This document shows positions 1 through 64,000 of a stretch of DNA of 64,000 nt, one piece after another. The notes beneath the pieces were generated by a model. That model saw nothing but the letters and a program-made list of their open reading frames with translations. It had not been told where the DNA came from and did not search any database. Made by a program: the position numbers and the translations under genes. Position 1 is the first letter of the stretch. Every line of letters begins with the position of its first letter. This stretch comes from a virus. Location of the stretch: the IMG/VR virus record IMGVR_UViG_3300032053_004772, positions 22,774 to 86,773 of that record. One strand, given 5' to 3'.

Positions 1-1
1 G

Positions 2-52
2 GAGAGATTTATCGTAAAGTTCGCTGAGGCAATTCTGAACTCGAAGAGGTAA
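2..52 (+). CDS. 3' end of an upstream tail/head completion gene (partial)
   Basis: The last 16 codons of a gene cut by the left edge are open in this frame and end in TAA at 50-52, four bases before the next start. The visible tail ends in ILNSKR. Its place immediately before a tail completion gene suggests a head-tail joining protein, but too little is visible to assign a family. Confidence 0.45.
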   Translation, partial: ERFIVKFAEAILNSKR

Positions 53-55
53 TCG

Positions 56-535
56 ATGTCTAGTGCTACTCGTCGATGGATGGAAGATACGCTTACTACG
101 GTCAAGGATTACTTTGATCGTTATCTCGATGTGAAGATCGATGTGATCGCGAACGAGCGTCAAGCTCAAGTTCCTCACATTCAGCACACTAACATCGGCG
201 AGACAAAGACGATGGCGTTTCCTCGCATCGAGCTTCTTCCTGATCGAACAGAGCATGATTACGGTTTTCCAAATCAGCCGCTGACTTATCCGTGGCTGAG
301 TCATAACTTGGTCGTTTGGGTAGAGTACTCGTCCGGGAGTCTGGAGTCGGTGAGATCGACACTGATGCGGATCGTTGAAGCGATTAACCGAATCACAGAG
401 GACGATGATACGTATGGCGGACAGATTGTAGACGTCAGATTAGGTGTAGAGGACTACACACCGATGATGGAGGATCAAGAGAACAAGAAGATGATCCAGG
501 GAGTATCTATTCAACTCACGTGTCGTACACGTTGA
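56..535 (+). CDS. Putative tail completion/terminator protein
   Basis: A 159-residue soluble protein with no signal or membrane segment. It lies directly upstream of the probable tail tube gene, the place usually held by the tail terminator or head-tail joining protein in siphoviruses. The ATG follows an AAGAGG ribosome site at 44-49. No diagnostic motif was recognised, so the role is inferred from gene order and length, which fit lambda gpU-type proteins. Confidence 0.55.
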   Translation: MSSATRRWMEDTLTTVKDYFDRYLDVKIDVIANERQAQVPHIQHTNIGETKTMAFPRIELLPDRTEHDYGFPNQPLTYPWLSHNLVVWVEYSSGSLESVRSTLMRIVEAINRITEDDDTYGGQIVDVRLGVEDYTPMMEDQENKKMIQGVSIQLTCRTR

Positions 536-551
536 GTAGGAGGAAAATAGG

Positions 552-1832
552 ATGCCCAGCATTAATAATATCAAGCTGACGGTTGGTGTAGAGGCAACCG
601 CTGGTCTACCTGTTTCCCGATCCAAGGTCGTTCCGATCAGTGGTGTTGTGACCGTTGATCGTAAGGCGAACACGGGAGAAGACCCTGCGATCGTTGGAAA
701 CAACATGTCCACTGGCGAGTATATCCTCTTTGCTGACGTTGGCGGAGATATCCCGCTTACCGTACGACCTGTCGGCGGGTTTGCCATGTTAGTCAAATCT
801 GCCCTCGGTTCGGAGGAAGCTGCTCCTAAGCAGATCGCGGGCTGTCTTCGGATTCGCTATACGGGCGCCTCAGCGAACTCGTATCTGAAAGCGACCGCAC
901 CGAGCTCTCTGATACACTACAAGGGTACTAGGGGTGCCGAGACAGCGGACACCAACTTCGGTACCGGAGGTACCTTGACTCTGACCGGAACCCTTGGCGC
1001 GATCGTTGCCACGATCGAAGCGTATACAGACATCGAGTGCGAGAAGGTGCTCGGTTTAGACTCTCTGGATATCGCTACTGCAGTGGTAGCGTTCGTTTCT
1101 AGGGAGTCGAAGAACACTTGGGCGTACGTGTGGTTCACAGGTACGTCTGGTGCTTATCGTCACGTCTTCACTGCCAATATGACCAGTACCGAGCGGCCGA
1201 CTCTCACGCTTCAGAAGGACGGTTACCAGGATAACTTCCTGTACGCAGGTTGCGTGGTAGATCAACTGAACATCTCAGGTGCTCTGAAGGCGATGATCGA
1301 GGGTTCTGCTTCGATTTTGGGGTTCACGGAGACAGGTAGTCAGAATCCGAGTGCGTTGAACTTGGATGACTACGAGCCGTGTATCTTCTACAACGGAGAC
1401 TTCTCTATCGGCGCTCACGAGTACAGCTACATCCGGAACTTCGAGTTGACCTTTCAGAACAACTCGAATCCGGACGGATACGGAGTCGGAACTCTGGATC
1501 GGCAGTATCATCAGAAGGGAATGACGGGTGTTACCGGAAACGTGAACGTTCGTCTGGACTCTAACTCCTTCGCTGAACGCGCGAAGATCTTCGCTAATAC
1601 GAAGGTTGCTCTCGTGTTCTATATGAAGGGTGGTATCATCAACGCTACTGCAACCGTTCCGGAGTTGATTCTGATCGAGCTGCCGTACTGCAGTTTACAG
1701 ACGTTCGACTTCGCAGAAAATGCGGGAGTGTTCGACGCTCAGATCGCGTTCCGGGCAGTGAAGCCCAAAGGTACGCTTTACAGTGAACCGATTACGATCA
1801 CGATGCTGAACTCAGACGTGAGCGTGTACTAA
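552..1832 (+). CDS. Probable major tail (tube) protein
   Basis: A 426-residue protein rich in Thr, Gly, Val and Ala, with alternating beta-strand-like segments and no membrane helices. It sits between the tail completion gene and the chaperone/tape measure genes, the standard position of the tail tube subunit. An AGGAGG site at 538-543 precedes the ATG. At 426 residues it is longer than a minimal tube protein (about 150-250), so an added surface domain is likely. The alternative is a capsid decoration protein. Function is inferred from order and composition. Confidence 0.6.
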   Translation: MPSINNIKLTVGVEATAGLPVSRSKVVPISGVVTVDRKANTGEDPAIVGNNMSTGEYILFADVGGDIPLTVRPVGGFAMLVKSALGSEEAAPKQIAGCLRIRYTGASANSYLKATAPSSLIHYKGTRGAETADTNFGTGGTLTLTGTLGAIVATIEAYTDIECEKVLGLDSLDIATAVVAFVSRESKNTWAYVWFTGTSGAYRHVFTANMTSTERPTLTLQKDGYQDNFLYAGCVVDQLNISGALKAMIEGSASILGFTETGSQNPSALNLDDYEPCIFYNGDFSIGAHEYSYIRNFELTFQNNSNPDGYGVGTLDRQYHQKGMTGVTGNVNVRLDSNSFAERAKIFANTKVALVFYMKGGIINATATVPELILIELPYCSLQTFDFAENAGVFDAQIAFRAVKPKGTLYSEPITITMLNSDVSVY

Positions 1833-1858
1833 ATCCGCGATTCTAGGAGGATAGGGTA

Positions 1859-2329
1859 ATGGCGAGTTGGGAAGAGGAAGCCAGAAGGGTACAGAGGGAG
1901 AATAAGCGAGAGCTTACGTCCCTCAAAGGACACTGGGTCATCGTTCGGAAGTTCACGATCAAAGCGCAAGAGAAGTTGAACGCGATGCGTCAACTCGTTG
2001 ACGTGGACGTAAAGGGTATTCCGAAAGTCAAGAAAGAGGGAGATCTGGCAGAGTTCATCGTGTTCGTCTTGAAGAACGGTGTTCTTGAGTCCAGTCTTAA
2101 GAAGACGGATGAAACTCCTGAGAGCTTTCAGGATGATGAGTTCTTGACTAAGCTGCTCGAGTACGCGGAAGTAGCGGATGAGATCTACATGTCCGTACTG
2201 GAGTTCAACCGCCCTTTAGAGAGGAAGAAAGACGAGTCCTCACAGACTGCGTCGAGTGGTTCTACCGAGGAACCCAATTCACCGCAGGACAAACCCTTCC
2301 CGACGGAACAGACCCAGGTAAAGAGTTAG
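1859..2329 (+). CDS. Tail assembly chaperone, short (G-like) product
   Basis: A 156-residue, highly charged, mostly helical protein between the tail tube and tape measure genes, where lambda G/GT-type chaperones are found. The ATG has an AGGAGG site just upstream at 1846-1851. Its last third is Ser/Glu/Pro-rich and low in complexity, typical of the zero-frame tail that is lost when ribosomes slip. A -1 slippery heptamer lies in frame at 2212-2218 and gives a longer fusion product. These chaperones coat the tape measure during tail assembly and are absent from the mature virion. Confidence 0.75.
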   Translation: MASWEEEARRVQRENKRELTSLKGHWVIVRKFTIKAQEKLNAMRQLVDVDVKGIPKVKKEGDLAEFIVFVLKNGVLESSLKKTDETPESFQDDEFLTKLLEYAEVADEIYMSVLEFNRPLERKKDESSQTASSGSTEEPNSPQDKPFPTEQTQVKS

Positions 2330-2574
2330 CCAGGTGGCGTCCGTTCATCGTTGAATGTTCCCGATTTCTGGATAGTGAAGGCACGTTTCGGCACTGGAAG
2401 TATCCAGGACCGTATTCAAATCAACCCGCTGTAGATATGGAAGTCTACGACGTGATTCGGCTGAAACTGATTCAGTTGAAGAATGAGGACATTAAGAAGA
2501 AAATGCCCTCAGGTCACGGATTCACTCCTGTACATCGGACGCCTCCTCGGTTCTCCAGCAGACGACGGAGGTAG
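1859..2574 (+). CDS. Tail assembly chaperone, -1 frameshift fusion (GT-like) product
   Basis: Reading the zero frame to 2218 and then the -1 frame from 2218 gives a 238-residue fusion. The -1 frame is open to TAG at 2572-2574 and reads as a credible protein (segments such as VECSRFLDSEGTF and HWKYPGPYSNQP). It covers 2330-2570, a stretch that would otherwise be a 240-base gap before the tape measure. The layout matches the conserved G/GT frameshift of long-tailed phages. Slippage efficiency cannot be judged from sequence. No separate start with a good ribosome site was seen for the second frame. Confidence 0.75.
2212..2218 (+). promoter_or_regulatory. Programmed -1 frameshift slippery site
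   Basis: The heptamer CCCTTTA is read in the zero frame as C CCT TTA (Pro-Leu). It fits X XXY YYZ exactly, with X = C, Y = T and Z = A. Tandem slippage gives CCC TTT, and the -1 frame stays open for about 355 more bases to 2574. No other canonical heptamer in the correct phase was seen between 2209 and the zero-frame stop. Confidence 0.75.
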
Positions 2575-2578
2575 CATC

Positions 2579-5356
2579 TTGGCTGTTCGGACCGGTGTTG
2601 ACATAGAGCTAAGAACTCGCGATCTTGCTACACAAGACATAGGCAAGGTTGACAAGGGTCTTGAGAATCTGGCTAAGACCGGAACCCAGAAAACCGGCGT
2701 TCAGCTTGTAGCTGCCTTCGCAAAAGTAGGAGGTGCTATCGCTGGCGCCGGTTTTGCGTTAAAGAAGGCTTTCGATGCTGCTCAGTATACTGCTCAGGTT
2801 GGACAGATACAGATGGCTTTTGATTCCATTACTACAAAGGCAGGTCAAGTATCTCGAGATGTTCTAAATTCGATGAGAGATATGTCTGCTGGGACAATCT
2901 CCTCGATGGATATGATGCTCTCAGCTAACAGAGCATCACTGCTGGGTATTCCAGTCGATAAGTTTGACGATTTAATGAAAATTGCGAGAGCATCAGCTGC
3001 TGCTACTGGAGCTTCCGTGACTGATATGTTCAACGACATCGTTGTCGGTATCGGTCGGTCTTCACCCATGATCTTGGATAACCTCGGTATCATCGTGAAG
3101 GAAGGAGAGGCCAACGAGAAGTGGGCGAAAGCGATGGGAAAGACTGTTCAGCAGATGACTGAGGTAGATAAGCGAGCGGCGTTACTGAACGCGGTTCTTG
3201 CACAGGGCGAGAGTATTATGGAACGCGTAGGTAAGGCCGGTCGTCAAGTAACGGATGCTCAGTTATTTCAGCAGATGACAGCAGCTGCAACTGATCTTAC
3301 TGTTCAGATCGGCAAGCTTCCTCTTTTCTTCATTCGAGAGTTGCTTCCCGCAGCAACGCAGATCTTACGTACTCTCGCTGGATGGGGAGAAGCACTTGAA
3401 GCTGCAGCTAAAAAGGCGAAAGAAGTTGTTGTTGCTGTTGCACTGGAAACAATTCGAAAGGAATTCGTCCTTCCGACGTTTGAGTTTTTTGCGCTAGATC
3501 AAGATATTCGCAGTTACGGTGACAAGTTGAAGACACTATACCTAGATATGATCAAGACTGGCGCTAAGATGATCGATATTGAGACTGCTCATCGTGATGT
3601 AGTCAAACAAGTAATGGATCGGATCAACAAGATTCTGAAGGATCAGCAAGAAATAGCGGCGATGGGTCCGGAGAACGTGAGACGTTTGAAGGATGAACTG
3701 AAGTATTTGGAAGGACAACTTGCGTTAAGAAACAAGGGCATCGCAGCCGCGAAAGCAGAGGCTGAAGCAACGGAGAGGACGCGGAAAGCGTTAGAGGCTC
3801 AAACTAAACTTCGAGAGCAACTTTCTAGTATCTACGGTAAGATGCTGGACTTCTATCCGGAAGAGATGCAGAAACTGCTTAAGTCGCGACAGCAGATCGA
3901 AGACAATATCTCTGATCTGAAGAACATGCTACTAAAGCCGATACCTCCTGTCATTCAGAAGGCTATTGCGGAATCTCTAGGATTTCAAGAAAACGAGCTA
4001 CGTCGAGTAATTGAGAGAATTGAGAGCATGTACCTCTCAGGTGCTGCTTCCTTTGCAGATGCAGCGAAAGAGATTGAAAAAGGTCTGGGAGATATCATCG
4101 CCGGATTTCCGCAAGTCGACATGGCACAGTTGATGGAGATGTCTGGTCTCGGGGGTGGTTTCGCTGCTATGGAACAGGCGATCATCGCCGGTATGCAGGG
4201 GAGAGAGATTAAGGTCTCTATTCCTGCTGGTGCTGTGAAGTTAGATCTGGACTTCGGCTTCCTGAAAACCCTTACGGACTCGTTGTACGACTTCGGAAAC
4301 TTCTTCGTGAATCTTGGACCTGGTATCACCGGGTTCTTTCAGTCGATGTGGACGGCTTTATCAAACCCAGTTCAGTTGCTGCTGAATATGGGTGACGCTG
4401 CGATCAACGGATTTCGAGCATTTACAGATGCGTTGAAGAAGGGAGCGGAGAGTCTCGCGAACTTCGCCATTCAAGGATTGATGAAGTTCGGTCAGTGGAT
4501 TTTGAACATGGTTATGTCTGCAGAGCCATTACAGAAGGTGTTTACTGATCTCTCTGCGCTGATGCAAACCGTGATCAACGTAGCGATCGCTCCTCTGATC
4601 GAAGCCTTGAGTCCTGTGATCGAAATTATTAAGGAGCTGTTCCTTACCCTCGGTTCGTACCTCATTCCAATCTTTCAGATCTTCGGTATGCTGATCAAGG
4701 CTTTAGAGCCGCTCTGGAAGGCGATCGCAAGCATATTAGGAGTCGTGTTTAAGATTCTCTGGCAACTTGCTCCCATCTTTGCGGTCGTTGCCCAGATTAT
4801 CGGAAACGTGATAACACCTATCCTACAAATGCTAACTCCGATCCTGGAGATGATTTCTCAGTTGTTTACAGCCCTAATGCCTGTGATTGAGATCTTGCTG
4901 AAGGCGTTAGATATTCTCTCTCGTCCAGTGGAGATTGTCGGTTTGATCATCGGGTGGTTAGCGACGAAGTTGATCGCGCTCGGTCAGTTGCTCATTTACA
5001 TCATCACTTTTCAGTGGGGGAAGATCAAGAACATCGATTGGGGGATGACTGTTGGTCAGTTATGGAACGCGATCAGTGACATCCTAACTCGTCCACTGGT
5101 AGATATTGGCGCGTATGAGACTGAGGTAACTCCAATTACTCTTCCGGAAGGTACTACTCCTGGAGGTGCAGCTCCCGGAAGTGAAACAACTGTTGAACGT
5201 GTACCTGATATTTACATCTATCAAACCTTCACTGGAAACGTGATTGGAGACGGTGGAATGGCTGCGGTTGGCAGATTTACAGCAGATGCCTTGCGAGTAC
5301 ATGCGGGTCTGGGTGGCGTGATTCATATCGAAGAAGCGATCGTACCAATTGCCTAA
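2579..5356 (+). CDS. Tail tape measure protein
   Basis: A 925-residue, largely helical protein, by far the longest soluble helical protein in the tail module, right after the chaperone frameshift pair. The start chosen is TTG 2579, seven bases after GGAGG at 2567-2571. An in-frame codon at 2483 would extend the gene into the chaperone fusion without a ribosome site. The second half (about residues 580-840) has several long hydrophobic segments, as expected for tape measures that enter the host membrane. The C-terminal 80 residues carry a Pro/Thr/Gly-rich linker. The protein sets tail length and leaves the tail on DNA ejection. Confidence 0.88.
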   Translation: MAVRTGVDIELRTRDLATQDIGKVDKGLENLAKTGTQKTGVQLVAAFAKVGGAIAGAGFALKKAFDAAQYTAQVGQIQMAFDSITTKAGQVSRDVLNSMRDMSAGTISSMDMMLSANRASLLGIPVDKFDDLMKIARASAAATGASVTDMFNDIVVGIGRSSPMILDNLGIIVKEGEANEKWAKAMGKTVQQMTEVDKRAALLNAVLAQGESIMERVGKAGRQVTDAQLFQQMTAAATDLTVQIGKLPLFFIRELLPAATQILRTLAGWGEALEAAAKKAKEVVVAVALETIRKEFVLPTFEFFALDQDIRSYGDKLKTLYLDMIKTGAKMIDIETAHRDVVKQVMDRINKILKDQQEIAAMGPENVRRLKDELKYLEGQLALRNKGIAAAKAEAEATERTRKALEAQTKLREQLSSIYGKMLDFYPEEMQKLLKSRQQIEDNISDLKNMLLKPIPPVIQKAIAESLGFQENELRRVIERIESMYLSGAASFADAAKEIEKGLGDIIAGFPQVDMAQLMEMSGLGGGFAAMEQAIIAGMQGREIKVSIPAGAVKLDLDFGFLKTLTDSLYDFGNFFVNLGPGITGFFQSMWTALSNPVQLLLNMGDAAINGFRAFTDALKKGAESLANFAIQGLMKFGQWILNMVMSAEPLQKVFTDLSALMQTVINVAIAPLIEALSPVIEIIKELFLTLGSYLIPIFQIFGMLIKALEPLWKAIASILGVVFKILWQLAPIFAVVAQIIGNVITPILQMLTPILEMISQLFTALMPVIEILLKALDILSRPVEIVGLIIGWLATKLIALGQLLIYIITFQWGKIKNIDWGMTVGQLWNAISDILTRPLVDIGAYETEVTPITLPEGTTPGGAAPGSETTVERVPDIYIYQTFTGNVIGDGGMAAVGRFTADALRVHAGLGGVIHIEEAIVPIA

Positions 5357-5366
5357 GGAGTAGATA

Positions 5367-8300
5367 GTGTCGTTCTTCGTTCCTACTACCATAGAGTTTG
5401 ATGCCGCGACAAGAGATCGAACCTCCGTTCGATGGCTCAAAGTCTTTGTTGATACCGACGGTGACGGCGATCTTGAAGACATTACGAGTTATCTAGACTT
5501 ATCAAAGGGTGGTGTTTCCGGAGGTGGCACAACTGACGAAGATCGAGGTATAGCGACAAAGTCTTATCAAGTACAGCTCCGAAATATCGATGAGACTCTT
5601 GTAGCAGGAGCGTGGGCTAACCGAAAGTGTGCCATCGAAGCAAAGGTCGGACTTACTGAGTACATTCGTTTTTTTACAGGGTATATTGATGAGTCCGGAC
5701 TCTCTCGAGACAAGAGAAATCTTTCCTCTGACTTTTTCTCCTTCCGAGCGTATGATCCCTCGAAGCGTTTGGGTATGCGTACTCAAACAAAGTCTGCTAT
5801 TTATCTTAACTTCAAGATATGCGATACTGTCTCTCCGTCTGCCTCACTCTTTCATGCTCTTGCTCTCGGACTAGGTCTCTCCGGTTCCGTGGATATAGAG
5901 ACTGTTTCCGTCAATCATACTAAGGACTATCTTCCTGTTAATAGAGGTGTAAATCTTTGGAAAGAACTTCAAGAACTTAACTCACAGTATATTGGTCATC
6001 TCGGGTTTCGCTATGATGGGAAGCTGAGATTTGTTTCTCGTCATCAGACTGGGTGGACTCCTCCGACATCAGAGTGGACCTTTCAAGGATACGGATCTGA
6101 CTCCGAGTATAACATTCACTCGTATTCTGAAGCTAGAGAGTCTCTCATTTGCAACAGATGTAAGACAGAGTTCGATCTCTATCAAGCGGTCACCGTTAGC
6201 GGTGTTATTTACAAGAATACCGATAACTGGGACTCGGTAAATCAGCGATGTCAAATCACGTTAGCTGCTGGAGCGTACTGGCCAGGACCTAACGCTGGTG
6301 ATGTAGCTCGCTTACGATTTAAGGATCCTACTTCTGGAGAAGGATTTCCAGTAGGAGCGAGTATCATAACTCCTACGATCGGAGCTGATGGAGCGAGTAC
6401 GGATATAGAGTCCTCAGGAGGACTTGCTACACTGATCAGTTTCAACGGTTCTCCTACTGATGCTACCCGACAGAATGCCGATAGTGCTGAGATCATTCTA
6501 AAGAATAACAACGGCGGATCTATTACGCTTCACAAACTTACGATTCGTGGAACAGCGTATCGAGTTCAGAAGAAACTGACTATCGAAGACGTGGACGCGA
6601 CCGTTACAAATGAGTGGGATTACGTTGATAAGGAGCTCCCTGGAAAGTACGCCGTCTCGGATACACAAGCGCACATGTCTACACTTCGTTGGATTGAGTT
6701 TGGGAAGATAGCTCGAGAGCGGTTCTCGATTATTACGGACTGGATTCCTCAAATTCAAGAGGGAGCGGTTGTCACTCTAAAACCGGATGTGTCAACTACT
6801 CTCTCATGTATCGTATCGAATTACTCGCATATGTGCAGTGGTCAGTACACGAGATGGCGAACGACTATTACTCTTCGTGAATTGGAGAGTTTTACTGTTA
6901 CCGGTTCTCCGAATGTAATTGTAGACACTTCAGGGAATGCTGCTCCTGAATCTCTATCGCAACTTCCTACCTTCACGGATTTGATTGAGGGCTTTGATGC
7001 TGGTGGAGGAACAACGACTCCGACAGCTCCTACGATTGCCGTTTGCAAAGGTGCATATCGCGCTATCAGCTTGAAATGGGATAAGCAGCTCAATCTCACG
7101 AACTTCGATCACTACGAGATTCAAGTGTCTGCCGATCAGGCGAGCTGGTATTCCCTCAAGTTCGACGGGACCGATTGGAAGGACACACTCGGAGCAGTGA
7201 CTGCCTGGACTGCAGAGATTTTGATTCACACCATGATTCCGAATGGTGGGACTGTCGATGTTCCAACAGCAGTTACACTTTACTACCGTGTACGACGAGC
7301 TATAAAAGTAGGAAGTCCTGGAAGTTGGAGTGCTAACGCTTCAGCGACGACGGTAGTTATTGGAACAGGCGATCTGGGTGCAGCGGCAGTCAATTTTCCG
7401 AAAATGGCAGGCGGGTATGGGTTGAACATGTTGCCCAACGGAGATTTCTCCGTCATGAACGACGCAGGAACCTGGCCGAAGGACTGGTCTCGGTATTACA
7501 GCAACGCGGGGTTCGCTGCTGATAGTTTTGGCGTTAATCTGTCCGCCGATTGGTCTTTGATGGGGAACGTGGACGCCTTCAATCGTCTGTATGCGAACAC
7601 TCTCTGGTTGTCGCAAGGTGCTCCTCTCGGACTTCCAAACGACTTTGACGAGTATTACTTCCTGATGATGCCTGTTATTCCTGGTCATAGATATTGTTTG
7701 AGTGTCTACACCGGGGCACATCGGTGCAAGGTTGGAGTTGCTATTGAGTGGTTTAATGCTGCTTTTGGTGGTCTCGGTGCATCGTCTCTTGGTGATCCAT
7801 TCAACGATGAGGCAGCTGCAGGTGGAAAGGTTCTCTCGGGATATAAGCGTATCTATACCTATGGCGATGCCCCTACTGGTGCTGCTTTCGGTCAGATTGC
7901 CATAAAAAAGTTTGACACTAAGCCTGGGCAGACCTCAAGTTACATGTTCCTCTGTCGTGCTGCCTTCGAGGAGATAGGGTCGAACGCCACCGTTCCCGGC
8001 CTCTGGATGCCTCCCCCGACTAACATCGTGACCGCAGGGATGATCTTAGCTGGTGCTGTGATCGCCGGTAAGATTGGAGCATTGGCAGTAGACACGGCTC
8101 AACTTGCAGCCTTGGCCGTGACTGCCGCCAAGATTGCAGCTAACACGATAACTGCTAACGAGATCGTTGCCGCTTTTCTCAGCGGTGCGTTCGCCAAGTT
8201 TACTGGTGAGCTTGCAGTAGGTCAGGACTACACGGGCAGCCCACCTGCGGGTGCGCAACGTATCGTGATCGACGGCAACGAACTTAGACTCGACGAGTGG

Positions 8301-10370
8301 GATGGGTCCGCCTGGCAGGTGATCTTCCGCATAGGTGGAGATGATGCGCTCAAGTGGTACCTCCAGGCTCGCGGGTTGATCAAGACCGGAACTGATATTT
8401 CGGGGCTGGAGATTGGGGATGGAGCGCCGAGTGGCTCTCAGGTTTTCGACTTCGAGAACGACTACCAAGACAAAACTGGCGCGGACCCCTGGGATACGAA
8501 ACTCGATCTGGCATTTTCTGTGTTGGAAAAGTTTGGGTCCTACGCATTGAGCGCATCGGCGGCTACAGGGCGATTGACTGATAACGTTGCGTTGGGAATC
8601 TCTGCTGTGGACTTTGGCCTTTCCTTTTGGCACTATAAGCCGGCACGAACTGAAGACCGAATATTATTCCAAGCAGTCAAAACGAGTAAGCAAATCGGTT
8701 CGGGTTTGCCCATCGCGGGGATAGGAATGGCTGCTTTAGCAAGATTAAACGCTACTGATGTAGCCTTTATTGATTCTACCATAGAAGAGCTTCGGACCTA
8801 TCATTGGAATGGTTCTGCCTGGTCGCTGCTTGGTACGGGTTTGTCAATTGCGGGGATATATCGTCCTGCTCTGACCGCACTAAACGCAACCGATGTCGCC
8901 TATATTGATAATACCTTAGATGAACTCAGAACGTATCGCTGGAACGAGTCTACATGGTCGATGCTCGGGTCCGGTTTATCGATTCCGACAGCCGGTTATC
9001 ATGCCCTCACAAAGTTGAATGCTACCGACATCGCCCTTTTCGATTCCGGCGCAGATGAGCTTCGTACTTATCGCTGGAGTGGATCATCCTGGTCGCTGAT
9101 CGGTTCAGGCTTCTCGATCGTGGGGGCTGCAACCCCTGCTCTGACCGCACTAAACGCAACCGATGTCGCTTTCATCGATGAAGCTTTAGATGAACTCAGA
9201 ACGTATCGCTGGAACGGGTCTACATGGTCATTGGAAGGTACAGGTTTGTCGATTTCTGCAACCGGAACCCCCTGTTTGGCCGGATTGAATGCGACGGATG
9301 TTGCTTATATCGATTCTTCTATAGAGCAACTTCGTACTTATCGCTGGAGTGGATCATCCTGGTCGCTGCTTGGTACGGGTTTGTCAATTGCGGGAATCGG
9401 GGTTCCCGCTCTGGCCGCTTTGAATACGACTACTGTTGCTTTTATCGATGATATTTTGGATGAGCTTCGGACGTATTCTCTCGTTGGTATGGTGCTGTAT
9501 GAAACTGCTACCGGCTACAAACTCATCGTTGATGGCACTGTCGAGCAGACGCGCAATGCCGCCGAGGCTCAGTGGCACCACGTGGGGCTCACCAGCCGGG
9601 ACGTGGCCGGGCAGAAGAAATGGGGATTGGCTGTCGATGCCTGGAGTGTCGAGACCAACATCGCTGCCTATCCGGTCGTGACCGGTTCTTGGTTGGACAT
9701 CCTTTTAGATGCGAATACGCGAATTGACGACTTGGCCGTACTTACTTCCTCTGCCTTGTTAAGCTTGGCAGAGATGTTATCTCACTATGCCATCGGGCAA
9801 CCCTGGGTCGACGCCTCTACCGGGATCGATATGCTGTTGGACCTAATCCTCATGGCCAAGAGCGGTGGGAAGATCAAGTTGCTCAGCCCGACAGATGCCT
9901 CCGGCGGATTGGCTTGGCCGCTACTCTACATCGAGGACCAGAAAGCATCGGGCACGAGCGGCGGTGATTCTGTTGCGGGTGCCTGGACTCAACGGGTTTT
10001 AAATACGGTTCTGCTAAACTCGATCAGTGGCGCGAGTCTTGCGTCAAATAGGATCACCCTGCCGGCCGGCACATACTTTGTGGAGGCATCTGCTCCTGTG
10101 CATCGGGGGGACAACCATAAATTGAAATTGTATAATTACACCGATAGCACGGACATTCCCAATTTGATGGGGAGCAGCGAACAAGCTGCTGCGGCAGATA
10201 ATTCCACGACAAGATCCTTCGTGAAGGGTGTTTTTACTTTAGCTACTCAAAAAACGGTAGAACTGCGACATCGCGTTGCGACAGCGGTTGCGACTTATGG
10301 GTTCGGTGTAGCGAGTAGTATGTCAGTGATCGAAGTGTACGCGCAAATCGAGATTAGGAAGATCGCATGA
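5367..10370 (+). CDS. Giant tail tip / receptor-binding protein
   Basis: A 1667-residue protein following the tape measure, starting at GTG after AAGGAG at 5355-5360. In order it has an N-terminal baseplate-like region (1-540), a fibronectin III-like domain (about 552-669), a possible carbohydrate-binding region (about 680-880), an Ala/Thr/Ile-rich helical segment of the type seen in tail tip proteins (about 895-938), and a LamG-like jelly-roll (from about 1025). Six 45-residue repeats (about 1109-1371) interrupt the jelly-roll. A compact beta-rich C-terminal domain (about 1545-1667) resembles receptor-binding tips. It probably joins the distal tail to host receptors. Base composition becomes more GC-rich after 9500, suggesting modular exchange. 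Confidence 0.72.
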   Translation: MSFFVPTTIEFDAATRDRTSVRWLKVFVDTDGDGDLEDITSYLDLSKGGVSGGGTTDEDRGIATKSYQVQLRNIDETLVAGAWANRKCAIEAKVGLTEYIRFFTGYIDESGLSRDKRNLSSDFFSFRAYDPSKRLGMRTQTKSAIYLNFKICDTVSPSASLFHALALGLGLSGSVDIETVSVNHTKDYLPVNRGVNLWKELQELNSQYIGHLGFRYDGKLRFVSRHQTGWTPPTSEWTFQGYGSDSEYNIHSYSEARESLICNRCKTEFDLYQAVTVSGVIYKNTDNWDSVNQRCQITLAAGAYWPGPNAGDVARLRFKDPTSGEGFPVGASIITPTIGADGASTDIESSGGLATLISFNGSPTDATRQNADSAEIILKNNNGGSITLHKLTIRGTAYRVQKKLTIEDVDATVTNEWDYVDKELPGKYAVSDTQAHMSTLRWIEFGKIARERFSIITDWIPQIQEGAVVTLKPDVSTTLSCIVSNYSHMCSGQYTRWRTTITLRELESFTVTGSPNVIVDTSGNAAPESLSQLPTFTDLIEGFDAGGGTTTPTAPTIAVCKGAYRAISLKWDKQLNLTNFDHYEIQVSADQASWYSLKFDGTDWKDTLGAVTAWTAEILIHTMIPNGGTVDVPTAVTLYYRVRRAIKVGSPGSWSANASATTVVIGTGDLGAAAVNFPKMAGGYGLNMLPNGDFSVMNDAGTWPKDWSRYYSNAGFAADSFGVNLSADWSLMGNVDAFNRLYANTLWLSQGAPLGLPNDFDEYYFLMMPVIPGHRYCLSVYTGAHRCKVGVAIEWFNAAFGGLGASSLGDPFNDEAAAGGKVLSGYKRIYTYGDAPTGAAFGQIAIKKFDTKPGQTSSYMFLCRAAFEEIGSNATVPGLWMPPPTNIVTAGMILAGAVIAGKIGALAVDTAQLAALAVTAAKIAANTITANEIVAAFLSGAFAKFTGELAVGQDYTGSPPAGAQRIVIDGNELRLDEWDGSAWQVIFRIGGDDALKWYLQARGLIKTGTDISGLEIGDGAPSGSQVFDFENDYQDKTGADPWDTKLDLAFSVLEKFGSYALSASAATGRLTDNVALGISAVDFGLSFWHYKPARTEDRILFQAVKTSKQIGSGLPIAGIGMAALARLNATDVAFIDSTIEELRTYHWNGSAWSLLGTGLSIAGIYRPALTALNATDVAYIDNTLDELRTYRWNESTWSMLGSGLSIPTAGYHALTKLNATDIALFDSGADELRTYRWSGSSWSLIGSGFSIVGAATPALTALNATDVAFIDEALDELRTYRWNGSTWSLEGTGLSISATGTPCLAGLNATDVAYIDSSIEQLRTYRWSGSSWSLLGTGLSIAGIGVPALAALNTTTVAFIDDILDELRTYSLVGMVLYETATGYKLIVDGTVEQTRNAAEAQWHHVGLTSRDVAGQKKWGLAVDAWSVETNIAAYPVVTGSWLDILLDANTRIDDLAVLTSSALLSLAEMLSHYAIGQPWVDASTGIDMLLDLILMAKSGGKIKLLSPTDASGGLAWPLLYIEDQKASGTSGGDSVAGAWTQRVLNTVLLNSISGASLASNRITLPAGTYFVEASAPVHRGDNHKLKLYNYTDSTDIPNLMGSSEQAAAADNSTTRSFVKGVFTLATQKTVELRHRVATAVATYGFGVASSMSVIEVYAQIEIRKIA
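8690..9480 (+). repeat. Six tandem 135-base coding repeats (propeller-like blades)
   Basis: Six units of 45 residues share the pattern LNATDVAFID, then DELRTYRW, then GSxWSLLGTGLSI. Alternate copies are closest to one another in DNA. The string CTGACCGCACTAAACGCAAC occurs at 8871 and 9141 (270 bases apart), TTCGTACTTATCGCTGGAGT at 9061 and 9331, and GGTCGCTGCTTGGTACGGGT at 8821 and 9361 (540 apart). The last unit lacks its final strand, as in a propeller closed by a strand from the other end. Confidence 0.85.
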
Positions 10371-10450
10371 CGGACGCGACGCACAGAAACGGCAACATAC
10401 GGTGGCTCATCGGACTTGGCTTCGCGGTCGCTCTTGAAAAGACAGGTTAG
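10367..10450 (+). CDS. Possible 27-residue peptide
   Basis: An ATG overlapping the stop of the tail tip gene (ATGA) opens a 27-codon frame with a short hydrophobic centre (WLIGLGFAVAL). It fills most of the 88-base gap before the next gene. It may be a translated small membrane peptide, a remnant, or chance. There is no ribosome site beyond translational coupling. Confidence 0.25.
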   Translation: MTDATHRNGNIRWLIGLGFAVALEKTG

Positions 10451-10458
10451 GAGTCAGC

Positions 10459-10854
10459 GTGGATGAGCTTGAAGAACGTGTGCTACGCCTCGAAATCTGG
10501 AAAGGCGAGAATGGAGCTCATGGTGCAGAAGATAGGATCTGTAGCATCGAGGGTAGACATGAAACCTGCATGATTGAACGACTGCCTGTCAGAGTGGATG
10601 AACTCGAGAAGACAGTTGGAAATCCGACTCGGATCGTTAAGATCGTGAAGGAGGCTGGGTTTATGACCGAAGCAGATGCTACGAAGATCGCAAGTGCAGC
10701 CGTAGATAGTGCGTTCGACAGAATCAAGAACGAGAAGTTGACTGGAATCGAGCGGCTCAAAGCTGCAGCTCCGATTATAGTTGCAGCGTTTGCCCTGGCT
10801 GGTACAATAGCAGCACCGTTCATAGCTCGCGCTTTGTATATGCCAAAGCCGTAA
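10459..10854 (+). CDS. Small coiled-coil protein with C-terminal membrane segment
   Basis: A 131-residue protein starting at GTG after TTAGGAG. The N-terminal half has heptad-like charged helices, and residues about 98-122 form a hydrophobic Ala-rich segment ending in a short basic tail. Soluble helices followed by one C-terminal membrane helix resemble XhlA-type holin accessory proteins, and a holin-like gene follows. The assignment rests on topology and position only. Confidence 0.5.
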   Translation: MDELEERVLRLEIWKGENGAHGAEDRICSIEGRHETCMIERLPVRVDELEKTVGNPTRIVKIVKEAGFMTEADATKIASAAVDSAFDRIKNEKLTGIERLKAAAPIIVAAFALAGTIAAPFIARALYMPKP

Positions 10855-10873
10855 ACCGTAAAAAGGAGAAATT

Positions 10874-11134
10874 ATGACTATCGATTGGATGCAGGTTCTG
10901 GTGAGTGTCGTCGTGGTAGTAGGTGTCTTACAGTGGCTTAAGACGTTCGTGAAAGCACCCTGGATATTGAGTATTGCATCCTTCCTACTATCGTTCGGAG
11001 TAGCCGCAGCGATAATGTATCTTCCTTCGTGGGTGAGATTGGGAATGCTTGTACTCGCTCTCGGACAGTTGGGGTATGAAAACATCATTCAACTGGTTCG
11101 TCGCAAACTAGACTCAGTAGGAGGTCCGAAATGA
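10874..11134 (+). CDS. Putative holin
   Basis: An 86-residue protein preceded by AAAAGGAGAA, with two or three hydrophobic segments (about 6-22, 30-47 and 50-66) and a charged C-terminus. Small multi-span proteins beside cell-wall hydrolase genes are usually holins. It overlaps the next gene, an NlpC/P60-like hydrolase, by ATGA. It could also be a general small phage membrane protein, because holins share little sequence. Confidence 0.5.
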   Translation: MTIDWMQVLVSVVVVVGVLQWLKTFVKAPWILSIASFLLSFGVAAAIMYLPSWVRLGMLVLALGQLGYENIIQLVRRKLDSVGGPK

Positions 11135-11643
11135 ACAGTGGTACGCTTGCGCTTTGGCGAGTCACAAAAGACTCCAAGTGGATGGCGAAAGCTATTGCCT
11201 TCTTTACAGGAAAGCCGTACAGTCACGCGGCAGTGATTCATGATAAGGATACCTATGAAGAAGATGTTCATGGAGCACAAAAGACTCAAGGTATCAAGCA
11301 CGCTGATGAGTATTGGGAACCAGATGTTCCTCCGACACCCGAGGAGTCGATGCGCGGTCTCGTGTACTTGCAGGTGACAACGGGAATGGGAATTCGTCGA
11401 CCGTGGCCATACAACTTTCTATTAACCGGTATCAAGGCGATCGTTTACCCGACACGCTGGTTCTGGAACTGGATCAGATGGGTTCCATTCTCTTCACAGT
11501 TCTACGGTGTCAACTGCTCAGTGTACTGTGATCTGTATTGGAAGTACGCGGGTCGTGATATCAAACCAAAGTGGATGGAGTATCTAAGTGCTCCGGGTGA
11601 TCTCGCCGGGTTGCCCGGGTTCCATCTGGTACCGGGGGCATAA
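11131..11643 (+). CDS. Permuted NlpC/P60 (YiiX-like) cysteine peptidase/amidase
   Basis: A 170-residue protein whose conserved-looking residues come in the order His then Cys. There is a YSHAAVI segment near residue 31 and a VNCSVYC segment near residue 128. This is the circularly permuted arrangement of the YiiX/YebB-like NlpC/P60 group, here used on peptidoglycan or possibly lipid amide bonds. It lies between a holin-like gene and a spanin-like overlapping pair, so a lysis or tail-tip wall-penetration role is reasonable. No signal peptide is seen. Confidence 0.6.
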   Translation: MNSGTLALWRVTKDSKWMAKAIAFFTGKPYSHAAVIHDKDTYEEDVHGAQKTQGIKHADEYWEPDVPPTPEESMRGLVYLQVTTGMGIRRPWPYNFLLTGIKAIVYPTRWFWNWIRWVPFSSQFYGVNCSVYCDLYWKYAGRDIKPKWMEYLSAPGDLAGLPGFHLVPGA

Positions 11644-12242
11644 TGTGCAGGTCAAAGTTCGTTGGCTTCTTCTCTCAACTTTCATCGCGCTGTTGGCTGG
11701 TATCGGTCTTGGTGCTGGCCTTGTTGTTCGGTGCGTCGTTCGTCCACTCCGAGACTCTGCTGCCGCCGACGCCCGAAGAGCCGACGCTGAATCTACAGCT
11801 CGAAGAGCTCTTGAGTTTGCCCTTGCCGACACTGCTCGACGACTCGATGCTACTCGTGATCAGGTTGCGCGAGCGGAAACTACAGGCCGAGAACTTGCTG
11901 GAAAGCTTGAGAGAAGCAGGTGGGAAGCTGCCTTACTCAGTAGAGCTATCGCAGACCTTGGAGCAGCTCTTGAACGAAGCATCACCTCTGCTACAGAGCT
12001 TACAGACGGACTTGATGGAGATCTCCTCCTCGCTGAGCGGATTGCAAGTGGACTTCAGCAAGTTGTCGACGTCTATAACCGAGTACGTCGGTTTGATGCA
12101 GGATCAGGTCCGTGACCTGAAGAGTGAGCGTGATGCAGCAAAACTGCAAGCTCGAGTTTGGCGTCTCGGAGCCCTAGTGGGTGGAGGAGTCGCAGTGATA
12201 GGTGTTATAGTACTAGTTACCGTGCTAATTGCACGAAAGTAG
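11643..12242 (+). CDS. Coiled-coil membrane protein, spanin-like topology
   Basis: A 199-residue protein whose ATG overlaps the previous stop (TAATG), after a GGGGGC stretch. It has an N-terminal hydrophobic signal (about 17-34, ending near FVHSE), a Leu-rich helical region (50-160) and a C-terminal membrane helix (about 174-196) before a basic end. Signal plus outer segment plus C-terminal membrane anchor resembles a unimolecular spanin, although the lipobox is not convincing. A second open frame is embedded in most of this gene. Which frame is used, or both, is uncertain. Confidence 0.6.
   Translation: MCRSKFVGFFSQLSSRCWLVSVLVLALLFGASFVHSETLLPPTPEEPTLNLQLEELLSLPLPTLLDDSMLLVIRLRERKLQAENLLESLREAGGKLPYSVELSQTLEQLLNEASPLLQSLQTDLMEISSSLSGLQVDFSKLSTSITEYVGLMQDQVRDLKSERDAAKLQARVWRLGALVGGGVAVIGVIVLVTVLIARK
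11645..12115 (+). CDS. Embedded overlapping ORF with Rz-like topology
   Basis: A GTG at 11645, two bases into the 199-residue gene, opens a 156-codon frame wholly within it. The product would have one N-terminal membrane helix (about 7-30) and a long charged helical domain rich in Ala and Arg. This is the topology of the inner-membrane Rz spanin. Overlapping Rz/Rz1-type coding is known in phages. The high Ala/Arg content could also be a by-product of GC-rich sequence in the alternative frame, so confidence is low. Confidence 0.35.
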   Translation: MQVKVRWLLLSTFIALLAGIGLGAGLVVRCVVRPLRDSAAADARRADAESTARRALEFALADTARRLDATRDQVARAETTGRELAGKLERSRWEAALLSRAIADLGAALERSITSATELTDGLDGDLLLAERIASGLQQVVDVYNRVRRFDAGSGP

Positions 12243-12257
12243 ATTAGGAGGAAGACT

Positions 12258-12656
12258 ATGGCTTTCGTACTTGTTAACCGTGGAGAAGTTGCGGGTCTGA
12301 AGAGACTGATCAATCAGAGAACGCCAGACGATTGCAAACTTCGTCTGTACTCGAATGACTTGACCCCGGTAGAGGGAACTTTGCTCTCCGGTGTCACAGA
12401 GTTGGTGCAAGGTGGATATGCTGCGAAGACGCTCACTGGAGCGAACTGGGCAGTAACGATGGTAGGGGCTACTGCTCGTGCCACCTACGCTCAGTACACG
12501 TGGAACCTGACTGGTGCGTGCACCTCGTACGGTTACTACTTGACCTGCTCTGGTGACGCAGTTCTGCTGCTCGCGGAGAGGTTCACGTCTGCACCGTTCG
12601 TTCTGCCGTCGGGTGGTGGTTCAATCAAAGTGACACCACTGATCGATATGGACTAA
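12258..12656 (+). CDS. Small virion-associated protein
   Basis: A 132-residue beta-rich protein rich in Thr, Ala and Gly, with a good TAGGAGG site. It has no signal peptide or membrane span. Composition and setting within the tail fibre region suggest a small structural or receptor-module protein. No domain was recognised. Confidence 0.55.
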   Translation: MAFVLVNRGEVAGLKRLINQRTPDDCKLRLYSNDLTPVEGTLLSGVTELVQGGYAAKTLTGANWAVTMVGATARATYAQYTWNLTGACTSYGYYLTCSGDAVLLLAERFTSAPFVLPSGGGSIKVTPLIDMD

Positions 12657-12669
12657 TCGGAGGGTACAC

Positions 12670-12825
12670 ATGAACACCGAGAGAGATACTCTGGAGAAGA
12701 GAGAAGCCCCGGAAGGGGCTCAGGAAGACTCCTCGAAGACAGAGGTGAAGAAGAAGTCGGTCGTGATAGATCTACCTTGTCTAAGTGCCGGAGGCGTTCT
12801 TAAGCCTCTGAGAAGGCAGGAATAA
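12670..12825 (+). CDS. Small charged hypothetical protein (51 residues)
   Basis: A frame with a GGAGGG site seven bases before the ATG and a stop abutting the next start (TAAATGG). The product is very charged (Glu/Lys) and then ends in a short hydrophobic/Pro stretch. A 6-bp hairpin with a GGAA loop (AGCCCC/GGGGCT, 12705-12720) lies within it. The ribosome site and tight spacing support a real gene. Function is unknown. Confidence 0.5.
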   Translation: MNTERDTLEKREAPEGAQEDSSKTEVKKKSVVIDLPCLSAGGVLKPLRRQE

Positions 12826-13257
12826 ATGGCGAGTGGACTTTACAACATCTTCTTTTATCGACAAGCAATCGCACAAATGAACTTTCAGACTAACGATCTT
12901 TGTAAGGTTGCTCTAGTTGATGATACCTACGTTTTCGATAAGGATCACGATACCTGGGAAACAGGTTCAGATCCTTTCAATTCGGAGGTGGTTGGTGCCG
13001 GGTACGCTGCTGGCGGAGTGACTTTAGGTCAGGGTACTGTAACACAAGTAGATGCGAGCGATCTTGTAAAACTGGACGCACCGAACACCGTTTTTTCCGG
13101 TATCACAGTTACCGCGAGATTCGCAATTGTGTATATCGTATCCGGTGTGTACCTAGTGTTCTGCTTCGATTTCGGTTCGAATCAGACAGTCTCTGACGGC
13201 GATCTTACTCTCAACTACAACGCTGCAGGAATTGTTACTCTTGCACAGGTAGCGTAA
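12826..13257 (+). CDS. Small virion-associated protein
   Basis: A 143-residue beta-rich protein beginning right after the preceding stop. Strand-forming Val/Ile/Thr segments and Gly-Ala turns resemble small phage structural proteins (for example head fibre or tail fibre accessory proteins). No motif was identified. It is the last gene before an AT-rich block. Confidence 0.5.
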   Translation: MASGLYNIFFYRQAIAQMNFQTNDLCKVALVDDTYVFDKDHDTWETGSDPFNSEVVGAGYAAGGVTLGQGTVTQVDASDLVKLDAPNTVFSGITVTARFAIVYIVSGVYLVFCFDFGSNQTVSDGDLTLNYNAAGIVTLAQVA

Positions 13258-13301
13258 GTAAAGAATCTTATCACAGTTGCTCAGGGAGACTTACAAACCC
13301 G

Positions 13302-13517
13302 GTGAAGAAGATCAAGAAACTGCTAATCGACCTGTTGCGCATCATGTTTCGTGGAGTTCTACATAAGACCGCAGGTAAGAATGAAATGGTTATACCACAT
13401 GACGCTGGCTCAGGCGTAGGGGAATCCGGTCTGATGACCGGAAAAATAAAGGGAGAATACTCGTATGAGCGAGGCAAATGCCATTGTCGATATTGCACTT
13501 GGTTGAGGAAGAAGTAG
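13302..13517 (+). CDS. Short hypothetical protein with C-terminal CxC..C motif
   Basis: A 71-residue basic frame from GTG 13302, with a weak AGGGAGA site about 12 bases upstream. It ends one base before the next gene. The C-terminus has closely spaced cysteines (CHCRYC). A shorter competing frame at 13464-13505 has a better AAGGGAG site but only 13 codons. This may be a decayed gene next to an acquired segment. Confidence 0.35.
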   Translation: MKKIKKLLIDLLRIMFRGVLHKTAGKNEMVIPHDAGSGVGESGLMTGKIKGEYSYERGKCHCRYCTWLRKK

Positions 13518-13835
13518 ATGGCTGAGATTCTAGTATTCGCTCGGGATTCTACCCATCCCGATCCAAAAAAGGATAAGAACATAATGTATAAGCGAGGTGA
13601 TCCCATTGTTGCAAAATCAGATGGACATAAATGGGGAAAAATGGAATGTCTTCCTGATTTTGTCGTATTGAAAATTCCCGATATTCATGTGAAAGATGTG
13701 GAATCCTATTGCCATACAAAATATCAAGGAATGGAGATTATCTTGCGTCGGGAATATAAAATTGATTTAGATGATCTATTATTAGATACAAAAATTAAAT
13801 CTAAAAATCTACAAAATATTTTTAGGAAAAAATAA
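13518..13835 (+). CDS. Hypothetical protein at the start of an AT-rich block
   Basis: A 105-residue Lys/Asp/Ile-rich protein that overlaps the following beta-helix gene by one base. Codon use shifts sharply to A/T third positions here, unlike the tail genes on either side. Together with the next two genes it looks like a transferred unit. No function was recognised. Confidence 0.5.
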   Translation: MAEILVFARDSTHPDPKKDKNIMYKRGDPIVAKSDGHKWGKMECLPDFVVLKIPDIHVKDVESYCHTKYQGMEIILRREYKIDLDDLLLDTKIKSKNLQNIFRKK

Positions 13836-14779
13836 TGGCTTCAGTTAGTATAATTGATACAGATGGCACTGGTGATTATACCACTATAAGTGCATGGATA
13901 GCAGCAAAAGCTGGTGTTTTATCTGGAGTCACCGAGGGCCAGTGTCGAGGTGCTGATCTTTTGACGGAAACTGCTCAAATAGATATAACTGGATTCTCTA
14001 GCAATAGTGCAGCTAATTATGTGAAACTTACTGTATTGACAGGTTCTCGGCACAACGGAGTTCCCGGTGCTGGATTCAGAGTAACCGTATCTTCTGGAAA
14101 CTATGTTTTGATTAACAGAGAGGCTTATACAAGAGTTGAATATTTAGAATTGTATGGAGGTTTGGAAGGAGCTTTATATCCCGATGTGGGTGGAGCTACA
14201 AATGTACAAGTTAGTTATTGTTTGGCAAAAGGTGGAAATTCAGGAGTTTATTATTCTGAGGCTGCTGGTTCGGTGACTTTCATAAATTGTATTGCTTATG
14301 ATGGTATACAAGGATTTGCTTTAATAGCTGCTGGAGCATGGACTCTTTATAATTGTACTACTGTAGATATCACCAATGTCGGTTATCGATTAAATGATGC
14401 TAGCGGCACAATGGTTGTTATGAATTGTATTGGGTATAACTCGACTAATTATGATTTTTTAGAAACCGCAGGAATGATGACGACAAGTTATTGTTTGAGC
14501 AAAGATGCTACAGCAGATGATAATGGAGCAACAGGAGCGCAAATTAATAAAACACTTACGTTCAATAATGCCGCGGCTAATGACTTCAGACTGGCATCTA
14601 CCGACACAGATGCAATAAATAATGGTGTTGATACACCGAAGACTATATTCACTGACGATATTGATGGAACAGCTCGACCAGTTGGTGCATGGGATATTGG
14701 AGCGGATGAATATGCTGCGGCAGATAGTTCTGTGGTTCCTCAAGCAATGTCTTATTATAGGAGACTGCGGAGCGTGTAA
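13835..14779 (+). CDS. Right-handed beta-helix surface/tail protein (short form)
   Basis: A 314-residue protein with repeated short strands carrying Asn-Cys and Tyr-Asn ladders (YCLAKGG, NCIAYDG, NCTTVD, NCIGYN), typical of parallel beta-helix folds. It ends in a GAWDIGADEY segment like the C-terminal motif of choice-of-anchor Q proteins, common in secreted polysaccharide-binding or lyase-like proteins. It is likely a tail spike or appendage. No catalytic residues can be assigned. AT-rich coding and a one-base overlap with the next gene support joint acquisition. Confidence 0.62.
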   Translation: MASVSIIDTDGTGDYTTISAWIAAKAGVLSGVTEGQCRGADLLTETAQIDITGFSSNSAANYVKLTVLTGSRHNGVPGAGFRVTVSSGNYVLINREAYTRVEYLELYGGLEGALYPDVGGATNVQVSYCLAKGGNSGVYYSEAAGSVTFINCIAYDGIQGFALIAAGAWTLYNCTTVDITNVGYRLNDASGTMVVMNCIGYNSTNYDFLETAGMMTTSYCLSKDATADDNGATGAQINKTLTFNNAAANDFRLASTDTDAINNGVDTPKTIFTDDIDGTARPVGAWDIGADEYAAADSSVVPQAMSYYRRLRSV

Positions 14780-16221
14780 TGGCAACATATTATGTAGACT
14801 TTGCAACCGGAGTAGATACCAATAATGGTACTTCCACCGAGACTCCGTGGGAACACTGTCCAGGAGATGTAAATGCTACAAATAATGCTGCTATAACTCT
14901 ATCTGTGGGAGACATTATTTATTTCAAAGGTGGTATTTCTTATGTGGGGAAAATAAGTACAAATGCGAATGGTACTGCTCTAGCATATATTCAATATCTA
15001 TCAGGAGACTTGGTATCTTGGGGAACTGGTCGTGGGAAAATAGATAGCGGGAATACTCTCATTCATGGATTCTTCATTAGTCATGCTTATTTAAGATTCA
15101 AAGGATTAGAAGTTTGCAATGTAGCATATACTGCCGATTCAAGTTCGGCATTTTTTCTCAATTCAGGAGGAAGTCCGTCCTATATTGAAATCCAAGAAAA
15201 CTATATTCATGACATTCCCCGCGCTCCCGGAAATTCCGATACGGGTTATGGAGTTGAAATTGATGCTGGGCATCATATTCTAGTAGAAAAAAACATTATT
15301 GAGGATTGCGGGGAGAAAGCAATTGAGGCAACGTATAATTGTACCTATGTAACTATTCGATACAATTATATCTCAGGAGGTTATTCTCACAGTATAGTAA
15401 TTAGCGGTCAACATTGTGACACATATAATAATATTATTACTCTAAATGGTTCAACGGAAACACAAGCATATGGAATAAAATTGGATTCCGGGACGAATGC
15501 CAGTGAATATAATAAAGTTTATAATAATATCATCTATGATTGCCGATGCGGTATTGGGATTCTTAATGGTCGATTGAATGAGATTTATCATAATATCGTT
15601 TTTTATACAAGTCAAGGAACTCGACATACAGCAGAAGCTGACGCCGTAGGATTATCAATGTATGATGATGGCACAAGTGCAATAGATGTAGAAAACAATA
15701 AAATATACAACAACATATTTTATTATTCTGGGAAAATGAATGGAACAGATGCTGTGGAAATGTTTTTCAAATCAAATATTGGAAATAATAATGAGGTGAA
15801 AAATAATATATTTTATTATGATGCTTCTGATACTGATACCTTATTTCGTTATAATGATGGTTCATATTCCTATCATGATTTAACATGGTTTGAGGGAACG
15901 AATGGATTTTCTGCGGTGGGAACGGGCAATATAGCAAGTGGTAATAGAGTGTCGGCTCCAGGCTTTGTTGGGGGAACTGGGGCAACATTATTTGCTGTTT
16001 GTCCGACTGGTTTCGCAATTGATTGGACTCCCAATAATGACAATTTGCAGTTATTGGTGGACTCGTCCGCAATAGATGCAGGACTTGCATTGGCGGCCGA
16101 TTTCAATATAGATATCGACGGCATCATTCGTCCCCGGGGCGCTGATTGGGATATCGGCGCGTATGAATATGATAGCGGAATAACTCCTACCTTTAAGCAA
16201 GGAACGAGATTGAGATTCTAG
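14779..16221 (+). CDS. Right-handed beta-helix protein (tail spike-like)
   Basis: A 480-residue protein with dense beta-helix ladders of Asn/Tyr/Ile (for example YNNIIT, YNNIIYDC, HNIVFY, YNNIFYY). It ends in the same type of motif (DWDIGAYEYD) as its upstream neighbour, so the two are probably paralogues. Asn ladders are typical of pectate-lyase-like and tail spike folds that bind or cut polysaccharide. No signal peptide is present, which fits a virion part. Strongly AT-rich composition suggests import. Confidence 0.65.
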   Translation: MATYYVDFATGVDTNNGTSTETPWEHCPGDVNATNNAAITLSVGDIIYFKGGISYVGKISTNANGTALAYIQYLSGDLVSWGTGRGKIDSGNTLIHGFFISHAYLRFKGLEVCNVAYTADSSSAFFLNSGGSPSYIEIQENYIHDIPRAPGNSDTGYGVEIDAGHHILVEKNIIEDCGEKAIEATYNCTYVTIRYNYISGGYSHSIVISGQHCDTYNNIITLNGSTETQAYGIKLDSGTNASEYNKVYNNIIYDCRCGIGILNGRLNEIYHNIVFYTSQGTRHTAEADAVGLSMYDDGTSAIDVENNKIYNNIFYYSGKMNGTDAVEMFFKSNIGNNNEVKNNIFYYDASDTDTLFRYNDGSYSYHDLTWFEGTNGFSAVGTGNIASGNRVSAPGFVGGTGATLFAVCPTGFAIDWTPNNDNLQLLVDSSAIDAGLALAADFNIDIDGIIRPRGADWDIGAYEYDSGITPTFKQGTRLRF

Positions 16222-16232
16222 GAGGAACAAAA

Positions 16233-16535
16233 ATGTTAAAATTAGCTCTAAATACGGCGGCGACTTTCCGTATCGGTCCATTCCTAGATGAAACCACCGG
16301 TAAAGATGCAGAAACAGCGCTATCGATTTTACAAGCGAATATCCGTCTAAGCAAGGTCGGAGGAGACTTTGCCCAGGTAAACCATGCCCAGGGAGGGGTG
16401 GCTCTAGTACACGATGAGAATGGTTGGTACATCATGGATGTTAATACCACGGATACAAATACCGCCGGGAATCTGGAAATAGCCATCCATGTAACCGGAG
16501 CGCTTCCTGTATGGAAAAAGTATAAGGTAGAATGA
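16233..16535 (+). CDS. Small fibre-associated protein, tandem paralogue 1
   Basis: A 100-residue protein after a TAGGAGG site. It shares FRIGPFLD, GGDFAQVNHAQGG, VALVHDE and GWYI with the next gene, clear evidence of a tandem duplication. Strand-rich, without a membrane segment. Probably a repeated tail-appendage domain. Function is otherwise unknown. Confidence 0.6.
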   Translation: MLKLALNTAATFRIGPFLDETTGKDAETALSILQANIRLSKVGGDFAQVNHAQGGVALVHDENGWYIMDVNTTDTNTAGNLEIAIHVTGALPVWKKYKVE

Positions 16536-16536
16536 T

Positions 16537-16878
16537 ATGCCCGATCTTGTGATAGGATCAGGATTCACCTTTCGGATAGGTCCATTCCTGGATGATGCAG
16601 ACGCTAAGACTCCCATAACAGATCTATCGATTTTGCAAGCGGATATTCGACTGAGCAAAGACGGAGGAGACTTTGCTCAGGTGAATCATGCTCAGGGTGG
16701 TGTAGCGTTGGTACATGATGAAGATGGTTGGTACATTCTTAACTTAGATAGCACAGATACAAATGTCGTGAGAAATCTAGAAATAGCTATCCATATATCT
16801 GGCGCTCTTCCGTGGTGGGAAGAAAACGAGATGTTTGACCCCTGGACTCCGCACACGCACAGGACGCTGGTGTTTTGA
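16537..16878 (+). CDS. Small fibre-associated protein, tandem paralogue 2
   Basis: A 113-residue paralogue of the preceding gene, one base downstream, with a different C-terminal 20 residues rich in Pro, His and Trp. The shared core suggests the same fold. The altered end may reflect a recombination junction, because the next gene has distinctly GC-rich coding. Confidence 0.58.
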   Translation: MPDLVIGSGFTFRIGPFLDDADAKTPITDLSILQADIRLSKDGGDFAQVNHAQGGVALVHDEDGWYILNLDSTDTNVVRNLEIAIHISGALPWWEENEMFDPWTPHTHRTLVF

Positions 16879-16928
16879 AGGTGTAAATGATGATCATCTT
16901 TATCGCTCGCGCTTCTAGAGGAGTGTAA

Positions 16929-19775
16929 ATGGCGATCACCAGACTAGCCGGCGCCTGGGCTAATGGATCTATTTCCTGCACTCCATCCTTGCCCTCAACT
17001 CCACAGGCGGGGGACCTCCACGTCATCTACATCGGCGGCAAGCCCTATAGCATCACGATTGCCGAGCTGGCCGGCTGGACTCTCATCCCTGGAACCGACG
17101 GGCAGAACGGCACGGTAGCGAGCGGTACGGATGTTGGCTCGGTTCGGTGGGCGGCATTTTACCGATATTGGCAGTCGGGCGACGATGAAACGCCGACCTT
17201 CACAGTCACCGGAGGGAACGTAGTCCTTGGGGTGGCTGTACGTTTCCGCCCGACGGCTGGCTATAGCATCGATACGCCCGTAGGCTGCAAGGGCTGGGAT
17301 AACACCAGCGGACTCGATTACTTGGCGACGATGGACGCCAACCCGGGGATCACCACCGCCGATGTCTTGAACAACTTCACTACAATCGCAGGAAACAACG
17401 CGACTTTCACCGTCCCAACGATCACAGCAACCGGGGCCACGATAGGAGCGGTCACCGAGAGTCCGGCGACGGAAGGCACTACCACCACCGGGAACGACCT
17501 GGAGGCTTCCGCGTCCACCGCCGTGGTTTCTTCGGGAAACGCATCCGCCGCGCCTGTGGTGGGCTGGACTCTTGTTTCCGCATCGCAGACCGGAGGCGGG
17601 GCATTTGTTCGAGTCCGAGAAATTCTAATTCTAATTTATGCCGGTTCTGGCAAGATTCAAACGTCAGGTAGTGCTACTGTTACTACTACTGCTGATTATA
17701 CCTTCGCTGCTTCAGGGAAGATTCAGACTTCTGGTTCAGGAGCTTCATCTCTTTCGCAAACTGTTAATCTCGCGGTATTACAGGGTGCGGGAACCTTCTA
17801 CGGTACACTTCAATCGGTTCAAGTTAGCGTTACTCTTGATCAATCAGCTCCGATTGCTGGCGGTGGTACACTTCAAACGCCAACTGTTGAGATTGAGACT
17901 GCATACGTCTACGGTGGATCCGGTCAGATCCGAGCGTCAGGTGCAGGTTCAGCAATCCTTTCGAGTATCTACGAAGTAAGTGGTCAAGGTCTGATAAGCA
18001 CTTCCGGTGCTGCTACTACTCTTTGCACGGCAATCTTTTCTGAGACAGGATCCGGTATAATTCAAACTAGCGGCGCAGGAAGTTTCACTTTTTCTTCTAT
18101 TTTCGTTCATTCGAGTGAAGGAACTATTCTCATATCTGGAAGTGCAGACTGTTCTTTCGTCGGAGAGAATAGTCAGATTGGTTCCGGATTAGTTGAAGTT
18201 AGCGGTACTGCGGCAGTTTCCGTATCTGCTATCATTAATCTAGAGACACTTCTGAGTGGCGGAACCTTCTATGGTACGCTACAATCGGTACAGATTAGTG
18301 TCACTCTTGATCAATCTAATCCTTTACCTGGCGGCGGTACACTTTACGCTCCTGCGGCTGAGATTACAGGATATACCTACGTTGGATCTGGCAAGATTCA
18401 GACGTCAGGTAGTGCCTCAGCATCTGTTGAGAGTGAGGCTACTTGTGTAGGATCCGGTAAGATTCAACTCTCTGGTTCCGCTATCGTAAACCTCTCTGCT
18501 ATCGTCAATTTAGCGGCACTGCAAGGAATCGGAACCTTCTACGGTACTGTAGTCGGAATCGATATCGATCTTTCTGCTGATGGTCCTTTGACCGGTGGTG
18601 GTACTCTACACGCATTAACCGTTGAGATTAGTAAGAGTCTGGTAGGTTCTGGTCTTGTTCGTATACAAGGAGCAGGTGTATGCTCGTTCACTTCAATCTA
18701 CGCTGTATCTGGCGGCGGTTTAATTCAGGTTCAAGGAACGAGTCCTTCGCTGTATGTTCCGGATTTTACTCAAATAGGTTCTGGTCTTGTTCAGCTTCTC
18801 GGAAGCGCTGCCACTGAGATTGGTCAGAAGTTCTTCCTCTTCTCTAGCAGCGGACTTATATCCGTTACCGGGAGTGCGGATATCTTCGTATCCGGAGATA
18901 ACTCTCAGGTTGGATCAGGCCTTGTAAGTCTGTCGGGTTCCGCTGCTAGCGAAATTGGTATCGCTCACTTTATCTACACACCTACCGGTCTAATTGTACT
19001 CTCCGGTGTCGGTGCGTCTCAGCAAGTGCACACTTTCTTAGTGAGTGGATCCGGACTCGTTCAAGCGTTGGGTCAAGCGGTATCAGAGTATACTCATACG
19101 TTCTCGCAGATCGGTTCTGGTTTAGTTCAGTTACTGGGGTCTGCTGTCACACTAATCGGTTCGAAGGACTTCGTCTACACCGGTTCCGGTTTGATCTCAT
19201 TACTCGGGGCTGCTGAGTATCAGCTCTCGGGAATAACGGTATATTCCGGAAGTGGTCTAATTCGTCTTTCCGGAACCGCTTTGACTGAGTATTCGACGAT
19301 TATGAGCTTCATCGGTAGCGGTTTAGCTCGTCTGCAAGGATCAGGGATTGGTGTACAGACGTTTGTCTATCCGTTTAGTGGATCGGGACAGATACGCACT
19401 TTCGGATCAGGACAGATTGATTACACGAAGATCTTTGAGGTCGCTGGTACCGGGTTGATACAACTTCTCGGTGGATCTTCGTCTCTTTATACCGCAATCT
19501 TCTCAGCTGACGGTAGCGGTATCTTCATAGTAACCGGAACGTTCGATGCGTATGCCGCCTTAAGAGAATACGAGTGCATTTTCCAGGGAGTTATCTCTGT
19601 AAGCGGTGCTGCGGAAGTTACGGTGTTATATCCTCCAACGGTAGAGTTGTGGTTCTATACTCCAGTAACGACCGTTGCAGAAATTCAATCTCGTGTTACA
19701 ACGCTGATGAAGCTTTTCACGAAGGTTTCTAAGCAAGTGGACGTAGATACTAAGATCGAGGTGAGGCATGGCTGA
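16929..19775 (+). CDS. Long repeat fibre protein with GC-rich N-terminal domain
   Basis: A 948-residue protein after AGAGGAG. Residues 1-235 form a beta-rich, aromatic-rich domain from markedly GC-rich DNA (to about 17630). Residues about 236-880 are a long array of 22-25-residue units built on GSGLVQLLGSA-like turns, with three interspersed copies of a longer module containing GTFYGTLQSVQ. The last 50 residues form a helical tail. Such arrays usually make extended beta-solenoid or fibrous stalks, so this is probably a long tail fibre shaft with an exchangeable head domain. Confidence 0.62.
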   Translation: MAITRLAGAWANGSISCTPSLPSTPQAGDLHVIYIGGKPYSITIAELAGWTLIPGTDGQNGTVASGTDVGSVRWAAFYRYWQSGDDETPTFTVTGGNVVLGVAVRFRPTAGYSIDTPVGCKGWDNTSGLDYLATMDANPGITTADVLNNFTTIAGNNATFTVPTITATGATIGAVTESPATEGTTTTGNDLEASASTAVVSSGNASAAPVVGWTLVSASQTGGGAFVRVREILILIYAGSGKIQTSGSATVTTTADYTFAASGKIQTSGSGASSLSQTVNLAVLQGAGTFYGTLQSVQVSVTLDQSAPIAGGGTLQTPTVEIETAYVYGGSGQIRASGAGSAILSSIYEVSGQGLISTSGAATTLCTAIFSETGSGIIQTSGAGSFTFSSIFVHSSEGTILISGSADCSFVGENSQIGSGLVEVSGTAAVSVSAIINLETLLSGGTFYGTLQSVQISVTLDQSNPLPGGGTLYAPAAEITGYTYVGSGKIQTSGSASASVESEATCVGSGKIQLSGSAIVNLSAIVNLAALQGIGTFYGTVVGIDIDLSADGPLTGGGTLHALTVEISKSLVGSGLVRIQGAGVCSFTSIYAVSGGGLIQVQGTSPSLYVPDFTQIGSGLVQLLGSAATEIGQKFFLFSSSGLISVTGSADIFVSGDNSQVGSGLVSLSGSAASEIGIAHFIYTPTGLIVLSGVGASQQVHTFLVSGSGLVQALGQAVSEYTHTFSQIGSGLVQLLGSAVTLIGSKDFVYTGSGLISLLGAAEYQLSGITVYSGSGLIRLSGTALTEYSTIMSFIGSGLARLQGSGIGVQTFVYPFSGSGQIRTFGSGQIDYTKIFEVAGTGLIQLLGGSSSLYTAIFSADGSGIFIVTGTFDAYAALREYECIFQGVISVSGAAEVTVLYPPTVELWFYTPVTTVAEIQSRVTTLMKLFTKVSKQVDVDTKIEVRHG
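17635..19570 (+). repeat. GSG-type protein repeat array
   Basis: More than twenty degenerate units of 22-25 codons contain a GSG(L/K)(V/I)Q core followed by (L/T)(L/S)GSA. Three longer inserts with GTFYGT start near 17790, 18261 and 18531, and all carry a GGGTL segment. DNA similarity is partial, so copies diverged after duplication. Confidence 0.8.
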
Positions 19776-20079
19776 ACTATTTCAAGATGGTCAAATCTAT
19801 AAGAATCAAACGAAACTTCGTATTCGATGTGAGTGCGGCGATATTCTTGGAGCAGCTTCGGCTCTTGTGGGTTTTAAGGATCCAGACGGCCTCTTCGGTT
19901 CGTGGACAGGTGTAATCGAGGATATGACACCGACTGGACATGTGTATAAGGATATTACCGCGACTGGGCAACTAAACGTGAGTGGGGAGTGGAGATTCTG
20001 GCCTATCGTCACGTTTAGTGATGGAGGTGTTGCGCCAGGTAAGGCGATCAGGTTAAGGATCTACGATCAGGGGGAGTAA
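19768..20079 (+). CDS. Small structural-type protein closing the tail operon
   Basis: A 103-residue protein whose ATG overlaps the fibre gene by eight bases. It is beta-rich, with a GSWTGVIEDM turn region and a WRFWPIV strand, and resembles small phage proteins of immunoglobulin-like form that accompany fibres. No catalytic motif. Confidence 0.5.
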   Translation: MAELFQDGQIYKNQTKLRIRCECGDILGAASALVGFKDPDGLFGSWTGVIEDMTPTGHVYKDITATGQLNVSGEWRFWPIVTFSDGGVAPGKAIRLRIYDQGE

Positions 20080-20086
20080 TACCTCT

Positions 20087-20692
20087 ATGGGAAAGATTCT
20101 GTTCATCGGGGCTCACACAGATGACGTGGAATTCGGTTGCGGTGGTACAATCGCAAAGATGATCGAGCGCGGAGAGGAAGTATCTGTCGCTGCTCTCTCT
20201 TGGGGATCCTCTCTGTATCCTGAGATGCACCTAGATCAGGAGTTTCAGAACTCGATGCAGATTTTCGGTGTGAAGGCGACGTTTCTAGGAGACTATCAGA
20301 TTCGTCTCTTTCCACTTAGTCGACATAAGATTCTGCAGCATTTGCTGCTAACTCGAGAGCAGGTGCAGCCGGACGTTGTGTTCTTTCCATCCGTTGTCGA
20401 TATACATCAAGATCATCAGACAGTTTATCAAGAGAGTCTTCGAGCGTTTAAGAGAGTCACACACTTCAACTACGAGTTGTTCTGGAACTGTCCAGACTTT
20501 CACCCTCAGTACTACGTCGAGTTGAGCGAGGAGAACTTCACGACTAAAGTGAGAGCGCTGGAGTGTTACGTCTCACAGAAGAATCGTGACTACTTTGATC
20601 TGCACAAGATTCGGGTGTGGGCTGAGTTTCGAGGAGCACAAGTAGGTAAGCAACTTGCCGAAGCGTTTGAAGTAGGAAAGCTTCTCGGATGA
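20087..20692 (+). CDS. PIG-L/LmbE family deacetylase
   Basis: A 201-residue enzyme with AHTDDVE near residues 8-14 (the family AHPDDE metal/catalytic motif, Pro replaced by Thr) and HQDHQ near residue 106 (the HxDH motif). The family are zinc-dependent N-deacetylases of N-acetylglucosamine-containing lipids and metabolites. It overlaps the ATP-grasp gene by GATGA, and the PHP gene follows, so the three probably act in one pathway. Because they read out of the tail operon before a terminator, expression is probably late. The substrate is unknown. A virion glycan or a wall sugar is possible. Confidence 0.82.
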   Translation: MGKILFIGAHTDDVEFGCGGTIAKMIERGEEVSVAALSWGSSLYPEMHLDQEFQNSMQIFGVKATFLGDYQIRLFPLSRHKILQHLLLTREQVQPDVVFFPSVVDIHQDHQTVYQESLRAFKRVTHFNYELFWNCPDFHPQYYVELSEENFTTKVRALECYVSQKNRDYFDLHKIRVWAEFRGAQVGKQLAEAFEVGKLLG

Positions 20693-21747
20693 AACTGCCT
20701 CGAGTCTTAATCACGGGGGTAGGTGCTCCCGGTACTAGGGGTACGATCTTCTGTCTTCAGAAGAACTTCGATCGGCAGAAGGTGTTTATCCTTGGTACAG
20801 ACTCCGACGTTAGCGCAGTAGGTCGACACTTTGTGGATAGGTTCTTCACGATTCCGTATGCTGAGACTGGAATGCGATATCTGAAAGCTCTGCAGGAGTT
20901 ATGTGAAGAGCATCGAGTTGACGTGATACTTCCTCAGAACACTGCGGAGTTGCTCATCCTTGCCTGTCATCGAGAGTCATTCAAAAGAACTCGCATCTGT
21001 GTTTCTAGCGGTGATGCGATCTGTAAGTCGAACCACAAGATTCGACTGTTACAGGAGTTTCAGAGGGCGAGTCTTCCTTTTCCGACGTACACAGTTGTTA
21101 CAAATGAAGCCGAGTTGATACAGGGTTTAGCCGGATTAAGCTACCCGAGAGAGCAAGTCGTAGTAAAGATTCCAGACGGTTCTGGAGGAAGAGGTGTTCG
21201 AATTATTTCGTCTCGACCTTATAACTGGCACAGTTTCGTGCATGAGAAGCCGAACGCTCTAGAGTGGAACTTAGATCAGCTACTTAAAGTTGCGCGTGAA
21301 GGTTTTCCTTCTCCTCTCTTACTAACAGAGTACCTTCCTGGGAGAGAGTACTCTGTTGACGTGTTTAGAGGACTGAGTACAGAGATTGCGATACCTCGAG
21401 TTCGACTACGAATCCGTAGTGGTATCACGTTTGACACTGAGATCGTTCGGCACGAAGAGATCGAGCGACAGTCTTTGATTGCTGCTCGTGCAATCGATCT
21501 TCGGTACGCGTTCGGCTTTCAGTTTCGAGAGAATGCTCAAGGTAAAGCGCGTGTCATAGAATGCAATCCGAGAGTGCAGGGTACGATGGTAGCCAGTTAC
21601 TTTGCAGGTGCAAACATTCCGTGGATGGCAATACGAGAGGCTCTCGGTCTTACGCAGCATCCAGAGGTTCAGATTCAGACTGCGCGTTTCACTCGATATT
21701 GGGGAGGAGTTGGACTTGTCCACAACGAACGGCCGATCAGTATCTAG
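20689..21747 (+). CDS. ATP-grasp ligase (carbamoyl-phosphate synthase-like)
   Basis: A 352-residue protein with a pre-ATP-grasp Rossmann-like N-terminus (ITGVGAPGTRG near 8-18), a Gly-rich ATP loop (KIPDGSGGRGV near 162), EYLPGREYSVD near 214 and the metal-binding ECNPRVQGT near 288. This is the CarB-like ATP-grasp class that activates a carboxylate and joins it to an amine. Next to a deacetylase that would expose an amine, it could add an amino acid or other acid to a sugar. It overlaps both neighbours. Confidence 0.82.
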   Translation: MKLPRVLITGVGAPGTRGTIFCLQKNFDRQKVFILGTDSDVSAVGRHFVDRFFTIPYAETGMRYLKALQELCEEHRVDVILPQNTAELLILACHRESFKRTRICVSSGDAICKSNHKIRLLQEFQRASLPFPTYTVVTNEAELIQGLAGLSYPREQVVVKIPDGSGGRGVRIISSRPYNWHSFVHEKPNALEWNLDQLLKVAREGFPSPLLLTEYLPGREYSVDVFRGLSTEIAIPRVRLRIRSGITFDTEIVRHEEIERQSLIAARAIDLRYAFGFQFRENAQGKARVIECNPRVQGTMVASYFAGANIPWMAIREALGLTQHPEVQIQTARFTRYWGGVGLVHNERPISI

Positions 21748-22357
21748 CGTTTTCGGTAGGAGATACCTGTTTCATGTACACTCTCAGTTTGCAGATGGAT
21801 CGGCTTCCGTGGAGGACTACCTTCGACTCGCACAAGCGCACGATCTAGAGACCGTCACGATTTTGGAACATGCACGTCGCATACCGTCTTACAGTGTACA
21901 GCGATATGCAGACACCATTCGAGAGACCTCGAATCGGTTAGGGATCAGAGCGCTAGTAGGATTTGAGGTTAAGCTGGATTCGGATGGTTCGTTGGACATC
22001 AACGATGAGACACTGGCTCTCGCGGATGTAGTGGGATTAGCGGTTCACAAGTTTCCGAATGACTTCATGATGTTTATGAAGGCGTTCTCCTCGGTACTAC
22101 GATTGTGCAGCGACAAGATTCGAGTGTGGGTTCATCCGGGACTATGGTTCGTTCGGAGGGGAATTCTCGAGGAGAAGTTTTTGGTGTATACAGCGATGTT
22201 GAATATCGCTGTAAGTGAGGGTTGGTTTATAGAGTACAATCTGAAGTACAACTTGATCCCGAGATCGTGGCGGAAACTTGTACATCGGAGTAAGTTGGTA
22301 ACCGGCGTTGATGCTCACTCTATAGATGATGTAAGAAAGCATATTCATCTACTATAG
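21716..22357 (+). CDS. PHP-domain metal-dependent hydrolase
   Basis: A 213-residue protein with the PHP metal ligands in order: HVHSQFADG (residues about 20-28), EHARR, GFEVKLD, WVHPG and GVDAHS. PHP proteins hydrolyse phosphoesters (histidinol phosphatase, polymerase-associated) or related bonds. The start chosen is TTG 21716 after GGGGAGGAG at 21701-21709, so the gene overlaps the ATP-grasp gene by 32 bases. It ends 53 bases before a strong terminator. It is probably the third enzyme of the PIG-L/ATP-grasp unit. Confidence 0.8.
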   Translation: MSTTNGRSVSSVFGRRYLFHVHSQFADGSASVEDYLRLAQAHDLETVTILEHARRIPSYSVQRYADTIRETSNRLGIRALVGFEVKLDSDGSLDINDETLALADVVGLAVHKFPNDFMMFMKAFSSVLRLCSDKIRVWVHPGLWFVRRGILEEKFLVYTAMLNIAVSEGWFIEYNLKYNLIPRSWRKLVHRSKLVTGVDAHSIDDVRKHIHLL

Positions 22358-22410
22358 CTCTTTATAACTTATCTCTCAGTGGCTTGTACTATTATTACCG
22401 GGAGAAACTC

Positions 22411-22440
22411 AGAGATGTTAACAAACATCTCTGTTTTTTT
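22411..22440 (+). terminator. Intrinsic terminator ending the tail/PIG-L operon
   Basis: A perfect 9-bp stem, AGAGATGTT (22411-22419) with AACATCTCT (22424-22432), closes a 4-base loop and is followed by G and seven T. It lies 53 bases after the PHP gene. Confidence 0.88.
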
Positions 22441-22516
22441 GGTTATCGGGTGAGGGATCGTCTCGGTAATATCTTCGTGGTACAAAAAGTGAATGTGTCG
22501 GGTCGCTCTATTCACC

Positions 22517-22545
22517 TTGAATTGCTAAAGCCAGGGTGTTACTAT
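22517..22545 (+). promoter_or_regulatory. Weaker sigma70-like promoter
   Basis: TTGAAT at 22517-22522 and TACTAT at 22540-22545 are separated by 17 bases. Both deviate from consensus, but the spacing and position before the amidoligase operon fit a second promoter. Confidence 0.35.
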
Positions 22546-22612
22546 GGTAAATATAAATATAGCGGTTTCGATAGAAAACTTAGAAAAAATAAAAATAATT
22601 CTTCTTTTCCTC

Positions 22613-22641
22613 TTGATTTTTCTTTCAATCTATATTATAAT
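22613..22641 (+). promoter_or_regulatory. Strong sigma70-type promoter for the amidoligase operon
   Basis: TTGATT (22613-22618), a 17-base spacer and a perfect TATAAT (22636-22641) lie 38 bases before the amidoligase ATG. The flanks CCTCTTGATTTT and TATATTATAAT recur almost unchanged at 29753-29784, so this is a repeated phage promoter type read by host housekeeping polymerase. It begins the second transcription unit. Confidence 0.85.
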
Positions 22642-22679
22642 ATAATTGTAGACTAAGAAGAAAGAGAAGAGGGAGAGCG

Positions 22680-23567
22680 ATGAAGGTAGAGTTCAACAAA
22701 GATAGGACGTTCGGAGTAGAGTTCGAAGTGATCGGAAACTACGACGCTGCGCGCTATCAAGTGTTGCAAGGGATCAAGAAACTCTATCGGGAAGGGCGCA
22801 TCACTCACGACGTTGAGGATATCGGTTGCTACGAGCACACAGGAAGCGGGAACGTTAAGTGGGTTATTAAGAACGACACCAGCTTACACGGACACGACAG
22901 GGTCGGGTTCGAGGTGGTTACGCCGGTCCTTAAGGGGTTGGAGGGACTGTACGAGCTCGAGCAAGTAGCAAAGGTGCTTAACAAGCACTCGCACATAGAG
23001 CAGTGCTGCGGTGGGCACGTACATCACGGTGTGAGCGATCTCAATAAGCAGGCGTTCAAGAACCTATACGGTCTGATGAAGAAGTACGAGAGAGTGGTGG
23101 ACTACTTCGTAGCACCCAGCCGGAGACGCAATCAGTATTGCAGCCACCTTCCAGAGGCGGACGTGTTTTTCAGAGACACCAGTGCAGAGCGGCTCTATCA
23201 TCAGTACGATGCCGAGCGGTTCTATCGAGCAGTGATTAGCAGGCTCGGGCGGAGAGCAGTGAACTTCAGCTCCTATGCGATCAGAGGAACGATAGAGTTT
23301 CGGCAGCACCAGGGGACGGTGGACTTTGTGAAGATCAAGCAGTGGATCACTCTGACGCAGGCGTTTATTGAGACGGCCAAGCGGAGGAGCAGTGTTCAGT
23401 ATCAGGTGCGCGACGCACTCTCGATCGACAATCTCTTTGCGGATCTCAATTGGGTGAAGGTCTCTGTGACGGACGAGATCAGTGAGGAGATCGTTCAGGC
23501 GCGGACGTTCCTGCGGGAGCGCTATCGGACGTTCAGGCAGGCCGGCGCGACAGAAGCGGTCGCGTAA
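22680..23567 (+). CDS. Amidoligase (COOH-NH2 ligase, glutamine synthetase-like fold)
   Basis: A 295-residue protein with FGVEFEVIG near residues 10-18, GCYEH..GSGNVKWV near 51, FEVVTPVL near 79, GGHVHHG near 105 and TIEFRQHQGT near 203. These are the conserved blocks of the Amidoligase_2 family, which form amide bonds using ATP. It opens the second operon behind the strong promoter and is followed by a small gene and a class II glutamine amidotransferase. That pairing is recurrent in phages and mobile elements and predicted to make small peptides or modify proteins. The substrate is unknown. Confidence 0.8.
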   Translation: MKVEFNKDRTFGVEFEVIGNYDAARYQVLQGIKKLYREGRITHDVEDIGCYEHTGSGNVKWVIKNDTSLHGHDRVGFEVVTPVLKGLEGLYELEQVAKVLNKHSHIEQCCGGHVHHGVSDLNKQAFKNLYGLMKKYERVVDYFVAPSRRRNQYCSHLPEADVFFRDTSAERLYHQYDAERFYRAVISRLGRRAVNFSSYAIRGTIEFRQHQGTVDFVKIKQWITLTQAFIETAKRRSSVQYQVRDALSIDNLFADLNWVKVSVTDEISEEIVQARTFLRERYRTFRQAGATEAVA

Positions 23568-23572
23568 GGAGG

Positions 23573-23809
23573 ATGAAGTTGAAGATTCGGTGGAAAGATC
23601 ATACGATCAAAGGTACGCCAGAGGAGATCGTGCGAACGTTGAGAACGGAGATTGCTTGGGACGCACCAAAGACGGATCAGAGGTATATGAACGAGGTTGC
23701 CGATCGGGTGCTCTATTTGTACGGAATGATGATACCGACCGACGATCCAGAGGAGTTTCTGCAGGCGCTGGCAGCGATCCAAGAGGTGAAAGTGAAGGAG
23801 GACGAGTAG
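23573..23809 (+). CDS. Small protein between amidoligase and amidotransferase
   Basis: A 78-residue acidic helical protein following an AAGGAGG site, with its stop directly before the next ATG. No motif was recognised. Its fixed place between two enzymes suggests a partner subunit, carrier or substrate peptide, but this is inference only. Confidence 0.6.
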   Translation: MKLKIRWKDHTIKGTPEEIVRTLRTEIAWDAPKTDQRYMNEVADRVLYLYGMMIPTDDPEEFLQALAAIQEVKVKEDE

Positions 23810-24565
23810 ATGTGCGGAATCACTGGCTTTGTTAAGACCGCCGATCGAACGTACGCAACTGAGCCGGTGCTGCGCTCCGTGTTTGAGGTGATGCAGATTC
23901 GTGGAGAGCACGCTAGTGGAATCGCTGCGTTGATGGGAAGCAAGAAGAAGCGAGAGATCGGAGTTGCTAAGGGTAACGTTCCGTCGACCGAGTTCGTACA
24001 GAGAGACGAGTGGAAGGAGTTCGTTCCTCGCGCGAACGTGCTGATCGCGCATACGAGATACGCTGTCTACGGGAATCCGTCCGACAACATTAACAACCAT
24101 CCGCACAGCACCGACGACTACAAGTACTCGTTGATCCACAACGGAATAGTGCACGATCGACCTAAGAGCGTTCGAGGGTTGCTTAAGAGCAAATGTGACT
24201 CTGAGATACTCTTACGGTTGCTCGAAAAGAACGGAGTTGTGAAGGGATTCCGAAAGATCGCGCATATGAAGCGTTCCTCTGTAGCAGTGCTAGTGATCAA
24301 GGCCGACACTGGAGTACTTTATGCGTATCGGAACGAACACTCGCCGCTGGTGTACTGCGATCTGACGACCGAGATCGGAGGGTTGCTCTTTGCTAGCACG
24401 GCCGAGTTGATGGTAGAAGGTATTCGAAAGGCCGGATTCGATTTCGGAGATATCGAACGGCGCTGTGCTCCTATAATTCCAAACGTGGTGTACGCGTTCA
24501 CAACTAAGCGCAGGTATCCGAAGACGAAAGTTCTTACGGAGAGCGTTGTTCAGACAGTGACGTAG
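23810..24565 (+). CDS. Class II glutamine amidotransferase
   Basis: A 251-residue protein starting MCGITGFV, with Cys2 as N-terminal nucleophile after Met removal. IRGEHASGIA (residues about 30-39), HTRYAVYGN near 81 and HPHSTDD..LIHNG near 97 match the Ntn-hydrolase glutaminase domain of GlmS/AsnB-type enzymes. No synthetase domain is attached, so it probably supplies ammonia to the amidoligase encoded upstream, or acts as a stand-alone amidohydrolase. Confidence 0.85.
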   Translation: MCGITGFVKTADRTYATEPVLRSVFEVMQIRGEHASGIAALMGSKKKREIGVAKGNVPSTEFVQRDEWKEFVPRANVLIAHTRYAVYGNPSDNINNHPHSTDDYKYSLIHNGIVHDRPKSVRGLLKSKCDSEILLRLLEKNGVVKGFRKIAHMKRSSVAVLVIKADTGVLYAYRNEHSPLVYCDLTTEIGGLLFASTAELMVEGIRKAGFDFGDIERRCAPIIPNVVYAFTTKRRYPKTKVLTESVVQTVT

Positions 24566-24576
24566 GAGGTGAGGTG

Positions 24577-24774
24577 ATGAGCTTTCGCTGTGAAATCTGT
24601 AAGCAACCACAACCGGATCATACGAAGCCGGTTCGGGTTGTCACAGAAGAGAGAGAGAAGATCTATCCTCCGAGATATCGGAGTGATAGAACTCTCATCG
24701 ATGAGGGTGGGGTTGGTACAGAGATCGTAAAGGAAAAGAGTCTCTGTCAACCTTGTGCGAGGAGGTTACAGTAG
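24577..24774 (+). CDS. Small zinc-ribbon-like protein
   Basis: A 65-residue basic protein with CEIC near the start and CQPC near the end, a likely four-cysteine zinc site. The ATG at 24577 follows AGGAGGTGAGG. An in-frame GTG at 24574 is also possible. Its stop overlaps the next start by one base. Unknown function, possibly nucleic-acid binding. Confidence 0.55.
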   Translation: MSFRCEICKQPQPDHTKPVRVVTEEREKIYPPRYRSDRTLIDEGGVGTEIVKEKSLCQPCARRLQ

Positions 24775-25565
24775 TGAACGAACACGACTTCGAGGTGGTA
24801 CGAGAGCCACTGCCTCTCTCGGACGGAATCGACACTATGCACGACGCGATTGTGAGAGCTGACAATCGCACTGTAATGGGTGTTGTATCACGTGACTATC
24901 AGCTCGTGAAGCACGTTGAGGCAATCGACTTTGTGCGGTCGATGTTTCCGGCAGAGACGTACAAGACGCAGGAGAAGATCGTTAGCTACGCCGGTGGTAA
25001 GAGGCTCGATTACACTCTCACGCTACCGACGATGCGCGCTCTAGTGGTTGGAGAGGAGTTCGATCCGATGATCACGGTGAGGAACTCCTACGATCTTTCC
25101 AGCTCGTTCTCACTGTGGTTCGGAGTCAAGAAGCTCTCGTGTGAGAACGGAGCGTACGTTACAAAGAGAGCGTATGCGGTGCGTCTTAATCACGCGTATC
25201 ACAACATCGAGTTCGATCGGATCCGACAACCAGTACTGACCAAGCTTGAGACTGTGGTAAGTCGTCTCTCCGATCGGTTGTCACAGATGGGCACCAAAGA
25301 CGGTCTTGCGTATCTCGTACCTTTCATCTTTGAGAGCGTCGTTGCTACGAAGTACAAAGAAGCGGTTCTCGCAGTTGAAGAGATGCGAGGCAAGATCGAG
25401 GTCGTTCGGGACGATCAGGATCGGATCACGGAGATCAAACCGACTAGGGATCTGTTGACGGCCTACGTGGTGTGGAACGCTCTAACGTTCGTCGCGACAC
25501 ACAAGGTCGAGGCGATGCAGGTTCGGCGAGATATAGACGCGGAGATCGCGCGACTCTTCTTTTAG
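24774..25565 (+). CDS. DUF932 family protein
   Basis: A 263-residue protein with VVSRDYQLV near residue 40, YTLTLPTMRA, a central F(S)LWFGVKKLSCENG segment near 118 and a C-terminal helical region. This matches the DUF932 (phage/plasmid-like TIGR03299) family, found in phages and plasmids and often placed near replication or recombination genes. GTG 24774 is chosen because GGAGG lies eight bases upstream. The biochemical role of the family is not settled. Confidence 0.72.
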   Translation: MNEHDFEVVREPLPLSDGIDTMHDAIVRADNRTVMGVVSRDYQLVKHVEAIDFVRSMFPAETYKTQEKIVSYAGGKRLDYTLTLPTMRALVVGEEFDPMITVRNSYDLSSSFSLWFGVKKLSCENGAYVTKRAYAVRLNHAYHNIEFDRIRQPVLTKLETVVSRLSDRLSQMGTKDGLAYLVPFIFESVVATKYKEAVLAVEEMRGKIEVVRDDQDRITEIKPTRDLLTAYVVWNALTFVATHKVEAMQVRRDIDAEIARLFF

Positions 25566-25581
25566 GAAGAGGGTTACCTTT

Positions 25582-25607
25582 GCCGGTCTTTGTGAGAGAC
25601 CGGCTTT
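25582..25607 (+). terminator. Hairpin, weak terminator or attenuator
   Basis: An 8-bp perfect stem GCCGGTCT/AGACCGGC (25582-25589 with 25597-25604) with a 7-base loop is followed by only TTT. It lies 17 bases after the DUF932 stop. The short T tract makes complete termination doubtful. Confidence 0.5.
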
Positions 25608-25629
25608 GGGAACTGGTGAAGGAGGAACT

Positions 25630-25716
25630 ATGAAGTGGTACGGGGTACTGCTGATAGCCTACGGTGCCTTCCTGCTGGGCTTCTTTTTCGCGGCGCTATT
25701 TCGGGCGAGTAGGTAG
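25630..25716 (+). CDS. 28-residue single-span membrane peptide
   Basis: An ATG after AAGGAGG opens a 28-codon frame: a short polar start, one continuous hydrophobic helix of about 20 residues and a basic end (RASR). The strong ribosome site in an otherwise gene-free gap and the textbook topology support translation. Possibly a small regulatory or toxic membrane peptide. Confidence 0.5.
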   Translation: MKWYGVLLIAYGAFLLGFFFAALFRASR

Positions 25717-25774
25717 AGTAATAAGGTAAAGTTGAAAGAGTTCTTTCGGTATTATTACTGTGATGGAGGTTTAG

Positions 25775-26002
25775 ATGGCTAAATTACTTCGGCAGGTGAC
25801 GTTGCGAAAGGACGCGACTGAGTACGATAGTGCGTTGACGCTTTCGATCTCAGCGAACTGGCTTACTCGGACGGGTTTGAAGAGAGGAGACTTCATCAAT
25901 ATCTATGAAGAGGATGCAAAAACGCTGCGCGTTACAGCAGAACGAAATCCCTTCGGAACGCCGGAAGAGATTCCACAACCCGGTCGTCGGAAGAGTGAGT
26001 AG
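25775..26002 (+). CDS. AbrB/SpoVT-like small DNA-binding protein
   Basis: A 75-residue basic protein with a strand-turn pattern LRQVTLRKD, LTLSISANWL, GLKRGDFINIYEED, LRVTAE. It resembles the swapped-hairpin AbrB/MazE fold (strand, Ser-Ile-xxxW, GLKxGD, strand). It is preceded by ATGGAGG and ends before a strong terminator, as expected of a small transcription regulator. No toxin partner is next to it. Confidence 0.55.
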   Translation: MAKLLRQVTLRKDATEYDSALTLSISANWLTRTGLKRGDFINIYEEDAKTLRVTAERNPFGTPEEIPQPGRRKSE

Positions 26003-26059
26003 TTTACTAACGTCACCCGGAAACCGAAACTTCGTATATCTCTCTTCTTTCTTTTGTCA

Positions 26060-26109
26060 GCGAGCCCGAGATGTTCTCCTCCCACTCTCATCCGGGCTCG
26101 CGTTTTTTT
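26060..26109 (+). terminator. Intrinsic terminator after the AbrB-like gene
   Basis: GCGAGCCCG (26060-26068) pairs over 9 bp with CGGGCTCGC (26093-26101) around a 24-base loop, followed by G and seven T at 26103-26109. It ends the amidoligase/DUF932 operon. Confidence 0.82.
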
Positions 26110-26115
26110 ACGTAT

Positions 26116-26562
26116 ATGATAACGCGGATTCGTATTGAACTTAACACCGAAAGCGGACGCGTAGTACAGATAAGTGGAGCGCGACATCTTCTTCCTATGA
26201 CACCCGCTGAGCGAATTCTGGCGTACTTCAACAAGGTTACCGGGAAGAAGTTGCGCACAACAACAAAGGAGAACATGCAACTTATCGAGGCACGACTTCG
26301 GGAAGGTTATACGGAGGCGGACTTTCGGCACGTCATCGATGTTAAGCAACTGGAGTGGAGGGGAACAGAGATGTATCGCCACATGCAACCACCGACTCTG
26401 TTCATTCCCTCACACTTCGATAACTACTTGAACACACGGTTGGAGGATGTGCGACCTCAACGACAACGTGTCTTCGGAGACACGCTCACGTGTTCGAACT
26501 GTCATAATATTGTGTATCAACACGACACTGTTTGTAGAACCTGCGGAAAGGAGCTCGAGTGA
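26116..26562 (+). CDS. Phage O-like replication protein (Phg_2220_C domain)
   Basis: A 148-residue protein with ILAYFNKVTGKK, a helical stretch IEARLREGYTEADF, and MQPPTLFIPSHFDNYLN (about residues 90-110). These are the conserved blocks of the phage replication C-terminal domain (Phg_2220_C). A CxNC...CRTC zinc site ends it. ATG 26116 lies only six bases after the terminator T run and has no clear ribosome site. The operon start is therefore odd: either initiation is internal or transcription begins within the terminator. It overlaps the helicase loader gene. Confidence 0.7.
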   Translation: MITRIRIELNTESGRVVQISGARHLLPMTPAERILAYFNKVTGKKLRTTTKENMQLIEARLREGYTEADFRHVIDVKQLEWRGTEMYRHMQPPTLFIPSHFDNYLNTRLEDVRPQRQRVFGDTLTCSNCHNIVYQHDTVCRTCGKELE

Positions 26563-27428
26563 AGATCGAGAATCCGAATCACGTGGGTGAGCATACTCTC
26601 TACCTTATTGGAGGACAACGAGTCTGTGGTAGTTGTCGCCGATCTCTTCTTAATACGGAGAAGTGTCCTTTCTGCGGTGCTACGTACGATGAAGAGGAAG
26701 AAGTCGATAGCACAACAAGAATCACCAGAGAGCTTTTCGACAGACTCTTTCCGCAGGATGCTTCTTTAGATGTAGAGAGCGACTTTCGCACTCACGCTCT
26801 TCTCGTTCATCACTCTCAGGACTCTGTGAGTCCGAGCTCTGCACAATTAGATCGGGAGCTAAAACGTCAGCAGGCTGATCTGTTAAGTACATCAGGGATT
26901 CCTCGCTGCTTTCACGCCACACCCTGGGAACAGTATGTTTTGCATCCTGAGATGATAGAACCGGTTAGGTGGCTGCGCAGTTACGCTATGAGACCAGTAC
27001 CGATGACGATTCTATTATTCGGCCCCAACAACTGTGGCAAAACGATGTTAGTGAGTATGCTGTTGCGAGACATGCTACTTCAATTCGGTCCGGTGATCGG
27101 TGGTTACTTTCTAACGCCGTCCGAGATCGTAAACGTTACGATGAATGCGTGGAAGGATACGAAGTCACAAGAACGATTGGATTACATTCGAATTGCATCC
27201 GTTGTAGCGATTGATGATATGTTCGATACTGAGAAAGCGTGGATACGACTAGAGGGACCTGCTTTGCCTCTACTCGATGACTTTCTTAGGTTGCGTATTC
27301 ACAATCAACTTTCAACGTTGATCACGACGAATAAATTGCCTCTGACGTTAGAGGAGACACCTGCGTTTAGAGGAATGATGTTTCTTTTGCGAAAGACGAA
27401 CTTTCGAATTGTTGAGGTGTACCGTTGA
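26559..27428 (+). CDS. DnaC-like helicase loader ATPase
   Basis: A 289-residue protein with a zinc ribbon (CGSC..CPFC, about 23-41), then an AAA+ domain with Walker A GPNNCGKT near 155 and Walker B VVAIDDMF near 216. It overlaps both the O-like gene and DnaB helicase gene, the typical order of a phage initiation module. It probably loads the helicase at the origin. A zinc ribbon on a DnaC-type loader is slightly unusual. Confidence 0.82.
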   Translation: MKIENPNHVGEHTLYLIGGQRVCGSCRRSLLNTEKCPFCGATYDEEEEVDSTTRITRELFDRLFPQDASLDVESDFRTHALLVHHSQDSVSPSSAQLDRELKRQQADLLSTSGIPRCFHATPWEQYVLHPEMIEPVRWLRSYAMRPVPMTILLFGPNNCGKTMLVSMLLRDMLLQFGPVIGGYFLTPSEIVNVTMNAWKDTKSQERLDYIRIASVVAIDDMFDTEKAWIRLEGPALPLLDDFLRLRIHNQLSTLITTNKLPLTLEETPAFRGMMFLLRKTNFRIVEVYR

Positions 27429-28897
27429 GTGATCTCTTCGCGCTAAGTCGAGACGAAGACAATGAGCGGGTGGTGTTGAGTGGAGCTTTACGAGACGTTC
27501 TGTGCTACAAACTGTTCGTGGATTTAGAGGCGAAGGACTTCTTTGATGCTAAAAATCGTTGTGTAGCTGAAGCGCTGTTGCAAGCAGGACAACCGAGTTC
27601 TCTAGATCTTATTCTTGCGCTCTGTCGAAAGACTGTATATACGCAACCTACTCGAGAGGAACTTATCGCGTTGTACGGAACTGTACGCGCGTCTGTTGCC
27701 GAGTATAAGAAGCACATCGAGTTGATCAAGTCGGACTCTCGCAAGCGAACGATAGAAGACGAGTTGTTGCCTGAGTTGGTTGAGAGTCTAGCGACTCGTT
27801 CGATTGAGATCAGTCGAGTATCAGATGTTGCATTACGCATCAAAGATATCGCTGATGTGGGAGCGGGAAAGTCGTTGATCTCTACTGCAGCAGACGCACT
27901 TGAACAGTACGCTGCGGTAGAAGAGGCCCGACTAAACAAGCAGTACTTTCGAGGTACCGGATTCGCTAGGATCGATCAGCATCTAACGAGAGGATTCTTT
28001 CCCGGTGGTATAACCGTTCTTGCAGGTCGACCAGGAATGGGAAAGAGTGCAGCTGTAATCAACTCGATACTGCGTCTCGGAATTGGTAAAAATAGTGTTC
28101 CGGGAATCCTCTTCTCGTTAGAGATGAGTCTGGTCTCTGTACTAGATCGGGTTCTGGCGAGATTGGCTGGTATCCCGTTTGTTCGTATCGCGAAGCACTT
28201 TTCGGAACTAACTCCTACGGAACGACAGCAGTACGAGAGTGCGAAAGTGCAACTAAGAAAGAACACTCACGTTCACTTCTGTGATACTGCAGGAGTGTCA
28301 CTTCAGTTTATTCGAGAGCAGATTCGTAGATTTCAAGTACGAACAGGACAGCAGTTCTGCGTTGCGTACGTAGATTTGTTCGGAAAGATTCGAGATCTAC
28401 GAGAGGACTTTCTTGCGCAGAGTTATGAGCGAAGTCTGAATCAGATGCAGGCTATCGCTCGGGAACTCGGAGTACACTTCGTACTTGTAGCTCAGATTCG
28501 ACGCGACGCCGAGGGTGGAAGAAAAAGCATCTGGAAAAATAGGCCAAGTCTGAACGACATTAAGAACTCCGGAGCGTGGGAGGAAGTCGCAGACTTGGTT
28601 TTGTTTTTGTTTCGCGCAAAGTACTACAATCCGGAACTTGAAGATGATGTGCTAGAGATGCATGTGGCGAAGCAACGCGATGGATTGGCGAATGTTACGG
28701 AGTACTTTCGATTCTCAGCGGAGTATTCGATGATTCTTGATGAGGAGGGGTTGTTACCCTATGATAGACGGGAGTACTCGGAGCAAAATCGGTCGGCTGC
28801 TCGTACGCAGTCTTCTCAAGAGACACGAGCACAGCTCAGTAACCTTAGACGTAGAAGGTTGGCTGACGACGGAGCTTCGAGCAGAGCAAGTTCGTAA
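27425..28897 (+). CDS. dnaB: Replicative DNA helicase (DnaB family)
   Basis: A 490-residue RecA-fold helicase with Walker A AGRPGMGKSA near residue 200, the GFARIDQHLTRGFFPGG entry motif just before it, a DLFGKIRDL Walker B region near 318 and HFVLVAQIRRD downstream. The start is TTG overlapping the loader stop (TTGA). The N-terminal domain is shorter than in bacterial DnaB. The last 137 bases overlap the primase gene, so coding is dense here. Confidence 0.9.
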   Translation: MSDLFALSRDEDNERVVLSGALRDVLCYKLFVDLEAKDFFDAKNRCVAEALLQAGQPSSLDLILALCRKTVYTQPTREELIALYGTVRASVAEYKKHIELIKSDSRKRTIEDELLPELVESLATRSIEISRVSDVALRIKDIADVGAGKSLISTAADALEQYAAVEEARLNKQYFRGTGFARIDQHLTRGFFPGGITVLAGRPGMGKSAAVINSILRLGIGKNSVPGILFSLEMSLVSVLDRVLARLAGIPFVRIAKHFSELTPTERQQYESAKVQLRKNTHVHFCDTAGVSLQFIREQIRRFQVRTGQQFCVAYVDLFGKIRDLREDFLAQSYERSLNQMQAIARELGVHFVLVAQIRRDAEGGRKSIWKNRPSLNDIKNSGAWEEVADLVLFLFRAKYYNPELEDDVLEMHVAKQRDGLANVTEYFRFSAEYSMILDEEGLLPYDRREYSEQNRSAARTQSSQETRAQLSNLRRRRLADDGASSRASS

Positions 28898-29735
28898 ACT
28901 CGATGATCGCTGGTGGGAGTTGAAGTGTCTGAATCCCACCCACAGCGATAACAATCCAAGTATGGGGTACAATCAAGAGACCGGATCGTGGAACTGCTGG
29001 AGTTGTGGAGTCTTTGGATCTGGACCGATTGCGTTAACCGTTCTCGCGTTAGAGACGAGAGAGGAGGAAGCACTCGAACGCGTTCTACCGTATGTACTAG
29101 CGTACGACTCGGAGCGGAGAGAGCGAAAGGTCGTACGACGACATCTGCTACCGGAGATGGAATTATTGGGACTTGTTCCTCTTCCCGAAACCGCTCAGAA
29201 GTATCTTCGTGAACGTGGAATACCTCTCGAGTTCGCAGAACGCAAGGGAGCGAGGTGGTCGATGGAAAACAGACGACTGATCGTTCCTGTAGAAACCGAT
29301 TGGTGGGTCGGTCGTCGAATTGTCGAAGATCCTATGAGGCCGAAGTATCTCTTTCCGAAGTTCTTTCCTCGTACGACGATCCTTTACAACTATCAAGAGT
29401 ACTCACAGAGTAAGGAAGTAGCGGTTGTGGAAGGAGTGTTCGACGCGTGGAAGGTAGAGTTAGCCGGATACCCGTGCGTAGCGACTTTCGGTAGCGCGGT
29501 AACAAAACTACAGTTGGAGCTTTTGAGAGCGTTTCATAGTGTTATCGTCGTACCAGATAACGATCTAGGTGGACAGACGTTCTCGAATGCTCTTTCAAAA
29601 CTGCAGGTAGCCGAACTATGGACGGTTCTTCCGTTGAGGAAGAAGGATATCGGAGAATATGATGTGGAAGAAGTGTGCTCTATCCTTGCGACTAAGAAGC
29701 GATTTTGGGAGGTGCACGGAAGAATCTTTCGTTAA
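28761..29735 (+). CDS. DNA primase (zinc-finger and TOPRIM)
   Basis: A 324-residue protein with a CHC2-like zinc site (CLNPTHSDNNPS..WNCWSCG, about 50-80), a RepB/primase-type central region and a TOPRIM core with VAVVEGVFDAWK near 226 and VVPDNDLGG near 267. ATG 28761 follows AGGAGGGG at 28743-28750. Earlier in-frame starts at 28737/28740 lack a ribosome site. It overlaps the helicase C-terminus by 137 bases. It ends at TAA 29733-29735, just before a promoter. Confidence 0.85.
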   Translation: MIDGSTRSKIGRLLVRSLLKRHEHSSVTLDVEGWLTTELRAEQVRKLDDRWWELKCLNPTHSDNNPSMGYNQETGSWNCWSCGVFGSGPIALTVLALETREEEALERVLPYVLAYDSERRERKVVRRHLLPEMELLGLVPLPETAQKYLRERGIPLEFAERKGARWSMENRRLIVPVETDWWVGRRIVEDPMRPKYLFPKFFPRTTILYNYQEYSQSKEVAVVEGVFDAWKVELAGYPCVATFGSAVTKLQLELLRAFHSVIVVPDNDLGGQTFSNALSKLQVAELWTVLPLRKKDIGEYDVEEVCSILATKKRFWEVHGRIFR

Positions 29736-29755
29736 AAATATTTCGCTAAAGCCTC

Positions 29756-29784
29756 TTGATTTTCTTGAGTGAGTATATTATAAT
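29756..29784 (+). promoter_or_regulatory. Strong sigma70-type promoter, near-copy of the 22.6 kb promoter
   Basis: TTGATT (29756-29761), a 17-base spacer and TATAAT (29779-29784). The sequences CCTCTTGATTTT and TATATTATAAT are shared with 22610-22641, and both are followed by a G/A-rich leader. It probably starts the operon with the sigma-like gene and the 7-deazaguanine genes. Confidence 0.85.
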
Positions 29785-29832
29785 TTGATTGAGGAGAGAA
29801 GAGACGGATTACAAAACAGAGTAGGAGGAGAG

Positions 29833-30354
29833 ATGAGCCCAACACAGGAGATTAAGTTCTTAGAGATCCGCAGACAGTATCTTCCGTTTCGATGTAAGAC
29901 CGCGAGAAAGAATCGATCGCTCGAATTTGAGGATGGTATACAGGAAATAGATTACGAGATGTGGAAGACGTTCTCGCACGATCCTGAAGATCCTCACGTG
30001 GTGACCTATATGATTCGACACGCTCGCTGGTACTTGCAAGATCTATCTGTAGCTGCTCAAGAGAAGTACTCTTCTAGTCTAGAGGATGTCTCAGAGATGT
30101 CCTCACCGAGATTGGTTCATGAGGATGATTTCGTAGAGCGTATCCTAATGCAGGATGTTGTCGATCGAGTGAGAGACTCCTTTCTCAAGGATCGAGCCGA
30201 CAAGATTATGATGCGCTGTGCAAAGATTATCGATCTGCTGCGAGAAGGTTACACCTCTGCAGCTATCGCTCGTGAGTGTGGCGTTTCCGCATCAGAGATC
30301 TCGATGGAGATCCGAGACTTTATTCAGCCAGCGTTTCGTGTAGCACTGTGCTGA
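29833..30354 (+). CDS. Sigma-like/HTH DNA-binding protein
   Basis: A 173-residue protein with a C-terminal helix-turn-helix (REGYTSAAIARECGVSASE, about 134-153) and an upstream helical region, a layout like sigma70 region 2/4 proteins. ATG 29833 follows GTAGGAGGAGAG. The earlier codon at 29785 falls immediately after the -10 box and would be too early. As first gene of a new unit it may direct transcription of later genes. Region 2 is not clear, so a simpler repressor or activator is possible. Confidence 0.55.
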   Translation: MSPTQEIKFLEIRRQYLPFRCKTARKNRSLEFEDGIQEIDYEMWKTFSHDPEDPHVVTYMIRHARWYLQDLSVAAQEKYSSSLEDVSEMSSPRLVHEDDFVERILMQDVVDRVRDSFLKDRADKIMMRCAKIIDLLREGYTSAAIARECGVSASEISMEIRDFIQPAFRVALC

Positions 30355-30764
30355 AACCGATGCTCTCCTGGTGCTCTTTGCGTCAGGGTGAGTATGATTG
30401 GCGAAGGTGTTGGAACTGCTTTGCGCGTGCTGAAGCTCGGATTCGCACGTTAGAGTGTAAAGTCTTGCATATGTCCCGTTACCGTCTGTTTTCTTTATAC
30501 AGAGGTAATGGAGTCCCAGAGGCGTTCGGTTATTATAATCGTCTATTAGTAGGCTATCGTCAGTTGGGTATCGTTGTGAGACGACCGAGAAAGATCGTTG
30601 CTTTCAGGCTTCCGCGTACACTGGAGACCTACGATGAAGAAACCGATTCAGAGGGGATTTATCCAGATCAACAAGGATTTGAAGATTCCGGCGATTCGGA
30701 TCTGCAAGTATCGGAAGCTGGCAGATCCGACGCTGTCTCAAGAGCTGAAGAGGAAGAGTCGTAA
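30348..30764 (+). CDS. Hypothetical protein with acidic tail
   Basis: A 138-residue frame from GTG 30348, overlapping the previous stop. The first 90 residues are Arg/Trp/Cys-rich and the last 45 strongly acidic. The 3' part overlaps another small frame that has its own ribosome site, so the acidic tail could be an out-of-frame artefact. Unrecognised. Confidence 0.45.
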   Translation: MLKPMLSWCSLRQGEYDWRRCWNCFARAEARIRTLECKVLHMSRYRLFSLYRGNGVPEAFGYYNRLLVGYRQLGIVVRRPRKIVAFRLPRTLETYDEETDSEGIYPDQQGFEDSGDSDLQVSEAGRSDAVSRAEEEES

Positions 30765-30801
30765 TACGCGTAGACATTTGCGTCAAAAACTAGGAGGTTG
30801 A
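30634..30801 (+). CDS. Small basic protein
   Basis: A 55-residue, Lys/Arg-rich protein with GGAG eight bases before ATG 30634. It overlaps the preceding frame by 131 bases. Its stop is just before the QueC ATG, and the QueC ribosome site AGGAGG lies within its last codons. The basic character suggests nucleic-acid binding. Confidence 0.45.
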   Translation: MKKPIQRGFIQINKDLKIPAIRICKYRKLADPTLSQELKRKSRNTRRHLRQKLGG

Positions 30802-30802
30802 A

Positions 30803-31462
30803 ATGCGTCGGGTCGTCTTGATTCTGTCGGGTGGAATGGATTCCACGACTCTTCTTGCTGTGTTGAAGTCAGAACACGATGAGGTGCGTACGCTGACGTT
30901 CAACTACGGTTCGAAGCATAACGAACGAGAGAATTACGCCGCGGATTTGCTTTCAACTACGTACGGCGTAGCAAACAATCTGATCTCTCTGCCGTTTATC
31001 GACAAGCTGTTCAGCTCCGATCTATTGAAGAGCGGAGAAGACGTTCCGAGCGGACACTACACCGATGAGTCACAGCGTCGGACAGTAGTGCCTTTTCGAA
31101 ACGGAATCATGCTGTCGATCGCGGTTGGTTTCGCTGAGTCGATTGGTTTCGACTACGTCGCGTTTGCGAATCACGCCGGTGATCACGCGATCTATCCTGA
31201 CTGTAGAGAGAGATTCGTCTCCGCGCTGGATGCGGCCGCACAAGCGGGAACGTATCTTGGAGTGAAGGTGGTCTCTCCGTTCTTGATGAAGACGAAGACG
31301 GACATCGTTCGGATAGGACATCGTATCGGAGTTCCTTATCATCTCACGTACTCATGCTATCGCGGAGGTGTTAAACACTGTGGTACGTGTGGCACGTGTA
31401 CAGAGCGGAAGGAAGCGTTTCGAGATGCCGGCGTGAAGGATCCGACGGAGTATATAGTATGA
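30803..31462 (+). CDS. queC: 7-cyano-7-deazaguanine (preQ0) synthase QueC
   Basis: A 219-residue enzyme with the PP-loop LSGGMDSTT (about 8-16), FNYGSKHNERE near 34, VPFRNG near 96 and a four-cysteine zinc site (CYRGGVKHCGTCGTC, about 188-202). All QueC hallmarks are intact. It converts 7-carboxy-7-deazaguanine to preQ0 using ATP and ammonia. In a phage this normally feeds DNA modification rather than tRNA queuosine. It overlaps the aminotransferase gene by four bases and heads a five-gene cluster ending with a DpdA-like gene. Confidence 0.93.
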   Translation: MRRVVLILSGGMDSTTLLAVLKSEHDEVRTLTFNYGSKHNERENYAADLLSTTYGVANNLISLPFIDKLFSSDLLKSGEDVPSGHYTDESQRRTVVPFRNGIMLSIAVGFAESIGFDYVAFANHAGDHAIYPDCRERFVSALDAAAQAGTYLGVKVVSPFLMKTKTDIVRIGHRIGVPYHLTYSCYRGGVKHCGTCGTCTERKEAFRDAGVKDPTEYIV

Positions 31463-32442
31463 TTCGTTTGCACAAGAACGAGTACTCTGGAGAGTATCCG
31501 GATTCATCGTTTGAAGTGTTAAGACATTACTGCGATGGAACACAACTGAAGAAGCAATTAGCGAAGTACTTCGGAGTGTTGGAGGAGTGGGTCGCTCTGG
31601 AACAAGGAGCGACTCTTGCTCTTGAAAGAATATTCTCGGAGTTTAAGGAGTCTCCGATTCAGATTCCGGCTGACGTGTGGCCGACGTATTTTACGATCTT
31701 AGAACACACTCATAGAAACAAGATCGTGCGTTTGCGTGATGTGTATCTGTCGATTGAGATTACGAGAAGGTTTGTGCAAACTCCTCCACGTCTAACGCCT
31801 CTGATGAGGGATGGATTGTTTGTGATTACCTCTCCAAGTAATCCAGATGGAAGTTTCGTTCCGCAGTCAGAGATTGAGTATCTGTGTAACGAGAAGCGAG
31901 AACTTACTGTGTTGTTGGATATTGCGTATCACGACTACGCAACGACGCCCTACGATATCTCAACGCTGCTGGCACGGCACTCGAATTTGATCCTGGTGTG
32001 GTCGTTCTCAAAGACGTTTGGTTTAGCGGGTGCGAGAGTTGGAGTAATTCTTTGCTCAGATAAAAAATTGCTAGGTAGTCTTTTTCTCTCTCCACTCGGT
32101 ATTAACTCCTATAGTGAACTGCTGTGCTTGCAGGCGTTAGAGAAGCGTGAGTTCTTTGTAGAACAGGTTCAGCGTTTGCGAGGGAGACGCGATCGGTTTA
32201 TCGACACCGTGAATCAGGAGATGACTTCATTTACAGCATACTACTCGGAGGGAAACTTCTGTCTGTTGAAACCACACTCTATGAGATCAGAAGACGCACA
32301 AAGCCGACTGCGCGCGCGAGGTGTAGCGGTCAGACACTTTCCTTCGACGATTTGGGATAAGTATTTGAGAGTAACGATCGGAACCGAAACAGAGATGGTG
32401 TATCTCGTTCATCAGCTGGAGGAGCTAGATGGAAGAGTTTAG
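31459..32442 (+). CDS. PLP-dependent aminotransferase (HisC-like, fold type I)
   Basis: A 327-residue protein beginning MIRLHKNEY like histidinol-phosphate aminotransferases. It has TSPSNPDGSF near 126, the VLLDIAYHDY Asp-pyridine segment near 150, and the lysine motif WSFSKTFGLAGARVG near 181, where Lys carries PLP. It is inserted between QueC and an ArcS-like gene with overlaps on both sides. Aminotransferases are not part of the known preQ0 or archaeosine routes, so it may add or remove an amine on the 7-deazaguanine side chain or an attached group. Serving a separate pathway is possible. Confidence 0.85.
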   Translation: MIRLHKNEYSGEYPDSSFEVLRHYCDGTQLKKQLAKYFGVLEEWVALEQGATLALERIFSEFKESPIQIPADVWPTYFTILEHTHRNKIVRLRDVYLSIEITRRFVQTPPRLTPLMRDGLFVITSPSNPDGSFVPQSEIEYLCNEKRELTVLLDIAYHDYATTPYDISTLLARHSNLILVWSFSKTFGLAGARVGVILCSDKKLLGSLFLSPLGINSYSELLCLQALEKREFFVEQVQRLRGRRDRFIDTVNQEMTSFTAYYSEGNFCLLKPHSMRSEDAQSRLRARGVAVRHFPSTIWDKYLRVTIGTETEMVYLVHQLEELDGRV

Positions 32443-33049
32443 GTATCTCAGGGGTACGAGTCACGAGTGCGTAGACGCGTTCGAGGATCTCTGGTTGAAG
32501 ACGATGCGGAAGTTTCGTCCGATTAGTAAGATCGCGTTGTTCGTGCCGTGTTCGTGGGGAAAACCCTATAGTCAGTCGTACATTCACTTCTTTATCAATC
32601 GAGAGTTACACAAGTTGGGTTTGCTGCATCGGATCGATCGATGGCATGTGTCGAACGCCGGTATCATTCCAGCGTCCGCTGAACTAGATGGTATATCGAA
32701 CGACGTTGGATTCTTTGCATACGATTGGGATTCTCGCTTTCAAACGGAGGAAGAAGAGAAGTATCACGTGCGGAGTACTTCTGAGAGACTATTGATGTGG
32801 AAGTCCTTCGTCGGAAGCAAGTATCCGATCAAGTTTTCTTATCTGCGTCCTGGATCAAAGGGACTTCGAGCAATACAGGCAACACTTTCGGAAGTGACCA
32901 ATCTTGCTCCGAATCCAAACAGACCGAGTGATCTTCCTCCACAGTGTGTTCACGATCCTGATACCGTCTTGATTAGTGCTATCAACTTGCAGTTTTTGGG
33001 AACATCTATCGAGCGCGCTTTGAAGGGAGAAAAGAAGTGGGACGACTGA
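32429..33049 (+). CDS. ArcS/DUF5591-like protein of the 7-deazaguanine cluster
   Basis: A 206-residue protein with FVPCSWGKPYSQSYIH near residues 38-53, HVSNAGIIPA near 73 and FFAYDWD near 95. The PCSxxKPYSxSxxH block is characteristic of the DUF5591 domain of archaeosine synthase. In ArcS this region helps convert preQ0-base to the formamidino group. Here it is encoded between an aminotransferase and a kinase ahead of a DpdA-like gene. It probably acts on preQ0 in DNA or free preQ0. Assignment is by motif memory, not a profile search. Confidence 0.6.
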   Translation: MEEFRYLRGTSHECVDAFEDLWLKTMRKFRPISKIALFVPCSWGKPYSQSYIHFFINRELHKLGLLHRIDRWHVSNAGIIPASAELDGISNDVGFFAYDWDSRFQTEEEEKYHVRSTSERLLMWKSFVGSKYPIKFSYLRPGSKGLRAIQATLSEVTNLAPNPNRPSDLPPQCVHDPDTVLISAINLQFLGTSIERALKGEKKWDD

Positions 33050-33651
33050 TTGCAGTGGAGGGCGCTGATTGCACTGGAAAGAGCATACTCGTGGAGAGAC
33101 TGCTTCAAATGCGACCGGAGTTGTGTCACACGGTTGAAGACCATCCGATCGATACGCACTTAGACGCTGTGGCAGATTGGTACGTGAATCCTGAGGATGA
33201 ACACGTGAAGTTTTATCTATATCTTGCGGAGACAGTGCATCTGAGTGTACAGCATCGGAGTTTGTTACAGAAGTATCCGGGAAAGCATGTCATTCTAGAT
33301 CGTAGTGCTTTTTCGATGCTGGCGTACTCAGAGATGTTTACATTACCGATGTCGAGAGAGTGTGCAGATAAAATCCTTCGGACGTTCATCTCTACGATTC
33401 AGATGCCAGACGTCATTCTGTATCTTTATGCTTTATCGGGTACGATCGAGCGACGATTAAGTGCTCGAGGTGATCGATCGGGAGTTTATGAGAAGAGGGC
33501 TCGGACGGATTCGTCGTTCTGGAATCGCTTACATCTCGCGTATCGAAAGTGGTTCGATCTAACGTCTGTAGCTGTAATACCGATTGATACCGACTCGTTA
33601 AGTATTCCGGACGTTTATAATCAGGTCGTTGCTATTTTGGAGGGTTTATGA
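33037..33651 (+). CDS. Deoxynucleoside monophosphate kinase (thymidylate kinase-like)
   Basis: A 204-residue P-loop kinase with VEGADCTGKS (residues 7-16), ILDRSAFSMLAYSEM near 87 (the DR(Y/S) motif of TMP kinases) and a lid-like ERRLSARGDRS near 142. GTG start overlapping the ArcS-like gene. Its location between two modification genes suggests phosphorylation of a modified or salvaged deoxynucleotide, but plain dTMP phosphorylation is equally possible. Confidence 0.75.
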   Translation: MGRLIAVEGADCTGKSILVERLLQMRPELCHTVEDHPIDTHLDAVADWYVNPEDEHVKFYLYLAETVHLSVQHRSLLQKYPGKHVILDRSAFSMLAYSEMFTLPMSRECADKILRTFISTIQMPDVILYLYALSGTIERRLSARGDRSGVYEKRARTDSSFWNRLHLAYRKWFDLTSVAVIPIDTDSLSIPDVYNQVVAILEGL

Positions 33652-34430
33652 GAGTGTGCTTCATTACTCCTCGGAAATACTTTCGTGAGTTTTGCTCCCG
33701 ATACAGTGACTACTATCTGTTACTCTCTCACTGGATTGAGTCTGAGCGAGACTTGACACCCTTTCGTGATCGTTATGTGATCCTAGATAACGGCGCGTAC
33801 GAGAACGGGAAGCCTCATGAGATCGATCGATACGTTCAACTCATCGAACGCCTTCGACCTGACGAGATTGTTACTCCTGATGTACGCTTTGATGCGCAAG
33901 CTACCATCACAGCAACGTGTCAGTTTCTGAAGGATCATCATGAGTCTCGTTACAAGTATCTAGCGCCGGTACAGGGAACTAACTGGGAGGAGTGGACTCA
34001 CTGCTACCGAACCTTTCTGGACGATCCAAAAGTAGATGTGATCGGGATCACGGATGTACCTGTAGAGAAGACTGTTCTGAGCTACGCATACGATAAACTA
34101 CCAGCAGCGTTCTCTCGCGTGTACGCGATGGAGTACTTGGATCGTTTAGGTCTGCTACAGAAACCTATTCACATTCTGGGATCGGTTGATCCGGCAGAAT
34201 TGCCGTGGCTGCGATACTTCAGACACGCACGAAGTACGGATTCGAAGATCGCGTTCTGGAACGGGGTTTCGAACGATCGATTGCATCCAACCTCCGGTCT
34301 GAGACGAGGTTCGATCAAGATTGAGAGTATGACATGGGATTGGAGTGGTCAACTAACGCTGCGTCAGCGGCGTAATATCTTATACAACATAGCGGTATTT
34401 AAGGCATTAGCCGGAGGAGGCAAAAAATGA
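33648..34430 (+). CDS. dpdA: DpdA-like DNA 7-deazaguanine transglycosylase
   Basis: A 260-residue TIM-barrel-type protein with YVILDNGAYENG (about 44-55), the signature seen in phage DpdA (TGT-like) proteins, PDEIVTPDVRFD near 76, LAPVQGTNW near 107 and an IHILGS strand near 182. DpdA exchanges guanine in DNA for preQ0. It ends the QueC cluster and overlaps its neighbours. The zinc ligands of tRNA TGT are not evident, consistent with phage DpdA forms. A short length relative to bacterial DpdA fits a phage type. Confidence 0.75.
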   Translation: MRVCFITPRKYFREFCSRYSDYYLLLSHWIESERDLTPFRDRYVILDNGAYENGKPHEIDRYVQLIERLRPDEIVTPDVRFDAQATITATCQFLKDHHESRYKYLAPVQGTNWEEWTHCYRTFLDDPKVDVIGITDVPVEKTVLSYAYDKLPAAFSRVYAMEYLDRLGLLQKPIHILGSVDPAELPWLRYFRHARSTDSKIAFWNGVSNDRLHPTSGLRRGSIKIESMTWDWSGQLTLRQRRNILYNIAVFKALAGGGKK

Positions 34431-34951
34431 GCCGAGTGCTCAAGACGGAACCCGTACAGGTGATTCAGTGGTACTGTCCGCAGTGTGGTAACGTGGTTAC
34501 CGCGAAGGACGAGAAATGTCCTCACTGTAACGTGGTGTTCGCTCCGATAGACAATCTGTCGGAAGAGGAGCAGCGTATTCAGGAGATCAAGGACAAGATC
34601 GAGGCCGGACTGAAGGATGGAGCGAAGACTCCTTCTCCAGAAGCGGTTGTGGCAGAGGCTTCCGCTCCCGTGGAAGTACAGACTACTCGTGTGGCGGTAC
34701 CCGCGAAACCTGCTGCGGAGAAGAAAGTACCGGGTGTGTACAAACCGCAGACTGGTACGCGTGTAGCTCTGACGTACGAGAAGCTGCAGGGTGAGGGAGC
34801 TGCGTTCGGAGACATCGTTAAGGAGATGATGAGCAAGTTCTCTCTCGACGAAGCGAAAGCGACTCTTACCGTGAAAACTAACATCGACGAGCTAAAGAAG
34901 GCGCGTCAGCTTCCGATCGTGGAAGAGAACGGTAAATGGCGGATCAAGTAG
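34427..34951 (+). CDS. Zinc-ribbon protein with Pro/Ala linker
   Basis: A 174-residue protein with an N-terminal ribbon CPQCGN..CPHCN (about 17-34), an acidic helix, a Pro/Ala/Val-rich linker (70-105) and a C-terminal helical domain rich in Lys. It overlaps DpdA and dUTPase genes. The layout resembles small DNA-associated adaptor proteins. Function unknown. Confidence 0.6.
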   Translation: MSRVLKTEPVQVIQWYCPQCGNVVTAKDEKCPHCNVVFAPIDNLSEEEQRIQEIKDKIEAGLKDGAKTPSPEAVVAEASAPVEVQTTRVAVPAKPAAEKKVPGVYKPQTGTRVALTYEKLQGEGAAFGDIVKEMMSKFSLDEAKATLTVKTNIDELKKARQLPIVEENGKWRIK

Positions 34952-35379
34952 TTCGATTTAAACTGCTGAGTTCGACCGCGCACGCTCCTACTCGAGCTCA
35001 CGCCGACGATGCCGGTTGGGATCTGTACGCTTCTAGTAATGTCGAGATTGCGTCCTTCTCTTACGGTGAGATACCGTTTGATATCGCTATTGAGCTTCCA
35101 AAACCGTTTGATGGTTGGATCTGGGAAGCGCACATTCGACCGCGCTCTGGTACGCGACGTAAAGGTTTGTTCGCTACCTTCGGTACTATAGATCAAGGGT
35201 ATCGAGGACCACTCAGTGCGATCGTGATTAACATGAATCCGAATCCATTTCTCATTCAAGAAGGTGATCGGATTGCACAACTAGTCGTGGTCGCGATTCC
35301 GACGGTGTTCTTTGAGGCTGCCTTAGCTTTGAGTGAGTCTTTCCGAGGGGAGAGGGGATTCGGAAGTAGTGGCGTATGA
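34936..35379 (+). CDS. dut: dUTP pyrophosphatase
   Basis: A 147-residue protein with all five dUTPase motifs in order: DAGWDLYA, RPRSG, GTIDQGYRGPL, GDRIAQLVV and RGERGFGSSGV. It removes dUTP and supplies dUMP. It overlaps the polymerase gene, whose N-terminus is a uracil glycosylase-like domain, so two adjacent genes guard against uracil in DNA. Trimeric family, length typical. Confidence 0.93.
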   Translation: MADQVVRFKLLSSTAHAPTRAHADDAGWDLYASSNVEIASFSYGEIPFDIAIELPKPFDGWIWEAHIRPRSGTRRKGLFATFGTIDQGYRGPLSAIVINMNPNPFLIQEGDRIAQLVVVAIPTVFFEAALALSESFRGERGFGSSGV

Positions 35380-37823
35380 GAGTACTCAAGAGAGAGTGTA
35401 ACTGCGCTTTGTGCGAGGATAGCGTTTCCAACTCAGGAGTGAGACGCTGTAAGATTGAGGGTACCGGACCGAAGAACGCGAAGGTGATGATTGTCGGTCA
35501 GTGTCCTGGTTCTGATGAAGTGGAACGAGGAGAGAACTTCGTTGGAAGAGCTGGCGAGTTGTTGAACGACATGCTACGAGAGGCTAATATACCTCGAGAA
35601 GAACTGTACTTTGCGAATGTAGTCAAGTGTCGACCGAGTGTGATCTCGGAAACTCGTCGAGTTGATCGAGATCCGAAACCGCAAGAGATTAACGCGTGTC
35701 TTCCGTTGTTGATAGATGAGATACGCACAATTCGTCCTGCCGTGATTGTATCCGTGGGAAACATTCCGATGCGAGTTCTGACCGGAATCTCCGGAGTGAT
35801 GACGTGGCAGACGTGTGTAATGTTTCATCGACTGTTTCAGTGCTGGGTTGTACCGATGATTCATCCAAGTGCGTTATTGCGTTGGGGAGCGACTCAGGGA
35901 TTAGACTTTGATCTATCCGTGATAGCTCTCTCTACAGCTTGGGAGTATCGGGATCGTCGAGTACGAATCACGCGCGTGACTAGACATTTTGTACAAGATG
36001 CGAGTGAGGCTGAGGAGATTGTTGTACAGTGTGTGCAGCACGATGCCTTTGCTTTTGACTTTGAGACGTATCTGAACGGATCGCTTCGTGGATTGGGTCT
36101 ATGTTGGCGTTTCTGTGAAGCATACTATATTCCAGCGAAGTTTTTGACGAGCGCGCTGGTGAGTCGACTTGCAAGAGATGGGCGAGATTCTATGAAGATC
36201 GCTCACAACGTTGCGTTCGATCGAAGTGTTGCTCGATGGACGTGCGGTGTTGAACTGGGTCCGAAGGTCTTCGACACGATGATTGCTCATCATTTGTTAG
36301 AGGAGGAGATGCCGTACGGTCTCAAGGATCTGGAGTGGTTGTATACTGATAAGGGTGGTCGTGCTGACTTGATCAAACCACATTACGGTAAGCCAACTTG
36401 GGACCGATTACCAGAGGATGTTGTTGGTGAGTACTGTTGCGACGATGTGGAGAGCACGTTTCGGCTCTATCATCGATTCAAGAAGGAGCTTGCTCGAGAG
36501 GGGCTTGAGTATCTGTTCGAGAACGTCTCGATGCCGACTACTCGCGTTGTAGAGGAGCTTGAACATAACGGAGTTCCGATCGATGAGAGCGCTATGACTG
36601 CAGTAACAGATCGATGTCTCGAGTTGGAGGAACTCTCTGTAACACGCGTACGAAAGATTGCCGGTGACTTCAACGTTAACTCTGGTCAGCAGTTAGGTGA
36701 CATACTCTACGTGAAATTGAAACTTCCGGAACAGCATACCAAGACAAAGAGGTGGAAGACGGATGGAGAGACGTTAAAGAAGCTGAAACCTCTCGATCGT
36801 TCTGGTATTATCGACGAAATCTTGAATATCAAAAAGCAGAGAAAGATTCTGTCGACGTATATAAAAGGCACTCGAAAAAGGATGCGTAACGGACGAGCAT
36901 ACTACAGTTTCTTGCAACCTGGAACTGTAACGGGAAGACTCTCTAGCGCCTTTCATACCTTTCCGAGGAATGCGGCAATTCGTAGGATTATAGGAGCTTC
37001 TTCGGGGAGGAAACTGATCGATGCAGACTTCGATCAGATTGAGTTGCGTATAGGAGCCTCTCTCTCGGGTGATCCTGAGATGATCAGAGTTTTCCGAGAG
37101 GGCGGAGATATCCACAACGAGGTGGCATGTACTCTCTACGGACTGGAGCCTGGAAGTGAAGTAGACGTTGAGCAGCGAAATACTGCGAAGGGATTTGACT
37201 TCGGTGTTTTCTTCGGGCGAGGAGCTCAGTCGGTTGCTGATGAGATGGGAGTTTCGTTACAAAAAGCACAGGAATGGATTGATCGTTTTGCTCGTCGTTT
37301 TGCAGTGCTGTGGCAGTGGATTGATCAGCAGCATGTGTTTGTTAGGGAGCATTTATACGTGCGAAATCTCTACGGAAGAAGACGTCAGTTGAAGCATGCG
37401 ATAAATCCAGATACGAATATGCAAGCGGAGGCTGAACGACAAGCCGTGAACGCTCCTATTCAGGGTGGCGCAAACGATATAGCGTGTATCGCGTGGGAAC
37501 GAATTCGAGAACGAGCTCAACGTGAAAAGCTAGATGCGAAACTGTGCGGGATTGTACACGACGAGATCTTGGTAGAGACGGACGACGCGAGTGCAGAGTA
37601 CGTAGCTCTGTTAATGAAAGAGGAGATGGAAAAACCGTATCCGAGATTGTTAGTACCTATGACAGCGGACGTTCATATTGTGCAGAACTGGTACGAGCAT
37701 AAGGCATCTAAGACTATTGTGGATCCTACCGATGAGGAACTGCAGGATGACGAAGAGATAGATGGCGTTGATCGAGTTCTTGAATTGGTAGATTGGTCAG
37801 TTGAGCCTCCGGAGGTAATATGA
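35376..37823 (+). CDS. Family A DNA polymerase fused to a uracil-DNA glycosylase domain
   Basis: An 815-residue fusion. Residues 1-185 form a family 4-type UDG domain with VGQCPGSDEVERGENFVG and the MIHPSALLRW motif. Four cysteines (CNCALC..., C26, and C near the second half) could hold a cluster. Residues 205-365 are a DEDD 3'-5' exonuclease (FAFDFETYL, HNVAFDRS, YCCDDVEST). Residues 390-800 are the polymerase with motif A DADFDQIELR near 549, motif B RNTAKGFDFGVFFG near 606 and motif C IVHDEI near 727. It replicates phage DNA and may sense or remove uracil. Overlaps dut and the HAD gene. Confidence 0.9.
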   Translation: MRVLKRECNCALCEDSVSNSGVRRCKIEGTGPKNAKVMIVGQCPGSDEVERGENFVGRAGELLNDMLREANIPREELYFANVVKCRPSVISETRRVDRDPKPQEINACLPLLIDEIRTIRPAVIVSVGNIPMRVLTGISGVMTWQTCVMFHRLFQCWVVPMIHPSALLRWGATQGLDFDLSVIALSTAWEYRDRRVRITRVTRHFVQDASEAEEIVVQCVQHDAFAFDFETYLNGSLRGLGLCWRFCEAYYIPAKFLTSALVSRLARDGRDSMKIAHNVAFDRSVARWTCGVELGPKVFDTMIAHHLLEEEMPYGLKDLEWLYTDKGGRADLIKPHYGKPTWDRLPEDVVGEYCCDDVESTFRLYHRFKKELAREGLEYLFENVSMPTTRVVEELEHNGVPIDESAMTAVTDRCLELEELSVTRVRKIAGDFNVNSGQQLGDILYVKLKLPEQHTKTKRWKTDGETLKKLKPLDRSGIIDEILNIKKQRKILSTYIKGTRKRMRNGRAYYSFLQPGTVTGRLSSAFHTFPRNAAIRRIIGASSGRKLIDADFDQIELRIGASLSGDPEMIRVFREGGDIHNEVACTLYGLEPGSEVDVEQRNTAKGFDFGVFFGRGAQSVADEMGVSLQKAQEWIDRFARRFAVLWQWIDQQHVFVREHLYVRNLYGRRRQLKHAINPDTNMQAEAERQAVNAPIQGGANDIACIAWERIRERAQREKLDAKLCGIVHDEILVETDDASAEYVALLMKEEMEKPYPRLLVPMTADVHIVQNWYEHKASKTIVDPTDEELQDDEEIDGVDRVLELVDWSVEPPEVI

Positions 37824-38452
37824 AGAAAGTGGTCTCATTCGACGGTCACGGAACTCTGTTCGAGGAAGCTCCTGATCACTATCGGAAGATTGCGCAGATG
37901 CTTAACACGGAGGAGAGTACTGTACGAGCAGCTTATTCGCGCATCGTTTCTCATCGTCTTCGAGGATATCCTGAGCTTGTTAGAGATGACATTATTCAGA
38001 CGTTCTGGTTGAGCGTGTATCAAGAGATAGCCGGTTTCGTGACAACATTTCGACAGACGAATCTCGGCAAAATGATTCTCGACTACGCGATGACTAAGGA
38101 AGCGTGGGTTCCGAAACTATTAGGAGTTCGTTTTCTGAAGTATGCGAGTAAGCTGGGTTTTCGCTGCATTCTGTGTTCCGAGTGGGATAGTTGGATCGCT
38201 GCTTTGCTAGAGCACTTCGGTTTGAACAAGTTGTTCGATGAGATGTATATCACAGGTTTGCAGGGTCACGCAAAGTGGACTCCGATGTTTTGGAGTTATG
38301 TGCTGTCTGAGGAAGCTCTCTCTCATCCGTCGCGATTGTTGCACGTCGGAAATGATCCTCTTACAGATGAGAAGATTCCGAGAGGTTTAGGAATTGAGAC
38401 ATTCTCAATACGCGCCTCCTTTATGGAGTTTCGGGTTAAGTTGGAATCGTAA
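37820..38452 (+). CDS. HAD-superfamily protein with altered motif I
   Basis: A 210-residue protein with FDGHGTLF (motif I, Asp7), LCSEWDSW (motif II region near 114) and HVGNDPLTDEKIPRGLG (motif IV, near 174). The second Asp of the usual DxDGT is His9. That Asp is the general acid/base in HAD phosphatases, so the activity may differ or the fold may be used for binding. It overlaps the polymerase by four bases. Confidence 0.75.
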   Translation: MKKVVSFDGHGTLFEEAPDHYRKIAQMLNTEESTVRAAYSRIVSHRLRGYPELVRDDIIQTFWLSVYQEIAGFVTTFRQTNLGKMILDYAMTKEAWVPKLLGVRFLKYASKLGFRCILCSEWDSWIAALLEHFGLNKLFDEMYITGLQGHAKWTPMFWSYVLSEEALSHPSRLLHVGNDPLTDEKIPRGLGIETFSIRASFMEFRVKLES

Positions 38453-38480
38453 TTGCTGGTATTATTAGTGTGAGGGGTAA

Positions 38481-39005
38481 ATGGCTGAAGAGTTAATGGC
38501 GTGGTTGCTGGAGAAGCATCACGAACTCGTTGAGAAGACACGAGTTGCTCACGGAGGTGAAGTCTCCTTCGCGGAACTTAATCAACGGATGGCCGAATAC
38601 GGAGGAGATTATGCGTGGGCCATTTCCGAGGATGCTATTGCTCAAGCAGCATATCGTCGTCGGAAGCTCGCGTTCGATGAGTGGTATAATCGATTGTTCA
38701 CGATCGCTAAGAACTTGCTTCCTGCAGGTAGCTCCGTGAAAGCGATCGAGGCTCAGATCGCCTCTGATAACAGAGTGGAGTGGCAGAAGTGGCAGGATGA
38801 ACTGTTGCAACTGGAACTTCAACAGAACGTTCGGGCACAGTTCTTGAAGGTGTGGAGCAGCTTGAAGGATATCTACGTCGAGTTGGCTCGAAATATGAGA
38901 TCGGACTATCAGACTGCTGGAGGTCTATCCGTCGGACAGACTGAGAGCGGAGCGGAGCGAATAGAGAGAATTAAACGTCTGAGAAGACTGAGCGGAAAGG
39001 AGTAA
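38481..39005 (+). CDS. Helical protein, possible UvsY-type recombination mediator
   Basis: A 174-residue almost entirely helical protein just upstream of the SSB gene. It contains AIEAQIASDNRVEWQKWQDEL, a long helix with heptads, and an ARNMRSD end of the helical core. Position beside SSB and shape recall phage recombination mediators, but sequence alone does not prove it. A GGTATTATTA motif and GTGAGGGG site precede the ATG. Confidence 0.45.
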   Translation: MAEELMAWLLEKHHELVEKTRVAHGGEVSFAELNQRMAEYGGDYAWAISEDAIAQAAYRRRKLAFDEWYNRLFTIAKNLLPAGSSVKAIEAQIASDNRVEWQKWQDELLQLELQQNVRAQFLKVWSSLKDIYVELARNMRSDYQTAGGLSVGQTESGAERIERIKRLRRLSGKE

Positions 39006-39008
39006 TTG

Positions 39009-40079
39009 ATGGATCTAGAGAAGATTCGTCAGATGCGTGCTAAGATAGAGGAGAGACAGTCCGAGGGTGGCAGCTTCTCCTCTGAGCACAAGTACGTGAT
39101 CCAGAGCGCACCCGCTACGAACGTGATGCGCGTCGTAGGCGATCCTGAAGTGTGCTTGCGGTCGTGGATCAAGGTCGGTGAAGCAAAACCGATGCCGTTC
39201 GTAATCGATCCGAACGGACCGCTATTCAAGCTGATCCGACACGTTCTGGATTACACGTTGAAGCAGGTCGACAACAAGTGGATTCGAGAGTACGTTCACG
39301 CACAGAAGCATCCCGAGATCTTTAAGATGGTATTCGGAGGAGAGGGTCGAAACTCTTGGGAGCCAAGAGAGACGTACTTGCTAAACTGCATTCCGCGCGA
39401 ACCTCAGAAGAACGAAGCAGGACAGATGGTGCTGCTTGCGAAGGAGAAAAAGCACACTCTACTGCTTGCGCAATCGAACTCGGACGTCGGAGTCGGACCG
39501 ATGGCATTTAACGAGTTCGGAAAAGTCGCGGAGAACTACGGAGATGCGGAAGGGTACGACGTAGTCTTCTCTCGTACAGGTACGACGTGGCAGAACACGA
39601 AGTACTCCTGCATGCAAGCGGTACGAACGAATCCGACCTACGGAGTGAAGGTAGTCGAAGGACCTCTGACTGCAGAGGAGCTGGCGTACGAACGGTACGA
39701 TCTGAAGACGCTCATAAAGCCGACGTCCTCTCTGGGTATCGTTTCCGCTCTCGGATCTACAATCGCGCAGATAGATGCTACTTTAGGTACTTCCTATCTA
39801 GCGGAACTACAGGTTCTCGCTGAGAAGGAACCGAAGGAAGCGGAGAAGACATCCGAGGGAGGTACTCCTTTGGGGAGACCGTTACCCGCTCAAACGAGTT
39901 CGGTTGCTGCACCTCAAACGGAACAGCCTCATCGCAGAAGTCTAGCACCGGAAGCGGATCCGATCGTTGCAACCTTTCCTGTCGGAGCTACATTAGCACC
40001 TTGCGATAAGTGCAAGAAGCCGTTCCCAGACAACTGGAATACATGTCCATACTGTCAAGCAAAATATGCTGTAAGCTAA
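39009..40079 (+). CDS. Single-stranded DNA-binding protein (gp32-like) with zinc ribbon
   Basis: A 356-residue protein with an N-terminal helix, a beta-barrel-like core containing VYLLNCI and VVFSRTGTTW-type strands, a Pro/Ala-rich acidic linker and a C-terminal ribbon CDKCKK..CPYCQ (about 335-352). Core pattern and position next to recombination/replication genes fit T4 gp32-type SSBs. The C-terminal ribbon is an addition. Start ATG 39009 after AAGGAG. TTG 39006 is in frame. Confidence 0.72.
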   Translation: MDLEKIRQMRAKIEERQSEGGSFSSEHKYVIQSAPATNVMRVVGDPEVCLRSWIKVGEAKPMPFVIDPNGPLFKLIRHVLDYTLKQVDNKWIREYVHAQKHPEIFKMVFGGEGRNSWEPRETYLLNCIPREPQKNEAGQMVLLAKEKKHTLLLAQSNSDVGVGPMAFNEFGKVAENYGDAEGYDVVFSRTGTTWQNTKYSCMQAVRTNPTYGVKVVEGPLTAEELAYERYDLKTLIKPTSSLGIVSALGSTIAQIDATLGTSYLAELQVLAEKEPKEAEKTSEGGTPLGRPLPAQTSSVAAPQTEQPHRRSLAPEADPIVATFPVGATLAPCDKCKKPFPDNWNTCPYCQAKYAVS

Positions 40080-40083
40080 AATC

Positions 40084-40281
40084 GTGAAAACAAAGGAGCT
40101 TACGTTCGCGTACTCTTACACGGTTCAAATTCACAATAACGACTACGTGAAAGTGGCATTCGACAAACGAGTAGAGCTCGAGTCGAGTGACGACGAAGAT
40201 GAAGCTCGAGAGTTGCTTGCTGCAGATGTCATCGACTTTGTACATACAAAAATGACAGAGACACTGGAGAAGTTGAGGTGA
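40084..40281 (+). CDS. Small hypothetical protein
   Basis: A 65-residue protein from GTG 40084, close behind the SSB gene and overlapping the nuclease gene by four bases. Beta-strand-rich N-terminus, acidic centre (SSDDEDE) and a helical end. Unrecognised. Confidence 0.5.
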   Translation: MKTKELTFAYSYTVQIHNNDYVKVAFDKRVELESSDDEDEARELLAADVIDFVHTKMTETLEKLR

Positions 40282-41342
40282 GACTAGGTATCACAGCAGA
40301 CTGGCATCTCGGTAAAAATGTCGATGGTACTGCAAGTTTCGATCGTTCGGAAGAGGTGTTACAACAGATCGGTCATGCAGTCTCAGTCTTTCGAGAGAAG
40401 AAGGTAGATGCGATTGCAGTGTTAGGAGACGTTAGTCACTCCAATCATCCGTCGATTAGAACAAATGTACACATTCGTAACGCTCTTGAGATGCTGGACA
40501 AAACTGGTGTTCCTGTTCTAGTGATTCCAGGAAATCATGATAGCACTCACGAGGGAAATCACGCCTTACAACCGTTCATGCACGGTCACTGGCAGAATGT
40601 GGAGATTCATGACGATCTTTGTGTTTGGCAAAAGTTTGCGGTAGTTCCTCATCTTCCTCGCTCTCGATTTTTCGATCCTGAGCAATACGTAACCCTAGCT
40701 CATACTGTGTATGAGGATATGGCGAGGAACAGTGGTTGTCAAATTCTGTTGACGCACGCGCAAATCGCCGGTTGCACAGTCGGTCGAGATTACGTGATGG
40801 AGAGCGGCGCGATCGAGCTGCCTCAGTTAGATGCAGCCTACGTAAAACTGGTGTTGGCCGGGGATGTTCATAAGCGTCAATCGTATATGCTTGGAGAGGT
40901 CGCTGTTCTCTATCCAGGAAGTCTTACACAAACTGACTACGGAGAACGAGAAGAGATCAAGGGTGTCTGTATCGTTGATACAGAGAATAACTCCGTCGAG
41001 TCGATCGAGGTACCCGGATACGTTAAGTATCACGCGATTGTCGTATCGACTGAGCGAGAGCTTGACGATCTTCCCGCAGATACGTGGGACGGGATTGTGG
41101 ATATAACTGTGAGAGATAAGACGCGTCTGACTCTTGTAGAGAACTCCGCGTACGGGAAGAATCCGAAGTCGATTCGAGGAATTCGTTCGATCGATGAGGT
41201 CGCGACCGTCGGAGGAGATAAGCATTACGCGTCTCTTTCGTATGTGGATCAATTAGCTGAGTACATGAAGACGCTTTCGGTAGGATACTCCGAGGAGATG
41301 CTAGAGATAGCGAAGTCGATTATGGATGAGGTAAGAACTTGA
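40278..41342 (+). CDS. SbcD/Mre11-like exonuclease subunit
   Basis: A 354-residue metallophosphoesterase with DWHLG (8-12), GDVSHSNH near 51, PGNHDSTH near 85, LLTHAQIAG near 155 and AGDVHKRQ near 194. These are the five Mre11/SbcD metal motifs. It pairs with the SbcC-like gene next door (GTGA overlap) to process double-strand ends in recombination-dependent replication. Confidence 0.9.
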   Translation: MRLGITADWHLGKNVDGTASFDRSEEVLQQIGHAVSVFREKKVDAIAVLGDVSHSNHPSIRTNVHIRNALEMLDKTGVPVLVIPGNHDSTHEGNHALQPFMHGHWQNVEIHDDLCVWQKFAVVPHLPRSRFFDPEQYVTLAHTVYEDMARNSGCQILLTHAQIAGCTVGRDYVMESGAIELPQLDAAYVKLVLAGDVHKRQSYMLGEVAVLYPGSLTQTDYGEREEIKGVCIVDTENNSVESIEVPGYVKYHAIVVSTERELDDLPADTWDGIVDITVRDKTRLTLVENSAYGKNPKSIRGIRSIDEVATVGGDKHYASLSYVDQLAEYMKTLSVGYSEEMLEIAKSIMDEVRT

Positions 41343-43309
41343 TCATCCAAAGTGTAGAGGCCCGAAACTACGGGTCCTTTGCCGAGTTACATTACGAGCC
41401 CGCTCGTGGATTGATAGGTGTCTATGGAGAAGGAGATCCTCCCTCTAGATCAAATGGTTCCGGAAAGAGCACCGCCGTTGAGATCATCCTTGCAGCTCTT
41501 TTCGGTCAGTTTCCGCGTGGAACCGTATCAGATATACGTTCTACGGTTTCTTCCGGAGACTCCATCGTTGATGTCACGTTTCAGATTCTAAATCGTGTGT
41601 TTCGGATTCGGCGCGTTTGGGGTTCGTCGAGCGTTGTGTCTTTGTATGAGGACGGAAAACGTAGCGATGGATCTGTGCGTGAGATGCAGACAAAGATCGA
41701 TGCTTTACTTCGTGCGTCATTTTCGGTACTGGTTGCATCTTCCTTCTTTCTGCAGGGAGAAAGCGATCGATTTACGGCAGCTACTTCTGCAGAGCGACTA
41801 GACTATATGAGAGAGATTCTCTCTCTTGAGTTCTGGACGAAGTGCTATGAAGTAACGTCTCAACGATTGAAAGACGCTGTTATACGAGTTCAAGAGAGCA
41901 CGACTCGAAAGAAGGCCGCGCTAGAGAGAGCAGGAGCTCTTGAGTTCCAGATCTCGGAAGATCGTGTGCAGACCTTGGGAGAACAGTGCGCTGCTCATCA
42001 GGTGTCCTACAACTATTGGACTTCTCAATTGCAGACGCTACGAGAGAATGAGGAGTCAGTTCGGTCACTAAGTACTGTACGAGACCGACTAAAGAAAAAT
42101 CAGAGTATATTGGAGAGTGTTGAGAGAGATCTACAAGTAGCTCGAGTTGCCGCTGCTACTTCGACGCCCTCTTTAATGGTGTATCGGTGTCCTCGCTTTC
42201 TTCGAGAGCGAGTTAGCGGACTCTTTCAAGAGCTGCGTCAACAAGAGGGTCGGATTCGTGGAGCGCTACAACGAGAAGCTTCCTTCTTGCAACGAGCGTT
42301 TGACGCTACGTGTCCGACGTGTCGTCAGTCAGTCTCGGAGAAGACATATCGCACACTGCAGGCAGAGGCGATGAGTGAGCGAGTGCGGTATCAAGCGGAA
42401 TTAGATGCTGTACTGAAGCAGATTGCAGAGTGCGCTGTTATAGATCGAAAATTCGCAGCAGCAGAAATAACGAACGCGCAAGCGTTAGCCACTCTGGAAG
42501 AGTTTCTGAGACTTCAAGAGGTTGGCAACAAGATACCGATACTTGAAACGCATGCTCAGGCGTTAAGAGAGTTGGTTCAGAAAGACACGACTGCAGTTGA
42601 ACTTGCTTCTAGTATCTCACTGAGCGAGTTATTGGTCTCTATTCGGGAAGCGGAGAAGAAGCAGGATGAAGAGAAACGACTTGTTCAGGGTCTCACGACT
42701 GAAATCGATCAGATCGCAGTTTATCAGCAAATGTACGCTACCGAGATGCGAAGTGCTGAAACAGAGAATCAAAACCTTCAACAGCTTTCGCGTCAGAGTG
42801 CAATCCTCACAGAGCTGAAGAAGATCTTCTCGCGAACAGGAGTCTCCTTCTTCGTTGTTCAGCAGATAGTAGAGAGAGAGTTGCAACCTCTTAGTAATCA
42901 GGTGCTTGAGCAATTGCGAACGTCATATCATATTGAGTTTCAGCTAAAGACGTCCTCCGACAAGAATACGTTGGATATCTTAGTGAGGGAAGGAGAGGCG
43001 TTGAGAAAGTACGAGACTTTCTCCGGTGCGGAGAAGGAACTGCTGAACTTCTCAATTAGGATGGCTCTCAGTCGTCTGTTGCGACAAAGAGGTTTCGCTG
43101 CTCCGATTCAGTTTGTTGTGCTGGATGAGATCTTCGGCGAACTGGACGCATATAACAGAGAAATCATGGAGAGAGTGTTAACGATGCTGAAGCAGGAGTT
43201 TCATCAACTGTTCGTCATCTCACACGTTCCGCTGAATCTTCCTTTTGATCAGGTGATCAAAGTTAAACGAGTAGGCAAACTTAGCACGATTGTCGGAGGT
43301 AATATCTAA
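41339..43309 (+). CDS. SbcC/Rad50-like ATPase subunit
   Basis: A 656-residue SMC-like ATPase with Walker A RSNGSGKST near 38-46, a zinc hook CPTC near 325 within coiled-coil arms, the signature FSGAEKELLNFS near 561 and Walker B FVVLDEIFGELD near 591. TTG start overlapping SbcD. Arms are shorter than bacterial SbcC, as in phage gp46-type proteins. Confidence 0.9.
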   Translation: MIIQSVEARNYGSFAELHYEPARGLIGVYGEGDPPSRSNGSGKSTAVEIILAALFGQFPRGTVSDIRSTVSSGDSIVDVTFQILNRVFRIRRVWGSSSVVSLYEDGKRSDGSVREMQTKIDALLRASFSVLVASSFFLQGESDRFTAATSAERLDYMREILSLEFWTKCYEVTSQRLKDAVIRVQESTTRKKAALERAGALEFQISEDRVQTLGEQCAAHQVSYNYWTSQLQTLRENEESVRSLSTVRDRLKKNQSILESVERDLQVARVAAATSTPSLMVYRCPRFLRERVSGLFQELRQQEGRIRGALQREASFLQRAFDATCPTCRQSVSEKTYRTLQAEAMSERVRYQAELDAVLKQIAECAVIDRKFAAAEITNAQALATLEEFLRLQEVGNKIPILETHAQALRELVQKDTTAVELASSISLSELLVSIREAEKKQDEEKRLVQGLTTEIDQIAVYQQMYATEMRSAETENQNLQQLSRQSAILTELKKIFSRTGVSFFVVQQIVERELQPLSNQVLEQLRTSYHIEFQLKTSSDKNTLDILVREGEALRKYETFSGAEKELLNFSIRMALSRLLRQRGFAAPIQFVVLDEIFGELDAYNREIMERVLTMLKQEFHQLFVISHVPLNLPFDQVIKVKRVGKLSTIVGGNI

Positions 43310-43310
43310 T

Positions 43311-43832
43311 ATGAAGGTTGATATCTTTCCGTGTGTCGTTCACGTATATGGAGGTGGTCAAGGTGGAGTCGGGATTCACTTCTGTGACGACGGCGTAGAT
43401 CATTCTCCGATGAAGATCGCGAATATCGCGATTAAGCAGTATGGAGTGAGTCGCGTGTTCCTGTTGGGAGACGTTGCGAAGCAACCGACTCACGAACTTG
43501 CCGTTCTTGTTGGAGACCTTCGTGATATCGGGAAGCGAGAAGTGATCGGAGTGATAGAAGAGGATGAGACGCTTGATGCTGTTTGGCAGTTCTTCACTCG
43601 GATCGTAGTGCTGGTGCGATCTCATAAACCAGTCGCGTCTCGTTATAACGAGATTGTGCTCTCGTTGACTGGAGAACCTAGTTCCGAGCTGATTCAGTCT
43701 CTTCCCTCGAACATTCCAGTGTCAGTGATAGCGGATACAGGAGCTAGCGTATCTGCTGGAGTAAAACTAGTCCAATCGAAGCAATCTTGGCGATTCTACG
43801 GACGAGTGCCGTTGGTACTTCGAGCAAGATAG
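43311..43832 (+). CDS. Hypothetical protein, possible degenerate QueE-like fold
   Basis: A 173-residue alpha/beta protein from ATG 43311 after GGAGGT. Alternating strands and helices include VSRVFLLGDVAK, EVIGVIEEDE and VVLVRSHKP. The strand order loosely recalls the second half of QueE radical SAM proteins, but the CxxxCxxC cluster motif is absent, so it cannot be called an enzyme. It lies near the YhhQ gene, giving a weak contextual hint only. Confidence 0.4.
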   Translation: MKVDIFPCVVHVYGGGQGGVGIHFCDDGVDHSPMKIANIAIKQYGVSRVFLLGDVAKQPTHELAVLVGDLRDIGKREVIGVIEEDETLDAVWQFFTRIVVLVRSHKPVASRYNEIVLSLTGEPSSELIQSLPSNIPVSVIADTGASVSAGVKLVQSKQSWRFYGRVPLVLRAR

Positions 43833-43845
43833 GTGGGGTAGATTT

Positions 43846-44709
43846 GTGAGAAAAGGTAGTAAGCATAGTGTGGAAGCTCGCGCAAAAGTTAGTGTCGGAA
43901 ACCGAGGGAAGATAAGATCTCAAGAGTTTCGTGAGCAACGACTAGGCAATCTTAACCCTACGAAGCGATCTGAGGTGCGAGAGAAGATGAGCATTTCTCA
44001 AAAGAAGCGATACGAAGATCCGAGAGAGCATGAGAAACAGAGTGAAGTGGCTCGAATTGTGATGAATGCTCTGGAAGTAAAAGAAGCGATACGCGCTGCT
44101 GCAAAGAAACAGTGGAGTGATCCGACGTATCGTGTGAAACAGGTAGAAACTCAACTTGTAACTCAAAACCGTCCGGAAGTGAAAGCGCGACGGATTAAGG
44201 GGATTCTCGCTTCTATCGCAGCAGATCCAAAGAAAGCTTATGAGAGGTTGCGACGAGCAGGACAGAGCGGTTCTCATGATGGGGCTGTTGTGCGAGGACA
44301 TATAAGTGCGCGACGACAGTTGGAAAGGGGTCTTTGGCCTGGGATAGGTCCTCGGGCTACAGCTTTCTTTGATCGAGTTGCTTCTTTGCTTCCTTCAAGT
44401 ATTATAGTTCAGTGTGGACGCGTTGAAAGTGCTCACAAGAATGAGCACTGGGAACAGAGCTTATCAGGAGAGCTTTTTTGTGCCGACTTTTGGGTTGATG
44501 TGTTGCACATTTGGATTGAGTATGATGAGTTTCATCATCAAACGGATCGAACACAGCAAGCTAAAGATCGAAGGAAAGACGCTTACGTTCAAAGTCAGCA
44601 CTACTACTTTCTTCGAGTAAAAGAGGGTCGTGATAAGATACCGGATCATACTTCTGAACAAGTAGCGGAGTGGATCTTGTCTAGAGATAATACTACTCCG
44701 TTGGAGTAG
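43846..44709 (+). CDS. Homing endonuclease-like protein (NUMOD3 + Vsr/DUF559-like nuclease)
   Basis: A 287-residue basic protein from GTG 43846. The N-terminus has NUMOD3-like DNA-binding motifs (KGSKHSVEARAKVS). The C-terminal domain (about 190-280) has ADFWVDVLHIWIEYDEFHH, arranged like the D...ExD core of Vsr/DUF559 nucleases. Such proteins spread by cutting intron-less or intron-free alleles. It lies between a hypothetical gene and a small NUMOD3-only gene. Confidence 0.68.
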   Translation: MRKGSKHSVEARAKVSVGNRGKIRSQEFREQRLGNLNPTKRSEVREKMSISQKKRYEDPREHEKQSEVARIVMNALEVKEAIRAAAKKQWSDPTYRVKQVETQLVTQNRPEVKARRIKGILASIAADPKKAYERLRRAGQSGSHDGAVVRGHISARRQLERGLWPGIGPRATAFFDRVASLLPSSIIVQCGRVESAHKNEHWEQSLSGELFCADFWVDVLHIWIEYDEFHHQTDRTQQAKDRRKDAYVQSQHYYFLRVKEGRDKIPDHTSEQVAEWILSRDNTTPLE

Positions 44710-44736
44710 AGTAAAATTCATTTGAGGAGGATCACT

Positions 44737-44928
44737 ATGGGTGAATCCGGAAAAAAATATAGCCCAGAGGCTATAGAAAAAATGCGAAATGCGCATCTAG
44801 GAAAAAAACACAGCCCTGAATCGATCGCGAAGATGCGCGAGTCGGCCAAAAAGAGTGCTCTTGCGCGCAAAGCAAGTGCTCCCGCAACTTCCACCGCACC
44901 GGTAGAGCCGGTCGCGCAACCGAAGTAA
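44737..44928 (+). CDS. NUMOD3-only mini-protein
   Basis: A 63-residue protein after GAGGAGG with two tandem NUMOD3-like units (KKYSPEAIEKMRNAHLG and KKHSPESIAKMRESAKK) and an Ala/Pro tail. It has DNA-binding modules but no nuclease. It may be a regulatory relative, an immunity-like binder of homing sites, or a remnant. It follows the endonuclease gene directly. Confidence 0.6.
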   Translation: MGESGKKYSPEAIEKMRNAHLGKKHSPESIAKMRESAKKSALARKASAPATSTAPVEPVAQPK

Positions 44929-44966
44929 GCGTCAGCACACGACGAAATCTTTCTCAGGAGGTGTTC

Positions 44967-45668
44967 ATGAAGGAGTACAAGCTTCTCAACCTGTATCTGG
45001 TGGCGTTTGTCGCGATTCTGATGCTGTCGAACATCATCGCTGGCAAGTTGATCCAGATCGGCCCTATCATTCTTACGGCAGCGGTGTTTTTGTTCCCGCT
45101 GAGCTACATCTTCGGTGACGTACTCACCGAGGTGTACGGATATGCTCGCTCGAGACGTATTATCTGGTACGGTTTCGGCGCGAACATTCTTATGTCGCTT
45201 ATCTTCTTGATGGCGATCGTGCTACCGTATCCGCCCTTCTGGAAGGGACAAGAAGCGTTCAAGACCGTGCTCGGTCTCGTGCCGAGATTGGTCCTTGCCT
45301 CACTGGTTGGGTACTGGGTCGGATCATTCGGGAACTCCTGGATTCTCGCTCGAATGAAGGAGTGGATGTTGAAGTGGGATCCACAGTCTAAACATCTGTG
45401 GATGAGAACCATCGCGTCCACGATCGTCGGAGAGGGGATCGACACGATCCTGTTCGGTTTCATCGCGTTCATCGGTTCTATGCCATTCGTCGCCGTTCTC
45501 ACAATGATCGGATGGCAGTGGGTTATGAAGGTCGGGGTGGAGGTCGCTTTCACTCCAGTCACGTATCTAGTGATTCACGCTACCAAGAAAGCCGAGGGAA
45601 TGGATGTGGTCGGTACTGAAACATACTCTCCGTTCCGTTGGTTGGTTCGTGATCGAAAGGAAACGTAA
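44967..45668 (+). CDS. yhhQ: YhhQ-family queuosine precursor transporter
   Basis: A 233-residue membrane protein with about six helices (near 8-28, 33-54, 66-88, 105-125, 155-178 and 183-205), and the family segments SNIIAGKL, FPLSYIFGDVLTEVYGY, GEGIDTILF and KVGVEVAFTP. YhhQ proteins import preQ0/preQ1. ATG 44967 is chosen six bases after AGGAGG. In a phage with queC and a dpdA-like gene it would supply 7-deazaguanine precursor for DNA modification. A hairpin and a tRNA-like element follow. Confidence 0.88.
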   Translation: MKEYKLLNLYLVAFVAILMLSNIIAGKLIQIGPIILTAAVFLFPLSYIFGDVLTEVYGYARSRRIIWYGFGANILMSLIFLMAIVLPYPPFWKGQEAFKTVLGLVPRLVLASLVGYWVGSFGNSWILARMKEWMLKWDPQSKHLWMRTIASTIVGEGIDTILFGFIAFIGSMPFVAVLTMIGWQWVMKVGVEVAFTPVTYLVIHATKKAEGMDVVGTETYSPFRWLVRDRKET

Positions 45669-45676
45669 CTTCTAGC

Positions 45677-45703
45677 GGGGGATCTAGATTTTGTAGATCC
45701 CCC
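45677..45703 (+). terminator. Terminator-like hairpin after yhhQ
   Basis: A perfect 10-bp stem GGGGGATCTA/TAGATCCCCC with a 7-base loop GATTTTG lies eight bases after the yhhQ stop. There is no T tract, so it may block RNA decay or be a processing site before the tRNA-like element instead of ending transcription. Confidence 0.5.
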
Positions 45704-45708
45704 TCCTA

Positions 45709-45778
45709 GCACTCGTAGTAAGCTGCTCCCGCCGGAGACAGTGGCTAGCTTGCACAGGTTCGATTCCTGTCGGGTGCA
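45709..45778 (+). tRNA. tRNA-like element with intact acceptor and T arms only
   Basis: GCACTCG (45709-45715) pairs with CGGGTGC (45771-45777) over 7 bp with one G-U. The T arm ACAGG-TTCGATT-CCTGT (45754-45770) is perfect and adjoins the acceptor stem. The 38 bases between do not form a D arm or a standard anticodon arm. The best anticodon-like stem has four pairs including a G-U and a loop lacking U33. Instead, AAGCT (45720) pairs with AGCTT (45747), and CTCC (45726) with GGAG (45734). CCA is not encoded. It may be an atypical tRNA, a decayed one, or a tRNA mimic. Confidence 0.45.
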
Positions 45779-45779
45779 T

Positions 45780-46067
45780 ATGATACAAAGAAATCAATTG
45801 TCTAATCTGGAGCTGTCTCGCGCCCTGAGAGAAGTTGATCACAAGCTCGACTTTCGTCTTAGAGAGAAGGGAAGTGGAACCTACGCTGGTCCTCATGAGT
45901 GCTACGGTATTATAGCGGAGGAGTTTAATAAAGAACTGTTAGAAGCTCTTCACGAGAACGATCCGAAGAAGTTTCGCAAGGAACTGTTAGATATCGCGGT
46001 TGCGTGTGTGATCGGAATGGCGTCTATGCTTCCGACGGATACGCCTAGCGAAGGAACTCCTTCGTGA
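45780..46067 (+). CDS. MazG-like all-alpha nucleotide pyrophosphohydrolase
   Basis: A 95-residue helical protein with HECYGIIAEEFNKELLEAL (about 36-54) and FRKELLDIAVAC (about 62-73). The EExxxE...ExxD spacing matches the metal site of MazG-like NTP pyrophosphohydrolases. ATG 45780 starts just after the tRNA-like element, with no obvious ribosome site. It could degrade (p)ppGpp or modified dNTPs. Overlaps the DUF1643 gene. Confidence 0.55.
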   Translation: MIQRNQLSNLELSRALREVDHKLDFRLREKGSGTYAGPHECYGIIAEEFNKELLEALHENDPKKFRKELLDIAVACVIGMASMLPTDTPSEGTPS

Positions 46068-46549
46068 TTCAGTCGGCCGTTATTAGTGAAGACGGTCGTT
46101 ATCGCTACAGTCTGACTAGACGATGGTACGATCGTCCTCCTTTGGTGTTTTGTATGTTGAATCCTTCGACTGCAGATGCGGAGCGAGATGATCCGACTAT
46201 CAGACGTTGCATCAACTTCGCAAAACGAGAGAATGCCGGAGGAATCGAGATTGTAAATCTGATGGCATATCGAGCTACTAGTCCTGCTGATTGTCTTCAA
46301 CAGTTGGATCCCGTAGGACCTGAGAACTACGACTATCTGGAGCGAGCTGCTAGACTTACGTGGAGTGTGATATGCGCCTGGGGAGCGAGAGCTCCAGACT
46401 GGATTGTGAAACGAGGAGTTCTTCATCTTAGGGGTCTGGTTGCGGGTTGTCCTCAACTGTCGTGCTTTGGTACGACTAAGGATGGATGTCCTCGACATCC
46501 TCTCTATCTTCGTAGCGATCAACCTCTTGTAGAGTGGAGACCTGTATGA
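46064..46549 (+). CDS. DUF1643 family protein
   Basis: A 161-residue protein from GTG 46064. FCMLNPSTADAERDDPTIRRC (start near 29) with the LNPSTAD core, NLMAYRATSP near 64 and WGARAP near 107 are the conserved blocks of DUF1643, a small family common in phages and bacteria whose role is not known. Overlaps recA. Confidence 0.8.
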   Translation: MIQSAVISEDGRYRYSLTRRWYDRPPLVFCMLNPSTADAERDDPTIRRCINFAKRENAGGIEIVNLMAYRATSPADCLQQLDPVGPENYDYLERAARLTWSVICAWGARAPDWIVKRGVLHLRGLVAGCPQLSCFGTTKDGCPRHPLYLRSDQPLVEWRPV

Positions 46550-47721
46550 CACGCGATCTACAAAAGGTGCTAGACAAGAAGTTCGGACCCGGACGTATAG
46601 CTATCGCTTCGGAAGCGCGAGCACTGGTATACGATAGAGTTCCTACAGGCTCACTGCAGTTGGATCTTGCTCTAGGTGGTGGGTTGCCTCTAGGTCGAAT
46701 TACAGAGTTCGCTGGTCCGGAGTCGCACGGTAAGACGACAGCAATCCTTCGCATTTTGGCGGAGAATCAGAAGCTCGGTCGAGTGTGCGCGTTTGTAGAT
46801 ACTGAGGGTTCGTTCGATTTCGATTTCGCTCGTAAGATTGGTGTCGATCTAGATGCTTTGATCTTTAACGCTCCAGCCTCTCTCGAAGACATGATTGATA
46901 TGGTAGAAGTGTTGGTGGCTTCTCGAGAGGTGTCGCTGATCGCGATTGACTCTATCACAGGACCTGTACCGACACACGTACAGGGTCGGAGTGCTGATGA
47001 ACCGACGATGGGAACGGAAGCTAAACTGAACAACCTCTTCTGTCGGAAGGTTGTTACGGCGATGGCTCCTGGAGATCTCACGAAAGAAGAGAACCGTCCG
47101 TGGTGTTCCGTGATCTATACCAATCAGTTGAGAGACTCCTTTGATATGTACGGTGGACCAGATGTCGGAGGGGGATGGGGACTGCGGTTCTTTAAGTCCA
47201 TCAGCGTTCTGTTCCGTCGAGCGAAGTGGCTTGACGCTGTTGGTGGTGAAGTTAAAGAGACGAAGGCTGAGAAGTGGGGAACGACTCTAACCTTCGTCGC
47301 AAAGAAGAATAAGACGTCGGTTCCTCACGGAACCGGAGAGGTCGACTTCTACTTTCGAGATGCTGCTTACGTGCACGCTGGACAGTACGATCTATTGAAG
47401 GATGTGCTGATTACCGCTACGCGGTTCGGTTTGATAGAACAGCGTGGAGCTTACTACTACGTAGGTGGAGCAAGCTTTCTGGGGATGGAAAAGCTGCTGC
47501 AGGGACTTCGTACCGATCTCTCTGTGAGTGAGGATCTACGCAGACTAATGCAGACTCAACACGGAGTTCGTTTCTGGTACTACTCTCCTTCAGTAGAGCG
47601 TCGAATGAGGAGGTTATCTGATGCTACCGAAGTGGTTGGAACCGACGCAGAATCACCGCAAGGACAGTCGCAAGATGGAGGAGAGAGTAGCGCGGAAGAT
47701 TCAGGGACAGGTTCAGCCTAA
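46546..47721 (+). CDS. recA: RecA-like recombinase
   Basis: A 391-residue protein with Walker A FAGPESHGKTT near 55-65, VDTEGSFDFDFA near 85 and LIAIDSITGPVP near 127 (Walker B). MAW-like and loop regions follow, and the C-terminus is acidic and Ser/Gly-rich. ATG 46546 is six bases after GGAG. It promotes strand exchange in phage recombination and replication. Its last 100 bases overlap the next gene. Confidence 0.88.
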   Translation: MTRDLQKVLDKKFGPGRIAIASEARALVYDRVPTGSLQLDLALGGGLPLGRITEFAGPESHGKTTAILRILAENQKLGRVCAFVDTEGSFDFDFARKIGVDLDALIFNAPASLEDMIDMVEVLVASREVSLIAIDSITGPVPTHVQGRSADEPTMGTEAKLNNLFCRKVVTAMAPGDLTKEENRPWCSVIYTNQLRDSFDMYGGPDVGGGWGLRFFKSISVLFRRAKWLDAVGGEVKETKAEKWGTTLTFVAKKNKTSVPHGTGEVDFYFRDAAYVHAGQYDLLKDVLITATRFGLIEQRGAYYYVGGASFLGMEKLLQGLRTDLSVSEDLRRLMQTQHGVRFWYYSPSVERRMRRLSDATEVVGTDAESPQGQSQDGGESSAEDSGTGSA

Positions 47722-47950
47722 CTCTGGAGCTACTCCGTTTTCATTCTTCAAAGGAGATGTGCGGTCTGAGCTGATGCTCTGTGAGTGCAAGACTACAAAG
47801 CACGCAAGCTTCACTCTCTTACTTCGTGATCTCAAAGAAATCGAAAAACTGGCAAAGGTAGCTGGAAAGTTACCGGTATTTATCATAGACTTTGAATCTC
47901 AAGAAGAGTACGTTGTGCTTCGCTTGAAGGATCTCTTTGATGGTGTTTGA
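47621..47950 (+). CDS. Holliday junction resolvase-like nuclease (PD-(D/E)XK)
   Basis: A 109-residue basic protein after GAGGAGG. ARKIQGQVQPNSGATPFSF, GDVRSE and MLCECKTT form a D...ExK core of Hjc/phage-type resolvases. Placement in a recA-resolvase-5' nuclease run supports recombination intermediate cleavage. It overlaps recA by 101 bases. Confidence 0.62.
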   Translation: MLPKWLEPTQNHRKDSRKMEERVARKIQGQVQPNSGATPFSFFKGDVRSELMLCECKTTKHASFTLLLRDLKEIEKLAKVAGKLPVFIIDFESQEEYVVLRLKDLFDGV

Positions 47951-48758
47951 TACCTGTGTCGTTGATGCAAAGAACCTCGCGTATAGAGTCGCGTGGGTGT
48001 TTCGAGAGTTGCACGATAAATCTAGTCGAGGTACAGGTATCAGTTTCGGAACCGTTCAAAATCTGATAGGTCTTAAGCAGAGATTCGCGATTCGGCGGTT
48101 CGTGTTTCTGTGGGATAGTATTACGAACTGGCGTGTTGATAAGTATCCCTGGTATAAAGCCGGTCGTACGGAGAGACCCGCAGAAGATTTTCTGCGACAA
48201 CTGTCTGTACTTCAGAACCGACTGCTTCCAATTATCGGAGTTAATCAAGTCGCGGCTGTCAGTTACGAAGCTGATGATTTAGCAGCGTGGTGGGTTCGAC
48301 ATAGTGAGAACTCTACGTTGCTTGTTTCTAATGATCATGATTGGCAGCAGTTGCTGATTCGAGATAATGTTCAGCTTCTTCGACCTTCCGCTCAACGAGT
48401 GAGTACGCGTAGTAACATTTACGAGGAGTGGGGTCTGTGGCCAGAGGAACTACCTGCTGTCTGGAGTATTACCGGATGTGATTCCGATAGTGTTCCTGGT
48501 ATTCGTAGGTTTCCTGAGAAGGAAGCGGCTCGCATAGTTCGAGACTGTCTGCGAGGAGGACACACAGTTCGAAACTCGTGGGATGCGGTATTACGAGAGC
48601 AGTTCGATGTGTTTCTTCGGAATTGGGAATTGATCTTTTTGAGTGGTAGAGTTAGCGACATCGTAGGAACTCGTTCCTGCTTAGATCAAGCACGGTTTGC
48701 GGAGTTCTGTGAGGAGTTCAACATGAAAACTCTAACTCCGAAGTTTTCGATGTTATGA
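47940..48758 (+). CDS. 5'-3' exonuclease (FEN/T5 D15-like)
   Basis: A 272-residue protein with VVDAKNLAYR near 8, VFLWDS near 54, VSYEADDLAAWW near 104, LVSNDHDWQQLL near 123 and the TGCDSDSVPGI helix-3-turn motif near 180. Metal-binding Asp/Glu pairs are intact. It removes primers and flaps, a job absent from the family A polymerase here, which lacks that domain. Start ATG 47940. Confidence 0.85.
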   Translation: MVFDTCVVDAKNLAYRVAWVFRELHDKSSRGTGISFGTVQNLIGLKQRFAIRRFVFLWDSITNWRVDKYPWYKAGRTERPAEDFLRQLSVLQNRLLPIIGVNQVAAVSYEADDLAAWWVRHSENSTLLVSNDHDWQQLLIRDNVQLLRPSAQRVSTRSNIYEEWGLWPEELPAVWSITGCDSDSVPGIRRFPEKEAARIVRDCLRGGHTVRNSWDAVLREQFDVFLRNWELIFLSGRVSDIVGTRSCLDQARFAEFCEEFNMKTLTPKFSML

Positions 48759-49360
48759 AATGGTACGTCATAACGTTGCCCTTTCACGACTTCGAGAAGC
48801 GAGTACAGCGAGGTATAGAGAAGGCGTGCTACCGAATTCACCGACACTCTAGGGACGTTGTGTTCTTCTATCCTGTGATTGCTCGCTATGATCGAGGTCA
48901 AGTAATACAGGAGCCGTTGTACGAGGGTTACGCATTCTTGGGGCTTCTGGATGATGTTGATGAGTGGTTCTTCTTTCTAGAGTTCGACGACTTTACCAGT
49001 TCTATGGTGGTATTGCGAGAGATTGTGCGTAGACGACCTAGTCCAGAAGCCGCTCTAGTAGATGTAGCGATACCGGACGCCGTTGTAGAAGAGATTATCG
49101 AGAGTGCGCGCAGACGATGTGCGACGTTGACAATTCAGCGAACAGTCCAAAGGGCTTCGCAGACAATCTTCGAGGGAGACCTCGTACATATTCGGGAGGG
49201 TGTGTTTGAAGGATACACAGGTATTGTGAGGGTTGTAGATCAGGTTAAACGAGAGGTCGCTACGCTGATCTATTTCATGGGAACCGATGTCGTGATCTAT
49301 GAGAAGATAGATCACGTTGAACGTGTACCACTGCAAAGCAGTCGGAGGATTCATGAGTAA
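48755..49360 (+). CDS. nusG: NusG-like transcription elongation/antitermination factor
   Basis: A 201-residue protein beginning MKWYVITL, followed by an NGN-like domain with VVFFYPVI and GYAFLGLLDD. A C-terminal KOW domain (about 140-195) contains FEGDLVHIREGVFEGYTGIV. NusG proteins bind RNA polymerase and promote elongation or antitermination. A phage copy could act as a specific antiterminator for phage operons. Overlaps the RNR gene. Confidence 0.78.
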   Translation: MKWYVITLPFHDFEKRVQRGIEKACYRIHRHSRDVVFFYPVIARYDRGQVIQEPLYEGYAFLGLLDDVDEWFFFLEFDDFTSSMVVLREIVRRRPSPEAALVDVAIPDAVVEEIIESARRRCATLTIQRTVQRASQTIFEGDLVHIREGVFEGYTGIVRVVDQVKREVATLIYFMGTDVVIYEKIDHVERVPLQSSRRIHE

Positions 49361-51296
49361 GCGATTAAGTGAGAATGCAGAGATAGTGCTTGCTGAACGG
49401 TATTATCAACCTGGTGAAGACTGGACGACACTGACCGAGCGAGTCGCGCGTTTTCTTGATATCGATGGTAAGTACTCTCGAGAGTTCACAGAGATGATGA
49501 GGGAGTTGTGGTTTCTTCCGAACTCTCCGACTCTAATGAATGCGGGTACGAAGTTGAAGAACCTGAGCGCCTGTTTTGTACTCCCAATTCCAGACCACAT
49601 GGATGGAATCTTTAGCATCCTGAAGACTGCTGCGCTAATTCAGGCTGGCGGAGGCGGAACAGGTTTCGATCTTTCTGAGTTGCGACCTATCGGTTCTGTT
49701 GTAAGTAGTACGAATGGTACGACGTCCGGACCGATCAGTTTTCTGCATGTCTATGATGCAGCTTCCGAGGTGATTAAGCAAGGAGGGAAGCGTCGTGCAG
49801 CAAATATGGCTATAATGCGCGCTGACTGTCGAGACGTGCGTCAATTTATTCGTTGTAAGAGTGTTGAAGGAGAGATCACGAACTTTAACATCTCCATAGC
49901 CGCGTTAGATAAGTTTATGCGAGCTGTGGAGCTTGATGACGAGTGGGTCTTAGACTACAATCTTCACGGTTTGGAACCCGTGAGTCTTCGAGCAAGAGAA
50001 CTGATGAACTTGATTGTGGAAGGTGCGTGGAGAAACGGAGAACCCGGGTTGTTCTTTATCGACATCGTCAATCGTCTGTCGACTATAGACGAGTGGATCG
50101 CAGCATGCAACCCATGCGCGGAAATTGGTTTACCTCCCTATGGTAGTTGCAATTTGGGATCGATCAATCTGTCGAAGTTTGTTGCAGATGGTAAGATCGA
50201 CCGATCGGCAATAGTGCAGGTTGCCTCTCTTGCAACGAGACTACTGGATAACGTAGTCGAGCGAAATGAGTACGTTCTTTCAGAGATCGAGGTCTCTGCG
50301 AAGAAGTATCGTCCGTTGGGGTTGGGTGTTATGGGTTGGGCTGATATGCTGCTGCAACTTAAAGTTCGCTATGGATCTCAAGAGAGTTTTGAGATAGCGG
50401 AGGATGTAGCAACGATGATTCTCAACGAGGCGCATGCTGAAAGCGCTCGGTTGTGCGTTGAAAGAGGTCCGAACGGAGAGGGGAAGAATCGTCGAAATGC
50501 GATGCTAACTTCGGTTGCTCCTACTGGAACACTATCGCTGCTTGCAGGCTGCAGTTCCGGGATAGAGCCGAACTTTGAGTGGGAGTATGAGTCGCATCGA
50601 GTTGGTAGAGTTCTAAAGCACGTACATCCTTTGATAGCTTCGTACGTTGTTGCCGGAGAGGAGCTTCCTGCGTACTTCGTCACAACGTTTGATGTTACAC
50701 CAGAAGAGCATGTCTTGATGCAAGCGGCTTGGCAGCGACATGTCGATCACTCGATCTCGAAGACAATCAACCTTCCTCACTCTGCTACGCGAAAAGACAT
50801 CTATGACGCGTTTATGCTTGCGTGGAAGAGCGGTTGCAAGGGCATCACTGTGTATCGCGATGGATCAAGGCAAGAGCAAGTGCTGGTTTCGAAGACTCGT
50901 CAGGATATCGCAGGAACACAAAAGATCGCTCCAATAACTCGACCTGGTGTACTATTCGGTAAGACCTACCAGATGACGGTCTCTGAAAAACGTGCGTACA
51001 TCACAGTGAACAATATCAACGGTACGCCTATTGAGGTGTTTCTTCAACCTGACGTCGGTGGATTAGGAAGACTCGTTTCACTCGCGCTAAGAAGTAACAT
51101 CTCTGTGGACGAGGTTATCGAGCAGTTGCGAAAAAGTCAGGGTTCCGTTGAACTCGCGATTGCTTCCGCGTTAGAGTTGTCGTGCAAGCATACCGAGACC
51201 GCGGAACTGTGTCCAATGTGCCGTAATGAAATTCACAACAGTGGAGGTTGTAAGGAGTGTCCGTCGTGTGGATGGATGGCGTGCTCGGCGACATGA
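49353..51296 (+). CDS. nrdJ: Class II (B12-dependent) ribonucleoside reductase
   Basis: A 647-residue protein with SPTLMNAGT near 50, GTGFDLSELRP near 99, the CNPCAEIGLP core near 251-260, SCNLGSINL near 265, VAPTGTLSLLAG near 388 and a CPMC...CPSC C-terminal redox pair. It makes deoxynucleotides using adenosylcobalamin and needs no separate small subunit. None is encoded nearby. ATG 49353 follows GGAGGA. Somewhat shorter than bacterial forms. Confidence 0.9.
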   Translation: MSKRLSENAEIVLAERYYQPGEDWTTLTERVARFLDIDGKYSREFTEMMRELWFLPNSPTLMNAGTKLKNLSACFVLPIPDHMDGIFSILKTAALIQAGGGGTGFDLSELRPIGSVVSSTNGTTSGPISFLHVYDAASEVIKQGGKRRAANMAIMRADCRDVRQFIRCKSVEGEITNFNISIAALDKFMRAVELDDEWVLDYNLHGLEPVSLRARELMNLIVEGAWRNGEPGLFFIDIVNRLSTIDEWIAACNPCAEIGLPPYGSCNLGSINLSKFVADGKIDRSAIVQVASLATRLLDNVVERNEYVLSEIEVSAKKYRPLGLGVMGWADMLLQLKVRYGSQESFEIAEDVATMILNEAHAESARLCVERGPNGEGKNRRNAMLTSVAPTGTLSLLAGCSSGIEPNFEWEYESHRVGRVLKHVHPLIASYVVAGEELPAYFVTTFDVTPEEHVLMQAAWQRHVDHSISKTINLPHSATRKDIYDAFMLAWKSGCKGITVYRDGSRQEQVLVSKTRQDIAGTQKIAPITRPGVLFGKTYQMTVSEKRAYITVNNINGTPIEVFLQPDVGGLGRLVSLALRSNISVDEVIEQLRKSQGSVELAIASALELSCKHTETAELCPMCRNEIHNSGGCKECPSCGWMACSAT

Positions 51297-51871
51297 GTCG
51301 AGTAGTGGTAGGTCTGGATCTTTCTCTTACACATACCGGTGTAGGAGTTGTCTCGGAGTCTGGTCAGAAGATATGCTTTGAGATCGTTCCCAAACGAACG
51401 GGGTTTGGTCGGACGATATGGATTCGCGATACTATCACTGATCGTCTTCAGGAGTTTGAGAGAGTAACCGCGTTTGCTATCGAGGGTTACAGTTTCGGTA
51501 GCGTTGGACGCAGCATCTACGATATCGGAGAGCTCGGCGGTCTCGTGAAGGCGAAGTTTTATGAAGAGGGTAGTGCCGTGTGGCTCGTGTCACCCTCTGT
51601 TGTTAAAAAGTTTGCTACCGGTAAAGGAAACGCTACGAAAGAGATGGTTGTTGACGCACTGAACGCGATGAGAGGTTGGTGTGAGTGGTCCGAGTTTGGT
51701 GCACCATTCGAGTATAAGAGGAACAACGAGGTTGATGCTCTGTTTCTTGCGCTTATCCTGAGTTACAAGACGTTTAAGTCGTCGCGTCCGATATCTCTCT
51801 CTCAACTGTCGAGAGAGCGGCAAGATATGATAGCGGAGCTGGAGAGTAAGTGTTCAATCCTGACGATGTAG
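51293..51871 (+). CDS. RuvC-like Holliday junction resolvase
   Basis: A 192-residue RNase H-fold protein. The N-terminal GLDLSLTHTGVG (about 7-18) carries the first Asp, AIEGYSFG near 66 the Glu, and NEVDALFLA near 146 the C-terminal Asp. Start ATG 51293 overlaps the RNR stop. A second resolvase type beside the PD-(D/E)XK one is notable. Confidence 0.75.
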   Translation: MSRVVVGLDLSLTHTGVGVVSESGQKICFEIVPKRTGFGRTIWIRDTITDRLQEFERVTAFAIEGYSFGSVGRSIYDIGELGGLVKAKFYEEGSAVWLVSPSVVKKFATGKGNATKEMVVDALNAMRGWCEWSEFGAPFEYKRNNEVDALFLALILSYKTFKSSRPISLSQLSRERQDMIAELESKCSILTM

Positions 51872-52419
51872 AACTGCTTGCTTATCAAGAACCGATTGGC
51901 GTAGATCAGCGAATATCTCGCGATCGATATAAGCGTATGCAATTGAAGAAGTTATGCGTGATTGCTGATACGTTTCTTCGCCTTCCTGAACGCGCTGTAC
52001 TTGACGCGTATTTACATTACGGTGATGCGACTCAAGTTCTTGCTCCACTTGTACGATCGGGACAAAAGTATCTTGTTCGTCATAAGATTAAGATGGTTCT
52101 ACGTTTGGTACGTCGTTATATTGACTTCTTTTTGCGACAAGATTATAAGACTATTGATCGGATTTGTCGATCGAGACTGAAACCTGCCCAATACGAGCTG
52201 TTACGTCTGTATCTTAAACTTCGTTCTTACGGAGCGTGCGGAACAGTTTATGGCGTAACTTGGATGTGTATTAAGTATCGTCTGCAACGAATTGAAGAGC
52301 TTCTTATACTCGACGATCGCGTGAAACCTCTTCTAGATCTTCTTGCCTTTTTACGTAAGATTGCTGGTACACACCGGAGTGGATACTACTACAAGCCGGT
52401 TAAGAATGATCCGATCTAG
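51850..52419 (+). CDS. Hypothetical helical, Arg/Leu-rich protein
   Basis: A 189-residue basic helical protein from GTG 51850, overlapping the RuvC gene by 22 bases. Many Arg-Leu-Tyr helices and a GVTWMCIKYRLQR helix-turn-helix-like segment near 135 suggest DNA binding, perhaps a divergent sigma/antirepressor-type factor. No family recognised. Confidence 0.5.
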   Translation: MFNPDDVELLAYQEPIGVDQRISRDRYKRMQLKKLCVIADTFLRLPERAVLDAYLHYGDATQVLAPLVRSGQKYLVRHKIKMVLRLVRRYIDFFLRQDYKTIDRICRSRLKPAQYELLRLYLKLRSYGACGTVYGVTWMCIKYRLQRIEELLILDDRVKPLLDLLAFLRKIAGTHRSGYYYKPVKNDPI

Positions 52420-52434
52420 CCGGTAATTCTTCTG

Positions 52435-52923
52435 ATGAAAGTAGTCTTTGAGTGGCGCGTATTATTTACAGGTAGTGATAAGCGTACACGTTACGGACAA
52501 CCGCGAAGAGGAGTGAGACGTTTTTTATTGTGGCTGGCAGCGAAGCAGTGGAGCGTGCTAGTACTCATTCCTAAGGATCTAAGTCGCATATCGAGACGAT
52601 CTCTTCTGCGACACTTTCGGTTGCATAGACTTCCACTTCCTCAATTAATCAGCTCGTCTTTCGAAGTACGAGTTATTGCGTGGTTCGTTGCTACTCACTG
52701 GTTTGCTCGCTATCAGGACTTAAAAGTCTCTCGACTATTTCGTCTCGCTCGTAAGGTTACTGCACGAGTAAGGGAGAAAAAGAGATGGTCACCTTTCTCT
52801 GGGATACGCAGCATCATCACGTGGTTCAAGAGAATACCGCTCGAGAGCTTGAACGATGGAGAAGCAGTCGAGGAAACTTCTACTGGAAGAACGATGAGTT
52901 CTCGATCATCACGAGAATCGTAA
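52435..52923 (+). CDS. Hypothetical basic protein
   Basis: A 162-residue Arg-rich protein with hydrophobic segments near 20-45 and 75-95. Its last 139 bases overlap the next frame, which has a better ribosome site. The Ser/Arg-rich tail could be an out-of-frame artefact. Unrecognised. Confidence 0.4.
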   Translation: MKVVFEWRVLFTGSDKRTRYGQPRRGVRRFLLWLAAKQWSVLVLIPKDLSRISRRSLLRHFRLHRLPLPQLISSSFEVRVIAWFVATHWFARYQDLKVSRLFRLARKVTARVREKKRWSPFSGIRSIITWFKRIPLESLNDGEAVEETSTGRTMSSRSSRES

Positions 52924-53216
52924 CAATACAAGGAAAGGTAAAACTCTCCGTGAAGATCGTGCACAAGGACTTTCAGGAATGTGATGTTTGGTGTCCTGTG
53001 TGCGGTCATGAGATGGCTCCGGAGACAGATATGTTCGAGAATCGGTATCGCGCTTACATCTGTATGCACGATGGTACACAGTTGTACGTTGTAGTGTACA
53101 GGAGGAAACCAAGTGCCAAAGGTTGGATTGGTGGGTCTGGGGAACATGGGAAAGGTACACTATCGTATCTTGCAGCAGCAACAGCGGGTGTGGAATCTCG
53201 AGTTACGAGTCTGTGA
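52785..53216 (+). CDS. Small zinc-binding hypothetical protein
   Basis: A 143-residue protein after AGGGAG, with CPVCGHEM near 69 and a later Cys near 89 that may bind zinc. It overlaps the oxidoreductase gene by 104 bases; its Ser/Gly/Thr-rich last 30 residues are doubtful. Unknown role. Confidence 0.45.
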   Translation: MVTFLWDTQHHHVVQENTARELERWRSSRGNFYWKNDEFSIITRIVTIQGKVKLSVKIVHKDFQECDVWCPVCGHEMAPETDMFENRYRAYICMHDGTQLYVVVYRRKPSAKGWIGGSGEHGKGTLSYLAAATAGVESRVTSL

Positions 53217-54039
53217 TCCGTGCGTCTCTGATCCGTTGATCGCGAAGTCAGATTGGATGTCGTACGAAGATCTTCTGAGTTGGGCTGAGGTGATCATCTT
53301 AGCGACTCCGACGGATACTCACGTGCAACTCGCGCAGCAAGCTGTAGATTGCGGACACTCTGTTTTTGTAGAGAAGCCACTAGCGTTCTCTCTTAAAGAG
53401 GCGAAGAAGTTGAAGTTAAAGGATTCTTCTATCGTTGTAGTGGGATATGTGGAGCGGTTCAGCGCGATCGTTCAAGAGCTGCGAAGGTTGTTGAGGCTTA
53501 CCGCTCGTACTAACGATCTTCCGCTCTTCATCACAACTTCCAGAGTCAATAACGTAGCAGTTCATAGAGCAGAGGGATTGTTGATAGATCTCGGTGTTCA
53601 TGATTTCGATCTGATCACTCATCTGTTTGGAGATCCGAGTTGGATCGACCGAGCGTTAGTTCTTACTTCGAATGGTATTGATGTGTTTGCTAGCGTTGAT
53701 CTGCGACTCGATGCGAGTCTGAGCGTGAACACGAGACTGTCGTGGATCGATGTATCGAAAGCGAGACAGATCTGTGTGTACTCGAAGGACTCTGTGATCC
53801 AGACCGATCTGCTGAATTCTGAGATCGTGTGGTTCGATCGACAGAAGCGCTGCGAGCGATATCGGTGGCAAGCTCGAGGTGGAGAACCAGTGTTAGCTGA
53901 GTTGGAGATGTTCTTTCACTTGGTTAATCGCGGTGGAGAGCGTCCACCAGATGATCAGTTAGGTTTGAAGTCTCTCGCGGTTGCAGATGCCGTACGGATA
54001 GCTCGCGACGGATACGCTACGAGGATTCAATATGAATGA
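53113..54039 (+). CDS. Gfo/Idh/MocA oxidoreductase (WbpB-like)
   Basis: A 308-residue NAD(P)-dependent enzyme from GTG 53113, after AGGAGG at 53100. VGLGNMGKVHYRIL (5-18) is the dinucleotide fold, LATPTDTHVQLA near 58, VFVEKPLAFS near 80 has the EKP lysine, and DLGVHDFDL near 158 the substrate site. Followed by a WbpD-type acyltransferase with an eight-base overlap. In the UDP-ManNAc3NAcA route this enzyme type oxidises C3 before amination. Other sugar oxidations are possible. Confidence 0.82.
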   Translation: MPKVGLVGLGNMGKVHYRILQQQQRVWNLELRVCDPCVSDPLIAKSDWMSYEDLLSWAEVIILATPTDTHVQLAQQAVDCGHSVFVEKPLAFSLKEAKKLKLKDSSIVVVGYVERFSAIVQELRRLLRLTARTNDLPLFITTSRVNNVAVHRAEGLLIDLGVHDFDLITHLFGDPSWIDRALVLTSNGIDVFASVDLRLDASLSVNTRLSWIDVSKARQICVYSKDSVIQTDLLNSEIVWFDRQKRCERYRWQARGGEPVLAELEMFFHLVNRGGERPPDDQLGLKSLAVADAVRIARDGYATRIQYE

Positions 54040-54511
54040 GATGGAAGACGTAGGTAACGGACGTCAGATCAGCAAGTTCGCTGTCGTCGAGACTGGTGTA
54101 TTGATTGAGGAGAGCGTGCAGATTTGGCACTGGACTCACATTCGGGAGAGAGCTTCAATCGGTGAGGGAACGAGGATCGGGAAGGGTGTGTACATCGATC
54201 ATGACGTTCATATCGGTCGTCGTTGCAAGATTCAGAATAACGTCTCGATCTATTTCGGAGTGAAGATCGAGGATGAGGTGTTCGTAGGTCCTCACGTTTG
54301 TTTCACAAACGATCGCAATCCTCGAGCGGTTGGAGAGTGGTCTATCGTTCCGACGATCGTTAAGAGAGGTGCGTCTATTGGAGCTAACAGCACGATAGTG
54401 AGCGGTGTGACTATTGGAGAAGGAGCACTAATTGGAGCTGGTTCTGTTGTGACGAAGGACGTACCTCCGAGAGAGGTGTGGGTTGGGAATCCTGCAAGGA
54501 GATTACGATGA
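54032..54511 (+). CDS. Left-handed beta-helix N-acetyltransferase (WbpD/WlbB-like)
   Basis: A 159-residue hexapeptide-repeat protein with IWHWTHIRERASIGEGT, KIQNNVSIYFGVKIED, GPHVCFTNDRNPR and GAGSVVTKDVPP. These blocks closely follow the WbpD/WlbB family, which acetylates the 3-amino group of UDP-GlcNAc(3NH2)A. Its coupling to the Gfo/Idh gene, with a WbpA-like gene 1.6 kb on, strongly suggests one nucleotide-sugar pathway. Confidence 0.83.
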   Translation: MNEMEDVGNGRQISKFAVVETGVLIEESVQIWHWTHIRERASIGEGTRIGKGVYIDHDVHIGRRCKIQNNVSIYFGVKIEDEVFVGPHVCFTNDRNPRAVGEWSIVPTIVKRGASIGANSTIVSGVTIGEGALIGAGSVVTKDVPPREVWVGNPARRLR

Positions 54512-54564
54512 ACGCTGAGAATAAGAAACGGCTGGAGAAGAAGAAAGAGGGAGGCGAGCCGTGA
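54508..54564 (+). CDS. Possible 18-residue leader peptide
   Basis: ATGA overlap with the acyltransferase stop opens an 18-codon Lys/Glu-rich frame that ends by overlapping the next GTG. It would carry translating ribosomes to the following gene. Its AAAGAGGGAGG contains the ribosome site of the next gene. Doubtful as a functional peptide. Confidence 0.3.
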   Translation: MNAENKKRLEKKKEGGEP

Positions 54565-54806
54565 GTAAATGGCAAGGACCTTGGCGATGCGAAAAGTGCG
54601 GGGCTATTACGGGCAAGGACTGGGCGGGTATGGGCGATATGCGAATGCTGGTACAGGAGTTGCGGGACTCACTACAGGGGATGTGCGACGCCGAAGATCT
54701 CAAAGATTATCTTGTATTGGCCGGAGCCCTTGAGTGGGCTCATATCACAATCGCCCGCGCCGATGCGGCCCTCGCCGGGGAGCCGGGGGAAGGCGGGAAG
54801 CTGTGA
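54561..54806 (+). CDS. Small zinc-finger-like protein in GC-rich island
   Basis: An 81-residue protein from GTG 54561 after GGGAGG, with CEKCG near 9 and an Ala-rich helical C-terminus. Codons use G/C at third positions, unlike neighbours. First of four overlapping short genes, likely a moron-type insertion. Confidence 0.5.
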   Translation: MSKWQGPWRCEKCGAITGKDWAGMGDMRMLVQELRDSLQGMCDAEDLKDYLVLAGALEWAHITIARADAALAGEPGEGGKL

Positions 54807-54979
54807 ACGGATTACGACTGACCGTGCAAATAACGAGAACTTCCGACGGGAAGCAAGATTATATCCAGATCATGAGTCAGGACATGGTATCCGTCAACGT
54901 TGTGTTTGTAGCTGATCAAATCAAATTGCGTGATGATCGGGAGCCGCCCCGGGGCCGGAAGGTGGGCCGTGGGGAATAA
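54803..54979 (+). CDS. Small hypothetical protein in GC-rich island
   Basis: A 58-residue protein from GTG 54803, overlapping the previous stop. A beta-rich N-terminus (LRLTVQITRT, VSVNVVFVAD) and an Arg/Gly-rich end. Unrecognised. Confidence 0.42.
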   Translation: MNGLRLTVQITRTSDGKQDYIQIMSQDMVSVNVVFVADQIKLRDDREPPRGRKVGRGE

Positions 54980-55169
54980 CTGCCAATGGTGGGCCGATCT
55001 AACCGCCAGAGCAAAGCAGACGCCCGGGTATTGGCTGCAAGCTATCCTCATCGACCTACAGCTATTGCGCCGGGATGTCTGGATGCTGCTATGCACTACG
55101 CTCCGCAAGCCCCCCGTCACAAGAGCCGGGGAGAAGCCGCAGCAGGGGGAGAAGGAGGAACCGAAATGA
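54969..55169 (+). CDS. Small hypothetical protein in GC-rich island
   Basis: A 66-residue Trp/Leu-rich protein from GTG 54969 with GAAGG upstream. The helix around DLQLLRRDVWMLL could contact a membrane or protein. Overlaps both neighbours. Unrecognised. Confidence 0.4.
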   Translation: MGNNCQWWADLTARAKQTPGYWLQAILIDLQLLRRDVWMLLCTTLRKPPVTRAGEKPQQGEKEEPK

Positions 55170-55342
55170 GCGAGTGGAAATGTAGGGAATGCGGATCAAC
55201 CTTGGAAATAGTGACTGAGGATTATGGTGACTATGCCGGTCCTAACTATCCGTGTTGTGTCGTGATGGTCAAGAAAACGAGATTGAAGCATCCTTGGAAT
55301 AGTTGTCAATTCCAGCATTTTGAGGCAGAGTTGGAGGTGTAG
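55166..55342 (+). CDS. Small zinc-ribbon protein
   Basis: A 58-residue protein after GAAGGAGG with CREC near 6 and further Cys at about 30-31 and 49, a possible zinc site. Acidic overall. Last gene of the GC-rich island. Confidence 0.5.
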   Translation: MSEWKCRECGSTLEIVTEDYGDYAGPNYPCCVVMVKKTRLKHPWNSCQFQHFEAELEV

Positions 55343-55344
55343 GG

Positions 55345-56085
55345 ATGAAGGTATGCTGGGTTGATGTTGAGACAACTGGTACCGATCCAGCGACGCATGG
55401 TATTTGGCAAGTCGCGTTCCTAATCGAGATCGACAAGGTGATCGCGGAGAGAACGCAGTTCACGATGAATCCCGTGGATAGCGAAATTGATCCGGCGCTG
55501 ATTCAGAATCACATGCTTGATGAGAAGCTAGTTCGAGCTTTTAAACTGACAGATCGAGACACGATGCCGATGATCCGAGCGGTGCTGCAAAAGTACGTGG
55601 ATCCTTACGACCGAGCAGATAAGTTTACTCCGGCAGGTTACAACGTCAAGTTCGATCTGGACTTTCTTGAGGCTCTGTGGTTGCGATGTGGAGACAAGTA
55701 CTTCTACTCGTATTTCTCTCACTTTCCGGTAGATGTTTTGTATCTGACGACCGTTGCAGTGTGGATGGGAAAGATTCCGGTACCCGCGAATCGACAACTC
55801 GGTACGATTGTTACGGAGTGTCATATCTCAACAGAGGGTAGTCGATTACACGATGCCATGTCGGATGTGAATCTGACCTACAAACTAGCACAACATCTAA
55901 AGAGAGTGGTATCTCCACCGCGTCGAATGCTTCTTGAAAAGAGGCTCTTCTTTGCACGAGTACGCTGCGATGATCCAGATACACCGGTAGACTATCGGTT
56001 GATGACTCTGGAGGAAGCGTTGGTGGAGAATCAGTCGTTGACCGATCCGGAGGAAGCGTGGGTAGAAATGGAGATCGAACAGTGA
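55345..56085 (+). CDS. DEDDh 3'-5' exonuclease (DnaQ-like)
   Basis: A 246-residue protein with WVDVETTGTDP (5-15, ExoI), GYNVKFDLDFLEALW near 93 (ExoII) and GSRLHDAMSDVNLTYKLA near 171 (ExoIII, His and Asp). This is a proofreading/RNase T-type exonuclease. The polymerase already has an exonuclease, so this may process RNA or DNA ends. Overlaps the dehydrogenase gene. Confidence 0.82.
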   Translation: MKVCWVDVETTGTDPATHGIWQVAFLIEIDKVIAERTQFTMNPVDSEIDPALIQNHMLDEKLVRAFKLTDRDTMPMIRAVLQKYVDPYDRADKFTPAGYNVKFDLDFLEALWLRCGDKYFYSYFSHFPVDVLYLTTVAVWMGKIPVPANRQLGTIVTECHISTEGSRLHDAMSDVNLTYKLAQHLKRVVSPPRRMLLEKRLFFARVRCDDPDTPVDYRLMTLEEALVENQSLTDPEEAWVEMEIEQ

Positions 56086-57362
56086 GCGAGACAACTGTCG
56101 TTATCGGTCTTGGAACGGTTGGATTAGCAGTTGCTGTAGCGTTCGCTCAAGTAGGTCATGCCGTAATAGGAGTAGAACGTGTTGATGATCGTCGAAAACG
56201 CATCTTAGATAGAGATCTTTCTGATGAGCAGGAACCTCAATTAGAGAGTGCTTTGCACGCAGTTTTTCGAGATGAACGTCTTCGTATAGCAGCTACTTTT
56301 GCGCAGATACAGCAAAAAGTCGATAACGTAATTGTGTGTGTCGGAGTGACTTGGGAAGACGGGCAGTTGCAAGATGCAGAGTTTCTGTGTCTTATGAAAC
56401 AGATCGGAGAGTATGTTGATACTGAAGTACTGGTTAGTGTAGAAACGACTCTCCCTCCGGGAACGATGGAGCGAAAAGTAGCTCCCTTCTTCGCTCATAA
56501 AGGTAGACTTGTCTACGCTCCTGAAAGAGTTGCCGCGGGGCGTTTGCTGTCGAGTATTCGCGTGATGCCTCGTATTATTTCTGGGTTCGATGCAGAAAGT
56601 TTGAGGCGAGGCCTGTTGTTGTATAGTCAGGTTTGTGATCGGGTGGTATCTGTGAGTTCTATGACAACTGCGGAGATGATCAAAGTTGCGGAGAACGCGT
56701 ATCGAGACGTCAATATAGCCTTCGCGAACGAAGTGTCGGTGATATGCTACGATTTGGGTGTGGACGTATTAGAGGTACGTCGATGTGTGAACGACCTACC
56801 TTCTATCGAGATACCTGATACAGTTACCCGAATGACGAACCCCGTTCGTAATATGCATATTCCAGGAATTGGAGTAGGCGGTTATTGCATTCCGAAAGAC
56901 TCGAGGTTGCTGTTGCACGGAGGAGAGTATTCTCGTCTTTTCCTTGGGAGTGTGCCGTCTGTGGTTCGGAGTGCTCGAGAGGTTAATGATTGGATGCCGT
57001 CTCACATTACGTATCGAGTTGCTCGTCAAGTAGTGTTGCATGATGTGCAGAGGGCGTTGCGCGGTGTAAAAGGTTTGACCGTACTGATATTAGGCTCTGG
57101 GTTTGCTCCAGGAGTAAAAGATCAAAGGAATTCTCCATCGGTTGCTCTGCGCGATTTACTCCAAGACGCAGAGTATCATGTAGTTGTACATGATCCGTTG
57201 TACGATCCAACGTTGCCGCCTCGCGCGGATGTTGTTGTGTTAGCGACAGCTCACGAGTGGTATAAAGAGAGGTTGAAGGAGGATATATGGCAGGCGTTGA
57301 TCAGAAACCGCGTGTTATGGTGTCAGGACCGGGACCTGTGGAAAGACTTGTCCGGAAAGTAG
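56082..57362 (+). CDS. UDP-sugar 6-dehydrogenase (WbpA/UDP-GlcNAc dehydrogenase-like)
   Basis: A 426-residue enzyme from GTG 56082. VIGLGTVGLAVAVAFA (6-21) is the NAD fold, ETTLPPGT near 123, APERVAAGR near 147 and EMIKVAENAYRD near 203 (helix with Lys and Asn) form the central domain, and GVGGYCIPKDSRLLL near 263 holds the catalytic Cys. It oxidises C6 of a UDP-HexNAc. With WbpB- and WbpD-like genes upstream it suggests a phage-encoded 2,3-diacetamido-uronate route. Other hexoses such as UDP-Glc or GDP-Man are alternatives. Confidence 0.85.
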   Translation: MSETTVVIGLGTVGLAVAVAFAQVGHAVIGVERVDDRRKRILDRDLSDEQEPQLESALHAVFRDERLRIAATFAQIQQKVDNVIVCVGVTWEDGQLQDAEFLCLMKQIGEYVDTEVLVSVETTLPPGTMERKVAPFFAHKGRLVYAPERVAAGRLLSSIRVMPRIISGFDAESLRRGLLLYSQVCDRVVSVSSMTTAEMIKVAENAYRDVNIAFANEVSVICYDLGVDVLEVRRCVNDLPSIEIPDTVTRMTNPVRNMHIPGIGVGGYCIPKDSRLLLHGGEYSRLFLGSVPSVVRSAREVNDWMPSHITYRVARQVVLHDVQRALRGVKGLTVLILGSGFAPGVKDQRNSPSVALRDLLQDAEYHVVVHDPLYDPTLPPRADVVVLATAHEWYKERLKEDIWQALIRNRVLWCQDRDLWKDLSGK

Positions 57363-57988
57363 AGTCAAACGACGTGAAGATCACGATTGTTCTGATTCTC
57401 GTGATCTGTGTTGCTCTGGGTTCAGCCTTCTTCGGATATCGAACGGCTTATCCGCTTCCACAGGAGCTTACTCCTGCGAACTATTCGTACATCACTCGAG
57501 AGGCTGTAAACGGGATCGTAAGTAATCTGATCATCTCCGGTCGGGTTGAGGATGTGCTTCTGTTCTATGACAGTAGAACACGAGATAGACAAGTCTCGTT
57601 CTATTTGATGAGTGCAGCTATGCAGTCACGGATTCCGGTGAATCTGCTGTTTGCTTTGGCTGAGTGGGAGAGTGGTTACGTGAACTCTCGAGAGAACTCG
57701 AACGGAAACGGAACTACGGATAGAGGCGTGATGATGCTGAACTCTGCCTCTTACTCAGGAGTTTCATCTGCACAATTTAAGGACACTGCGTGGAACGTTC
57801 GAACAGGAGCCGAGCACTTTCTTAACGCGCGCGAGAAGTACGGTAACTGGGAAGAAGCGATTATCGCGTACAACGCCGGAAATACTAACGCTGTAAAGAA
57901 TCATAGTATACGACACGTTACAAATGTGTTACGCATCGAACGATCTATTGATGCGGAGTTCGTAAAGCGGTTTGGAGGTGAGAAGTGA
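57287..57988 (+). CDS. Membrane-anchored lytic transglycosylase (SLT family)
   Basis: A 233-residue protein with an N-terminal membrane helix (about 30-50) and an SLT domain in residues 100-215. FALAEWESGY holds the catalytic Glu, followed by TDRGVMMLN, WNVRTGAEHFLNAREKY and EEAIIAYNAGN. It cleaves peptidoglycan. The anchor suggests a signal-anchor-release endolysin or an infection-time hydrolase. It overlaps the dehydrogenase by 76 bases. Confidence 0.82.
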   Translation: MAGVDQKPRVMVSGPGPVERLVRKVESNDVKITIVLILVICVALGSAFFGYRTAYPLPQELTPANYSYITREAVNGIVSNLIISGRVEDVLLFYDSRTRDRQVSFYLMSAAMQSRIPVNLLFALAEWESGYVNSRENSNGNGTTDRGVMMLNSASYSGVSSAQFKDTAWNVRTGAEHFLNAREKYGNWEEAIIAYNAGNTNAVKNHSIRHVTNVLRIERSIDAEFVKRFGGEK

Positions 57989-58188
57989 GTGATGAGTTTT
58001 CTATAGGATGTTGCGTGAAGTGCAGGTTTGAGAAGGATCATCACTGCCGTCGATATCCGAAGAGTCCAGTTGTCTCTATTCCTATTAAAGGCATTATAGG
58101 AAGTCCTCAGCAGTTTTCGACTATGTGGAGTCATCCTCCCGTTCGAGAGGATGAGTATGGGTGTGGAGAGTACCGGGAGAAGAAATGA
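57985..58188 (+). CDS. Small Cys-rich protein
   Basis: A 67-residue protein from GTG 57985, with CCVKC near 9 and CRR near 21 plus a Cys near 60, a possible zinc site. GTGA overlap with the transglycosylase. Unrecognised. Confidence 0.5.
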   Translation: MSDEFSIGCCVKCRFEKDHHCRRYPKSPVVSIPIKGIIGSPQQFSTMWSHPPVREDEYGCGEYREKK

Positions 58189-58526
58189 GGTTACAACTTA
58201 TCGATGTTAGGGGTCTTCTTACTGCGATGGAGGGTATGAGACTTTGCCATACTGAAGATACGATCCTATGGCAGAAAGAGTCGTATAATCTGTTAAATCC
58301 TTCGGATATCAACGCGGACTCTGTAGTTCAGGAACTATGTGCAGGGATAGATTTTTCTGTAGAAACTCAGAGGATTACAGATGCGGAGTGGGGTTCAGGT
58401 CGTAAGGAATATCCGATTGGAGAGAATAGGAGTCTCTCTGATGATGTTAAGGATTGGATTCAGCAGTTTTATATACGAGGAGTTAAGGAAGCGATTCAGG
58501 CGGTAATCGCAAAATTAAAGAGATAA
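58185..58526 (+). CDS. Hypothetical protein
   Basis: A 113-residue helical protein from ATG 58185, overlapping the previous stop by four bases. No motif recognised. Confidence 0.5.
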   Translation: MRLQLIDVRGLLTAMEGMRLCHTEDTILWQKESYNLLNPSDINADSVVQELCAGIDFSVETQRITDAEWGSGRKEYPIGENRSLSDDVKDWIQQFYIRGVKEAIQAVIAKLKR

Positions 58527-58576
58527 CTCATATTACTTTGCTGTTTACTATTGTTGCGTTTTCCGGTATTTTTTAT

Positions 58577-59002
58577 ATGAGCGAAAAGAGAGTTAAAGTT
58601 CTAATGGCAGTTGCACTTACACCTCAGGAGATTTTAGGTACGCGGGTTCCTGTGAAGGAGTTTCGTCTGACCACTTCTACAGGAGACGCTGCCTACTCTG
58701 CAGCGATGAAGAGATGGGCAGAGTTCAAACTACCAATTCTTCTCATTCGAGCTCCCGATGCGATGCCTGAGTATCGATACATCGGAACTGTAGATGGACA
58801 AGATGTGTGTCTCTTCTTAGAGTCGTGGATCTTACCGATCTCGGAAATAGAAGTGAGCGAGGATGATTCTCGTCTCCTTGCTATTGATAAGGTAGCGAAA
58901 CCGTTCACAGATTTGCTTGGCTCTCTCAGTGCGTTTCGAGCTATAATGGAGAAGTTGATACCAGTCAAAGAAGCGGACGATCCGAAACCGAGCTTGAATT
59001 GA
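58577..59002 (+). CDS. Hypothetical protein
   Basis: A 141-residue protein. ATG 58577 lacks a clear ribosome site. An in-frame TTG at 58538 would add a hydrophobic segment (LFTIVAFSGIFY), making a membrane protein. Core has IGTVDGQDVCLFLESW. Unrecognised. Confidence 0.45.
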   Translation: MSEKRVKVLMAVALTPQEILGTRVPVKEFRLTTSTGDAAYSAAMKRWAEFKLPILLIRAPDAMPEYRYIGTVDGQDVCLFLESWILPISEIEVSEDDSRLLAIDKVAKPFTDLLGSLSAFRAIMEKLIPVKEADDPKPSLN

Positions 59003-59008
59003 GGAGAG

Positions 59009-59494
59009 ATGAAGAGGATCTGGTTGTTGTTGCCGATTCTGTTTCTAATAAGTTGTGACCCGTGGTGGAATGTGGAAGACGACTACGACCCGATCTTCCC
59101 TGAGATTCCGGTATTGAATCTGGATTCTCCACAAGAGATTGGCTGGTGGTTGGTGCAGAATATTCGCTGGGTCGATGATGATATTCACGATATGAGTGAG
59201 TATTGGCAGTCTCCCGATCAGACCTATGTCTGGAGAGCGGGAGATTGTGAGGATTTTGCAGTGCTGATGATGTACCTAATTCGGCAGGAGCTAGGCGGCT
59301 GGCCGGAGTTGGCAAAGGGGAAGTATGATACTTCCGGTCATGGGTGGGTTGTCTACGATGGTCGGTGGTACGAGGCGCAGGGTGGACGAGATGTAACGAA
59401 TGACGCACACTATACGTTAAACGAGACGGTGAGTTACGGAGTGACGATGTGGCGTTCGATGAACACTCACAAGTCGATTGAGGAGGAGAGATGA
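59009..59494 (+). CDS. Lipoprotein with transglutaminase-like cysteine peptidase domain
   Basis: A 161-residue protein with a classic lipoprotein signal (MKRIWLLLPILFLISC, Cys16) and a BTLCP/transglutaminase-like core: AGDCEDFAVLMM near 74 (Cys), GHGWVVYDGRW near 105 (His then Asp). The site appears complete. A surface-anchored cysteine peptidase made by a phage could alter the envelope or block superinfection. Overlaps the next lipoprotein gene by ATGA. Confidence 0.75.
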   Translation: MKRIWLLLPILFLISCDPWWNVEDDYDPIFPEIPVLNLDSPQEIGWWLVQNIRWVDDDIHDMSEYWQSPDQTYVWRAGDCEDFAVLMMYLIRQELGGWPELAKGKYDTSGHGWVVYDGRWYEAQGGRDVTNDAHYTLNETVSYGVTMWRSMNTHKSIEEER

Positions 59495-59877
59495 AGAAGA
59501 AGTGGTTGTGGTTCGGTCTTGCGCTCATACTATCGAGCTGCTTAACGTTACCGAGTCCGATGATCCGCAGAGAGCGAACAGGGATCACCATTCATAACTC
59601 TGCGTTTCAGCAGGTGATTACGGAGGTCATCGTTTTCGATGCCGATCACAGACGAACTGCTGATGGCTATCTGAATCTTTCCGGAAGAGAGAGATTCGGT
59701 GGTATCGGATTCAATTTGGATGCGGGTCTGTACGACATCACGCTAACGATTTCGAAACGACCTCTTGTCGGAGTCGGATGGAGGTTCTCTCGGTATAACC
59801 TTCCGCACGTTCTGATAGCGGATGGTCAGCGAATTCGATTTCGATGGAACGGGAAGGTGCTTTTGTACGAGAGGTAA
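59491..59877 (+). CDS. Small lipoprotein with beta-rich domain
   Basis: A 128-residue protein with a lipobox signal (ALILSSC, Cys17) and an immunoglobulin-like beta domain (ITIHNSAF, ITEVIVFD, GLYDITLTI). Function unknown. Paired with the peptidase lipoprotein, both are probably displayed at the envelope. Confidence 0.6.
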   Translation: MKKKWLWFGLALILSSCLTLPSPMIRRERTGITIHNSAFQQVITEVIVFDADHRRTADGYLNLSGRERFGGIGFNLDAGLYDITLTISKRPLVGVGWRFSRYNLPHVLIADGQRIRFRWNGKVLLYER

Positions 59878-59880
59878 GAG

Positions 59881-60165
59881 ATGAAACTGCGAGGTTACTA
59901 TCCACCACTCGTTCGATTTTTTATCGGACGAGATGAGGGTGTACCTCGCACTCTTTTGTCTCCAAGGCATCACGCAGGAAGTATCGGAGTGTCGCTTAAT
60001 GAGACACACAGTTGCGACGGTCGCTATCACGTTCAGACAATAAACACGGTACCACTTCGGTATGAGTTGCTGGCGAGAATTATTACGGATGAGAGTCCGG
60101 ATTGGTGGAAGAGAGCAGAAAAGGTGCTGAAAACTCTTTCGATGAACCGAGGAAGAGTAGGATGA
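59881..60165 (+). CDS. Hypothetical protein
   Basis: A 94-residue basic protein after GAGGTAAGAG. No motif or signal. Overlaps the next gene by ATGA. Confidence 0.5.
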   Translation: MKLRGYYPPLVRFFIGRDEGVPRTLLSPRHHAGSIGVSLNETHSCDGRYHVQTINTVPLRYELLARIITDESPDWWKRAEKVLKTLSMNRGRVG

Positions 60166-60344
60166 TGATAGAGGAAGAGATAAGGTGTAGCAATTGTGGT
60201 GAGATGAATAAAGCTCTGATCAGTTTTAGAGGGGCGTTAGTAATCTTGGAGTTGTGTGAGTGTTGTAAGAAGGCACTACAAAAAAGGAAGGAACTAGCGG
60301 GTATTCACGAATATGATTTTACTTCTGCTCTAGGTCGGCGTTAG
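60162..60344 (+). CDS. Small zinc-finger protein
   Basis: A 60-residue protein from ATG 60162 after GGAAGAG, with CSNCGEM near 10 and CECCKK near 33, a four-Cys zinc site. Short nucleic-acid-binding-like protein. Confidence 0.55.
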   Translation: MMIEEEIRCSNCGEMNKALISFRGALVILELCECCKKALQKRKELAGIHEYDFTSALGRR

Positions 60345-60396
60345 AGTCTCTTGTAAGGAAAGTTGCGATAAAGAAAGAAGAGAATTCGGAGGAGAG

Positions 60397-60576
60397 ATGA
60401 ACGTTGAGGGTGTCTTCGTAATGATCCTCTTTTTGATGGTAGTAGCGGAGATTCTTCTATTCACCTGGCTGAAAAGCGAGTTCGAGAAGCAGCAGCACGA
60501 TCGAGAGGAGAGAGAACGTGAAGAAGAAGGCATCACCAGAAACGGTGAGGAAGTTTCTAGAGGCGGTTTATCCTGA
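60397..60576 (+). CDS. Small single-span membrane protein
   Basis: A 59-residue frame with GGAGGAGAG before ATG 60397. A membrane helix (about 6-24) is followed by a highly charged EKQQHDREEREREEEG helix. Overlaps the next gene by 59 bases. An Rz-like or other small membrane protein is possible. Confidence 0.5.
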   Translation: MNVEGVFVMILFLMVVAEILLFTWLKSEFEKQQHDREEREREEEGITRNGEEVSRGGLS

Positions 60577-60739
60577 ATACACCGAGTTAGCTATTGCGAC
60601 GAACAGTGAGGAGAGTTGTCTTCGGGATGCAACGGAACTAATCCAGGAACAGCGGAAGCTAATCGAGGCTGTAGGAAAACTGCTGCTTCTCGGAGAGGTA
60701 CAGAAGGCGATTACGGAGTTAAGGATATCGTTGAGATGA
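60518..60739 (+). CDS. Small helical protein
   Basis: A 73-residue helical protein from GTG 60518 after GAGAGAGAAC. Unrecognised. Stop overlaps the next ATG (ATGA). Confidence 0.5.
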   Translation: MKKKASPETVRKFLEAVYPEYTELAIATNSEESCLRDATELIQEQRKLIEAVGKLLLLGEVQKAITELRISLR

Positions 60740-61680
60740 AAAGAATGTTACCGGAGTGGAGAGCTTTGTACGACAAGTTTCGCGTTGAACATCCGGAGTT
60801 TGAGGGAGTGAAGAGTTATCAAGCGTGGACTCAGACGGCTGATGGTAAAGCATATCTTCGACACAGTCATAGCAGCTCAGAAACTAAAGAGAAGATAAGA
60901 CGAGCAAACTTTGTGTATCGAATGGAGAATCCTGAGAAAGCTCACATCGAGGCCGTCGCCGGAGGTAGAAAGTCGTTAGGTCGAAGACGGGAAATACCTT
61001 TGCAAGAGCGAGAAAAGAGATCGGCTTCTGCGAAGTTGGCAGCAACGAAACTATCCTCGGAAGCTCGAGAGCGACGCCGATTAGCCGGTATGAGAGTAGG
61101 TCGAGCGCGTCTTGGCTGTAAGCGTCCGAAGTACGCAATAGAAAATCAGAAGAAAGCTTTGCGTCGATTTTATGATGAGCATCCTGAAAGACGTTTGGAT
61201 CAGAGAAAACGAGTCGTGGAGCGTTTTGAGAAAGATCCGGCTTTGCGTAAGATCTATAGTGAGCGTGCTAAAGAGCAACGACAGAGAGAAATGGTTGCGG
61301 GTGTAGACTCTCTTTCTTCTCTTCGTAGTAAAGGTGGAATGTCCTACGATCGATGGATTCAACCCAGCTTTCGGGCGTTAGCTCGTGCGTTACGAAGGTT
61401 GGGTTTTGGAGATAGCTATTACGGTAGTCACGAGCGATGTGTTGCTGGCTACTATATCGACTTCTTTAATGGGCAGGCTCGTCTCGCGATTGAAGCGGAT
61501 AGTTTTCTGCAAACTGAGAAGTATGATAAGCAGCACGTTTTACGTTCGGAGCAGATTTTACGACAGCAGATTATTGAACAGAGTCTAGGTTTTTCTATAC
61601 TTCGTTGGGTTAAAGAAACTACACGTTTAGATGAAGAGATAATTACGATTTTATCTCGGATTCACAAAAAATCTGCTTAG
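60736..61680 (+). CDS. Homing endonuclease-like protein (NUMOD3-type + DUF559-like nuclease)
   Basis: A 314-residue Arg/Lys-rich protein with repeated helical NUMOD3-like motifs in 40-200 and a C-terminal nuclease-like domain with GYYIDFFNGQARLAIEADS near 230, spaced like the D...ExD core of DUF559/Vsr nucleases. It resembles the endonuclease at 43.8 kb in layout. It lies just upstream of the terminase genes, a favoured site of homing nucleases. Confidence 0.66.
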   Translation: MKRMLPEWRALYDKFRVEHPEFEGVKSYQAWTQTADGKAYLRHSHSSSETKEKIRRANFVYRMENPEKAHIEAVAGGRKSLGRRREIPLQEREKRSASAKLAATKLSSEARERRRLAGMRVGRARLGCKRPKYAIENQKKALRRFYDEHPERRLDQRKRVVERFEKDPALRKIYSERAKEQRQREMVAGVDSLSSLRSKGGMSYDRWIQPSFRALARALRRLGFGDSYYGSHERCVAGYYIDFFNGQARLAIEADSFLQTEKYDKQHVLRSEQILRQQIIEQSLGFSILRWVKETTRLDEEIITILSRIHKKSA

Positions 61681-61776
61681 AATCAGTTGAGACATCTAGA
61701 GAACGTTAAGAGAAATCCTAGTTTTTTCTTTACTTTCTTCACGCGGAAACAGACTGAGACTGAGAAAGGAAGACGA

Positions 61777-62289
61777 ATGAAGCTGACCGAACAGCAGAAA
61801 ATTGCTGTACGACTTCTCGTTGGTGGAGTAAGTCAAGCCGAAATAGCTCGCCGGTTAGAGGTGAATGAACAGACGGTCTACTCATGGACAAGAAAGAGAA
61901 TCTTTCAAGAAGAGATAGAGTTCCAGCGATCTCGCCGAGATGCTCTTCTGGATCAGCGGATGGAGTCACTGCTGAGTCTCATAGATGATCGATTGCGCGA
62001 TATTCTGCTGGATGGTAAGGATGCAGATTCTCTCGGTGCGATCGATCGAGTTCTGCGTTACTTCGGAAAGTACGAAGACAAAGTAACAGTGACGTCTCGG
62101 AGTATTGAGACGAGAGAGGATGCGTATGAGTACGCCTCAGATATTGCACGATCCTATAACATACATATTGACCTCGGTCCATACGGAATTGTCCAACCAG
62201 ATGGTTCGATCAAACGACCGCGATCGATTATCAGCTCTGGAAGCGGATCGCGCGAAGAACGAGGAACAGCAGAAACAGTCGCTCAGTAG
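61777..62289 (+). CDS. terS: Terminase small subunit
   Basis: A 170-residue protein with an N-terminal helix-turn-helix (VGGVSQAEIARRLEVNEQTVY near 18), a coiled helical centre and a Ser/Gly/Arg tail. Position before the large subunit and HTH fit TerS, which recognises the packaging site. ATG 61777 follows GGAAGACGA. An in-frame earlier start at 61687 would add a Phe-rich stretch without a ribosome site. Confidence 0.75.
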   Translation: MKLTEQQKIAVRLLVGGVSQAEIARRLEVNEQTVYSWTRKRIFQEEIEFQRSRRDALLDQRMESLLSLIDDRLRDILLDGKDADSLGAIDRVLRYFGKYEDKVTVTSRSIETREDAYEYASDIARSYNIHIDLGPYGIVQPDGSIKRPRSIISSGSGSREERGTAETVAQ

Positions 62290-63889
62290 AGTTTCGTTAG
62301 AGTTACAACATCAACGTTACGTCAACGATCCGGTCGCGTTCATCGAGAATGAGCTGAAGATCTTCAACCCAGACCGAGAACCCTCGACGATTCCGTTTCA
62401 GCTCTACGACTACCAGAAGAAGTTTGTTCAGGATCTCTATGCTGCCTATCGGGCTCAGAAAGACATCATAGACGAGAAGTCCAGACAGATGGGGATCAGC
62501 TGGTTATACATGGCGTTCTTCCTCTGGGGACTTCTGCACGATCCTTCCTTTTCCGGCTTCTCGATGAGCTACAAAGAGGATCTGGTAGACGATGGTGGAA
62601 TCGAATCGTCACCGAACTCGCTCTTCGGAAAACTCCGGTTCATGTACGAGCGGATCGAGAAGAAAGAGTACCATGGTCTGCTGCGAATCAAGTCTTTGCT
62701 GATTACGAACCGACAAACGGGTGCGTACTTAGTCGGCGAGTCGACTAACCCGAATGCAGGTAGAGGCGGTACGTACAAGATCGGGCTCTGGGATGAAACC
62801 GCCAGCACTCCGAAGAGTGAGACGATCTATCCCGCGTTTCAGCAAGCCGTGAAGTGTCAGTGTCTGAACTCTACCGTTCGAGGTAAAGGCAACGTCTTTG
62901 CTCGACTGCGATTTGATCCGAACGCTGGATTCCAGACTCATACGCTGCACTGGACACAACATCCAGAGAAAGCCGCTGGACTTCAGTGGATAGAGGGTGT
63001 GCCTACCTCTCCGTGGTACGAGAGGATGAAGTCTCAACTCACTCCTACCGAACTCGGACAAGAGGTTGACATAAACTACGAGACCTCTGTGGAAGGTCGC
63101 GTCTACGATAAACTGATCAAGACCGTACATCTGAAGCCTCTCGACTTCAATCCGGAGTGGAAGCATAACTCGATTATCGCTTGGGACTTGGGTGTTTCAG
63201 ATGAGACCTTCGCTGTTGTGATGCAGCAAGATAATCAAGGTAACATCGGAATCGTAGATGAGGCTGTAGGTACCGATGAGGAGATTCGCTTCTATATCTC
63301 GTTGGTGTGTGGATCCGAACCGAAGGAGCTACCCTATCTTCCTATTGAAAGAAGGAAGATGTTCTTAGGGTTTTTACAGAGGTCACGACAATACGGTTAC
63401 GCAGAGTTGATCAACGTAGGTGGTCCAGATACCACTCAACGCAGCATCACTTCGAAGGCTTCTGTGCGAGATCAGTTTCTGAGAGCTGCTGAGTTTGGTC
63501 GTGATCCTACGACAGGTAGAGTAACTGATCGTCGCTTTCGAAATATGCGATTCACTCCGTTAACAGGATATCGAGTTCTAGATCGTATTATTGCAACGAA
63601 GAAGTTGATGGATCCACAACGGAACAAGTTCATCGTTTCTGAGAGATGTGTGAATGTCTGGGAACGGTTAGTGAACTATCGCTGGACTCAGACACCAGAC
63701 GGAATGAACAGAGAACAACCCGAGCATGATTGGGCGTCTCACGCCAGTGATGCTGTAGGTTACGGTGTGTTGTGGTTCACGCATCGGAAGAGTATCATGC
63801 AAAAACCGGTGTTGGGAGAGTCTCGAGCTCGTCGCACTGGCCCTCCTGGAGGCAGAACGATGTCAACTCTTCGAGTAGGAATGCGGTAA
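62201..63889 (+). CDS. terL: Terminase large subunit
   Basis: About 562 residues from ATG 62201. In-frame ATGs at 62120/62126 after GAGAGAGGA are alternatives, so the start is unsure. The ATPase has a Walker A-like EKSRQMGISW region and the Walker B LWDETAST. The nuclease domain has IIAWDLGVSD and later Asp residues (VNVGGPDTT, HASDAVGYG). It cuts and pumps DNA into heads. It overlaps terS. Confidence 0.85.
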   Translation: MVRSNDRDRLSALEADRAKNEEQQKQSLSRVSLELQHQRYVNDPVAFIENELKIFNPDREPSTIPFQLYDYQKKFVQDLYAAYRAQKDIIDEKSRQMGISWLYMAFFLWGLLHDPSFSGFSMSYKEDLVDDGGIESSPNSLFGKLRFMYERIEKKEYHGLLRIKSLLITNRQTGAYLVGESTNPNAGRGGTYKIGLWDETASTPKSETIYPAFQQAVKCQCLNSTVRGKGNVFARLRFDPNAGFQTHTLHWTQHPEKAAGLQWIEGVPTSPWYERMKSQLTPTELGQEVDINYETSVEGRVYDKLIKTVHLKPLDFNPEWKHNSIIAWDLGVSDETFAVVMQQDNQGNIGIVDEAVGTDEEIRFYISLVCGSEPKELPYLPIERRKMFLGFLQRSRQYGYAELINVGGPDTTQRSITSKASVRDQFLRAAEFGRDPTTGRVTDRRFRNMRFTPLTGYRVLDRIIATKKLMDPQRNKFIVSERCVNVWERLVNYRWTQTPDGMNREQPEHDWASHASDAVGYGVLWFTHRKSIMQKPVLGESRARRTGPPGGRTMSTLRVGMR

Positions 63890-63896
63890 TTCTTTC

Positions 63897-64000
63897 ATGA
63901 ACGAAATTACCGTTACGAAAGACGACTTTGAGTACTGGAAAGAAGTAGAGAGGGGTTACATCCGAGAGATGACTCACGTGGTTATTCAGGTGAGTCACGA
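63897..64000 (+). CDS. Start of next head-module gene (partial)
   Basis: ATG 63897 opens a frame of 34 codons to the right edge (begins MNEITVTKDDFEYWK). Gene order suggests a head or portal-associated protein, but too little is visible. Confidence 0.35.
   Translation, partial: MNEITVTKDDFEYWKEVERGYIREMTHVVIQVSH

Follow-up and report, generated by a model that had tools for sequence, protein, structure and literature searches.

Three overlapping genes at the end of the late block of a phage genome, predicted to encode a PIG-L/LmbE-type deacetylase, an ATP-grasp ligase and a PHP phosphoesterase, probably work together as the glycan-tailoring module of a glycosylation pathway that the phage itself encodes. 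The genes lie in a stretch of 64,000 nucleotides, here called the window, which corresponds to positions 22774-86773 of an 86,773-base virus record and to which coordinates refer unless stated otherwise.

The trio closes the late block

The trio is located behind the tail genes, on the same strand. The PIG-L gene (20087..20692, + strand, 201 aa) and the ATP-grasp gene (20689..21747, + strand, 352 aa) have in common an ATGA that holds the stop of the former and the start of the latter, and the PHP gene (21716..22357, + strand, about 213 aa) overlaps the 3' end of the ATP-grasp gene. The start of the PHP gene is likely the TTG at 21716, within the ATP-grasp gene and six bases 3' of GGGGAGGAG; the longest open reading frame, starting at 21602 and encoding 251 aa, was rejected as over-long. 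A gene of 103 aa (19768..20079, + strand) ends 7 bases upstream of the PIG-L gene and has a weak homologue near the trio of the sister phage described below (phmmer E 6e-6).

The strong terminator proposed in the original prediction was confirmed. This intrinsic terminator (22410..22440, + strand) closes the late block with a 10-bp stem and a T7 tract at 22410-22433, and the stretch 22395-22445 showed a folding energy of -20.6 kcal/mol (z -5.2 versus shuffles). From the last tail gene to the end of the trio, the sequence showed no strong candidate for a promoter or a terminator, so late read-through from the tail genes appears plausible; the best promoter-like site nearby on the same strand, at 22613, lies beyond the terminator.

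Several other genes were observed around the trio. Within the tail block, the region 13835-16221 encodes two right-handed beta-helix proteins (PF13229), possible depolymerase-like tail spikes, and the region 16929-19775 encodes a 948-aa tail-side protein with repeated GSGLVQLSGSA-type units and no useful family match. Right after the terminator follow an Amidoligase_2 gene (22680-23567; PF12224, 6e-27) and, behind it, a stand-alone class II glutamine amidotransferase domain (23810-24565); no match to these two genes was seen in the sister phage.

The predicted enzymes have intact active sites

The PIG-L protein matched PF02585 (E 1e-16, 62 bits versus a cut-off of 28) and phrog_11796 (2e-27). 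Both motifs that mark PIG-L/LmbE deacetylases, (A/P)H-x-D-D and H-x-D-H, were present together with the profile score above cut-off: H10-T-D12-D13 and H107-x-D109-H110 were invariant in an alignment of 18 relatives, leaving the Zn site H10/D13/H110 and the base D12 intact. The protein is therefore predicted to be a deacetylase, acting on an N-acetyl sugar. The nearest named model was BshB1 (TIGR04001, E 1e-19), and identity with this bacillithiol deacetylase was rejected at 70.8 bits versus a cut-off of 182.5.

The ATP-grasp protein matched PF15632 (E 1e-26, 93.5 bits versus a cut-off of 29.1) and also has a PylC-like N-domain (PF21360). K160, E291, N293, P294 and R295 were invariant in 25 relatives, and the family hallmarks, namely the fold, the ATP-binding Lys and the Mg-binding Glu/Asn, were all found. 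The structural model (pLDDT 92.9) matched PurK, 2pn1, biotin carboxylase, PurT and PylC in the PDB, with the best folds spanning both PurK/biotin carboxylase and PylC/PurT. Such a modelled fold points to ATP-dependent activation of a carboxylate or of bicarbonate, and does not say which; as carboxylases (PurK, biotin carboxylase) were among the matches, N-carboxylation or a similar reaction is possible. The ATP-grasp enzymes of Ter operons (ATPgrasp_Ter) resemble the trio protein in having the same Pfam domain PF15632 and a HAD partner gene. True Ter loci, however, carry phosphoribosyltransferase, HpcH/HpaI-like and TerD genes, and membership in a Ter operon was rejected, as none of these partners was seen among the neighbouring ORFs scanned.

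The PHP protein matched PF02811 (E 7e-8) and keeps the metal-site residues of its family (H-x-H, D, E-H, H, H, E and D-x-H) as well as its fold, the model (pLDDT 94.8) matching the PolX PHP domain, YcdX and histidinol-phosphate phosphatase. Profiles, residue checks and alignments of relatives thus bore out the earlier description of three overlapping genes with intact catalytic motifs: every catalytic residue named there is in place, and relatives keep these residues with little or no variation.

The trio recurs in a sister phage

In viral contigs, single-sequence scans gave no relatives. Alignment-based scans did: members of the ATP-grasp clade turned up in seven contigs, and members of the PIG-L subfamily in 44. 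A tblastn search of 50,697 phage records showed PIG-L in 32 and no ATP-grasp or PHP relative. The entire trio was found in UViG_3300033153_015023 (80 kb), a collinear sister phage. The two phages have matching portal, tail tube, tape measure and tail proteins, and their capsid proteins are 75% identical. The three-gene order that had been proposed as something to look for in other phages was thus found at the same late-operon end, behind tail and small membrane-type genes, with the next genes on the other strand.

The trio proteins of the two phages are 41-45% identical, and the GC content of the trio follows that of its own phage (48% versus 49% here, 35% versus 36% in the sister phage). Because a syntenic trio at 41-45% identity is present in a second phage, the association of the three genes is far above chance, and this divergence, together with the matched base composition, shows that the genes have been long retained.

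Parts of the trio were found in further viral contigs. In a third one, L044, ATP-grasp and PHP genes lie just before portal-like and capsid-like genes; the genes ahead of them resemble acetyltransferases and glycosyltransferases, and the record also contains a DegT gene. Except for the trio members and DegT, these names were given by eye or by similarity to genes of the present phage. A probable homing endonuclease gene, also read by eye, separates ATP-grasp from PHP in this contig (9014-9742). In L040, glycosyltransferase-like ORFs, PIG-L and ATP-grasp lie between a terminase-like gene and the portal gene (PF04860, 7e-88). Besides the sister phage, PIG-L was near ATP-grasp in about eight viral contigs, among which L047, L048, L085, L086 and L090 have more distant ATP-grasps. 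The neighbours of viral PIG-L genes were mostly hexapeptide acyltransferases, GT2, WbqC-like proteins, methyltransferases and epimerases.

The trio is also a cellular cassette

Searches of plasmid proteins led to Halobaculum sp. XH14, whose plasmid NZ_CP134951.1 has counterparts of all three genes (30-38% identity), likewise overlapping and arranged in the same order. This trio adjoins sugar dehydrogenase, Gfo/Idh, DegT and DapH/GlmU-like genes, annotated as the four enzyme classes of the Wbp type that the phage also encodes. It belongs to an archaeal plasmid polysaccharide locus, not to a phage, and we know of no functional study of it.

When genomes were scanned with an alignment of two ATP-grasp sequences, 30 loci were obtained from many bacterial and archaeal phyla, and their flanks were then scanned. 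The trio was in order in nine loci, L002 (Halobaculum), L010, L011, L012, L015, L025, L027, L038 and L039, where L010 was counted with its PIG-L gene truncated by the contig end. All three genes were also present in L020, L022 and L037, with PIG-L on the opposite strand, and PIG-L was near ATP-grasp in 21 of the 30. As a control, more distant haloarchaeal ATP-grasp homologues (L105-L114) were surveyed, and PIG-L and PHP were absent within 1.5 kb in all ten. The position at the tail end and the conserved order, seen in cells as well as in the sister phage, support the original view of the trio as one unit in the late block, and the possibility that its homologues always occur singly did not hold.

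In place of PHP, a HAD hydrolase follows ATP-grasp in L016, L017 (Bacteroidales), L023, L028, L030 and L032, and is annotated there in Haloarcula; at several cellular loci of the ATP-grasp clade both PHP and HAD were absent. Mainly because a HAD hydrolase takes the place of PHP in many cellular loci, a phosphatase is the more likely identity of the third enzyme, which the original prediction simply called a hydrolase.

Neighbours of the cellular loci included glycosyltransferases, DegT, sugar dehydrogenases and sugar transferases. The strict ATP-grasp clade was rare, with 1, 3, 2 and 1 matching genomes in samples of about 300 genomes from each of four groups (E 1e-130 or better, seed genomes included), and the host phyla were mixed on the ATP-grasp tree, which fits either a single acquisition of the gene by phages or several. 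The trio is thus a cellular cassette that is rare, has spread horizontally and lies for the most part in polysaccharide loci. It is not phage-specific, as the same trio was found in bacterial and archaeal loci.

The phage carries its own sugar genes

Outside the window, the genes that immediately follow the major capsid gene encode a 699-aa GT2-TPR-GT4 protein, a DegT aminotransferase and an NAD-dependent epimerase/dehydratase, and the same cluster contains a GT4, a B12/radical-SAM protein and a GT2. A capsid-adjacent glycan cluster is present in both syntenic phages, with identities of 63% for the 699-aa protein, 64% for GT2, 38% for GT4 and 25% for the epimerase; in the present phage the trio lies about 23 kb away from it. 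No match to the B12-binding radical SAM protein (L042 825-2060, G000 19824-21059) was seen in the sister phage.

Three further sugar genes are located in the window. The first (53113..54039, + strand) encodes a Gfo/Idh/MocA oxidoreductase, a candidate WbpB/WlbA-type sugar 3-dehydrogenase, which matched NF040723 at 5e-30, below the family cut-off, and had inositol 2-dehydrogenase as its best PDB match. The second (54032..54511, + strand) encodes a left-handed beta-helix acetyltransferase, a candidate WbpD/WlbB (TIGR03570, 2e-28), 50% identical in the sister phage; its best PDB match is 3mqg (2e-39), a WlbB structure. The third (56058..57362, + strand) encodes a nucleotide-sugar 6-dehydrogenase (UDP-HexNAc to uronic acid), a candidate WbpA, with 243 bits to TIGR03026 (cut-off 190) and a PDB match to UDP-ManNAcA dehydrogenase (3e-41).

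The WbpA-B-E-D route leads to UDP-2,3-diacetamido-glucuronic acid (PMC10622841). Counting DegT, the phage genome contains all four enzyme classes of this route, although not together in a single operon, and the assignment is strong for the acetyltransferase and the 6-dehydrogenase only, the WbpB-like protein and DegT being placed at class level. The phage may encode a complete Wbp-type pathway. In the sister phage, the DegT gene was absent, no clear match to the 6-dehydrogenase was found and a Gfo/Idh protein was weakly similar (27% over 134 aa); the sugar route is therefore not conserved as a set between the two phages.

Proposed role in glycan tailoring

From the gene order, intact residues, folds, recurrence, synteny and co-encoded sugar genes, we infer the following course. 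PIG-L would strip the N-acetyl group from an amino sugar, either in an intermediate or in the assembled glycan. The ATP-grasp enzyme would then activate a carboxylate as an acyl phosphate and form a new amide, by acylation of the freed amine or by amidation of a uronic-acid carboxylate, and the PHP enzyme would take a phosphate off the substrate or the product. The sugar or glycan would be supplied by the 6-dehydrogenase, the Gfo/Idh dehydrogenase, the DegT aminotransferase and the WlbB-like acetyltransferase of the phage, with a contribution from the several glycosyltransferases behind the capsid gene. Deacetylation followed by ATP-driven ligation, as originally proposed, is still the most economical reading.

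The acceptor would most likely be a virion protein and less likely the host surface. The virion is favoured over the host wall because glycosyltransferases are adjacent to the capsid gene in two phages and glycan genes are adjacent to the portal or terminase gene in two others.

Two experimentally studied systems resemble this course. In the Wbp/Vim linking-sugar pathway of Porphyromonas gingivalis and Tannerella forsythia, a 2,3-diacetamido-uronic acid is built by the Wbp enzymes, the proposed deacetylase VimE frees the C-2 amine, and VimA adds serine or glycine in amide linkage (PMC7468200). Deacetylation and then a new amide on a diacetamido-uronic acid would also be the logic of the trio. 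The Vim enzymes, however, are of other families, CE4 for the deacetylase VimE and GNAT/FemAB-like for the transferase VimA, whereas the trio has PIG-L, ATP-grasp and an extra phosphatase, and is in a phage; neither a CE4 VimE nor a GNAT/FemAB VimA was found among the phage genes scanned. In the HS:2 capsule of Campylobacter jejuni, the ATP-grasp enzyme Cj1438C joins a phosphorylated amino alcohol to glucuronic acid as an amide, and the HAD phosphatase Cj1435 then removes the phosphate (PMC11800379). This ligase-phosphatase pair would correspond to the ATP-grasp gene and the HAD/PHP slot of the trio, but Cj1438C is a TupA-like ATP-grasp acting on the glucuronic-acid carboxylate, and the Campylobacter system is without a deacetylase step. 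By analogy, the trio reads as a combination of both logics, with deacetylase, ATP-grasp ligase and phosphatase. A HisC/CobD-like aminotransferase in the window (31387-32442; TIGR01141, 8e-43) could make a phosphorylated amine; as the phospho-amine supplier of a Campylobacter-like route it was left out, because it overlaps a QueC-like gene and is unmatched in the sister phage.

A more specific version of the proposal is tentative and, in our estimate, well short of an even chance. Through a Wbp/Vim-like phage pathway, the capsid or tail would receive a diamino-uronic acid that bears an acyl or aminoacyl amide, made by the ATP-grasp enzyme, in place of one N-acetyl group. PIG-L and ATP-grasp would be non-homologous stand-ins for VimE and VimA, and the interchangeable PHP/HAD phosphatase would imply a phosphorylated building block.

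Mycobacteriophages have natural glycans on their capsids, and these are reported to hinder recognition by antibodies (Freeman et al. 2023, cited in PMC12691614). The likeness lies in the capsid glycans there and, for the present phage, in gene position only, that is, a cluster behind the capsid gene. To our knowledge, the trio has not been reported in mycobacteriophage virion glycosylation. Among the open-access papers searched, none was found that pairs PIG-L with ATP-grasp, with or without PHP. The original remark that no such phage pathway is known needs qualification: glycan clusters that include this PIG-L subfamily are frequent in phages, as the 44 viral contigs indicate, and virion glycosylation is published, while the deacetylase/ligase/phosphatase module within such clusters appears to be undescribed in those papers.

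These results connect three 'metabolic' phage genes that had no annotation with a glycan pathway that is concrete and testable, and point to an apparently undescribed cassette common to bacteria, archaea and phages. If the virion is the acceptor, phages would be able to alter their surface sugars chemically, in ways that go further than the mere transfer of glycosyl groups, with a bearing on adsorption, stability and immune recognition, and the phage would offer a tractable system for the cellular role of the cassette.

Alternative explanations

The strongest competitor, which we consider rather unlikely, is that the trio modifies the host surface late in infection, serving superinfection exclusion or preventing progeny from re-adsorbing to debris. 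The cellular relatives in polysaccharide loci fit this explanation, as does a PIG-L gene beside sugar genes in phages such as DLP3 (PMC7326821). However, the capsid gene of each of the two syntenic phages is immediately followed by glycosyltransferase genes, which in other phages lie beside the portal or terminase gene, and none of the genes examined was recognised as a membrane gene of the GtrA/Wzx/Wzy type.

Hypermodification of DNA bases, with the trio completing a side chain on phage DNA, is improbable. The phage has FolE, QueD, QueE and QueC-like genes, a set that suggests 7-deazaguanine-modified DNA, and DNA hypermodification includes ATP-driven amide chemistry; yet glycan genes, not DNA-modification genes, accompany the cellular relatives, and the trio is located in the late tail block. 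The 7-deazaguanine set, named by eye from translations, comprises QueC-like (30803-31462) and TGT-like (33648-34430) genes in the window and QueD, QueE and FolE-like genes outside it (G000 4183-5662); the sister phage also has QueD, FolE and an apparent QueE.

Slightly less probable still is a soluble protective metabolite of the mycothiol or bacillithiol kind, made by a glycosyltransferase, deacetylase, ligase and phosphatase. The mycothiol enzymes MshA/MshA2/MshB/MshC are of parallel classes and BshB1 is the nearest named model to PIG-L, but its score of 71 stands against a cut-off of 182, neither BshC nor MshC turned up in the genes scanned, and the neighbours are polymer-glycan genes. Chance passengers without function in the phage are very improbable: the rare, patchy trio and the mixed host phyla indicate that horizontal transfer is common, but the intact residues, the two-phage synteny at that level of divergence and the phage-matched GC show long retention under selection.

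Follow-up and report, generated by a model that had tools for sequence, protein, structure and literature searches.

The window analyzed here (a 64,000-nucleotide stretch, positions 22,774 to 86,773 of the virus record IMGVR_UViG_3300032053_004772) comes from a phage that may replace guanine in its DNA with a 7-deazaguanine, its preQ0 precursor receiving, through the core of an archaeosine synthase (ArcS), an amine made by a PLP-dependent aminotransferase; we assign this reading a probability of about 0.5. What is new is that the aminotransferase gene and the ArcS-core gene make up a module. This add-on probably supplies a small amine and couples it to the base, which would yield a DNA letter so far undescribed. 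A new side chain on 7-deazaguanine, raised in an earlier note on this DNA, has become the best-supported reading, given that the aminotransferase-ArcS pair is present or absent as a unit and that the same pairing is found in other phages with another aminotransferase family.

The five genes that the earlier note had placed at 30803-34430, namely queC, the PLP aminotransferase gene, the ArcS-core gene, a P-loop kinase gene, and a dpdA-like gene, were all found there as overlapping open reading frames, in this order and on the same strand (Table 1). The YhhQ-type preQ0/preQ1 transporter that it had noticed near 45 kb was likewise recovered, scoring 110.7 bits with TIGR00697 (cut-off of 51 bits) and matching PF02592 with an E value of 6.5e-50. 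The presence of preQ0 genes, a DpdA-like protein, and the transporter in a single genome supports its interpretation of the locus as a 7-deazaguanine DNA-modification cluster.

Table 1. Predicted genes of the window discussed in the text
Product	Coordinates	Strand	Basis or remark
QueC, 7-cyano-7-deazaguanine (preQ0) synthase, 219 aa	30803..31462	+	TIGR00364, PF06508
PLP-dependent HisC/CobD-like aminotransferase, 327 aa	31459..32442	+	PF00155, TIGR01141
Stand-alone archaeosine synthase (ArcS/DUF5591) core, 206 aa	32429..33049	+	DUF5591 match, motif
P-loop deoxynucleotide kinase (thymidylate kinase/dNK-like), 204 aa, GTG start	33037..33651	+	
DpdA-like (DpdA3-type) guanine transglycosylase candidate, 260 aa	33648..34430	+	
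Zinc-ribbon protein, gene overlaps dpdA	34427..34951	+	adjoins dpdA in related contig L020 too, 36% identity
dUTPase	34936..35379	+	PF00692, E 1.5e-25
UDG-like N-terminal domain fused to family A DNA polymerase	35376..37823	+	sequence reading
HAD-superfamily protein, gene overlaps polA	37820..38452	+	PF00702, TIGR02252
YhhQ-family preQ0/preQ1 transporter	44961..45668	+	TIGR00697, PF02592

QueC scored 183 bits with TIGR00364, above the curated cut-off of 150 bits, and matched PF06508 with an E value of 6e-61. The folE, queD, and queE genes lie upstream of the window, at positions 4183-5662 of the 86,773-base record, whose ends share a 127-bp terminal repeat and which is therefore taken to be circular. 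FolE scored above its cut-off in the profile search; QueD and QueE were the best matches to their families yet remained under the respective cut-offs (73 versus 89 bits and 114 versus 240 bits). Together with queC, these genes give the phage genome a full preQ0 pathway, with FolE, QueD, QueE, and QueC all encoded in one genome. No QueF or QueF-L was found in the phage, and QueC does not carry the Gat domain of the Gat-QueC route to dG+.

The aminotransferase most likely starts at the ATG at position 31459, in an ATGA overlap with the queC stop codon. It belongs to class I/II (PF00155, E value of 6e-30) and scored 144 bits with TIGR01141, under the 276-bit HisC cut-off, so that the predicted enzyme is HisC/CobD-like but not HisC. 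In an alignment to HisC structures, the PLP-site residues Lys185, Asp154, Asn128, and Arg193 are kept, and Arg292 and Arg304 pair with two HisC arginines. The best matches from phages and plasmids share less than 30% identity with it, and a scan of viral contigs with the window aminotransferase alone returned no relatives. The claim that this enzyme falls outside the known routes holds for those routes that could be checked. The Gfo/Idh gene at 53113-54039 was considered as a feeder of the aminotransferase and was dropped because the phage also encodes a UDP-sugar dehydrogenase, an acetyltransferase, and a DegT aminotransferase, which together resemble a nucleotide-sugar pathway.

The ArcS core matches DUF5591 weakly (E value of 8e-5) but contains an exact copy of the ArcS motif PC-x3-KPY-x2-S-x2-H (PCSWGKPYSQSYIH). 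Its score of 18 bits, compared to the curated 440, and its length are both short of those of a full ArcS, and the predicted product is a homologous core, not an ArcS. All 22 confirmed matches among 84,980 prokaryote genomes were archaeal. The window core groups with four other aminotransferase-paired phage cores in one branch (support of 100/99), and the paired phage cores retain the archaeal Cys/KPY/Ser/His motif. They differ from the archaeal ones at two positions: the residue before the motif His, which is Thr in 20 of 21 archaeal cores and in STSV1, is Ile in all five paired phage rows of the alignment, and an invariant archaeal His is replaced by Asp. These two replacements suggest that a different amine is used. 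A search of viral contigs with the window core alone retrieved no relatives, and its AlphaFold2 model, built from four sequences, was poor (pLDDT of 53), with no significant match in the PDB.

The evidence that the two genes travel together comes from other phages. In the related contig L020, queC, the kinase gene, and dpdA are found in the same order without the aminotransferase and without the ArcS core; this contig retains the queC-kinase-dpdA-zinc ribbon-polA series at 36-55% identity to the window (55% for QueC and 46% for the UDG-like/polymerase fusion), and the dUTPase was not found in it. Conversely, the same ArcS clade occurs in five other phage records, two of them near-identical (the cyanophages L002 and L004, as well as L003, L018, and L019), which make up all the other phage loci found with it; in each, the ArcS core immediately follows an aminotransferase, within or next to a deazaguanine cluster. 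Their aminotransferases belong to another PLP family, class III. In these records the pair recurs next to queC, queD, and folE with this second family, and the cyanophage-type proteins carry ArcS fused to a HAD domain. In a set of 50,697 phage records, only two Synechococcus phages were found to have this ArcS clade, and the class III aminotransferase clade was likewise confined to them, compared to 338 records with QueC. Synechococcus phage Yong-L2-223, which has the class III version, is an isolated phage. Repeated alignment-based scans brought up the same loci each time. L003, L018, and L019 carry a 9g-type DpdA, that of L018 being 70% identical to the 9g protein and 63% identical to the CAjan one. 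An RpiB-like gene found 3' of ArcS in the cyanophages was considered as a source of sugar phosphate and set aside, since queD directly follows ArcS in L003, L018, and L019.

The kinase matches PF02223 (E value of 8e-9), PF01712 (1e-8), and PHROG 761 (1.5e-21). It goes with the DpdA3-type enzyme: in 8 of 8 lineages, a DpdA of this type has a P-loop kinase gene adjacent or less than 3 kb away, and in the window the two genes meet in an ATGA overlap. The DpdA-like protein has no Pfam match; its homologues are encoded in deazaguanine clusters of Flavobacterium, Cellulophaga, Bacillus, Weizmannia, and Chryseobacterium phages and also in Campylobacter phages, and one of them has been deposited as a DNA guanine transglycosylase. 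In tblastn searches it matched the DpdA of phage immuto with an E value of 5e-9, along with other DpdAs, and this homology, combined with linkage to preQ0 genes, places it in the DpdA3 type. The putative catalytic Asp47 and Asp198 pair with Asp residues of the 9g-type DpdA (DpdA1) in a low-probability profile match. A shallow AlphaFold2 model (two sequences, pLDDT of 54) matched viral queuine tRNA-ribosyltransferases with an E value of 5e-4 and, in the PDB, generic barrel enzymes only. The protein is accordingly listed as a candidate DpdA, based on distant homology and a low-confidence model. Seven DpdA3-type proteins, once aligned, proved too divergent for use in scans.

In the proposed pathway, FolE, QueD, QueE, and QueC, assigned to their families by sequence, would make preQ0, and the DpdA3-type transglycosylase would exchange guanine for a 7-deazaguanine in deoxynucleotides or DNA. 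The aminotransferase would supply a primary amine of small size, with the phosphate of an amino-alcohol or amino-sugar as its likeliest form; the enzyme would produce it either from a keto-phosphate (dihydroxyacetone phosphate, for instance) or by decarboxylating a phospho-amino acid. The ArcS core could then join this amine to the preQ0 nitrile, much as the homologous archaeal ArcS does with lysine. Given that no RaSEA was found to cleave the adduct, the DNA would end up with an N-substituted 2'-deoxyarchaeosine (an amidine), presumably serving restriction resistance. A precedent for an amino-alcohol phosphate is the Campylobacter jejuni capsule, in whose synthesis dihydroxyacetone phosphate is converted to (S)-serinol-P by a PLP enzyme and, once a ligase has coupled the amine of this product, a HAD phosphatase strips the phosphate (PMC11800397); the cyanophage-type HAD-ArcS fusion can be set beside this route. 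The adjacent kinase suggests, less strongly, that the DpdA3 type may act on nucleotides, the modified dNMP then being phosphorylated by this kinase. A bolder version is tentative and has the odds against it: a new class of DNA bases, N-substituted 2'-deoxyarchaeosines whose amidine bears an amino-alcohol (for example serinol or ethanolamine) or some other small amine. Their synthesis would fall to the aminotransferase-ArcS module, into which different phages would have drawn one or the other of two PLP families, and in the window lineage base exchange would occur on dGMP, followed by the dedicated kinase, rather than on finished DNA.

Several observations speak against the amine-transfer pathway. 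The ArcS core is short and far under the curated ArcS cut-offs, and the ArcS of Thermococcus kodakarensis transfers lysine only when complexed with RaSEA (PMC11298593), of which tblastn gave no convincing match in the phage (best E value of 0.013). Nor do two different aminotransferase families necessarily yield one and the same amine. A phosphatase role is doubtful for the window HAD protein, encoded after polA, as the usual second Asp is replaced in its nucleophile motif, DGHGT. This motif and the lack of any significant match to the HAD domain that other phages have in fusion with ArcS weaken the case for this gene as the missing phosphatase, and its membership in the module is not supported.

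Among the alternatives, plain dG+ as the end product is unlikely. The ArcS core would then take ammonia or amino-acid nitrogen and the PLP enzyme would replace RaSEA, either supplying the nitrogen or freeing G+ from an amino-acid adduct. The ArcS of Methanocaldococcus jannaschii has been reported to use ammonium, asparagine, or glutamine (PMC11298593), some dG+ is present in phage nt-1, which has an ArcS homologue (PMC6884629), and the PLP enzyme occupies the place of RaSEA, a protein that DPANN and other archaea have in fusion with ArcS. However, a nitrogen donor requires no dedicated aminotransferase, PLP-dependent release would require the amidine on a beta or gamma carbon, which is unusual in these families, and the fused HAD of the other phages would be left without a role. 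The HAD fusion is equally unexplained in a scheme in which preQ0 receives lysine or some other diamino acid from the ArcS core and the PLP enzyme acts on the free alpha-amino group of the adduct by transamination or decarboxylation, which would leave a processed lysine adduct as the side chain. Archaeal ArcS is known to take lysine as its donor, attaching it to preQ0 in tRNA, to the preQ0 nucleoside, and to its 5'-monophosphate (PMC11298593), and tblastn found no convincing RaSEA in the phage; nonetheless, the Thr-to-Ile and His-to-Asp replacements, common to all aminotransferase-paired cores, suggest a non-lysine donor, and a large base- or nucleotide-bound substrate would be unusual for HisC-like and class III enzymes, making this scheme decidedly improbable.

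It is also improbable that the two proteins have another role or are inactive and leave the base unaltered, with dPreQ0 or dADG in the DNA as in related phages. L020 does without both genes, and no such pair was identified in some DpdA3-type relatives, but both proteins keep their active-site residues, and the pair is met again near queC, queD, and folE where the aminotransferase is of the other family. A target other than DNA, such as tRNA, a free nucleotide, or a protein, is very improbable. DpdA does belong to the TGT superfamily, and a TGT-like enzyme has been reported to deazaguanylate a protein in type IV CBASS (PMC11996544). Against this stand the deoxynucleotide-type kinase, dUTPase, and DNA polymerase encoded close by, as well as homologues annotated as, or linked to, phage DNA-modification genes.

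About eight 7-deazaguanine derivatives are known from phage DNA (Cui et al. 2023), and, to our knowledge, none of them arises from the coupling of an organic amine with the nitrile of preQ0. If the amine-transfer reading is true, the module would be a natural means to hang varied amines on guanine in DNA, and it could be tested directly in a cultivated cyanophage. It would also help explain the role of the phage ArcS proteins, which had been left open (PMC6884629), and the kinase link would call into question whether deazaguanines are always inserted after replication.

Several known systems resemble the window in part. The Escherichia coli phages CAjan and 9g (Queuovirinae), with dPreQ0/dG+ systems, similarly encode FolE, QueD, QueE, QueC, and a DpdA, but theirs is DpdA1 rather than a DpdA3-type enzyme with a kinase, and 9g uses a long (Gat-type) QueC for dG+ and has no annotated aminotransferase or ArcS (PMC6884629). 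Vibrio phage nt-1, with dPreQ0, dADG, and dG+ reported in its DNA (PMC6884629), also has an ArcS core in its deazaguanine cluster; however, it encodes DpdA2, its ArcS motif is altered to RPY, and no aminotransferase is annotated in the cluster. Cellulophaga phage phiST, Flavobacterium phage immuto, the Campylobacter CP220 group, and Bacillus phage BSP7 share a homologous DpdA with a nearby P-loop kinase, but no aminotransferase or ArcS core is annotated at these loci, and immuto has QueF and a formyltransferase instead. Archaeal ArcS, which acts with RaSEA on the preQ0 nitrile (PMC11298593), has the same DUF5591 core and motif, whereas in the window this core stands alone, with the Thr-to-Ile and His-to-Asp replacements and with an aminotransferase, not RaSEA, as its partner. 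The serinol/ethanolamine decoration of the C. jejuni capsule (Cj1437, Cj1436, Cj1438, and Cj1435) likewise combines a PLP-made amine, a coupling enzyme, and a HAD protein (PMC11800397), although on a polysaccharide carboxylate and with an ATP-dependent ligase rather than on the nitrile of a DNA base. Finally, 5-carboxymethylcytosine hypermodification by CmoX/CmoY, in spite of its cytosine carboxylate, ATP-dependent ligase, and unrelated enzymes, offers the parallel of a reactive handle on a phage base to which an amine, that of glycine, is ligated (PMC12783734).

Five genes that the earlier note had described as a phage 7-deazaguanine DNA modification cluster with an extra aminotransferase all lie on the same strand, neighbours overlapping by 4 to 14 bp, and the YhhQ preQ0/preQ1 transporter gene that it had placed at 45 kb is also real. 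The QueC protein is a clear equivalog by the cut-off of its curated family. FolE, QueD, and QueE are encoded outside the window but elsewhere in the same record (86,773 bases, of which the window covers bases 22774 to 86773), so that the phage encodes complete preQ0 synthesis. An exact, identical 127-bp repeat at both ends of the record indicates a circular assembly. The core of the cluster is a phage deazaguanine system of a known kind.

Coordinates of the features discussed (window positions unless stated)
Feature	Location
Putative amide-forming cluster, in a row: PIG-L deacetylase, PylC-like/ATP-grasp_Ter ligase, PHP, Amidoligase_2, class II glutamine amidotransferase	20087-24565
queC, aminotransferase, ArcS core, kinase, dpdA-like	30803-34430
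Kinase and DpdA3-type gene, locus compared	33037-34430
Family A DNA polymerase with N-terminal UDG-like domain (read from sequence)	35376-37823; L020 3436-5328
Nearest HAD protein	37820-38452
Transporter	44961-45668
DUF1643 protein (E 1e-38), near transporter gene	46064-46549
Gfo/Idh dehydrogenase, hexapeptide acetyltransferase, UDP-sugar dehydrogenase, DegT aminotransferase, epimerase, glycosyltransferases	53113-54511, 56058-57362; L011 14941-19827
FolE, QueD, QueE	record 4183-5662
TGT-like gene overlapping ArcS-core gene (STSV1 ORF18-ORF19)	L015 7121-8462

The aminotransferase gene most likely starts at ATG 31459, in an ATGA overlap with the queC stop codon. Its product is a HisC/CobD-like, fold-type-I enzyme whose active site is intact, judging by its sequence, but it falls short of HisC, scoring 144 bits against the curated cut-off of 276. 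In the alignment, it retains as Arg292 and Arg304 two HisC arginines that bind the substrate anion, which fits a substrate bearing a phosphate or a carboxylate. The product of the third gene (206 aa) matches DUF5591 weakly but contains the exact ArcS motif, PCSWGKPYSQSYIH. In a tree of 28 ArcS cores, it forms one branch (100/99) with four other aminotransferase-paired phage rows, well separated from the archaeal cores, with long branches. The Cys, Lys-Pro-Tyr, Ser, and His of the motif are retained in the phage rows. Immediately before the motif His/Trp, 20 of 21 archaeal cores have Thr and all five phage rows have Ile, and a His invariant in all 21 archaeal cores is replaced by Asp in 5/5 phage rows. 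Because these changes adjoin the conserved motif, they suggest that the phage ArcS cores use an amine other than the archaeal one. In Sulfolobus virus STSV1, the ArcS core has the archaeal-type motif with the Thr kept and is encoded next to a TGT-like gene, raising the possibility that archaeal viruses turn the preQ0 of their hosts into dG+-type bases.

The related phage contig L020 (44% identity in DpdA, 55% in QueC, 39% in the kinase, and 46% in PolA) has the gene order HTH protein, small ORF, queC, kinase, dpdA, zinc ribbon, UDG-PolA. Six bases separate queC from the kinase gene there, and what is missing at this point is precisely the pair of aminotransferase and ArcS core, which therefore behave as one unit. 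The dUTPase further down, which in the window adjoins the UDG-like/polymerase gene, is likewise absent from L020. The same ArcS clade includes the near-identical Synechococcus phages Yong-L2-223 and Ssp-JY38 and three IMG/VR contigs (L003, L018, and L019), and in all of them the ArcS core immediately follows an aminotransferase. These aminotransferases belong to a different PLP family, class III (PF00202 and relatives) rather than the class I/II of the window, and the ArcS cores have a HAD domain at their N terminus, in which the DLDGTLA motif is normal. By sequence comparison, then, the pair is present or absent as a unit and is found again elsewhere with an aminotransferase of another family. 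Both genes are uncommon among phages: of 50,697 phage records, 338 contain QueC, but only the two Synechococcus phages had members of the ArcS clade and of the class III clade. A full-text search of papers since 2022 found no description of this module, with a mention in Cui et al. 2023 being possible.

The fourth gene encodes a P-loop protein resembling thymidylate and deoxynucleoside kinases. The 260-aa DpdA-like protein had no usable match in Pfam. Its phage relatives (22 to 26% identity), found in Cellulophaga phiST, Flavobacterium immuto, Bacillus BSP7, Weizmannia Youna2, Chryseobacterium MA9V-3, and Campylobacter phages, are encoded among folE, queD, queE, and queC genes, and that of immuto is named DNA guanine transglycosylase in the database. 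Asp47, His175, Gly178, and Asp198 are invariant in the eight proteins compared. A profile comparison placed Asp47 and Asp198 opposite conserved Asp residues of the 9g-type DpdA (E 0.0014, probability only 17%). A Foldseek search of a viral library with a poor AF2 model (two input sequences) gave phiST as the top hit, together with several proteins named "queuine tRNA-ribosyltransferase". The protein is presumably of the DpdA3 type of Cui et al. 2023. All eight lineages with DpdA3-type genes (the window, L005 to L010, and L020) have a P-loop kinase gene, of more than one family, within 3 kb and mostly adjacent; the same rule, applied to eight loci whose DpdA is of another type (six from one broad lineage, plus Vibrio phage nt-1 and STSV1), found none. 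This association hints that the DpdA3-type enzyme acts on nucleotides before replication, with the kinase assisting modified dNTP synthesis; in the literature, by contrast, deazaguanine is described as being inserted at the level of DNA (PMC12783734).

As far as sequence can tell, the phage combines a preQ0 pathway, a transporter, an intact aminotransferase and ArcS motif, a kinase, and a DpdA-like protein. The aminotransferase would synthesize an amine and the ArcS core would add it to the nitrile, to give an N-substituted deoxyarchaeosine in phage DNA; base exchange may take place at the nucleotide level. We put the probability of an amine-derived, ArcS-attached side chain at about 0.5, and there is a fair chance that the system makes a new DNA base. 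Plain dG+ is an unlikely product. QueF, Gat-QueC, and RaSEA, the archaeal partner of ArcS, were looked for in the phage and none was found, the sole match to Gat-QueC being the window's own QueC. Archaeal ArcS attaches lysine to preQ0 and also accepts the preQ0 nucleoside and 5'-monophosphate (PMC11298593); a processed lysine adduct is an improbable product here, given the altered residues next to the motif. L020 does without the pair, yet it is similarly improbable that the two proteins have no effect on the base, and, with relatives such as the immuto transglycosylase, a target other than DNA is very doubtful.

Elsewhere in the phage, the sugar genes listed in the table seem to provide for the synthesis and transfer of a sugar of the acetamido-uronic type, and the PIG-L-to-amidotransferase row is a putative amide-forming cluster.

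The gene order queE, queC, aminotransferase, HAD-ArcS, queD, folE, and then a 9g-type dpdA in L003, L018, and L019 differs from that in the E. coli phages, in which the corresponding part of the cluster holds a long QueC (9g) or a transporter and small genes (CAjan); the Synechococcus phages carry the pair about 3 to 4 kb beyond dpdA and the que genes, behind the genes for the sliding clamp and polymerase. A matching precedent for the aminotransferase-ArcS module is the Campylobacter jejuni capsule route, in which Cj1437 converts dihydroxyacetone phosphate to (S)-serinol-P, Cj1436 converts phosphoserine to ethanolamine-P, Cj1438 attaches the amine, and the phosphate is finally taken off by Cj1435, a HAD enzyme (PMC11800397); another aminotransferase that acts on dihydroxyacetone phosphate is RtxA (PMC3222319). 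The fusion of a HAD domain to the coupling enzyme, seen in the other phages, is as the capsule-type logic predicts. The nearest HAD protein in the window has DGHGT as its nucleophile motif and so does not support a phosphatase step in this phage.
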